From Haplosporangium gracile (taxonomy: Eukaryota; Mortierellomycota; Mortierellomycetes; Mortierellales; Mortierellaceae), in assembly GCA_015499985.1 (NCBI GenBank), contig JAAAUF010000327.1:1-39340 (forward strand): a stretch of DNA of 39,340 nt, written 5' to 3'. The notes beneath the pieces are model-generated. The model was not told where the DNA came from and made no database searches. It was given only the letters and a program-made list of their open reading frames with translations. The position numbers and the translations under genes were made by a program. Positions 1 to 39,340 of this stretch are shown here, in pieces. Numbering within the stretch: the first letter of the stretch is position 1; each line of letters opens with the position of its first letter.

Positions 1-1057
1 TTTTTTTTTTTTTTTTTTTTGTGGGATTGCAACTCGCAGAAGAGCGCTATTGCCCAAACTCCCTTTCCACCCTCTCCACCACCAGCAGTAGCCATAAGGA
101 CGCTTATGCCGCCCTCTGTTGCTCGAACTTGCACTCATTCAAGACCAGGCAGTCCATTGCACTTATGCTTCAGCAGCGAACGTTTCTGTGAACAAGCTAC
201 ACGTCCGACTCTCCTTGTACAAGTTGCAGCCCGATTGGGATATTACAATGAGAAGCCAAAGGTATACTAACATTGAGTCTTTTCCGCGCAAGAGAGGGAT
301 TAAACTCGCGGCTACAAGGGGCACTAGTTCAGAGCAGAGCGCAATAGACACGAAACATACAATCATTGAACAATCAGGTTTATAGTGTCTGTGAATACCG
401 AAGGATCTATCCACCGGCACCACACCAATATCGGCTTTACGATGATCAAGGACAATCGAACTGATCGCGAAACTCACATTGAAAGTAAGCCCATATAATT
501 GCATTATTCTTCTTGAACAAAGGGACCAGGTAGCATGACCGTGTTGTAGTCATCGCAGATTAAGTTACAAGAGGTATGCCTTTTCAAGGATGTAAAAAGG
601 AGCATTTGTAGTGCACAGCAGCAAGAAGCTCTGGGAACAATCAGGGATAATATGTGATAAGAGGAACCAGTATCGATCAAGATTGACGGGATCCTTGGCA
701 ACGTCGCCAAGCAGTAACTGGAAACCGTGTACTGAAAGTACAAAAAAAAGCCATTACAGTATCGTATCTTTGACAAGAGGAGAAGAAGACAAAGGCTATT
801 TAGGGTGCTCATATCCACCATTATTCCCATTATCCCCCTTCCCCTGCCTTGGATTGTCAGCTTCACAAGTTTCGACTTTGGGACTTTTTTTCCTTCCTTG
901 TTTAGGGCTTTTTACGATGGTTTATTATCCAGAATTGTAGCTTAAAGACAAAAAAAAAAAAAAAAAAAAAGTTACGATCATTCAAACTATTTAAAAAGCG
1001 ATTGACAATAGTGTTTGAAAAAAGGCACCTAAAAGAGAGAGTAAATGTGTGTTGCAA
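1..1057. other. intergenic, no gene seen
   Basis: This stretch lies beyond the 3' end of the module-LRR gene that stops at 1058. It opens with a run of 20 T and contains a run of about 21 A near 950-970. Open frames of up to about 120 codons exist on both strands, but none shows a recognisable domain, a conserved motif or plausible splice partners. I see no RNA gene. The homopolymers may be transcript-end or low-complexity sequence. Confidence 0.6.
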
Positions 1058-3308
1058 TTATTTGGCAAGAGAGGGGGCAGGAAGTATCGCTTGGATGTAT
1101 CGCTCCTGTTGGAGAAAGATGGACAAGATTTCGACACGCCTACGTGCAAGTTTCTGCTTGAAGCCCACCAGGGGTCGGATATTTTCGTCATAGATGTCGC
1201 TTTTAACCCGGACGGCAGGCTGACACAATTCTACTTTCATGCGGTTATTGAATTTCGGAGCTTGGATCGCAAGGATCGCTTCAGTGACCCAATCATACTC
1301 GGAGGACAAAATCGATAGGACCTCAAGTTCAGAGAAGTCGAGATTAGCAAGCGTCATCCTCAGGGACTCGAGGGAGGGCCGGATCAAAAAGATGCGGCGC
1401 ATGGGGTGTGACAAGAGGATCCGGAGGGTCTGGATATTATGGATGTTGCGGAGGTGGATGGTCTTGAGTTTCCAAGATGCAAAGTTCATGAATGACTCGC
1501 TTCTGAAGCGCCTAAGGTCTGCCTCGCTCAAGTCTGTCAGGCTGATCGACTCGAGGGTTTCGAATTTGACATACTGGAGGAGCTCCTTGGAGTGGCTGTT
1601 GACTCCCAGATGGGTGAGACTCAGCTGCGGTAGGGTCTTACGTAATCTGGCCAGAGCTTTGGTCGACAGGACAACTTGGAGGTCAAGATGGGTCAACTTG
1701 GTGTAAGGTTGACCAATGGAGGCCAAGGTACACAACTCAAGAGGAAGGCTTGGGATCTTGGGGTACTGGAGCATCAGGATCTCGATGATGCCGGCCGATC
1801 GTCCAATGACCTCTTGAAGCTGTGGTTGGTTGACACCACGACCAGTGCGAACAATATTCCTGATAGGCTTGTTGCTCTGCGGCATGGTTTTCCAGCGAGG
1901 ATTGGAATTGTCTTTTGCAGGGATGACGGAGCTGTAGGTGGTGTTGTAGATGTGAAGGGTCCTGAGCTTTTTTAGCTTGCCAATGACAAGCTCCATCTTT
2001 AGGTGCATCTGGCCCGGGGTCTGGAAATTACCTAGCCTTAGGTCATAGAGGTTGGGGCAGGCAATGAGCAGCGCGCACAACTGGGACTCACTCGACGACT
2101 CGATCTTGATTAAGAGATGGAGCAGACGCAGGCCAGAATAAAGCATGTTTATAGTCGGGAAATTGGTCCGCAGTCCGAAATGAGTCGCATTCTCGAGGAT
2201 AAGACCCTTGAGGTTCTTGTTCCACAACAGCGTATGGATCTTGTAGTACTTGGGATTGTCGCCCTTTCTGATTTGCTCGGGTTGCTCTTCCCAGGTTCCT
2301 TTGAGGTCAAGGCGCAAGATGGTGACGCCGGTGTTGTAGACGTTGTCGACCAGATTCTCGCTATCGGCTGCGTTAAAATTATAGTCAAGCGTAAGGTCCA
2401 GCTCCTTTGTCTTCTTGGCATCCTTGACCAGCTTCTCAAAGAACTGCCTCGAGTCTGAAGACGAAACGAGAGTCAGAGTAATCTTTTGAGTCTCCTCATC
2501 ATACGTGCCATTACTCTTCTCGACCAGCTGGCGGAGACTGTTGGAGACGGAGACCTTTTTGGCGAAGGAGTTCGTGACAGGCGTGACCTCGTCCACAATT
2601 TCAAAGTCCGACTCGGGTGAGGGAGACGAGGCGGGGGAATAATCCTGGGAAGGCGAGAAGGGCCTCTGGGTTGTCCTGGTCTGTAACAAAACCGCTGCTG
2701 AAGGTGCGGGTAGAGAAGAAGGAGAAGGAGACAAGAAAACAGGCTGGTCGTTCTGTAATGGTGAGGGAGTCAAAAAATGAGATTTGTTCATGAGAGGACT
2801 TGAGTTGCCTGGCCGAGGGCGGGCTGTTCCTGGAACTGTAGCAGCGGCACCAGCATCGGACGCACCCTTTCTTTGGTCGTAAACAGTTGGGGGGGTCAGA
2901 GGAGTGAAGTTTGAACTGTCGTTGGTAACCACTTCGATAACGTCGCCTCGGTAGTGCATAATCCGTCTCGGCTCGATGCTGGTAAAAAGCAGGAAAAAAA
3001 AAGAGCCAAATTGGTGTCAGTTTAACAATTTTCTTTTTCCCTGGCTCAGAAATTTCCAGGTGTTTCCTACGAGAGAAGTAGACATGAAACAACAAAAAAA
3101 AACAAGGCCCTGTCAGAATGACTTACTATTCACCATTCTCGTCCTCCATGTAGAATATGATAATCTCACGACGTTTGAAGTGGACAGCATGGGGAAAGAC
3201 TTCCTGGACATCCCTCAGTCGACTGTAGTGGTATTGCCGGGCAGTGTCCCATCGAACAGCAAGGTGTTGCTTATTAGCGCCGCATTGAAACGTTTGATAC
3301 TCGTCCAT
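1058..3308 (-). CDS. Head-module + LRR protein, two exons (module-LRR gene 1)
   Basis: Exons are 3308-3127 and 2978-1058, with a 148-nt GT-AG intron (gtaagt ... ttaccag) in phase 2; the product is about 700 residues. The start at 3308 is preferred over the in-frame ATG at 3335 because it gives MDEYQTF, matching the paralogues' MEPYQQF. Residues 1-78 form the conserved head: RLRDVQEVFP, FYMEDENGE, then across the intron IEPRRIMHY and DVIEVV. A Pro/Ser-rich linker covers about 80-195. LRR-like units such as CPNLYDLRLG and LKKLRTLHIY cover about 205-680. The LRR half is clearly paralogous to the gene at 7241-10533 (LLQYVKFETLESISLTDL against LLKYVNFASLKSLSLTDL), but this protein lacks that gene's central domain. 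It has no F-box, P-loop, signal peptide or membrane segment. Function is unknown; a ligand- or protein-binding LRR is inferred. The spliced model is well supported by matching phase and exon length (182 nt in both genes). Confidence 0.85.
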
Positions 3309-3419
3309 TTTTACGAGTGTTCGTCGTGCTGTCACTGCGCCTTTGGGTGCGTCGTGGTTATTGTAGGGTGCTTGTTGTTGTATGTGAGTGTGTGGTTTTG
3401 ATGTTTAAGAAAAAAAAAA

Positions 3420-3445
3420 GAAAGAAAGAAAGAAAGAAAGAAAGA
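3420..3445. repeat. (GAAA)n microsatellite
   Basis: About six GAAA units follow an A-run, 110-140 bp upstream of the start of module-LRR gene 1. On that gene's coding strand this is a polypyrimidine (TTTC) tract, like the tracts upstream of most genes in the window. Confidence 0.9.
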
Positions 3446-4212
3446 GCAGGAAAAGAAAAAAATATATATACTTATGTGTAGGGGAAGAGTTGGGCCAAAG
3501 CGGGTTCTGCAAACTGACAATAAATCTGTGCCATGACGAAACCCCTCATCTTTCACCCTTGCTTGCGTTTTCTATTGTTTTTTATTTCTGAATGCTCGCT
3601 CCTTTTCCTCGCAATGAGAATGCACTTTGGGTCAATGGAAGAGAACATAGATTTTATTTGGTGCCTTTTTCATGCAAACAGGAGATGGCAATAGGTCATG
3701 GTCATGCCTTATCTCATATTTGCGACACAAACAACAGAAACCTTACACAGCCCGAATCCTGCGCCGAGGGAACAGTTTCTATCGGTATCCTCTTCAGCTT
3801 CAGGAACGTCTTTTTTTTTTTTTTATTTTGAAAGAAGACCCAAGATCACACTACTGTCGTTGCGTAATCCCCAAGACAAACACAGCACTTTCTTGTTGCT
3901 TTCCATTTTCTTTCGACATCAATTTTCCCACGCGCGCTACTCGATTTAAAAAAGGCAGTGGTTACCTTTTTTCTTTTTCTTTTTTTTATTTTACCGTCAA
4001 TTGGAGGACTTATTCCGACCGTACCTCATTTGTATGAGGAGCATTTTTTTCCCCGTTAAAAAGTACCCACGGGGGATGCCACAAAAAATCTTGCAGGCGG
4101 TAAGCGCTCCTCCTAGGCTCATACTAATGTCAGCGCAAGTAAGCATGAATGTCACTAAGTAAAGCAACGGAAAAAAAAACATAATCCTGCAACCTGGTTT
4201 CTCTTTTGCTTT
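3446..4212. other. intergenic, no gene seen
   Basis: This is AT-rich sequence with several T-runs. I searched the minus strand for a second module exon (the RI.HYP..IIDVV segment) that would complete the orphan exon at 4253-4446 and found none. Short open frames are low-complexity Phe/Ser-rich. Confidence 0.5.
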
Positions 4213-4446
4213 TCATGCGCAAGAAGTGACTGTTTTGTTTATGATAACTTGCGCTTGTTCGTGTTCGTCCTCAAGGTAGTTCATATGCACACCATTGATC
4301 TTGAACAAGGAGGCACCAGGAAAGAACCTTTGAATATCCGACACACGATTATAGGTTTCGTCGGTGGTCTTGTCCTTTCGGACAGCAATGGAAATTGAGT
4401 CGGCAGTCTCGCCTTGTCGGAAGCGTTGGTGCGGTATCATGTCCAT
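4213..4446 (-). pseudogene. Orphan first exon of the head module, GC splice donor
   Basis: From the ATG at 4446 (or 4440) the frame reads a third copy of the head module. It includes QRFRQG, NRVSDIQRFFP, LFKINGV and NYLEDEHEQ, aligning throughout with the first exons at 3127-3308 and 10352-10533. At the homologous splice site the sequence is CAAGC|GCAAGT, a textbook GC-AG donor in the same phase 2, so the exon would end at 4253. Unspliced, the frame stops at 4213. I find no RI.HYP..IIDVV second exon within the next 700 bp. The copy is therefore either a dead remnant or an alternative first exon for the gene at 1058-3308, whose acceptor at 2978 is phase-compatible. A GA-rich tract (about 4600-4720) precedes it, as for its relatives. 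Confidence 0.6.
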
Positions 4447-5021
4447 GGCGCGGGCCGACAAATGTGTTGAGAGGTGAAAGGAGGTGAGGGTAGTTTTTGT
4501 TGTTGTTGTTGTTGATAAGGCAATGAACGCCGTGGATACAACGGGTGAATGAGTGAATGAGTGAATGGAAGGATGCGAGGAATGAGTTAGGTAGACAGAA
4601 ATGTGAAGGAAGAGTGCAAGGGTTGAAAGAGGAGGGAAGTTCGGAGGTGAAAAGTGAAGGAGAGCAGGGGGAAGTAGGCGAGCAAGAAAAAAAAGAAGAA
4701 AAATTAGCATTCAGCTCAATGGCGGGCTTAAAAATCACTCAGGCCAGTTCCTCTGACCGAAAGAAGCGCAACGTGCCTTTGTTTACTTGCCTGCACGCCC
4801 CTTGCCCATTGTTCTCATGTTATTCATGCGTTTTGCCTTGACCTCGCCTTCAACAAAATCTGTTCTCGAACCCTGTCAAATCATGACTATTTGCGCATTA
4901 TTCTTACTTGTTACTTCCTCCTGGTTCAACGGCCCAAGAACAGTGCACAGACCCGCTTTGAGATGTTCCATCTGTGCCTTTTTTTTCTCACGCAGAGGAA
5001 TGGCATCCAAGACAAATTTAT
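4447..5021. other. intergenic; polypurine tract
   Basis: Contains a TTG-triplet run near 4498-4514 and a GA-rich stretch at about 4600-4720 (CT-rich on the minus strand) upstream of the orphan exon. The remainder is the 3' flank of the SET-domain gene. No further gene is seen. Confidence 0.55.
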
Positions 5022-5576
5022 TTATTCCTCGTAAAGTGGCTCCCATGGCCTGTAACTGTTGACTAACCCCTGACATTTCTTTGCGCCACACTGGCACTCG
5101 AACGTCCATAATGGGTCCCACTTGTCCTCGGCTGTACCATAGTTGTAAACATAAGTAACATGCTCTCCAACCTTGATCGGTCGGATGGCGACGATCTCCT
5201 GCATGTCATTGATGGTCGAGTTGGGTCGACAACCATGGTTGGCATAGATAGCAGGCGTCGTGGCGATCATCCACTTCCACTGGTTGTTTTGCAAAAAGTT
5301 GAGTGCGTAGATGATATCGTTTGATCCGAGCTCTGAATACTCCACCACGGGTCCCTCGAACTTCTCCATCACCGTTCCTACAAGGCAGTCCTTGATGGCG
5401 ACGAGACCCTTGCCGAATGGGACATCGATAGGTGAGCTTGGATAGGGGCGACCGTGACTGATGACGCCTTTGACCAGAGACTTGCATGGGAAGATCCTGT
5501 TCTCTGCGGGTAATTCCATGGTCTCCTCCGAGTTTGGAACCTTGGTCGTCTGAAGGCGGTTATCACCCGCCAACAT
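5022..5576 (-). CDS. Small SET-domain protein (putative protein-lysine methyltransferase)
   Basis: A single uninterrupted frame of 184 residues. SET hallmarks appear in order: the SAM-binding entry motif GKGLVA (55-60), then ANHGCRPNS (112-120, family form NHSCxPN), then VTYVYNYG (140-147, family form of the Y-D/Y-Y pseudoknot strand), and a post-SET CxCx4C cluster, CQCGAKKC (161-168). SET proteins transfer methyl groups from S-adenosylmethionine to lysines, and the post-SET cysteines with the pseudoknot Cys normally bind zinc. The protein is barely larger than the domain, so substrate choice cannot be read from accessory domains; histone and non-histone targets are both possible. The usual Ser of NHSC is Gly here. 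The start at 5576 is the first Met after a stop; an internal Met at residue 20 is the alternative. It is flanked by module genes but shows no operon-like link. Confidence 0.82.
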   Translation of the reverse strand: MLAGDNRLQTTKVPNSEETMELPAENRIFPCKSLVKGVISHGRPYPSSPIDVPFGKGLVAIKDCLVGTVMEKFEGPVVEYSELGSNDIIYALNFLQNNQWKWMIATTPAIYANHGCRPNSTINDMQEIVAIRPIKVGEHVTYVYNYGTAEDKWDPLWTFECQCGAKKCQGLVNSYRPWEPLYEE

Positions 5577-6715
5577 CGTGTTCCTTGTGTGTGTGAGAGA
5601 GAAGTGGGGGTTGGTATATCCTTGCTTCTTGTATGCCTATTGTCCGCAAGGTTCAACCATTTCGCTCAATAGTTAGTAACTCTTGCCTCTTTGCTCCTAG
5701 TTTCTTTGACTATCACCATTACACAGGTAGCTCATCCTTCCTTGTCGAGCTCTATTGTTTGTTATGCATACGTTTATCGAGTCGTCCTTACCGGCAGCTG
5801 CTGTTCTTGATGGGTAGGAAACGGAGGCACTTTGTCGTAGTGGGATGGGTGTGTGCGTGTGAAAGGTGTTTTTTGTGTGATCAAAAGGGGCTATTGCTTT
5901 TTGGAGTCTTGCTTTTATACATTTTTCATTGGCACATTTGGGCTTGATGATATGAATAATGTATGTTTGGGTCGGAGACCCTAACTGAATAATATCCGTT
6001 TCTTGGACAATGCATATGCCATTATTTTTCCAAGAAGAAAGGGACGGACGCATGCCGAGGCATCAAAGGCGAGAGAGCAATGTCGTTTCCTCCCTTTTCC
6101 TATCAAAAACCACAGGCGTCGGCGTTTGTGGTTTTTTTTTTTTTTTTTTTTTCCTATAGATTATGCCTCCCTCCCCCTAAAGGTTTCCTCTAGTCCCTTT
6201 GCACTGCAACATAAAAAGATAACTCTTCGGTTTTGCATAATGATGACCCGTGGACACTTCTTGTTTACACAATGACGCTTAGGAAAAAGAGCATGCATCT
6301 TTCATTTTCACTCTTCTTAACCACCATTCTCTCTTTCTGTGTGTAAAAAGGCGAATAAAAAAAGGCGGATGAAGAGAGTTGCTAAAGCGAAAATGCACCC
6401 CTTTGCACTGGGAAGCAAAGAGAAATAAAATGCACAGCCTTTTCTTTTTTATGTTTCTTGTCCATTTGGCCCCTTTATCGAAATTCTAGGCCTGCGTGTG
6501 AACATTTTTTTCTTTTCTGGTAAACATGTATGCCAGCTGCATTGTATGTTTGGAGTATTTCCCAGGGCCTCTATCCTCTACTTCAGATTACTCTCAAAGC
6601 TGGAACGGACGGCGAGCCTGGGACTTCTGCCATCCAAAGTAGCTTGTCAAAAGTTCATTTTACTCGGGACCTGATACGCGTTGAAGAAAGTAATTATCGG
6701 CTTCGTTGTTTTTTT
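5577..6715. other. intergenic, no gene seen
   Basis: Lies between the 5' end of the SET gene and the 3' flank of the large module-LRR gene. It contains a T-run of about 20 near 6130-6150. No domain-bearing frame, RNA gene or mobile element was recognised. Confidence 0.5.
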
Positions 6716-6747
6716 GTTTGTTTTGATTTTTCAAAATCAAAACAAAC
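6716..6747. repeat. Perfect 15-bp inverted repeat (hairpin)
   Basis: Arms GTTTGTTTTGATTTT (6716-6730) and AAAATCAAAACAAAC (6733-6747) are perfect reverse complements with a 2-nt spacer. The palindrome lies about 0.5 kb beyond the stop of the gene at 7241-10533. I see no transposon ends around it. Confidence 0.9.
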
Positions 6748-7240
6748 CTACACGGCCTAAATACTAGGGTTTCCTACTACACAGTCCATATCCTTCTTAA
6801 ATTATCCCTTTTACCAAGATCCTGCTTTGAAATTTGTCCTCAGGACTACCCACCGCCTGGTATTCACTCCAAAACACTCCCCGGACATACCTTACCAGGA
6901 CGCTGCGCAGGGTGAGGTCTGAAGTAGGCATGGCCTTCGGTCAGTCGGGCTACCCCAGCAAAGGGGATTTACTGTGGGTTAAATATTATCACTTTGGCAG
7001 ATTTAGACAAAAGGTGGACACCTTCGCAAGTTAGCCTACAGGATAGAATAGACAATTTTACCTGACGCATACGCGAGGATCGTAGCTTGAAGGTGTGAAA
7101 ATTGAGGGGAGTTGCCTAAAATTATTCCTTGAATCCAGAGGCGTTGACCTCTTTCTTCAAGAGGCTAATGATTGCCTCAATAATGACTTCTCCAGGAACA
7201 TCAGTCGTAATAATAACAAAGGATGCACCTTTATTCACGA
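6748..7240. other. 3' flank of module-LRR gene 3, nothing recognised
   Basis: The base composition is more even than in neighbouring spacers, and a 66-codon open frame (6834-7034) exists on the plus strand, but I recognise no motif. It could be 3' untranslated sequence or a decayed insert. Confidence 0.4.
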
Positions 7241-10200
7241 TCACAAAACAGTCGACAGAATAGAATGCCAATGTTGGTTATCCAACTCAGCCCGCTTGAC
7301 AAACACAATATGTTGTGCTTTCAGTCGAGGGAAACCTCCCTCTAACCTCGCCTCCAAGCATCTGGACGACACCGGGTTGACTTTCTCGCACTGGAGCAAA
7401 AAGTTGTCTCCCAATTGCTTGACCCGCGCAGCCAACGCAAACTCGACAGCGCCGTAGTATTCATCTACAGTAAATGTGGCTTCGGCACGGAACTGAGCCG
7501 ACAACACCTCGAGCCGATTAAGGTTGAGGATTGGCATGATTTTGGACATGCCATCGCGATTGATGTCAACCAGTTCCAATCGCTTCAGGGCGATCTTGTG
7601 AAGCAGGTCTGGCAGGCTCCGGATTCTGCCACCCACCTTGAGGTCCATTCGGTCAAGTTGGCATGGGCGGTTCTCGTCCAAAAAGGCCTCGAAAAGCGGA
7701 TGCATGTCGTCTTCCGTGAGATCGGTCAAACTAAGCGACTTGAGAGATGCAAAGTTGACGTACTTGAGAAGACATTTGGAGTGCTCGTCAGCGCCAAAGT
7801 GGACAAGACTCAAGTTCCAGATAACTGACGCCAACAACTCAATCGAAGAATTCGTGATTCCTGTTCCCAAATGGAGATGTGTCAACCTGGAGAATGGGCG
7901 GGCAGCGTGGCTAAGTGCGGCGAGCGCTTGGTGCTGGAACACGCTGGGAATCCCTCGGCAGTGGGCTGGCGACAGCTCCACAGTCTGCCATTTCTTTTCC
8001 TTAAACTCCAAAACCAGCACCTCCATAATTCGTGATGACGCCTGAATGAGGCCCTCGAGTTTAGCGCGATTCATCACATGTCCTGTGCTGACAAGACCCT
8101 TGAGAGTATCCGTCGACAGGGAGGCGTCTTCCCACTTTATCGTGTCGCCCGTAACGTTGGCGTCCGACAATCCTGTGTCCATACTGTAGATGTGCAAGTT
8201 CTTCAGATGTTTCAACGAGGCGATCGCGTAATACAAGGCGGGGTGCATCTTCCTTTGGCTTGAGTATGATCCGAGGCGCAGGTCGACGAGGCTTGGGCAA
8301 CTGGTGAGGATGTTGGCCAACCGAACTTGATCCGCGGGTTCGATGACGTTCAAAAGGTGGAACCGTTGCAAGGTGCAAGTGGTGTGGTTCTGAGGAAGGC
8401 CGGATACTCGAGATCCGAGGTGATGAACATTGGAGAAAAACACGCCTCGCAGTTTCTTGCTGGAGACCATCTGGACCAAGGGGTGGTATCGGCCCTTGCC
8501 TAGCGACATTCCCTCAAAAGCCGACTTCTTGCCCTTGTCGTCTCTCATATCAAGTCTCAGAACTTGCAAGTTGGACTGAGTGACCGCGCTCGCTAGGGCG
8601 GCAAGGTCGGACGATCCAAACTTCCAGTCTAGAGCAACGTCGAGCTCGTCCAGTGCCAATGCTTGTGAGGCGAGTTTCCCGAAAACGTCCTTGGCGGCCG
8701 CGCTGGAAGTGAGGTTGATGACGGCCTTGCTGAGATAAGGACTGTATGCTCCGCCATTGACCTCGACGGTTTTGATGAAAGAGGTCATACTGGAAACGGA
8801 GTAAAGGGTCCGGTAATGTTCAAAGCACACCCACTTGGTACGGTCAGTCTCCACTGTGGTCCTGTACAAGTCGCCCAAGAAGCCGTCATGGTTGTGGCTG
8901 CGTAAAAACGTGTCCAACCGTCGATGGTCTGCTCCGCCCAGTGCTCGGAGATTCTTGAACGTTTCGCAGGCTCCCAAAGTATTAGGATCGGTCTTATTGG
9001 TCGTCGCATCATGGTCGTGGCCAAGGCCCAAGGTCTTTTCCAGAGAGTCGATTGTTGTGTTGATGGTGGCTATCGTGTCTTTAACCATGCTCTCCGTCGT
9101 CTTGGAAGAAGGATCGCTTCTTTCGTGGAATACACCCAGTTCAGGACTCGTTAATGCCGTGAGCGCCATCGAGTGCTTAAGGACCGCGAGCATGCCCAGG
9201 ACATAGGAACCATACTTTTCGATAAACTCTGCCGTTCTGGTGACCTCATATCCAGCGTGTTTGACCAAGTGTACCATCATCCTTGATTTGATTTCAGGTT
9301 GTTCTGTTGTAGGCTTAATAGTTGGTTGATTGGACGGGCCACCGAAATCTGCTGTCGAGCTGTTGTTACTGCTGTTGTTGTTGTGATTGTCGCACCGGTC
9401 GCCACACTCGCAGAGAAAGTAAAGTCGAAAATTCTGCAGGGGCTCTCCGCTCGGATTCTTGTTTGTGAAGGAGGGTGGGAGGAAGACAAAGAGCCTTGGG
9501 ATCGGATATTCGTATAGCTCCTCGTTGAGGCTGAAGGCGGCGTCGAGTCTCTTTTGCGCCATCACGAGTTCGACCATGGTCGGTTGCTGTTGTTGGCGAT
9601 CCATCACGTGGTGTCTTTGTTGTTCATCAGCATCGGCATTATGAGATTGCTCAGAAGAGGGCGACAATTGAGTGTCCGCCAATTGCTGTTGGAGAACCTT
9701 GTCGTGATTTGGCGCATTGTCCTGGGAGTAGTAGTGCTCTTCTGTTGGGGCAGTGCTGAGGTGTGGAGCAGGACTGTCCGTAGATGTTGTTGTCGCCTGG
9801 TATTGTTGTTGTTGCTGCTGCTGCTGAAGAGATTGACCGTCCAGTAGGGCGTCTGTGCCAATGGGTGAAGACCTCGTAGCGAGAGAAGCAGGTACTTGGG
9901 CAGGTGGGGAAGAGGCTCCAAACGTAGCGCGTCGAGGACGCGTAGTGACCACAGTGTTGGGCTGGACAGAAATTGTTGGTACAGACTGGTCCACACCCTG
10001 TTGTGACGAAGGGTCTGTCTCTTCATGCTTGTCCTCCAGATCGGCTGTATGTTGAGGGTCAGTCTCATCGACGAGACTGGTTGGTGGTGACGGTTGTTGT
10101 TGTTGCTGTAGTTGCTGTTGCTCTTCTTTCTGATTAGCGCTGGCTGTGACAATGTCGATGATGGAGTTGGGGTAGTGTGCAATCCGCTTGGGTTCAAAGC

Positions 10201-10533
10201 TGATTGCAAGGAATCCGGTTTGTTGAAGCAAGGAGGTGGAATCAATAAAAGTGATTAGTGGTCAAATCAGAAAAAAAAGGTCATTATTGCTTTTGCGTTA
10301 ATTATCTCTCCAAGTATGCTTCTCGAGCGTGAATGAGACTAAGACGATTACCATTGCTCGCTCTCGTCTTCGAGGAAGAGGATGTTGATGCTATTGACTT
10401 TGAATCCCCAGGCGGAAGGAAAGTAGTGTTGAATGTCAGAGAGGCGGTTGTAGAAATAGTCTCGCTTTATGTCTCGTCTGACAGCGAGCGCCTCGATCCT
10501 TGGCCCGAGGCGGAACTGTTGGTATGGTTCCAT
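7241..10533 (-). CDS. Head-module + central domain + LRR protein, two exons (module-LRR gene 3)
   Basis: Exons are 10533-10352 and 10199-7241 (152-nt phase-2 intron, gtaatc ... aatcag), giving about 1046 residues. Residues 1-78 are the head module (LSDIQHYFPS, ILFLEDESEQ, then FEPKRIAHYPNSIIDIV). Residues 82-290 are Gln/Ser/Thr-rich with polyQ runs from mixed CAG/CAA codons. A central domain at about 290-405 carries YPIPRLFVFLPPSF, FRLYFLCECGD and a KHAGYEV ... EKYGSYVLGML block. I recall these motifs from many uncharacterised proteins of Mortierella-type fungi, but could not check this. TKWVCFEHY lies near 514-522. LRR-like units run from about 545 to 1000 and are paralogous to the gene at 1058-3308. 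I see no Walker A motif, F-box, signal peptide or membrane helix. Cytoplasmic or nuclear LRR recognition is inferred; the ligand is unknown. This looks like the full-length form of the family. Confidence 0.87.
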
Positions 10534-12156
10534 CTTGTGTGTTATAAGCTGGAAGGAAGGAGGAGCGAGGTGTGAGAGTACAAAAGGGAAAGGGGGATGG
10601 TTGTGGAGTCGAAAGTAAAAAGAACTAATAGATGGAGCGGAGAAGGAATATGGAGGAGGAGTGAAGGGAGGAGGGGAAGAAGGGAGGAAGGGAAAAAAGG
10701 GAAAATGTGTGATGGTGGTGTGTGTGTGAGAATAAAGGGTGAGAAAGGACAGGAAGAGAAGAGAGAGAAGAGGAGGGGACAAAGGCAAAGAGCAGTGAGA
10801 GAGCGTTGGATGCTAATTCCAAGGGGGTGATGTGTGATGGTGTGTGTGGACAGACGACGAGCGAACAAAAAAGCACAGACTCAGATAGGAGGGAAGGAGA
10901 GAGACGGAAATCAAACCTTGTTTGGTTGCTAATGGATTTGACATGCGATTTAATCTCTTCTCTCTTCCCTCTTCTCTCTTTTCCCTTGTACTCCTTCCTT
11001 CTGAAGAAGTGTATGTTCGCTTCTATGTATTTGCGCTTTGTACATTTGTACCCTGGTTTGCATACAGCACGCCCCTCAAGAAAGAGGGGGTTCCTTGATC
11101 ATTCCTTACCAAGAACGTCTCTTTTTTTCTTGCAATTGGATCCTCACTATGCCTTTGTTATGCCCCCTCACAACAACTAAACTGCAACTAACAAACCACC
11201 AGAAAAAAAAAAGGTGCAAACGTTAAAGAAATGAGCAACATCCAAGCGAATACATGCCGTCGATACCCTTGTTTTTTCTGTTTCGTCTTTCTCGGACAAC
11301 CACCATATACCATGACTAATTCCCAATTATCCCATTACACAAAATGTCAATTAATTTATCCTTTCTCTTTTTTTTTTTTCCTATTCTGTGTACAGCAAAC
11401 AACATCATACCACTTCTCAATCAAACATGTTGCTTGGAAGAACAGGTGCAAGGTACACTTGGAGCATGTACCGTAAATCAATGATCAGAACTTGCGGGGG
11501 ATCCAACTCACTTCCATTCACTCCAATTTCTCTCACGCCTCGATGCTGGACACATGGTGATGGCAATTGTTTTTCGCCTCTATTTCTTCTCTTCCTACTC
11601 CTTTCACTGTCAACCAGCCATACTCCCTATCCAGGATCCCTGGCACCTCCAACCCGGAAGAGCCGATAGCCTTGAAGATCTATACCAGCTCAGCACGACC
11701 AAGTGTCTACTAGACACAGCAGTTACAATAACATTGCTTAAAAGAGGTTCATAAGGATGTTGATGTCCCTCAAATATTGAAGAGCAGGCTGCGTTAACGG
11801 TGATTGGTTGCCTGGTTTGTGTGGCGAAAAAAGATGGAATGGAAGTGAAAGGCAACCGCGACGAGACTGAGACACTGATCGCGGGTGAAGAGTGAACCAG
11901 TGGTTCGTCCTTTTCAAGGCTTCGCCCTGAATGTGTGTGGACTGTCTTTTTTTTATTCATCACCACCTCCTTCTCTCCATCCCCATGTCGATTCATTTTT
12001 ATTCGCTTCTTTTTTGCGCACAAGGGCACAGGAAGGCACTAAGCGATTGGTTTAACTGATAACTCGTTTATTTAAGTCTCCAGACTCCTTCCTTCTTCCT
12101 TTGTTGTTTGTCGTCAAGACCCAGCGGTGGGCCCGTTGAACGGATAACAACAGTTC
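10534..12156. other. intergenic with strong polypurine tract
   Basis: Immediately upstream of the large module-LRR gene, 10550-10800 is almost pure A/G on the plus strand, so pyrimidine on the coding strand; this is the most pronounced such leader in the window. The remaining sequence to 12156 has no recognisable gene; open frames are short and Phe/Ser/Pro-rich. Confidence 0.55.
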
Positions 12157-12662
12157 TTAAGACATGACAGCTTGCGGTCCTCGAGGCCTAGCAGAAGATC
12201 CCTGTGGCGCCCCCGACACAACGTCAATGATCCTGTTCGGGTAGTGTCCAATGATCGGAGGAATGCGCCTACGGAGACATATACAAAAAACAGTCAAAAA
12301 CGAGAGCGAATTTTGCCTGCAAGCACAAAGTCCTCCTTCTCTCCTCTATATCCGTAAACATATAGAAATGTAACCACAAACATTTCATTTCTTCCGCGCC
12401 CCTTCCTTCCTTCCTTCCCTGGACAACAACCCCCAACGCAAAGGAACAACGACGAAGACTAGCACACATACAAGTCACCATTATCCTTGGTCAGAAAATC
12501 CAACGCATCACCATCAATCTCGAACCCAATCGCTGTGGGGAAGGCGTCCAGGATCTCGTTCATCCGATGGTAGTGGATCTTGCCATCCCATTGTGGTTCA
12601 ATTTTTATCGTCTGTTCGCCCATCCTGAATTTCTGCTCCTGCTCTCCTTTTGGACTGTTCAT
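12157..12662 (-). CDS. Stand-alone head-module protein, two exons, 100 residues
   Basis: Exons are 12662-12472 and 12268-12157, with a 203-nt phase-2 intron (gtatgt ... ccgtag). The spliced frame is exactly 100 codons plus TAA. It aligns over its whole length with the head of the two LRR genes: QKFRMG, HRMNEILDAFP, IGFEIDG, ALDFLTKDNGDL, then across the intron RIPPIIGHYPNRIIDVVSG. It ends after a short Pro/Arg tail, so it has no linker, central domain or LRR. The splice site and phase match the other copies, which argues that the short product is real rather than a failed gene model. It could act as a free partner or competitor of the module in the LRR proteins (inference), or be a truncated duplicate. 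A GA-rich tract at about 12740-12830 precedes it, as for its relatives. Confidence 0.7.
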
Positions 12663-13143
12663 GTATTGATGTTGTCTTCTAGGCTAGGTATGAGAGGTAA
12701 GATGTGGGGGATGAAAGTGGTTTTGGTGGTGGATTAGGCTGGGATGAAGAAATGTAGAAGCAAGGAAAGGAAGAAGCAAAAAAATAAAAAAAAGCAGGGG
12801 AAGGAAAGGAAAATCGAAAAAAGGGATGATGAGCCGAGTCACATTCTTTTCTTTTATTAGCATAAGCAGGAGGATGATTTCAATTCGATGATGATCCAAA
12901 TTGCTTTCCTGTTATAATTTTCTTCTTCCTTCCTTTTCCATCTGTTTCCCTCCATTTCCCTCTGTTTCCTTCCCTTTCCCGTGCATGAAGCGTCATTTTC
13001 GCCCTCTTTAGCACTCTTGAAAAAAAGGCACAGCCTATATATCGATTTATTGGGCTTTGCTTCCCCTTTTAGCTGCTGTTGCTGCCACTGCCTCAGTCGA
13101 CACCCTCCTAACCTCCGTTCTCACAGGCAAATTGAGTCCATAC
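12663..13143. other. intergenic; polypurine then polypyrimidine sequence
   Basis: The stretch at 12740-12835 is GA-rich (leader of the 100-residue gene) and 12915-12985 is CT-rich. No gene was recognised. Confidence 0.55.
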
Positions 13144-13201
13144 TCACAAGCAAGAGATGCATACTGCAATACTGGAAGATACCTCTTCCCCTTCCCTATC
13201 C

Positions 13202-13258
13202 CCCTCTTCTCCCTCTTCTCCCTCTTGTCCCTCTTGTCCCTCTTGTCCCTCTTGTCCC
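13202..13258. repeat. 9-bp tandem repeat (CCCTCTTCT/CCCTCTTGT)
   Basis: Six perfect-length 9-bp units, two ending TCT and four ending TGT, plus a partial unit. On the minus strand it reads as repeats of Gly-Gln-Glu or Gly-Glu-Glu at the C-terminus of the decayed F-box frame. The stepwise change of unit type indicates slippage growth. Confidence 0.92.
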
Positions 13259-14642
13259 GTGGAACCATCCATCTCCTCAAACGCACTTCTATCATCCACC
13301 AACGACTTCAAATGCGCAAGTGCCTTCATCATCTCCAAATCCTCATCAGTACTCCAATCCAACGACGCACCCCCATCATTCTCCTTGGCCTGCAGTAAAG
13401 GGATCGAATAGACTGGTCCATGTCATCATCGTACTCCATCGCGCCATGATACGTCGTCTATACTGCCTCTTCTCCTTTGTCCACCCAGACTCCATGATCC
13501 GCTCCTAATCCCGTGGGAGAAGGAGATGTCTAGACCTTCCTCTTCCCTAGCTCTCGATCCGGAGTCGTTCGAAGTGTGACATTCGGTCCAAGAGGCAAAG
13601 CCATCAGACAGTTGAGAATCCTGAGAACCGCCGTATTTGACAGAGCCACCACTGCTTGTTGGGGTATACAACCTTGAGATTGTGACAACCCCTAGAGAGA
13701 TACTCGCACGCGATCCGGCAACGCTCCGCGTGGCAGATGTCAGGATACTGAGTACTGGAACTGTCCGTCGAGGGGTGGATCCTGATATGTAGGTCTTGCA
13801 GGTTGAGACAGACCTAAATCCCAGGAGTATATGTTGAAACGCTCACTGCTGTTGTTTGGGTGACGACGCTCCTGATGCCCAAGACGGTAGGCTGCGCAAG
13901 GCAACATGAATTTTGATATGTTCTAATGGATATCCTAAGAGAGGCGTCTTGTACTGAGTAAATGCGGTGATGTATAGAAGTAGGTGTGCAGTGTCTGTGT
14001 CAACGCCTCACAATCGTGGTAGTCTTTGCGCAGGTCTCTAGAGTTGTCAACACGTTGTCCTCTTGCTGGAGGATGCTCTTGAGCATCTGGGGTGAGAACT
14101 CGTCTTTCCAGAAGTAGCGCTCCTTGCTATTGGGACAAACGACATAGTATGCTGTTGTAGAAGTACCTGAGACTTCGTCAGGGAAATAAAAGAACTCGAG
14201 GGAGAGGGAGAGCGGCTTAATACATCGGATGAGTTGCGCAGCGTCGTATATGACGACTCCGACGACGGAATCGTTATAGTCAGGGTCGCTTTCGATCGGA
14301 TTGGCGACCTTGAGCCGTCTCAATCGAGGAGTCATCGCCAGGAGAAACTCGAGGTCTCGCTGTTGGAACTGCACGTTCACCAAAACAAGCGACCGCAGAG
14401 CAAACCCCGGGTGATGTGGAGGTTGATGCGGAAGAATCCATAGTCCAGGCAGAAGAACCTTCTCGTCGGACGACACAACAAGATCCTGTAAACTGTCGCG
14501 CATCAAAGAACCGTCTCCATCTGCAAAACTAGTGCATCCTCTGACCGGTGGATCAAACTTTTCAGAAATGCCAGCCCAGGCAAGAGCGTAGGACCCCGAC
14601 AGCTCAATTTCCTGCAATCGAACCGGAGACTCTTCCCTTCTT

Positions 14643-14656
14643 GGGGGGGGGGGGGG
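14643..14656. repeat. Homopolymer of 14 G
   Basis: An uninterrupted G14 on the plus strand, inside the decayed F-box/LRR gene and close to a frame break. Runs of this length are prone to slippage in replication and in sequencing. Confidence 0.9.
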
Positions 14657-15360
14657 AACAAAAGTGAGTCCTCAAGCCCTGTCCTGCAGACCAAGTCTCA
14701 ACCACCGTTGGCGGGCACATAATCGAAAGGAAACTTGAATTCTTCTCTCATCTGCTTCTGAAGAAGGACGAATTCATCCAACACATGATCCTCCAGAATT
14801 CGTTGGTGAAGCGAAAGCGGAGGAGGCCGAGCTCGAGAATCGGGGAAGGAGTCAAAAGCCCGACAAAATAAAGTCCAATGCTCTTTCCGAATAAGTCTGT
14901 CGCTAGTTTCCCAAGCTGCATGCCAGTGGACTCGGTGCAACCAGAGCAACCTTGCAAGGGCTCGTTTTAGAATTAGGACGTGCGTAATTTTTCGGTAGTT
15001 GCGATCATCTCAGGTGAACGCATTAAGGATGGCGTTGTGACCTGTATGGAGCCAAGCGCGAGAGACCAGGATCACGGACCGAGTGAGGGTGTGTTGGTCC
15101 AAGTGTGCGAGGATGTTTTCGAGGATTTCGGGGATGGAGAATGAAGTGCCGTTTGGTTGTGGTGATGTTGTAGAGGGAACGGTGTTAGTGGTATCCATGT
15201 CGTAAGGGAGAAAGAGAAGGAGAGAGAGAGGAGAGGTGGACAAGGAGAAATGGGTCGTGAAAAAACAAAAGAGAAAAAGGACAAAACGTTGCTTGTTTTA
15301 TTATTTTTTCCTACGTGACGGGCGCGACAGAGGGCCAATACCACAAAAAAGAGACGCAAA

Positions 15361-15424
15361 GGGGGGGGGGGAAAAGGAGGGGGAAAACAGAGTTGGGCAG
15401 ACCGACGTTTCCTCGGGGGGGGTG
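15361..15424 (+). repeat. G-run cluster (possible G-quadruplex)
   Basis: Within 64 bp there are an 11-G run, GGAGGGGG, GGG and an 8-G run. This meets the simple rule of four G-tracts on one strand, though one loop is long. It lies between the 3' end of the FAD monooxygenase and the 5' leader of the decayed F-box gene. Confidence 0.6.
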
Positions 15425-15500
15425 GAAGAGAAGAGCCCCTACATCGGACCCGGTGACAGCTGTTCTGTATGATTCTGTGTGTCCATCAAATATTAAGACA

Positions 15501-17699
15501 TCAAATGGCGACAGGAGTGGCTGCTGCCTTCTTGGCACCACTTCCTTCCTCGTCCTGAATGCGCTTGGAGGGCTTCTGCAGGATGACAGGTGCAGTGCCA
15601 CGTTTGGGCGCTTGGGGCAAGAAATTGGCTTGGGGTCTGTAAGCCGAGTCCTTGACAATCTGCTTAAACATGATTGACTTGGGGAGCCAGTTCAGGATCA
15701 CATATCTGAATATGCGTTCAGGCCACGTCTGCAGAAAACCAAGTGAAAAAAACAAAGTTAGATTATGTAACAAGAATTTTTCTTTTTTTGTTTTCTGACG
15801 AACAAAGAGAACAAAGAGAACAAGGAGGAGGGAGGGGACATACATGGCCAAATTGGATCATGGCGTTGGTGTGAGAGTGTACATATTGAGCCTTGATGTA
15901 ATCGAAGCGCTGCTCGCGGAAATCATCCAAGGCTGCTTGGATGTTGGCGTAGCTGGTAGGCTTGACGTCGTAGAGACAGTTTGCCAGGACAACAGCGTCG
16001 ATCATCGCATTCACTGCTCCTTGGCCTGTGCTTGGGAGCAACTACAAACATGGCGGAGTGAAACAGGATTAATCAGATGCCAGAGACATACGATTGGATC
16101 AGTTATCGCAGATGTCAGATCTCAGGAACGGTATCTTATCAGTATTAATCAACATTTTTTTACCTTGTGAGCAGCTAAGAACGAGAAAGAGCAAAGAACA
16201 AAGAGAGAAGCGGTAAGTACCTAGCACACAGGAAAAATAAAACGAATAAAGTGCCAGAAAACATCGACCAAGAGTTATGTACCATCACCAATCAAGACAG
16301 TCCTGCCATGATGCCAGGTCTCGAACAACATATCCTCAAAGTGCACCTTAGATATAAGGTCTTTGGGTGTGGCATCGATAATATCGCCCAAAGGACCATA
16401 GCACGTCTTGAAGTCGCGCACCTTCTCCAGCATTTTCATGTTCTCCTCCCGTGACCAATCCGAGTTCCTGAACTGCTCCTCCTCAATGTCCGCCAGCTTC
16501 ACCTGAATGACAAGGTTCCAGCAGATCTTGTTTCCAGGAACCGTGAACGTTACCCACTATTTTTTTTTTCAAGGCATACCGTGCAGTCGTTAGCAATGAA
16601 TTCGAGAGACATGCCATGTCTTTCCTTATCGTGCTACACAAACAATACGAGAAACTGACCGAGTAAGGCATGGAATTGTCTCCAATATGATACGAGTTGA
16701 CAGAGTCAGGCTGGGCCAATCCTGGATACTTGGCAGGGTCAAGAGGGATAGTGGTGCCCACAAACGAGATGTATCCTTTGTTCAAATCCCTGGTGTCCGA
16801 CTTTGGAAGAAGTCCCTGGGCTTGCAGGGTCTTATACAAATGCTGTCGGACTCCACTGTGTGCTCCGTCGGCACCAACGAGGACATCGCCATGGACCGTA
16901 GTGTTATCGTTTAAGCGAAGCATCACCCCGTGTCGGTTTTGCTGGAACGACAACAGCTTCTTGGACATGTGAAGTTTGTGAGGGGGGATCCTTTTGATAA
17001 GAATGTCGTACAATTCTGGACGAGCAAACAACAGTCGACCGTATCCTGTGCTACATTAATAAAAAGAAAAGAGCAAAATGTAAGAATAGGATAACAAACT
17101 GCCTCGTCTCTGGTACAATCATGGCATGATAAGCGGAAGGACTGTCGGCACATACACATCGTCGTTGGTGTCGAGCTGGGCAATGACCTTCATGTCTCCC
17201 GTGTAAAAGGTACCCGAGAGGCAGGGCTTTGACACCTTCAGCAACTCTTCGTATACCGAGATTTGCTCCATCGATGAAAACACATTCGCTAATGGAAGGT
17301 AGACAAAAGAATTAGCCTCTGACAGTTACTACTCTGAACGTTGTTGTCTTGCGCACATATAAAAAATGCATCTAAAGTACCTGACAAGCACATAATGCCA
17401 CCTATTTAGCACAAATAAAGGAGGGGCAGCATCGGTTAGAGAAGACTTTGTATGTGGAGCAAGTCCGCTGACAAGCACGTAGCCCCCAACACCCTAACCA
17501 TACCAAGAGGCTTGATCTCAGCTGCGCGCTCAAAGATCTCGTAGGGGATACCAGCTTGCTCCAGAAAAGAGCCAAGGTAGAGTCCAGCCAAACCTGCTCC
17601 CACAATCAAGACCTTGGGTGGCTCGTCTGTTTCCAAAGGGGGCAAGTCGCTGCCTTTGAAACCTTCTATCGGGCTGGTGGGTTCCGTGTTGTCGCTCAT
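15501..17699 (-). CDS. FAD-dependent monooxygenase (aromatic hydroxylase type), eight exons
   Basis: Exons are 17699-17504, 17401-17381, 17288-17156, 17050-16660, 16556-16283, 16174-16164, 16041-15844 and 15728-15501. They total 1452 nt, exactly 483 codons plus TGA, with GT-AG at every junction. The product shows the three class A flavoprotein signatures: the dinucleotide motif VGAGLAG (33-39), the DG motif VGADGAHSGVR (175-185), and the GD motif GDAAHKLLP (337-345). Such enzymes use NAD(P)H and O2 to hydroxylate aromatic or related substrates; this one's substrate cannot be read from sequence. Length is normal for the family. Two exons are tiny: 21 nt, encoding the LGGIMCLS turn, and 11 nt, encoding the AAHK of the GD motif. 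No biosynthetic neighbours are seen, so membership of a metabolite cluster is not supported. The C-terminal tail (about 50 residues) is Pro/Lys/Ala-rich and not part of the fold. Confidence 0.9.
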
Positions 17700-19112
17700 T
17701 GTGTGAATGGATTAGACGGTGTTGGTGACTGCGTGATGTCAGGAGAGATGGTGCGGTGAGCGATGAGAGGAAAGTGATTAGGAATGAAAAAAAGATGATG
17801 AAGGAGGCGACGGAAGAGAGATGAAGTAGACGGGTTGGCCGGAGGGAGAGGTAGACTGTGGGTCACCTCGACTCGCACAAAGTGCAATTGAACACAAGAA
17901 AAAAAGTAAAAGATTGTGAGCCGATTGCTTTGCATTGTCCCCTCGTACTGTTCTCCGGACACCTTGCCCTCGTCACAAGCGGTCCAGCCTTGGAATGGTC
18001 CTACAGACAGGGAGCAGCCTTGGAGAATTGAAAGCAAGGTATCCGATGGTTGCAACTTGGTTCGCCATTGCTCGCCAGGTCTCTTCTCTCTCGACCACAT
18101 TGCCTCTCATTCTGCTGAACAGTGCTTAAACCAAGTAAGGTTTTTCTCAAACCCCAACACTCTTTTATTTAGACCGGGAGGGAGAGGAAGAGGAGAAGGT
18201 GCTATTAACTCTTGTTCTAGGGAACCTCCTGACATCCTAGCTGCGTATTTGTGCTGATGAGCGTTGGTGAAGGCAAGAGCAAGGACGGGAAAGGAAAAAG
18301 GAGGTGAAGGAGTGGGAGGAAAAGAGCCAGAAAGAAGAAAAGAAGCGAAGGAGCAAGCAAAGAAGAATGAAAGGGACCGCATGTACGTGTTGTTGGACGG
18401 GAAAAAGACAATGTAACATGGTAGCGAACACAAACAAACAAAGAAACAAAATCTACAGTTCGGAGGGAACATGCCGCTAAAAACACAATTGCTCGCAGTG
18501 CGAGAGAAAGAACAGAGGAAGAACGACCTTTGAATCCTGTTGCTTTCCCTTCACAGCTGTGGTGGAAAACATGCACACTCTGAATGACTGTGGATCATAC
18601 CGCGACCTGGCGTGTGTAAGAGATGACTATTGTGTATCCCTCCTTCTTTCTCTCTTAATTTTTATCAAAATACTTTACTCTGACCATTCGGTGCGACCAG
18701 CCGCTCCTCTCCTTCCCTCTCTTCACGATTGTATGCAATTGGTTTCCGTATGCTAACAAACTGGTGGTGGTCCTTGCACGCCCTCGAAATTCTTTTTTTC
18801 TATACATTTTCCCACAAACACACACCAGAGCAAACAAGCATACGAAGCTGACCATTTCCACAGTCAATGCACACATACAACAATGGTACTAATATATCAC
18901 TCTCCCAGGGATCAGTGATCAAATGAAAAGCCTTCGAAATGAAAACAATCTGTTCACTCATGTTCATTCGCCTGCACGTCACAGAATGGAAACGTATTTT
19001 AGTCAGCTCACCCAGCCTTGATTTCTTTTTTTTCGTTCATCCTTCATTTTCTTATTCTTTGATCCATCGCACATAGGTAATAAACTATCAGCAAAAAACA
19101 ACTTCGGCAAAC
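17700..19112. other. intergenic between divergent genes
   Basis: Separates the FAD monooxygenase (minus) from the F-box/LRR gene (plus), so it must hold both promoters. There is a GA-rich tract at about 17760-17860 next to the monooxygenase start and a CT-rich one at about 19020-19065 next to the F-box start. I see no gene between them. Confidence 0.55.
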
Positions 19113-21509
19113 ATGGATCCACCACCAACAATCGCAACTACCGACACTTCTACCCCAGCTCTCTCACAGTCTCGCTCAGCATCTCTCGCTATTTTAACAA
19201 CAACGACAACAACTCGACGCCGTCCTCTTCTTCGTCCTCTTCTTCGTCCTCAACCTCACAGATGTTTGGAACTCCCTGAAATCCTCATCATGATCCTCCG
19301 TTTCCTGGACGAAGACGCTGTCTGTCGCGTCACACCCTTGGTCTCTCGTCTTTGGCTCCGATTAAGCAGAACCATCAATCCCGTCCGCACCGTCGTCACC
19401 TGGCACTCGTCCTGGTCATCAGATCTGTTGGACATGAAGTTGCTGGCCCTGCAAGACAACGCCATGTACTTTCGTTGCTTTATCACAGAACGTGTTGTCG
19501 CGAATCACTACAAAGGCAGGATGTTGTACAGGACTCTGGAACACCTGCAGACCAAGATCAGAGAACAGGAACTCGCCGCCTACTCGGACGACCCGAACAA
19601 CAATACACGCAACCACTTCAAGACCGGACGGAATGACCAATCCTTTGGCACTCTTTGCTCGCTATACCTTTATTTTGGACAGCAAGCATTGGCAGTAATC
19701 GACAAATTTCCTTTCCCGAGTTCACTCATTAAGCTCTCGGTCGTGGGTGTGCGCTCAAACCAACCCCTCGAGCTGAACTGGATCTTTGACAGGTGCCCCT
19801 TCTTAGAGGAACTCTACATTGAGGGTCATGCTTCGAGCTGGAGCTCTGTTCGTCTGTCTTGGAGCAAGTATGACGAGCGTTGCCTTGGTCGACTCCGTGC
19901 TCTCACCCTGAAGAGTGTCCACATCCTTCGCAGGAATCTTGAGTACCTTTGTTCCATCTCGCCAAAGTTGACAGATGTCAAGCTTGTTGGTGTCAGCACT
20001 GAGATGAATCAAGAGTCTCAGAATGGGCTGTACAGGAGTCTGAAGACACTGGAAATGGCGCCTCGGTCTGCCTTGCTGCTGCCATTGTCAGGGGTTATGC
20101 CGCAGCGTCAGCTCAGGCAGTGGTTGGCACGTACTTGGCATAAGTGGCTGGACTTGTCGCTTTATGTCCCTTCGACAACACTCTCTCTTCTACAAGAGGT
20201 TGCTCGCTGTCCGAGTTTGCTCACGTCGCTCGAGCTTGTTCCTCAGTCGAGACTGGATTCGCCATCCCGCCGTCTCGGGACGTTATCTGATCAGATTCTC
20301 GTCTACCGTCGATTTCACACGCTTCTCTGCATGTCATCCAGCCTTATTCAACTCCAGCACCTTAGGACGACCATCTTTCTGGAAGACATTGATCTTTTTG
20401 GCCGTAGAGGCTTCGTCGACGTGGACGTGGGATTGGGCAAGGCCACGTACCTAATGCCTGATGCCACTACAACGCATCCAGGCATTTGGCTCTGTCGACG
20501 TCTGAAGTCCCTCCGAGTCGAGGTCCACAAAGGGATGGAAACCCTGCACACGTCCTCGGTCCATTCCAGGATTGTGTTTGGATACATCTCTCGGGTCTGT
20601 CCATACCTCGAAGGCCTCGGGATCGATATACCCTATGCTGACTCTACTGCTAGTAGGCGCGAGACGTCCTTTTACCCACAGCTGAGCATGAAACTGCAAG
20701 GCGGGCTATGTTTGCTTGCCAAGCTAGATCGCTTGAGGCGGCTCAGGATCTCGTCTGAAAGCGGTCGGTGGACGTTTGACTGTGAGGACTATGACATCAA
20801 CTGGATCTCTTGCTCGTCTTACCACCGCATGAACCGTATGTTCAGACACTGGACCGTTTCGCTCTGGAAGAAAATGAGGGAGAATGAAACGCAGCAGGAG
20901 CAGGCAAGGCTGGAGTTTGCTAAGGAAGAAAAAGTAACTGAGGCGGGGGTGAAACCAGAGGTGGCGACTGCGCCGGCGACAACATTGACCACTGCAGTCG
21001 CCGCCGTCACAGAGAGTGAGCCTGAGCAGCACGGTCACTTTGGTGACGTCGATGGTTGGGGCGCGGAGATGGACTTGGACAATGACGAGGATGAGAACCT
21101 GGGTTGGTTTCATCACATTGATCTTTGGAATACTGCGATGACCGCGGAGCCAGAGATAGACGGTCAAGATGCGGCTATTCAGGATGTGATTGATCAGCCA
21201 GTCGCCCTGCACACGAAGGTTGCTGAAGAAGAGCCTGAAGAGGAAGAGACTGAAGACAAGAAGCCTTTTACCCCTGAACTCAACCCTGCAGAATGCCTCC
21301 CAGGAGTTCAGCAGGTCTTGGACGATCTCCAGAACCTGGGTCTTTTGCGTGATGTGGAGGTTATGATTCAATGGATGGAGTTGGATAACTTTCACCCCTT
21401 ACCTAAGCTTAAGCGACTCTCTCTTGGATTCGAGACGCTTCAACGACCCAAGGACGAGATGCAGCGGCTCTTTCCCTTGTCCATTGGCTCCCATGCAGAC
21501 TACCACTGA
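19113..21509 (+). CDS. Large F-box/LRR protein
   Basis: A single frame of 798 residues. After a Thr/Arg-rich N-terminus, residues 52-88 form an F-box (ELPEILIMILRFLDEDAVCR ... VSRLWLRL), the element that binds Skp1 in SCF ubiquitin ligases. Irregular LRR units follow to about residue 560, including the markers EDIDLFGRR, FGYISRVCPYLEGL and GLCLLAKLDRLRRLRISS, shared with the genes at 24535-26580 and 37174-39216. A long acidic, Glu/Asp-rich insert (about 600-720) is specific to this copy. The C-terminus carries the shared motif LDDLQNLGLLRDVEVMIQWM. The role inferred is recruitment of a substrate, chosen by the LRR, for ubiquitination. The ATG at 19113 is the first in frame and follows a CT-rich tract. 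No intron is needed. Confidence 0.88.
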   Translation: MDPPPTIATTDTSTPALSQSRSASLAILTTTTTTRRRPLLRPLLRPQPHRCLELPEILIMILRFLDEDAVCRVTPLVSRLWLRLSRTINPVRTVVTWHSSWSSDLLDMKLLALQDNAMYFRCFITERVVANHYKGRMLYRTLEHLQTKIREQELAAYSDDPNNNTRNHFKTGRNDQSFGTLCSLYLYFGQQALAVIDKFPFPSSLIKLSVVGVRSNQPLELNWIFDRCPFLEELYIEGHASSWSSVRLSWSKYDERCLGRLRALTLKSVHILRRNLEYLCSISPKLTDVKLVGVSTEMNQESQNGLYRSLKTLEMAPRSALLLPLSGVMPQRQLRQWLARTWHKWLDLSLYVPSTTLSLLQEVARCPSLLTSLELVPQSRLDSPSRRLGTLSDQILVYRRFHTLLCMSSSLIQLQHLRTTIFLEDIDLFGRRGFVDVDVGLGKATYLMPDATTTHPGIWLCRRLKSLRVEVHKGMETLHTSSVHSRIVFGYISRVCPYLEGLGIDIPYADSTASRRETSFYPQLSMKLQGGLCLLAKLDRLRRLRISSESGRWTFDCEDYDINWISCSSYHRMNRMFRHWTVSLWKKMRENETQQEQARLEFAKEEKVTEAGVKPEVATAPATTLTTAVAAVTESEPEQHGHFGDVDGWGAEMDLDNDEDENLGWFHHIDLWNTAMTAEPEIDGQDAAIQDVIDQPVALHTKVAEEEPEEEETEDKKPFTPELNPAECLPGVQQVLDDLQNLGLLRDVEVMIQWMELDNFHPLPKLKRLSLGFETLQRPKDEMQRLFPLSIGSHADYH

Positions 21510-21766
21510 TTTTTTATTTCACCTATCAATTTTTATCGTTTCTCTTACAATCTTTTTTCCCTGAGATTAGCTATATCGACCTTTCTATCGGTTGCGCAGG
21601 CTTAACTATGCTACATTGGCTCATATCTTCTCGCCATCGCCACGAAAAATATAATAAAATAATAAAAAACATATGCCAAAGTACAAGTTCTTTATTGCTT
21701 CTCATGATATGCAACTACAGGATTTCAGTTGACAATCCTCTCCTCGGTCTTCGACGCAGGCGTGGA

Positions 21767-22665
21767 TTACAACAGAGCAACAATATTTTGAGTAGACCAC
21801 CACCTAATAGAGCGAGGTTGACATGGCAGGAGATGAGGCTCGTGGGGCTGGCCACCGGAATGATGAATTTTGAATTCATACGTCGTTCCATAGCTCGCCA
21901 AAGAGAAAAGTCTCAAAACCTCGAGGCTGTTCGGCGCCTGAATCAGCCTGGCGACCTGAAGCCGTATCAACCCCATCTTCCTCTTCATGGAGAACATGGG
22001 TTGAAGAAGCTCTAAGCGAGTCAGTCTAGGGCAGGGACGTGAAAGCGAAGTATCGATCGGATCGATCGCCAAGCTCTTGATCGTCCAGGATGCTCCATCA
22101 GGTAAGGGGTGCGCCGGTCTCTTTCGTATTAGAAGAAGGACCCTCGAAGGCGAAGTTCGTGCAGTCGGGAAAAGAGCGGAAACGTAGACTCGATAAAGAT
22201 TGGAAGTACGTCTGTGGTCGAAGGCAGGTTGATATCGAGGCTCTTGAGGTTGGGCAGTCCTCGAATGGTGTCAAACAGGTAGGGGTCTGGGCCATGGAGC
22301 TCCATCCGAAGCGTGAGGGAGGCCAACTTCGAAGCTATCGACAGAAGGTAAGCGAGTCTTGAAGGATGAATCTGTAATTGAGGATACAGAGTGGCCTTGG
22401 TACGGATCGAGGAGGGGTTGTTGTGCCACTCTATAGACTTGAGTTGCTTCATACATAGGTCAAGAGTCGGATCTAAACAGATAGAGTATTTCTCGATGGG
22501 AAAGTACGGGTGATGCCAGTCCATCTTCCGGATGGATGTCCAGATGAAGGGCTCAAGGATGACGGACCATTGGCGACAGATCCTGAGAGCGGCAAAGATC
22601 GATGGTCTATCCAGGTGCTGGGCGATGATGATGATTATCTCTGTGGGGAGAGTGGGCGCAGGCAT
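21767..22665 (-). pseudogene. Small-family F-box gene with frameshift
   Basis: The first frame runs from the ATG at 22665 to a stop at 22129: F-box (TLPTEIIIIIAQHLDRPSIF ... ICRQWSVIL), then a segment aligned with the intact copy at 30176-31192, ending at LHELRLRGSFF. The remainder continues in another frame to 21767. PDGASWTIKSLAIDPIDTSL aligns with PDKITSWKLQELKIDRLDKS of the intact copy, and LSRPCPRLTRLEL aligns with its FLPYCPDLKGLTL. No GT-AG intron with matching phase joins the two, so a one-base shift near 22130 is the simplest reading. A truncated product of about 178 residues with an F-box could still be made. Confidence 0.7.
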
Positions 22666-23156
22666 AATAAAGCTGCCTTGATCTGAGTTCTGTTGGGTTT
22701 GTGGTGGTGCGACCAAGATCTTGTTGCGAGGTTTTGTTAAGGAAAGGAAAGAAGGAAGAAAAGATGACACAAGAAAAAAAGGTTATGTCATAAAATGCGA
22801 AGTTGATCATGCAGGTGTAACAAATTTTACGAAAACGCTTTGACATTAACCGCAATCAACCAAACCTAGCTTTCACAGCTATTTCTTATGCTAGAATACG
22901 GTTATTACTTTTTGGTACCATTTTTCTATGAAATATCAAAGGGCGCAGTCGCTCAAGGATGCGATTACTTGATATGAATTTGGTGTCGCTTCTGTGCTTG
23001 TCGCGCTGGAATGATGGCAGATCAACTCATAGTGATCTCAATTCCGCAAAAGGCATGCAGTTCTTTGCCGCACTGAGCACCAACGGTGACAAACAATAAC
23101 GAAGACATGCAGCATATAAAAAAGTATTACTCTTTCATTTTCTTCACTAGCTCCCC
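22666..23156. other. intergenic up to assembly gap
   Basis: The GA-rich leader at about 22735-22790 belongs to the F-box copy at 21767-22665. The rest, up to the gap, has no recognisable gene. Confidence 0.5.
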
Positions 23157-23166
23157 NNNNNNNNNN
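23157..23166. other. Assembly gap (10 N)
   Basis: Ten N characters. The length is a placeholder and the true gap size is unknown. Sequence missing here could include the rest of the F-box fragment at 23325-23558. Confidence 1.
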
Positions 23167-23324
23167 TAAGCACTGGAGAAGGTCGCTGAAATTTGTTCTC
23201 AGAAATCTTCGAACAATACGACCTCTGTTAACCTTCGCTCATCAAAGCGGATACCCTATTTCACACGCGAGTGGTCTTCAAGTCAACATGGCAAGTAATA
23301 ATTTGCTCCGCACAACAAACATGC

Positions 23325-23558
23325 TCACTGCAAAAATAGGAAGAAGAGCCTTTCAAGCAAAAAAAGAACCGTGGGGGAGTTGAGATAGAACAAACGGAGG
23401 ACACGGATATGGTGGTCGTTGGGTTGGATGCTGATCCAGTGCCTGAGGTTAAGAGTGAAGGTGGTGAAGCAGGATTTATTGACGAGACAGCAGAGGGCCA
23501 GGTCATGTTGACTGAACTCGTCGGCGATGAGTGTTATCAGTTCGATGAGTTCAAACAT
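23325..23558 (-). pseudogene. F-box fragment next to assembly gap
   Basis: From the ATG at 23558 the frame reads 77 residues: MFELIELITLIADEF, DLALCCLVNKSCF and LRHWISI, an F-box-like start (family P-E-L-I ... C-x-V-N-K-x-W). It breaks off in a Phe/Leu-rich tail without LRRs. It differs from both other F-box families in the window. The usual Trp after VNKS is Cys. The frame stops 160 bp before the 10-N gap. It is either a remnant or the first exon of a gene interrupted by the gap. A strong GA-rich leader (23575-23716) precedes it, as for intact genes. Confidence 0.55.
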
Positions 23559-23694
23559 TCTTTCGGTGGAGACATTGGGGAAGGAAGAAAGGGAAGGATG
23601 GGGATGATGGATGTGGAGTGAAGAAATAGTGGGGGTGCTCAAGGGGATGAGAAAAGTGAAGAAAGGGAAGAGAGGATGAAAGAAAAGGTGAGGA

Positions 23695-23716
23695 GAAGAA
23701 GAAGAAGAAGAAGAAG
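23695..23716. repeat. (GAA)n microsatellite
   Basis: Seven GAA units at the end of the polypurine tract upstream of the F-box fragment. Confidence 0.9.
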
Positions 23717-24534
23717 CAATGCGGGTGATGATGATGAACTTTATTTGGTGTGACACCATCAACGAATCAATGGTTGGTCTTTTGGCACTATCCCATTCCT
23801 TGCTTGTTACTCCCTCTCGCCCTTGCGCCCTTGGTAAACAACACACTAGATCTTATTTTTTTTCTTCTTTGTCGCTCTTCCTACAAAATAAGTATGGAGT
23901 AGAGACGGGGCTGAATCAAAGGCCATGAACTTTGAGAGCGAAGTAATAGCAACAAGGAGTGAGAGAATGAGGAAGACAAGGATGCGAAGGATGAAGGCAG
24001 AGAGATAAACAATTTTCAGAAGCAAAAACAGAAACACAAGCAAAAAATTAAAATTTGGTGGCAACTGCCTGTGCCTGGAACTTTCTTTCTTAACTCTTTG
24101 TGCAACGTCTGCTGGTTTCTAATTCTAGTGGCAGAGAATGCCTGTGTCGATTTTGAAGGCAGTAAAAACACCTGTAGGGATCATCAAAATGTACAATGAT
24201 CTATTTGTCTTTAAGAGAAGAGAGAAGACGGGAAGGTCTGAATCCATCTCTCAAATTTAACCACGTATGATTTGCCATGCATCGTACCAAAGCGATTTCA
24301 ATCTTTGAAAAAAAAAAAAATGCGTAAGCACACATGACTGATCTAGCTGAATTAAAAGGGGGTCGCCTAAAAAGAGGACGCTTCCCACCTTTTTTTTTTT
24401 TCCTTTCTTTCTTTCTTTCTTTCTTCCTCCCCCTCTCATCTTCCCTTCCTCAGCCCTTCACCCTTATTACTCTCGATCCCACTCTTCCTCTTTCTCCTCG
24501 CTCACTCTTACTCATAACTACAAAAAACAAGAAA
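23717..24534. other. intergenic; divergent promoter region
   Basis: Lies between the F-box fragment (minus) and the F-box/LRR gene (plus). The stretch at 24390-24530 is a polypyrimidine leader directly before the ATG at 24535. No other gene is seen. Confidence 0.55.
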
Positions 24535-26580
24535 ATGGTACGCTCGCTATCAATACAACTCGGCTGGAACCAACAACGCCGTCGTTCAGCTTGCACCCTC
24601 TCCCCCTTACACCTCCCCGAGATCCTGGTCATAATCTTCTCCTACCTCTCCGAAATCACCCTCCGTCGGTCCGTCGCCCCAGTCTGTCGGCTCTGGCTTT
24701 ACACCGTTCAGAATGTGATGGTGCGTGACGTCTTCTGGTACTCGCAGTGGAGCTCTACTCAACTCAGCGAGGCCCTGTCCATCCTCCCGGGAGCAGAACG
24801 CCTCATCTGTCACAACCCATTCACCAATTATCCTGCAGAGCTCTTGCTTATGAATGCACTTCGACAACTTGAGGCCGAGTACCAAGAGCGACTGAACGGG
24901 AGCAACAGCAACAGCCAGGAGCAGGAGAAACAGGACGTAAGTCGGTCGCCAGCAAAGCAAACACCGCATCGGTCCTACTTCCACAAGGATGTCCCTCTGC
25001 AACGCCTAGAACTCATCACAACAAAGTTCTCAAGCATCTCCTTCGACCAATTCCCCTTGCCGACTTCGTTGACGTCCATCAAGCTAACATTCTGTCGTTC
25101 GTTTGGGTCCACCTTCTCGCTGACAAGGATCTTGACCATCTGTCCGCTTTTGGTAATTTTCCATGCCAAATGTCAGGTCAACGTCAACATTAAGGTCACT
25201 CTTGAACCCTTTGGGCAACAGCACACCTTCACTACCGCCACTGGCCAGCAACAGCAGCAAGAAGACAAAAGGCAACTGGTGCTCAGGTCACTTGTTCTTG
25301 AGGGTCTCGGCCTCAACCTTGTCAAGTTCAAGAACCTTCTGACAGTAACCCCTCACCTCAAAGAACTCAAATTAATCGATTTGACCTTGGAATGGCCCTC
25401 TGTCTGGACTGATCTTCTGAGGCACCTCAAAACCCTCCCTTACAAACTGGAATCAACACACTTCTCCAGCAGTATCCAAGCCACGCGTGCAGACGAGATG
25501 GAGATCATGCTGGCCATGCACCCCATGCCCTCAGAATGGTCCCTCTGGGGTCTCGATGTCGAGCCGAGTCTACTCCAATCCCTAGAAAGTTCTGTAAATT
25601 CGGTCACGAAACTGGAGTTGCACTGGAGTCACCAAGCGCAGAGCTATGGTGATGGTTGTCATCGACAGGATCTGCAGTCTGCCCCCAAACTCCTCCACAA
25701 ATACCTTTGCAACTCGCCTCACCTCGTTCATCTACGAGTCGTAAAATCTGTATTCTTGATCGAGGACATGGACCTTTTTGGGCGACGCACCTTTGGTGAT
25801 CTCAGTGCCCTTAACAGCAACGTCTGTAATTCCACCAACCCTGCTCCCGTCTCCGATCCAACAGGAGCATCCGAAACACTGCAGATTTGGCAATGCAGGA
25901 ACTTGAGGACACTTCAGTTCGAGATTAATGCCCACTTGGACATCATGCCCATGGCAGACCCTGTCCAGAGCCGCATCCTCTTCGGGTACATTTCCAGAGT
26001 TTGCCCCAATCTCGAAGACCTTTATATCTCGTGCCCCTCGGTGTGCGTTCAATCAGATAACCGCAGGTCCTACACCCCTCGCCTTTCCCTTGAACTCGAT
26101 GGCGGGATCTGTCTGCTGGCAAGACTCCAATCGTTAAGACGACTCAGGATTGAGGACTACTACCTCTGTCAGGGCCCCAGCTGTGAAGTCTATGAGTTGA
26201 ACTGGATAGTTCCCTCAGGTCGAGACTCCTGGTCTCGTATGAAGCGTCAGGAAGTGATGTCGGAGTGGGGATCCAAGGAGTCAGAAGAAACCCGACTAGA
26301 GACCGAACGGAAGAGAAATGGAGGGTTGAAAAGGCTAACACCTGCCTCTAAGGCCAAGGAGGATGTGAGGCTCGCAAAGGACTTGAAGAATCTAGGTCTG
26401 ATAGTAGATGTGAGGAACATGGTCAAGGAGATGGATAGTCATGATAAACTTGTGTGTCTTCCAGAGTTGGAGAGGATGTCTTTCGAGTATCCCATTGACC
26501 ATCGCCCGCGGATTGAGCTACGTCGTCTATTTCCAAAGAACTCGCGCCTAGATGGTAATTCTTTGATCTGGTTCAAATAA
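24535..26580 (+). CDS. Large F-box/LRR protein
   Basis: A single frame of 681 residues. The ATG at 24535 (MVRSLSIQLG) is chosen; the frame is open for 67 more codons upstream, but that part translates the CT-rich leader into Phe/Ser/Pro and is rejected. An F-box lies at about residues 22-60 (LHLPEILVIIFSYLSEITLR ... VCRLWLYTV). LRR-like units follow, with the family markers EDMDLFGRR, FGYISRVCPNLEDL and GICLLARLQSLRRLRIE. The C-terminal motif AKDLKNLGLIVDVRNMVKEMD and a short FEYP ... LRRLFP ending are shared with the copies at 19113 and 37174. Glu/Arg-rich sequence near 575-610 replaces the long acidic insert of the 19113 copy. Inferred role: LRR-based substrate receptor of an SCF ubiquitin ligase. 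Confidence 0.88.
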   Translation: MVRSLSIQLGWNQQRRRSACTLSPLHLPEILVIIFSYLSEITLRRSVAPVCRLWLYTVQNVMVRDVFWYSQWSSTQLSEALSILPGAERLICHNPFTNYPAELLLMNALRQLEAEYQERLNGSNSNSQEQEKQDVSRSPAKQTPHRSYFHKDVPLQRLELITTKFSSISFDQFPLPTSLTSIKLTFCRSFGSTFSLTRILTICPLLVIFHAKCQVNVNIKVTLEPFGQQHTFTTATGQQQQQEDKRQLVLRSLVLEGLGLNLVKFKNLLTVTPHLKELKLIDLTLEWPSVWTDLLRHLKTLPYKLESTHFSSSIQATRADEMEIMLAMHPMPSEWSLWGLDVEPSLLQSLESSVNSVTKLELHWSHQAQSYGDGCHRQDLQSAPKLLHKYLCNSPHLVHLRVVKSVFLIEDMDLFGRRTFGDLSALNSNVCNSTNPAPVSDPTGASETLQIWQCRNLRTLQFEINAHLDIMPMADPVQSRILFGYISRVCPNLEDLYISCPSVCVQSDNRRSYTPRLSLELDGGICLLARLQSLRRLRIEDYYLCQGPSCEVYELNWIVPSGRDSWSRMKRQEVMSEWGSKESEETRLETERKRNGGLKRLTPASKAKEDVRLAKDLKNLGLIVDVRNMVKEMDSHDKLVCLPELERMSFEYPIDHRPRIELRRLFPKNSRLDGNSLIWFK

Positions 26581-27934
26581 ACGAGGTGTTTTTTTTTATT
26601 TTCATTTTTTTGATTTTGCTCAGGGTATCGAGAATAAACAAGAGTAGGACAGCGAAACATCCTCAAGTTAACATAAGCACCTCTTTTGATGCATTACAAA
26701 TATCTCCGCCAGAGCTATTCATCCGAGCTGCAAGAGGAGTGCACGAGTGGTTTTTGTCCAAGGCCTTTTTTTTTTACGATCGCCTCTATTTTGAGTATTC
26801 TGTCAAGAGCAAAAAAAAAAAGCACAACCATTGCGCTGGACGGGAGATCCGCATTAAAATCAGAGCAAAAAGTGTGGTACTTACTGCACATCTTCCCAAG
26901 GCTACATATATCGAGCATGAATAATCCCCTCTTCAAACTGAGTAGAAAGAAAGCAAGAAAAACAAGAGGGTCAATCATCGGTAACAAGCAACTCTTACTT
27001 TTCATTTTATTATTTTTTTTCCTTTCTTTTCTCCCTATCTCAAAAGCAGACTCATACCCCTTCGTCTCTCTCGCTCATTGCATTCTTCATTCATGACTTT
27101 CACCACCTGGACTGATTAATCACTTTGACTCATCACCACACCACCCTAAGCACAAATCCCAAGTCTTCTTATACTCACTTCTACAATTAATTAGCTTTGG
27201 TCATGCTAGTCGGTTGCCATTTTGTTCAACGCATATTTCTAGGAAAACCCACTTAGCAATATGATAGAAAGTGGGGAGGGGGGAACGAAAAGAAGGCGAA
27301 GGTGGTCGTTTGTAAAAATGAACAGGTAGTCAAATAGACCTGGTAGCAAACCACATTTCGAGATCCTGCTGATAAAACGAGTAAGTGTGTTATGTGCAAG
27401 AGAAAAGAAAAAAAGAAAAAGACACAAAGGCCCATCATCCATTTGTCCTGGTGTACTTGTTGTTGATTACTGTTCATCGCCACTGTTTTGTCCCATCTGT
27501 CTGGATGAGCATACTAATGTGGTGAAGAAAAGTGTTTTATTCTTTTTTGTTTTGTGTGTGGGAGGGAATGGAGTGGAATGAAGAAGAAAGTAGGGAAGAG
27601 AAGAAGGGAGAAAGGAAGTAAGTTGTATGGAATGTGGTGTTGAGAAACAACAGAAATGGGACAACTGATGCGACAGCCAATTTGACCACGAATATTTTGT
27701 CAGACAGGGGAAACAGAAAAAGGGAGACAGAGAGCGAGAGGAGGGGGAAAAAGGGGGGCTGCTCTCAAACCAGAACACGATGCTTTAAAGGAACCGTGGT
27801 AGCTCTTGCTGGTAATTCTCTAACTTCCATCGCTCCTCTAGTCCATGTTGTGCCTGCTTGGTAAACACTATAGCATAAGTCTTTTCATATTAGCCCTCCG
27901 CCGAGATCATACTATAGGTGATCGTCCTCAGAGA
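26581..27934. other. intergenic, no gene seen
   Basis: T- and A-runs dominate. Two GA-rich stretches (about 27560-27625 and 27705-27765) resemble the leaders of minus-strand genes here, but no domain-bearing frame follows downstream on the minus strand. They may mark a lost gene. Confidence 0.5.
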
Positions 27935-28227
27935 GGGATCAACTTTTTGATGCGTACCGTCAAGGAGCGCGTCTGTTGAAACCCCCTAATAACTTTGGCG
28001 TCTCGTTGTTTCTGCGCGTCGGTGTAAGGGATGTCGTCACCAGGAAGTGGTCTCCCTTGTCTAAGTGGGAATGCAGGGTGGATCTAGTGTTGCTTGGAAA
28101 TTGTCGTCCAGACGACAGGGTGAAGGGTGTCGGACCAATCCCAAGAATTTTGGAGGCAAGCAACCAAAAAGAACCCATTGATTAGCTTACCGACGGCGAG
28201 TACTACTTCTGTAAGGATGCAGCGCAT
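27935..28227 (-). pseudogene. N-terminal fragment of small-family F-box gene
   Basis: From the ATG at 28227 the frame reads an F-box-like start (LTEVVLAVGKLINGFFLVACL, SWDWSDTLHPVVWTTISKQH). An in-frame TAG follows where the relatives have Trp (SERHWIH in the copy at 28603). A later segment, PYTDAQKQRDAKV, matches PYTDAQKEQDAKI of that copy. The match ends at about 27935 with no LRR part. The GA-rich leader survives at about 28250-28340. It is a truncated duplicate. Confidence 0.75.
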
Positions 28228-28602
28228 GGGGCGGGGAGTCGTTCTTTGAGTAATGACGGGGAATCCTTCTCTTGAGTGATGACAGAGAGAAGGAGAGAAA
28301 GAAACAACGTAGGAGAGATGAAATAAAAAGAGAAAAATAGATAAGATCGCCGTTTCATGTGGGAAACAAGTGAGATGCTTTTACACAAAGCCTTGCCTTG
28401 CATTAACCATATCACATTGTTGCACAGACCAACCTTTTTTTGCGTTCCATATTCCTTCACTGTATTTGGACCCATGTAGATTCTACATACCATATGAGGA
28501 AAGGATTGGCAAGTGTTCTTTTTTTATTCTTGCTGTCCTTTTCAAAAAAGAGTATCGAATAGCCGCACAATAAAAAAAAATGAAAGATGAGGTACATGAC
28601 CG
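28228..28602. other. spacer between F-box copies
   Basis: Holds the polypurine leader of the truncated F-box copy and the 3' flank of the next one. No gene is seen. Confidence 0.5.
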
Positions 28603-29820
28603 CTACAAAAAGGTAAAAAGCTCTTGGAGAGTAGACTCGTTTGGACTCGCCACTGTCTGAACAACACGTTGAGGCGTGTAAACCCATCGAACTTTGCCAT
28701 TGTTGCGCGCTGTAACCTTGTACACATCCTCACGCCAGCCTTGGTTCATACTCAAGACAATGGTTTCTAATCGCGACAACTCCTGAAGTTGTTTCACAAT
28801 CTTTTGTTTAAAAGGAAAGTTGTAACCTTCTTCCTTGCTTAGAATTGCTTCCATGTCCATAGTCAATTCCTTAAGAGCTGGACAATAGGGGAAAAACGAC
28901 ATCTCTAAATGATCGATCTTCAACCGCTGTAACTTCCAAGGCGTGATATTCTCCGGTAATTTTCCAAGGGTCTCGACTCGTCTGTACCACCCACCTGCAA
29001 TCCTGAGTTTATTGAGCATGGAGAACAAGCGGAAGTAATCCTGGATTGGCAACAAGCGCGTCCGTTTCGGTAAATTGATCTCGACTTCTTTCAGACCTGA
29101 AATGCCCGGGAGTAAGTAAAGAAGAGAAGAAAGACTGTACTCGTCCGGGCCGTCGGTCGTCATAACCGACGAGAACCGGACTAGCTTGGGTGTCCTCTGG
29201 ATCGCTGTGATGAGTTGCGACATGGGGGTCTGCAAGGGGGGTTGAAGATGCACCATCATTTTCGTGATGGTGTCGTTGATGTGGAACGATAAAGACTGGG
29301 TCTGTCTAAGACCCCAGAGGATTTTTGCGTCTTGTTCTTTCTGAGCGTCGGTGTAAGGGTCAGTATGGACCTTAAGCGGTGCCCAATCTCTGAGAGGGAA
29401 TGCAGAGTGGATCCAGTGTCGCTCGGATATGGTGGCCCAGACAAGAGGAAGAAAAGCGTAGTGCCAGTCCCGAGAGACTCGAAGGCAAGCAACGAGGGAT
29501 CGTCTGTCGAGTAGCCCGCCGATGGTGAGTAGGATTTCTGCGGGGATACTAGATGGCGGTGTTAATTTTTTCAGCTGAGCGATGAAGGATGGCAAGTAAG
29601 GAACGAGGAAGAGGGAGGAAGAGGGAGGAAGAAAAAAAAAGGGAAGGAGGCGCCATCGTCTTTTCAAGTAAAGGGTCAAAGAGCTGAATCGATATAGTAA
29701 ATAAAGCCGTGCTTTGCTTTTTTCACCTGTGTGGCCCAAGCAAACCCAAAAGATGCGCTGGCCGCATGCATGCAGCCTTGATTTCATTCTATGTACCACA
29801 ATTACGCACAAAGCAAACAT
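28603..29820 (-). CDS. Small-family F-box protein, start uncertain
   Basis: The open frame extends to the ATG at 29820 (405 residues), but the part homologous to the intact paralogue begins only at 29574. There, the codon aligned with the paralogue's ATG is CTG (LKKLTPP against MNPLIPT). From there the protein has an F-box (SIPAEILLTIGGLLDRRSL ... VSRDW) and an LRR-like body: CPALKELTMDM, and WYRRVETLGKLPENITPWKL against WYTGVPTLGPMPDKITSWKL. It is intact to the stop at 28603. The upstream 82 codons translate the pyrimidine leader and look non-coding. Sequence ending in TCATCGCTCAG before 29574 is also a good splice acceptor, so an upstream coding exon is possible. It may be a recently silenced or alternatively started copy. 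Confidence 0.6.
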   Translation of the reverse strand: MFALCVIVVHRMKSRLHACGQRIFWVCLGHTGEKSKARLYLLYRFSSLTLYLKRRWRLLPFFFLPPSSSLFLVPYLPSFIAQLKKLTPPSSIPAEILLTIGGLLDRRSLVACLRVSRDWHYAFLPLVWATISERHWIHSAFPLRDWAPLKVHTDPYTDAQKEQDAKILWGLRQTQSLSFHINDTITKMMVHLQPPLQTPMSQLITAIQRTPKLVRFSSVMTTDGPDEYSLSSLLYLLPGISGLKEVEINLPKRTRLLPIQDYFRLFSMLNKLRIAGGWYRRVETLGKLPENITPWKLQRLKIDHLEMSFFPYCPALKELTMDMEAILSKEEGYNFPFKQKIVKQLQELSRLETIVLSMNQGWREDVYKVTARNNGKVRWVYTPQRVVQTVASPNESTLQELFTFL

Positions 29821-30175
29821 AATTTTTTTTTGCTTGCCATGCCTCCGCTTCTGAGAAGACGAGCACCTTTATGATGATTTCCTTTTTTTTTTGTTTGCAT
29901 AAGCTCAAGTCATACTTTTCTCCGACTTCATTGGCAATGGCGCGCTTCGTATACATATTTCCATTCCTGCATGTCTAAGGCATCGTCGCGTTTTTTTGGG
30001 AGATAGAAAAGATATGAGAGTAGACACGAAAGATTTTATTTTGCAGAAAAAAAAAGGGAGATCAAGCGTCTCAAAGTTGTCAAAAAAAAACAAAAAGTTT
30101 GTGTATTTGGGAACTAAACAAAAGACTATCGAATGGCAAAGAAAGGAGAAAAAGAAGAAAACAGCGATCTATCCA
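29821..30175. other. spacer between F-box copies
   Basis: A-rich sequence with several homopolymers; no gene is seen. Confidence 0.5.
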
Positions 30176-31192
30176 CTACAGTAGATCAAAAATGTCTTTA
30201 AGAGCAAACAAGACTGGACCCGCGGAGGTCTTTTTCACCGGACGATGAGGCACAGGAGCATAGACACGTCGAGGTGCGTGAACCCATCGAATCGCCTCTC
30301 CTTTTTCATTGTTGTTGTTGTGCTTCACAAACTTCTGCACATCGACTTTTCCGCGCCAGTACATGTTCAAGTTGATGGTGTCCAACTTGGGCAATTCCTG
30401 CAGTTGTTCGATAAACTTTTTTCGGAGCGAGAGGTTCACAGGGTGTGTGGGGTCATTGATCCCATTCACGTCGAGAGTTAATCCCTTGAGATCCGGGCAG
30501 TACGGGAGGAAGGACTTGTCAAGGCGGTCGATTTTCAACTCTTGTAGCTTCCAGGATGTAATCTTATCTGGCATGGGCCCCAGGGTTGGAACTCCTGTAT
30601 ACCACCTCCCTGATAGCTTGAGTTCCTTCAACTTGGCAAAGAACGAAAAGTGAGTCTCGATGGGGACCGGATGAGATCGGGCTGGCAGGATGATCTCGAC
30701 CGCTTCCAGTCTTGGCATCTCGTTCAGCAACTTGAGGAGAGTCGAGAGCTGATGATCACTGAGGTCTAGAGACACCATACCCAATGCAAACCGGACCAAG
30801 TTAGGCGTCCTCCGAACCGTAAGAAAGAACTGTGAGGGAGGGACTGACAACGAAGGCTGCTGGCGAAACCGATTCCTTCTTGGAATGGCGACCACATTAT
30901 GAAACGTTAGATCGCACGTGTGTCGGAGACCCCAAAGGATCTCGGCCTCTCGTTGTTTCTGAGCCTTGGTGTGAGGGCCATTGTTTCTGTTGAGTGGTAT
31001 CCAGTACAGAAGAGGGAAATCCCCGCGATTCCAGTGTCGGTGGGAGATCGTTCTCCAGACAAGAGGGCGCAGGGTATTGTGCCAATCCTTGGCGACTTGT
31101 AGGCAAGCGACCAGAGATGGTCCATCGAAGAGCTTGCCGATTTCGAGCAGGATTTCCGGAGGGAGGACAGGCGTGGGTATGAGAGGGTTCAT
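30176..31192 (-). CDS. Small-family F-box protein (intact copy)
   Basis: A single frame of 338 residues starting at the ATG at 31192. The F-box is right at the N-terminus (VLPPEILLEIGKLFDGPSLV ... VAKDWHNTLRPLVW). A body with weak LRR periodicity follows (MPRLEAVEIILP, FAKLKELKLSG, LQELKIDRLDKS, CPDLKGLTLDV). It is the complete reference for the array of related copies at 21767, 27935, 28603 and 31518. It is about half the size of the large F-box/LRR genes and lacks their FGYISRVCP and C-terminal motifs, so it belongs to a separate family. Inferred role: F-box adaptor for an SCF ubiquitin ligase; the target is unknown. A GA-rich leader on the plus strand (31200-31260) precedes it. Confidence 0.85.
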   Translation of the reverse strand: MNPLIPTPVLPPEILLEIGKLFDGPSLVACLQVAKDWHNTLRPLVWRTISHRHWNRGDFPLLYWIPLNRNNGPHTKAQKQREAEILWGLRHTCDLTFHNVVAIPRRNRFRQQPSLSVPPSQFFLTVRRTPNLVRFALGMVSLDLSDHQLSTLLKLLNEMPRLEAVEIILPARSHPVPIETHFSFFAKLKELKLSGRWYTGVPTLGPMPDKITSWKLQELKIDRLDKSFLPYCPDLKGLTLDVNGINDPTHPVNLSLRKKFIEQLQELPKLDTINLNMYWRGKVDVQKFVKHNNNNEKGEAIRWVHAPRRVYAPVPHRPVKKTSAGPVLFALKDIFDLL

Positions 31193-31517
31193 TTTTTTGG
31201 GTGATGAGGGATAAGGAAAAAGGAATGAGAAGGAGTAGAGAAAAGATAAAAACGACTAACATCGCCTTTTGAATTAAAGAATGAAAGAGGCGTCACAAAT
31301 GTTAAAAAATTGGCTCCGTGGACTATATCGCCTATGGTTACGGCATGAACAAAGGAACAACGTTCGTATCCATTCAGATCATGCAAATTTGATATTCAAG
31401 CCTTGCTTTCGAGGAAAGTACTACATATCCACACAACAAAATTTAGGTATTTTTTAATTCTCTAGAAAGGAAATGGGGGGATGGTTCACAGGAAAACAAC
31501 AAAGAAGAAGAGTGAAT
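31193..31517. other. spacer between F-box copies
   Basis: Contains the leader of the intact F-box gene; no other gene is seen. Confidence 0.5.
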
Positions 31518-32480
31518 TCACCCTTGAGATAATCCAAACACATCCCAAAGTCTGAACACATTCTGGCCTACAGTTTGACCGGGAAAAAGAGCAGTGTGAG
31601 TCCATTGGGCCTCACTCCCCTCGACCTTGACAATTTTAAGCACAGGCTCTCTCCAGGCAAAGTATATATAGATGACCATGGGGTTTAATCTCGACAGTCC
31701 ATGAAGTTGCCTCATAATCATTTCCTTGACCGCTGAGCTCTCAAGTACTATGTAGCTCCAGGTGGAGGTGTTTAATCTCAAATGCTCGAGGCAAGGGCAG
31801 TATCGAAAAAAAAGGTAGGTCCGATCGATCGCCAGCCTTTGTAGCTTTCAAGGTGGTATGCCTTTGGTTGAGACATCAGCAGTATCCAGAGTCCTTACCA
31901 CTCCGCTGTACCAATTTCCTGCGATCTTGAGTGCGTCTCCAACTTGGCAAATAATGGAAAATGTTGTTCGATCAAGGTCAGTAATCCTTGACGCAGCATA
32001 TCGATCTCGAATGCTGTAAGTTGCTCCAATCGCTGAAGCAAGTGGAGAATCGACGAGAGAATATAGTTCTCGATACCGTGAGTTGCCATGACCAAGGAAA
32101 AGCTCGTCAGGTTAGGCGTTCTCTTGAAGGCGATGTTGAACTGCCTCAAGTGCATTTTGCGGTGGAAGACAAATAAAGACCTGGTCCCTCAAAAGCGCGT
32201 TGTTGTTGTGCCGCGTCTAAGAGCAGGCATGTCGGAAGTAGCGATGAACTCTGGTCTCGAACTGCACCCTAATATCGGTGTAGGGCAGGTTGTAGGTATG
32301 AAGAGTTTAGGTCATGAGAAAAAATAAGGGATGGATCCAGTGCTTTTTCGAAATGTTACCCCAGACAATAGGAAGTAGAGCACGCCGCCAGTCCTGAGAA
32401 ATTTAAAGGCAGGCAACTAGGCGTCGTCTGTCGAGGGGCCTGCCAAAGGTAAGAATGAGCTCTGGTGGATGGTCGACCAT
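31518..32480 (-). pseudogene. Decayed small-family F-box gene
   Basis: The ATG at 32480 opens an F-box (PPELILTFGRPLDRRRLVACL) that hits an in-frame TAA, then resumes (ISQDWRRALLPIVWGNISKKHWIHP). Further pieces at 32155-31895 (FNIAFKRTPNLTSFSLVMAT ... AFEIDMLRQG ... FPLFAKLE) and 31781-31518 (MRQLHGLSRLNPMVIYI ... AQWTHTALFPG) align in order with the intact gene at 30176-31192 but lie in broken frames. Its GA-rich leader remains at about 32485-32560. Confidence 0.78.
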
Positions 32481-33401
32481 GATTTTACGGAAAGAAGTGC
32501 AGAAAGGCTAGGATGAAGTAGAAGATGGAGAGGAGAGAAGAAGAAGAAAAGAACAGAAAAGCACGAGCATTTGGAATGGGTTGATGCCAAGTAGGAAAAG
32601 ATCAAGAAAGTTGCGTGCTCAAGCTGTGCAGTGATGTCACCAGCTGCGGCCACAAGTAAGTAATGGTCGCACGCACATAAATCGATCAAATACAGCACCA
32701 ATGTCTTATCCTCATTCTACGCACCACAAGTCTTTGTACCCCTGCTGGGAATTGTAAATTCATTTTTTATTTTCACATTTCCTAATACAAAAAAGATGGT
32801 TCTGGGAGAGAAAACCAGGAGAAAGCGCTTCATGTTATCATGAAAATACATAGCCTTAAATACGGCTTTGTCTTGAAGAGATCAGGGATCAAAAAAGGAA
32901 TAACGTCACCGATGCAACGTCAAAGCATGCGATTCGCTAACCAATACCAATTATCCTCCTTTCACAATCAACTGCATTCGCACATCATTCCTTCTTTGCC
33001 GCTGTCACCACTCCCACGCATTGCTTTCATCAGCACACTTGTCACATCATCTACGCGACTGCATTCCTCTTTCATTGCACGGTCATTCTAATATCACCCC
33101 TCGTGCACTACTCATCATCGCAACCTTCTTACACAGACAGGCAAATATTGCAATCGAAGGCAATTGTAAATTTCATCCACAGACGCTGATTCTTTTTTAG
33201 CAACCACTGCTTAGCGGGAGCGGCAGAGGGGGCGGAAAGTCGAGTGTAGAAGGATGGCGAACTGGAAACATGCTCTGAATTTAACCCTTTTGCTCTGCGC
33301 TTCCATTCTTAAACCCTTTGTGCTCGCTTGTTATCTTTGCGACTTTAACCTGACGTTCTTTACTTTTTTGCAGCCATTGGATAGTTCTCTCGATCAAAAG
33401 C
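32481..33401. other. intergenic, no gene seen
   Basis: Polypurine leader of the decayed F-box copy, then AT-rich sequence. A good 3' splice site (tttttgcag, ending near 33373) just before the next gene suggests a 5'-untranslated intron there. Confidence 0.5.
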
Positions 33402-35955
33402 ATGTCATCAAACATGAAGCAGACATTGGGCAATAGCCACAGCGTTCAAGGTGACCCCAAAAATTCCACCGAGAACTTCAACAACAACAATACCGACAAC
33501 GAAATCAATGGCACATGGTCCGTGTTGAAGAAACAAGTTAGATGGGCTTTGGATATGGTTGCCAAGAAGGAACAGTTGACCATGCCCATCTTTGCAACCA
33601 AATTTGGGTACCATTCGGAGGATTACGCACATTCAGCCTATTCAGATCTTATCACATCTTCCAACTAGGGCTCCTATTCGAATTTACTATGTTTTGCATG
33701 GGGTTTGTGCGTATTCGAACGGAAAATTCGAATGAATTCGAATGGATTCGAATAGGAGCCCTACTTCCAACATACCGCAAGTCCATCGTTCACGCCTGCA
33801 GACTGATTACAAGATCTGGAAGAGCAACCTATCTAAAGAATACTGAGTCGATCGGACAGTAGCCCGTCGAGTCACCTTAACGCTGAAGAGGACCGCTGGA
33901 GAGATAGTTGGGGGGAGTGAGCATGTCGCCAAAAATTGATTCTGGAAGAGACTGATGCCCTTGCGAGATCACCCACGGTTCTTGGCTACGATAGGTGCTC
34001 AGATTTGCTCGGTACCGATAGAGCGCTACTATCGTATGCCACCAAAAACTCACTAGCTAGATTGCTAGAGCCTCGCAGCCACTCATCTCAGACTGCTGCC
34101 GCTCCTTCTAGCAATTCCGATATCCCAGACAAGCAACAGGATGGACAACCGACACTGCCATTGCTACCGGGCACACACTGTCATCAGGAGAGTAATGGAC
34201 TTAGAGAGCGCAGGTAGGACTCACCGCCTGGATCCTCTGCTCCCTCAAGTCTATCCATACAAGCGACACCGAGTCCCCTTGAGCCCGGTGTGGATGTGAT
34301 ACAGCTCGGACCATCAACCCCCCTGTTCGATGCTGCGCAAAACAAAGAGCACCTAAAGAAAAGTTGGGAAACGCTTGACTCCCTTTTTTCTCTTGCTAAG
34401 GCGGAAGATTGTAAGTAGTATTCTGTTACAGTATGCTTGTTTCTCATCCAACTCTAATAAATAACGACTTGGACTGCTTAGGTTTTAATGTCTACCCGTC
34501 AAGTGGCATGCCGCCAATATATTCTCCTCCATACCTACTTGGGTCAGATCTTCCGTCCTCGGATCCTGCAGATGGGAATTTTCTTGATGGCCTCGATGTT
34601 CCATACTTCACTTCGAAGGTCTATATGTCCGATCATCTGACTGGTCCTGGTCGCCTGGATTCTCAAGTCCATAACTATTGGGAGCACCACAGGATGCCTA
34701 TTGGAGCGGACCTGATGGCTTGCAGAAATCGAGCGGTCGAAGATAATGCTGCACTTACAGAGTCTCATGAAATGCTGTAAGTACTAATTCCTATAACAGA
34801 CAGACAAAGCTGCTTATTTCTTAGACACCAACAAACTCCCATTCGAATCGCGTTTCACGCAGGGCTGTAAACTTTGTTTTTTTAATCGAAGCCGATTATC
34901 AGACTGGAGGTCTTCAAGTGGAGGTTGAGGATGAGACATGGAACGCTCTCTGCAACGCGGTCAAGGACCCTGTGCCGTCGCTCTTGAACGAGGATATAAT
35001 AGAAATCCATCAATGGGCTCGCCGCCTGGCACAAAACAAGCAAGGAGCGTTTGAGCGCCTACTAGATGAGCAGCCGCTTCGAAACCGGTCTCTAAAGTCC
35101 ATTTTGACTGACATGGTGGGCACGGCCCAACTTTGGAGCACCCGCGTCAGTAATGAGGACACGTATTTGAAGTCCAAACTGTGGCTATTTCTTCGAACCT
35201 ACTTTGGCACGTTGACCCATACCAGGAGCAGTTGGTATGCTATGCTTGTCACCACTTGAATTTCCGTTGTCTTGTACTTTTTTTTTTATATCTTTTATCC
35301 ATTAATCATATCCATTTTATAGGACTCAAACGCAGGACGAAACGAGGGAACCCAGTTCGAACTTGATGATCCCTGACTTTTCGGTCACAACGCGAGTTGA
35401 GAAACAAGAACTCTCTCTTCTGCTGCTGGAAGGTAAGATTGTTGGGAACATGGGCCGAGGCCAAGTTTGGGATGACTTGACGAAGCTTGGGCAGGAGATG
35501 AAACTCGCTTTGGTCTCGATCCTCATGCTTCTGCCAGAGGGGGGTGTTTGTGTTGTTGGACTTCTTGTTCGTGGTAAGCTTTTGCGTGGTCCTCTCTTTC
35601 ATCTACTCTCTTTTACCTGCAGTCTTTATCTAATCGTTTTTTTATTTTTATCATTTTGCTCGGCTGTCATTTTTCAGAGTCCTCCATTGATTTCTATACC
35701 ATGCACCTGCGTGCTGAGGCGACATATGTATTGAACCGTTTTGCGAGTGCCTTCGTTGCGCCCGAGACCTTGAACGTTTCTCCGCTGGCACAGCTCATGG
35801 AGGCTTTTGAGCATGCCAAGTCCAAGCTCGAGGGAACTGTTGAGCAGATTCGAAAGGTCAAGCTCCGCCCAAGCACGAACCCTTTAGTCCCTTTGTGGTG
35901 GCTCCGACCTTCCTTTTCCAAACCAGTACGTCGTCAGGTTGTTGACACAGAGTAA
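33402..35955 (+). pseudogene. Multi-exon gene of unknown family, broken by a MITE and point lesions
   Basis: Starting at the ATG at 33402, reading is open to 33665, where a 98-bp element inserts a TAG. Past the element and its duplicated target the same frame resumes at 33772. It then meets a TGA (33844-33846), a one-base shift in an A5 run (33931-33935) and a TAG (34215-34217), and reaches a GT donor after 34410. Later exons are 34482-34776, 34863-35234, 35323-35573 and 35678-35955, all with GT-AG ends and matching phases. Without the element, and counting the shift as one lost base, the exons sum to 2100 nt, exactly 700 codons. Recognisable stretches include KFGYHSEDYAHSAYSDLI, VWDDLTKLGQEMKLAL and a C-terminal LRPSTNPLVPLWWLRPSF. 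I do not recognise the family. The four 3' exons are undamaged and might still be expressed. Confidence 0.72.
33666..33763. mobile_element. 98-bp hAT-type MITE with 8-bp target duplication
   Basis: Perfect 18-bp terminal inverted repeats, TAGGGCTCCTATTCGAAT at 33666-33683 and its reverse complement at 33746-33763. They are flanked by a perfect 8-bp direct repeat CTTCCAAC (33658-33665 and 33764-33771). An 8-bp duplication and TAGGG-type ends are features of the hAT superfamily. At 98 bp it cannot encode a transposase, so it is non-autonomous. The interior is built of ATTCGAA(T) units. It lies inside the first exon of the gene starting at 33402. Confidence 0.93.
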
Positions 35956-36138
35956 CACGGAACGACGTCCTCAAGTTGTACGGTGTAAGAATCTTTGAAT
36001 GTATGAAATAAAATTCTCTCGATTCTCAATCGTCCATAAAAATGAGTTTCAGTAGTGCTGAAAAGAGAATTGCAGACAAAATCAAAAAGAGTTTGTTGCT
36101 GGCTAGAGCGAATGGCTATTTTTTCCGTTCTTTGTTTT
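35956..36138. other. short intergenic
   Basis: Holds an AATAAA-like signal near 36007 (tgaaataaaattc), about 50 bp past the stop of the preceding gene, suggesting its polyadenylation site. Nothing else is seen. Confidence 0.5.
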
Positions 36139-36543
36139 TCATTTAACGAAGTGAGCCCCTGGGATTGAGCAAGCTAAAAAGACTTCCCAGATCAGATACC
36201 TGGGTTCTTTCATACGTTTCTTTCCGTCCCTAATCCATTCATGGTATATACATTTGATATTACTACAGTCGTAAACAAAAAGGATCCAATGATTTCGACT
36301 TTTTTGACATGGATGGCCGTTTCTCTTTTTTACCCTCATTCCTTCATCTTCAAATTCATAGTCAAGTTGCCTTTCATCTTCTAGATCATACCTAAGAAAA
36401 GGAATGGCAAATGAAAGCGTTTTGCTAATGTTGACCGTTCTGTAAAAATTGTGGATCATTGGATCATTTTCGTTAAAAATGCCATCAAGGACCATCCCAT
36501 CTGTACAATATGCCTTTTTTTTTCTCTTTTGCCAACCTTTCAT
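36139..36543 (-). CDS. Possible small ORF, 134 residues, unrecognised
   Basis: The ATG-started frame is of mixed composition, not low-complexity, with a charged middle (RYDLEDERQLDYEFEDEG) and three Trp in the C-terminal half. No domain, signal peptide or paralogue is seen. It ends near the 3' flank of the broken gene and begins 37 bp from the transposase remnant. It could be a chance frame or part of a decayed insert. Confidence 0.25.
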   Translation of the reverse strand: MKGWQKRKKKAYCTDGMVLDGIFNENDPMIHNFYRTVNISKTLSFAIPFLRYDLEDERQLDYEFEDEGMRVKKRNGHPCQKSRNHWILFVYDCSNIKCIYHEWIRDGKKRMKEPRYLIWEVFLACSIPGAHFVK

Positions 36544-36579
36544 CCACTGAACCGCTCTCCAACCGGAAACATCGCCAAC

Positions 36580-36896
36580 ATGAGGAAGCTACCGCCAAAT
36601 AAAGCGAACAACAACTTAGACGAGGTAAATCACTACGGGAGGTGGCACAAGCGGTCGGGGTCTCCCATCAATCAGCAATCAAAATCAGGAACAGCGACAA
36701 GGAAATCATACCTGAACCTCACCCAGGCAGACCTAGGAAGATTACGGAGACAACTATGAGGGGTATGACGCGAGAATATAACAAAGGCCATCTAAAAACC
36801 AATAAAAAGGGCAAACGATTCGTCGAATCTACACAAGGACCACTATCCTTTTTAGGAAATGTTGAGATTGTCGCCCAGCCCCTCTGGAGCATGTGA
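36580..36896 (+). mobile_element. Tc1/mariner transposase N-terminal remnant
   Basis: An ATG at 36580 (MRKLPPNK) and, after a frame slip, the frame RRGKSLREVAQAVGVSHQSA give the first helix-turn-helix of a Tc1-type transposase. The characteristic GRPRKI linker and a second helix start (ETTMRGMTREYNKG) follow. Similarity fades by about 36840 and the frame stops at 36896. No DDE/D catalytic domain or terminal repeats are seen. In intact elements these domains bind the inverted repeats. This copy is dead. Confidence 0.7.
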
Positions 36897-37173
36897 CTGC
36901 GTCACACTCCAAAGTGGATGGGTTCACAGCTTCCACCACTGCCTGTCTCTCACGGTGGCGAACCTTGATTTTGCAGGAAACAACGGCAAAGAAGGAGGGA
37001 AGGGCGAGATAGGAAACGGTTGATAAAAGTGTCTCGTGTGCTTCCCTGGTGGTTGTTTCGTCTATGGTGATAGACAGAGGTCACGAAAAAGGGCGAAAGC
37101 TGCAAGTCGGAGTGCGACTATCTTTGAGATATGAGCCACTTTTTACTTTTTTTTGCGTCGTTTCTCTTAACGT
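36897..37173. other. 3' flank of F-box/LRR gene, nothing recognised
   Basis: No gene or RNA was recognised. Confidence 0.5.
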
Positions 37174-39216
37174 TCAACTTCGACTGATAATCCTCTGATA
37201 CTCCCTCTCAACAGGAAGCCCAAACGGATCCATAGAAAAAATGGCCACCCTTCGGATATCGGGCCAGCAGACGTAACCCTCTATCGCATCCATCTCGTCA
37301 ATTGTCTTCTTCACATCAGTATCTCTTCCTAAATCCTTCAACGCCTCCTTCAGCTTCGCGTCAGCTTCATCCTCGTCTCCTCTATTTCCCGATCCTGGTT
37401 TCGTGCCCACGGCCTGGTCGTTGCTGCTATTGGGGTGGTTATTATTGTTACGCTCGTTGTCTAACTGGAGTTGTAGCTCGATAAATCGCCCGAGCTGCAT
37501 AGCCCTCTCCCACCCATCGATACCCTTCCTCCTCGCCAACCGCACAGCCTCCATATGGCCTGCAGGCACCATCCATTTAAACTCTTTCATCACCCCTCCC
37601 TCTTCATCACCCTCCGGCATCCGACACGCCTGCGGCCGGCGACTATTATACCGCAACATCCGCCTACTCGTCCTCCCAACCTTCAAAGCTCTTAAAAATC
37701 TCAATCTCGTCAACAACAATAATCCCGGTTCCGGTTCCGCGCCCGGACTCATCTCGGACGTCTCAAGCTCCTCGGTTCCATGGATGAATAGGTCCTCAAG
37801 GTGAGGACAGACGAGAGAGATGTATCCAAAGCGGATTTGTGCGTGTTGAGGGGTTGAGAAGGCGTACATATCCTGGTCGAGGGTGTGGAAGCCCATATGG
37901 AGGGTTCTTAATTTGCGACATTTCCAGATTTCGGGTTGACATGGACTATTGCCAGTAGTGTTGGCAAGAAAGCTGGACTGGGTGCTTTCCAACCGTCGGT
38001 GAAGATCGAAGTGGTTGACGAGGTAGATAGTGTCGGGTGCCCTGAGGTGTAGGAGGTATGGGGATGAACACAAGTACTGGTGCAACACATCATCCTTCCA
38101 ACACATCTTGGATCCATAGAGATCGAGCGTTGTGATTGTGTTCTGCAGTTGGTTCATCAATCGAATCCTAGAAGGGAAGAGCTCCTGAGCCGTCAGGTTC
38201 CGTGTCCAAGGCGCCACCAACTTGTCCAACTCCACCTGCAGCTCATCCGGGATCTCGGTGTCGTATATCGAAAAGTGTAATGTTTGAAGTGGTAAGTCGA
38301 GATCTTGAAGATGGCGCAGTAGTCGAGGGGCGTCATAGTGGAAGGGCTCTTTGCGGTAGAATGTACGCGACTTTGACAATAGATCGATCAATTTCAGTTC
38401 CTGTAGCCGAGGAGCCCTTGTTAGGAAGCCTTCGAGTTCGAGTTGGTGGACACGAGAGTGTTCCAGGATCAGGGACCGCAGATGAGGCAATATCCGTGCC
38501 GAGGGCGCCTGTTCTTGTCCTTGTCCTTGTCCTGGCGTTGTAGATATTGTGGCAGAGACAATGATAGTCTCAATGTTTCTCAGATCAAGCCTCTCAAGCC
38601 AAGGCAAGGCCTCAAAGAGACTATCCAACTGCATATCAAACCGGTCAGCCAAATGGATCCGAAGAAAAGTCAACGATGACAGGAACGGTAACAGCGGCGC
38701 AACTCTTCGATCATAATCACTCTCTCCATCAATCTCCAGCTCCCGCAACGGCACCATTGTGCATGTCCGTAGCCGGTTCAGGACTCGGATATCTTCCTGT
38801 GAGGCGGGTTCATTGTCCTGCGGGTAGAGAGCACTGTTGTGTGTGGTGATAGTGGTGGGCGTCGTGCGCTGCGCTTGGTCATCCTGTTCCTGTTCTCGGT
38901 GTAGAAATCGCTGATACTGCTCAGACTTCTCCCTCAACATCCTGCTCAATACCCTCCTTTGAATCCCCTGATTATCAAACGGCGACAAAGAATGCCATTT
39001 GAGCCAACTGGACCAGGGTAAACCCATAAGAGCCTTGTTCAATAGCAAGTTGATCTCGTCCTCATCGAAATAGATCTCGCGGTTCGCGGTGGTAGAGGAT
39101 TGGTTCATCAGAAACCAGCGTCGACAGACGAGGATGACGGTGTGTGAGAGAGTACGAGAGTCGATGAAGGAAAATATCTTGCATAGCAGCTCCGGGATTT
39201 CCATGGGTGACAACAT
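37174..39216 (-). CDS. Large F-box/LRR protein
   Basis: A single frame of 680 residues from the ATG at 39216 (a second ATG lies 4 codons in). The F-box lies at about residues 5-40 (MEIPELLCKIFSFIDSRTLS ... VCRRWFL). The LRR body has LPHLRSLILEHSRV, APRLQELKLIDL and the family markers YLCSSPYLLHLRAPDTIYL, FGYISLVCPHLEDLF and GLLLLTRLRFLRALKV. A Gln/Asn-rich and charged region lies near 570-620, then the C-terminal family motif LKEALKDLGRDTDVKKTIDEMD. Inferred role: LRR substrate receptor of an SCF ubiquitin ligase. Unlike its relatives, its start is preceded by a hexanucleotide repeat rather than a polypyrimidine leader. A GQ-rich stretch (GQGQGQEQ) inside the LRR comes from a short CTTGTC-type repeat at about 38513-38533. 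Confidence 0.88.
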   Translation of the reverse strand: MLSPMEIPELLCKIFSFIDSRTLSHTVILVCRRWFLMNQSSTTANREIYFDEDEINLLLNKALMGLPWSSWLKWHSLSPFDNQGIQRRVLSRMLREKSEQYQRFLHREQEQDDQAQRTTPTTITTHNSALYPQDNEPASQEDIRVLNRLRTCTMVPLRELEIDGESDYDRRVAPLLPFLSSLTFLRIHLADRFDMQLDSLFEALPWLERLDLRNIETIIVSATISTTPGQGQGQEQAPSARILPHLRSLILEHSRVHQLELEGFLTRAPRLQELKLIDLLSKSRTFYRKEPFHYDAPRLLRHLQDLDLPLQTLHFSIYDTEIPDELQVELDKLVAPWTRNLTAQELFPSRIRLMNQLQNTITTLDLYGSKMCWKDDVLHQYLCSSPYLLHLRAPDTIYLVNHFDLHRRLESTQSSFLANTTGNSPCQPEIWKCRKLRTLHMGFHTLDQDMYAFSTPQHAQIRFGYISLVCPHLEDLFIHGTEELETSEMSPGAEPEPGLLLLTRLRFLRALKVGRTSRRMLRYNSRRPQACRMPEGDEEGGVMKEFKWMVPAGHMEAVRLARRKGIDGWERAMQLGRFIELQLQLDNERNNNNHPNSSNDQAVGTKPGSGNRGDEDEADAKLKEALKDLGRDTDVKKTIDEMDAIEGYVCWPDIRRVAIFSMDPFGLPVEREYQRIISRS

Positions 39217-39250
39217 CCTTCTCCTGTTTGTGTGTTGGATGCTGGGGTCG

Positions 39251-39340
39251 TGTTGGTGTTGGTGTTGGTGTTGGTGTTGGCGTTGGTGTTGGTGTTGGTG
39301 TTGGTGTTGGTGTTGGCGTTGGTGTTGGTGTTGGTGTTGG
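39251..39340. repeat. (TGTTGG)n array running off the window
   Basis: Fifteen hexanucleotide units to the window end, all TGTTGG except CGTTGG at 39281 and 39317. The two variant units are exactly 36 bp apart, so the array has a six-unit higher-order period. It begins 35 bp upstream of the F-box/LRR start codon. Confidence 0.95.

Follow-up and report, generated by a model that had tools for sequence, protein, structure and literature searches.

The N-terminal domain (NTD) of TDP-43 has a DIX-like fold and is described as forming head-to-tail chains, with an acidic tail (E14, E17 and E21) and a basic head (R52 and R55) (cited passages of PMC5491494 and PMC5830921). For fungi, the cited section of PMC7042713 reports that tBLASTn with DIX queries from plants and animals was negative; a TDP-43-like domain could well escape queries of this kind. 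Fungal NLR receptors are described with ANK, TPR or WD40 repeats replacing LRR in the cited part of PMC9815663, and LRR receptors were reported absent from fungi in that of a 2010 survey (PMC2939053).

The window analysed here, a stretch of 39,340 nt (contig C438) from the genome of Haplosporangium gracile (37.5 Mb in 1157 contigs), a species within Mortierellaceae, carries four copies (A to D) of a head of about 78 residues. The head resembles the TDP-43 NTD in predicted fold, size and N-terminal position, with weak collinear sequence similarity; it differs in that LRR, Sel1 repeats or a membrane segment come after it, and Pfam found no RNA-binding domain (RRM) after the head in A, C and D. 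Like the NLR receptors of animals and plants, some of these proteins combine a putative assembly-type domain at the N-terminus with C-terminal LRR, the latter, an NLR feature, being recognised by both profile and fold, whereas no Pfam match to NACHT or NB-ARC was found in A, C or eight relatives.

Head-containing genes of the window

An earlier note, made from the sequence alone, had described four minus-strand copies of a shared N-terminal pattern, and all four were recovered with a head profile (Table 1). This profile has 76 columns and was iterated to 103 domains; it was seeded by an alignment including the four window copies, and its final rows are all database proteins, orthologs of C among them. 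The identity between the copies in exon 1 is just 26-49%, as might be expected of convergent or chance resemblance; this explanation is effectively refuted, since each copy scores 48-95 bits against a profile made of database-protein rows, the same intron position and phase recur in A, C, D and 38 of 51 copies surveyed in the genome, and relatives form an unbroken series.

Table 1. Exons of the four head-containing loci, with scores against the head profile
Feature	Position	Strand	Length (nt)	Score (bits)	Content	Basis
Gene A exon 1	3127..3308	-	182	83.7 (spliced head)	head residues 1-60 plus 2 nt	splice model and translation
Gene A exon 2	1058..2978	-			head end, Pro/Ser linker, LRR region	
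B exon 1	4253..4446	-		55.9	head exon 1 of degraded gene	
B exon-2 relic	4075..4123	-	49		decayed; directly after AG, ~130 nt 3' of B exon 1	
Gene C exon 1	10352..10533	-	182	94.7	head residues 1-60 plus 2 nt	splice model
Gene C exon 2	7241..10199	-			head end, polyQ/Pro linker, helix, central YPIPRLF...FRLYFLCE domain, LRR	
Gene D exon 1	12472..12662	-	191	48.3 (spliced product)	head	
Gene D exon 2	12157..12268	-			head end and short tail to stop	genome search with spliced product

The earlier description thus stood in part, with corrections to the motif and donor of B and to the second exon of A. Two first exons had been given as exactly 182 nt, which is the case for A and C. The common phase-2 end of the first exon, claimed for every copy, holds in A, C and D, as does the pattern RI.HYP..IIDVV after it. 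The pattern is missing from B, whose first exon stays open as far as the homologous place; there is no GT donor there, and a GC donor (GC/GCAAGT, donor base at 4252) stands in the same phase. The span had been taken to begin at 3127, which misses the second exon of A.

A and C are full genes. Gene C encodes a protein of 1046 aa and is a typical full-length member; its junction is backed by the relatives P0003-P0006 and P0009, in which the head pattern runs across it. BGZ47_005969 of H. gracile is 100% identical to C over 94% of the query, and the public H. gracile model P0001 begins with MVIRIAHYP, without exon 1. Gene A encodes 700 aa and is a member without the central domain, the motif of which is absent; its relatives P0013, P0015 and P0019 align by tblastn onto positions 2554-1079. 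The gene model of D gives a head-only protein of 100 aa, and a tblastn search with relatives found no more similarity downstream of D, up to gene C. D is possibly a stand-alone head gene. The 34 short proteins similar to D comprise eight labelled partial, 25 without organism label, mostly of exon-1 length, and P0155 (139 aa), the sole named, non-partial one and at most a candidate stand-alone relative.

Copy B had been regarded as an orphan exon. Its first exon, 55-66% identical to the ten nearest relatives, is followed by a relic of exon 2 that reads YEPRRSAYR against YEPKRIAHY. The similarity of this relic to exon 2 of the related copy L004 was equalled in 17 of 1000 cases when the whole downstream region was shuffled and in 2 of 2000 when the local stretch was; exon 2 of neither C nor A matched there (743 and 840 of 1000 shuffles, respectively). 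A tblastn search with 120 relatives (E<=1e-3) detected nothing similar to LRR in the interval from B to A. Because an exon-2 relic is present, a free orphan exon is rejected; B is a dead copy and represents the 5' end of a gene that has degraded. In Mortierella sp. GBA39, BGX30_010686 (1001 aa), numbered next after the C ortholog BGX30_010685, has a B-type head, and the L. elongata model P0007 fuses a C ortholog to a B-type head; B is therefore probably the leftover of a neighbour gene adjacent to C.

Size and distribution of the head family

The head was found at no fewer than 68 exon-1 places on 44 contigs of the H. gracile genome, a lower bound compiled by hand from merged matches at E<=0.01 minus 10 exon-2 matches, some of the places being partial or interrupted; several further copies (L022, L071, L072 and L074 among them) can be spliced, lie at E>0.01 and stand outside this count. 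In three protein searches all named relatives among the matches listed (120 of 135, 34 of 34 and 12 of 12) came from genera of Mortierellaceae, the others listed bearing no organism label; such a search scores only candidates with words common to the query, so absence elsewhere does not follow. Contigs of bacteria, archaea and viruses gave no confirmed relative with one consensus head, a query that detects close relatives only. When the PDB was searched by sequence, using one head, two head profiles and a consensus head, only chance-level matches came up (flavodoxin, CapZ and others, E>=0.1), and nothing exceeded the curated Pfam cut-off in A, C and D, in 66 heads, or in two consensus heads and five relatives. 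No title or abstract among the ranked matches of searches in open-licence PMC papers gives a description of the family. The head family is real and large, and has so far been seen only in Mortierellaceae, in line with the earlier suggestion of large Mortierella-type families without described function.

A conserved intron inside the head domain

The head had been proposed to be an exon-encoded, exon-portable module. In order to locate the intron, GT/GC...AG junctions near the match end were scored with the head profile in 51 distinct exon-1 candidates among 74 loci. In 38 of the 51 copies the best junction is in phase 2, raises the score by 10-36 bits and falls at profile column 58 in 37 cases and at column 59 in one. 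The donors of these 38 introns are all GT (GTA in 37), and the median intron length is 112 nt. Ranking by profile score gives an advantage to junctions after which the domain goes on; the agreement in phase, position and donor is not forced by it.

The 13 exceptions include B itself and three copies without a junction, one of which (L006) lies at a contig end. A phase-0 junction at column 61 is preferred in L032, L049 and L052 (gains of 14-27 bits) and a phase-2 junction at column 55 in L029 (10 bits), while the gain stays under 8 bits in L023, L024, L037 and L045. In L003 the head is continuous, without an intron.

Column 58 of 76 corresponds to residue 61 of the modelled head, so that the last two predicted strands (66-68 and 74-79) are encoded by exon 2, and the 3' border of the domain carries no intron. 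With an intron placed within the domain, exon and module do not coincide, and exon shuffling is rejected. The presence of this intron in 38 of 51 copies points to descent from a common ancestral gene that already had it. Of the earlier interpretation, the common head with varied tails, the beta-grasp and the large family remain, without exon shuffling and the orphan exon.

Predicted fold and likeness to the TDP-43 N-terminal domain

The head is predicted to adopt a compact ubiquitin/DIX-like fold with a sheet and one helix, in agreement with the beta-grasp-like fold suggested earlier from its short strand-helix-strand pattern. Among the 50 structural matches listed for the head model, the three best are to TDP-43 NTD and not to ubiquitin, SUMO or other UBL domains; no DIX entry is among these 50, which excludes nothing. 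A viral structure library gave no match at E<=0.001.

To compare sequences, the letters of the TDP-43 NTD were taken from PMC12442443. Three head profiles (A3, A5 and head) scored it at 6.8, 4.9 and 4.8 bits, values that are weak in absolute terms. They were reached by 1, 7 and 4 of 3000 shuffles, respectively, and by 1, 17 and 8 of 5000 in another run; for ubiquitin, NEDD8 and SUMO1, 409-1555 of 3000 of their own shuffles scored as well. Profile alignment by hhalign gave p 3.9e-4 and a probability of 35% for A3, and p 0.011 and 4% for A5. The two domains align collinearly, and the FPG segment that follows the helix is part of the alignment. Because sequence also enters into Foldseek matches, the structural and sequence evidence are not fully independent. 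The Pfam model TDP-43_N (PF18694) matched none of 66 heads at E<=1, and a genome search for TDP-43_N gave no match, its control being silent as well. The head differs from the TDP-43 NTD in being missed by its Pfam model and in keeping the interface charges only in part. These data provide modest but specific evidence, at the level of sequence, for a common ancestry of the two domains, and the predicted structure makes a ubiquitin-like fold of the TDP-43 N-terminal type likely. Via the TDP-43 NTD, the head would be alike in fold class to the DIX domains of Dishevelled, Axin, SOSEKI and SAR proteins (cited part of PMC5491494); Pfam detected no DIX domain in 66 heads, two consensus heads and five relatives.

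A ubiquitin-like fold also allows other readings. A short N-terminal ubiquitin-like domain with variable tails in an early-diverging fungus recalls the header of Crinkler proteins, a delivery domain on variable cargo that is placed in the ubiquitin clan (cited section of PMC9815663). No Crinkler Pfam match was found in the same 66 heads, two consensus heads and five relatives, and this identity appears very unlikely. The head might instead be a non-polymerising adaptor for a single shared partner, such as a kinase, a ligase or a trafficking factor, which is the earlier reading minus exon shuffling. The predicted beta-grasp fold suits such an adaptor; against it, the three best structural matches are not to ubiquitin, SUMO or other UBL domains, and TDP-43 NTD alone passed the shuffle test among the four sequences tested. 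Given the TDP-43-like fold, heads that bind heads are favoured first over a single common partner.

Charges at the putative interface

The columns of the TDP-43 interface were mapped onto the fungal heads by hand, in agreement with the hhalign alignment. Acidic residues occupy the E14, E17 and E21 columns in 52%, 43% and 80% of heads. The R52 column is basic in 49% and acidic in 19%, and the R55 column basic in 6% and acidic in 26%. In the heads of C and its relatives (L-type), column 52 is acidic in 30 of 54 and column 16 basic in 34 of 54, from which the idea of swapped charges arose. Across seven subsets, the charges of the tail and head patches correlate at r -0.18 to -0.40, and a simple permutation that ignores relatedness gave p<0.03 in five of them; 20-47% of random segment pairs are equally negative. 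The anticorrelation does not go beyond random segment pairs, and charge complementarity was not used as support. From fold and architecture only, and by analogy, we infer that the head polymerises.

Taken singly, the strongest pairs of columns are 29-58, 29-57 and 20-54, which may be contacts within one domain.

Tails attached to the head

The claim that one head is joined to varied partners was confirmed and extended: LRR follow the head in A and C, Sel1 repeats in other copies and a membrane segment in one type of protein, and D may lack a partner altogether. The exon-2 stretches of 29 copies from the H. gracile genome, A and C not counted, were scanned (35 are listed, including A and C). 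Sel1 repeats were found in 14 of the 29, and in the remaining 15 Pfam matched nothing at E<=0.01. The central motif of the YPIPRLF type occurs within short flanks in seven copies of this genome, including C; a query with the central domain gave 39 genome matches, several from one gene. Regarding the LRR part, a PDB profile search matched FBXL17 (E 2.2e-5), and Foldseek matched the full-length model to F-box LRR proteins and, among its best hits, to NLRP9 and NLRC4. The mean pLDDT of this model is 61, with values of 70-90 across most of the LRR region.

The membrane-type protein, P0121 (216 aa), is the product of the intronless copy L003 on contig C376 and has one full-length occurrence in the genome. 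Its C-terminal half contains hydrophobic segments. The hydrophobicity cut-off is lenient, being passed also by 86 of 120 long proteins, so the assignment relies on the long hydrophobic C-terminal stretch. Comparison with ten of its 12 database relatives, P0159 and P0167 being set aside for their different C-terminal parts, showed 72-99% identity in the head and 38-90% in the membrane part. A head better conserved than its tail, as for a shared binding surface, and a single head type on many tails are what an adaptor for one partner would also display; with the structural and shuffle results weighed in, we consider that adaptor rather unlikely.

Proposed role of the head

The preferred reading is that the head is a TDP-43 N-terminal (DIX-like) self-assembly module placed on repeat-based sensors, which we put forward tentatively, at somewhat less than even confidence. 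By analogy with the TDP-43 NTD and DIX domains, the heads would bind each other front to back. Clustering of LRR or Sel1 proteins that are crowded or switched on by a ligand would then produce short chains or condensates, in which these proteins might gain avidity for a common effector. The single-copy head protein with the membrane segment could tether such assemblies, and head-only proteins, of which D would be one if it is expressed, could cap or block the chains. A more speculative and, as a whole, improbable extension is a sensing system specific to Mortierellaceae, where LRR and Sel1 receptors, dozens of them, would signal through head-to-tail polymerisation of the TDP-43/DIX type, with a conserved membrane-anchored head for nucleation, head-only cappers and no nucleotide-binding switch.

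If this proposal is true, fungi would possess an assembly domain of the DIX/TDP-43 type, mounted on repeat types that are used in animal and plant immune receptors. It would be a signalosome in a kingdom reported to be without DIX domains and LRR pattern receptors (cited parts of PMC7042713 and PMC2939053), and the fungal heads would offer new relatives for tracing the evolution of TDP-43 NTD chains. For Mortierellaceae it would mean an undescribed fungal sensing system, whose repeats may recognise other molecules, and a concrete, testable candidate mechanism by which early-diverging fungi detect other organisms.

Tails attached to the head domain

In 14 copies of the N-terminal head domain in the H. 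gracile genome, a Pfam scan of the exon-2 stretches found that the head is followed by Sel1 repeats rather than LRRs. Several head matches were found in two database proteins, three in P0040 and two in P0041, which are either multi-head proteins or fused gene models. In the membrane-type protein L003, comparison with database relatives revealed that the head is the best-conserved part across Mortierellaceae genera.

The public protein model of the LRR-tailed gene C (P0001; window 7241-10533) lacks exon 1, and the head is therefore hidden in it. AF2 confidence is low over the conserved central domain of gene C. Some relatives carry a precomputed PF27087 label; PF27087 was absent from the local Pfam scan.

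Features of the head proteins and the window
Feature	Location	Description
Central domain of gene C	Residues ~280-450	YPIPRLF...FRLYFLCE...YG.YVL; also in relatives P0046, P0050, P0087 and others
L003 head protein	G000:C376:15408-16055	Single-copy, intronless; C-terminal half hydrophobic
Sel1-tailed heads	Own genome	L025, L030, L031, L036, L038, L040-L043, L047, L048, L050, L051, L054
F-box-like matches	Window 19077-21509, 22129-22782, 24328-26580, 28603-29868, 30176-31255	Five further reading frames

Other reading frames in the window

A small SET-domain reading frame (window 5022-5576) lies between gene C and the dead copy B. With five F-box-like reading frames, two of which have matches scoring under Pfam's cut-off, the window is thus rich in F-box-type genes.
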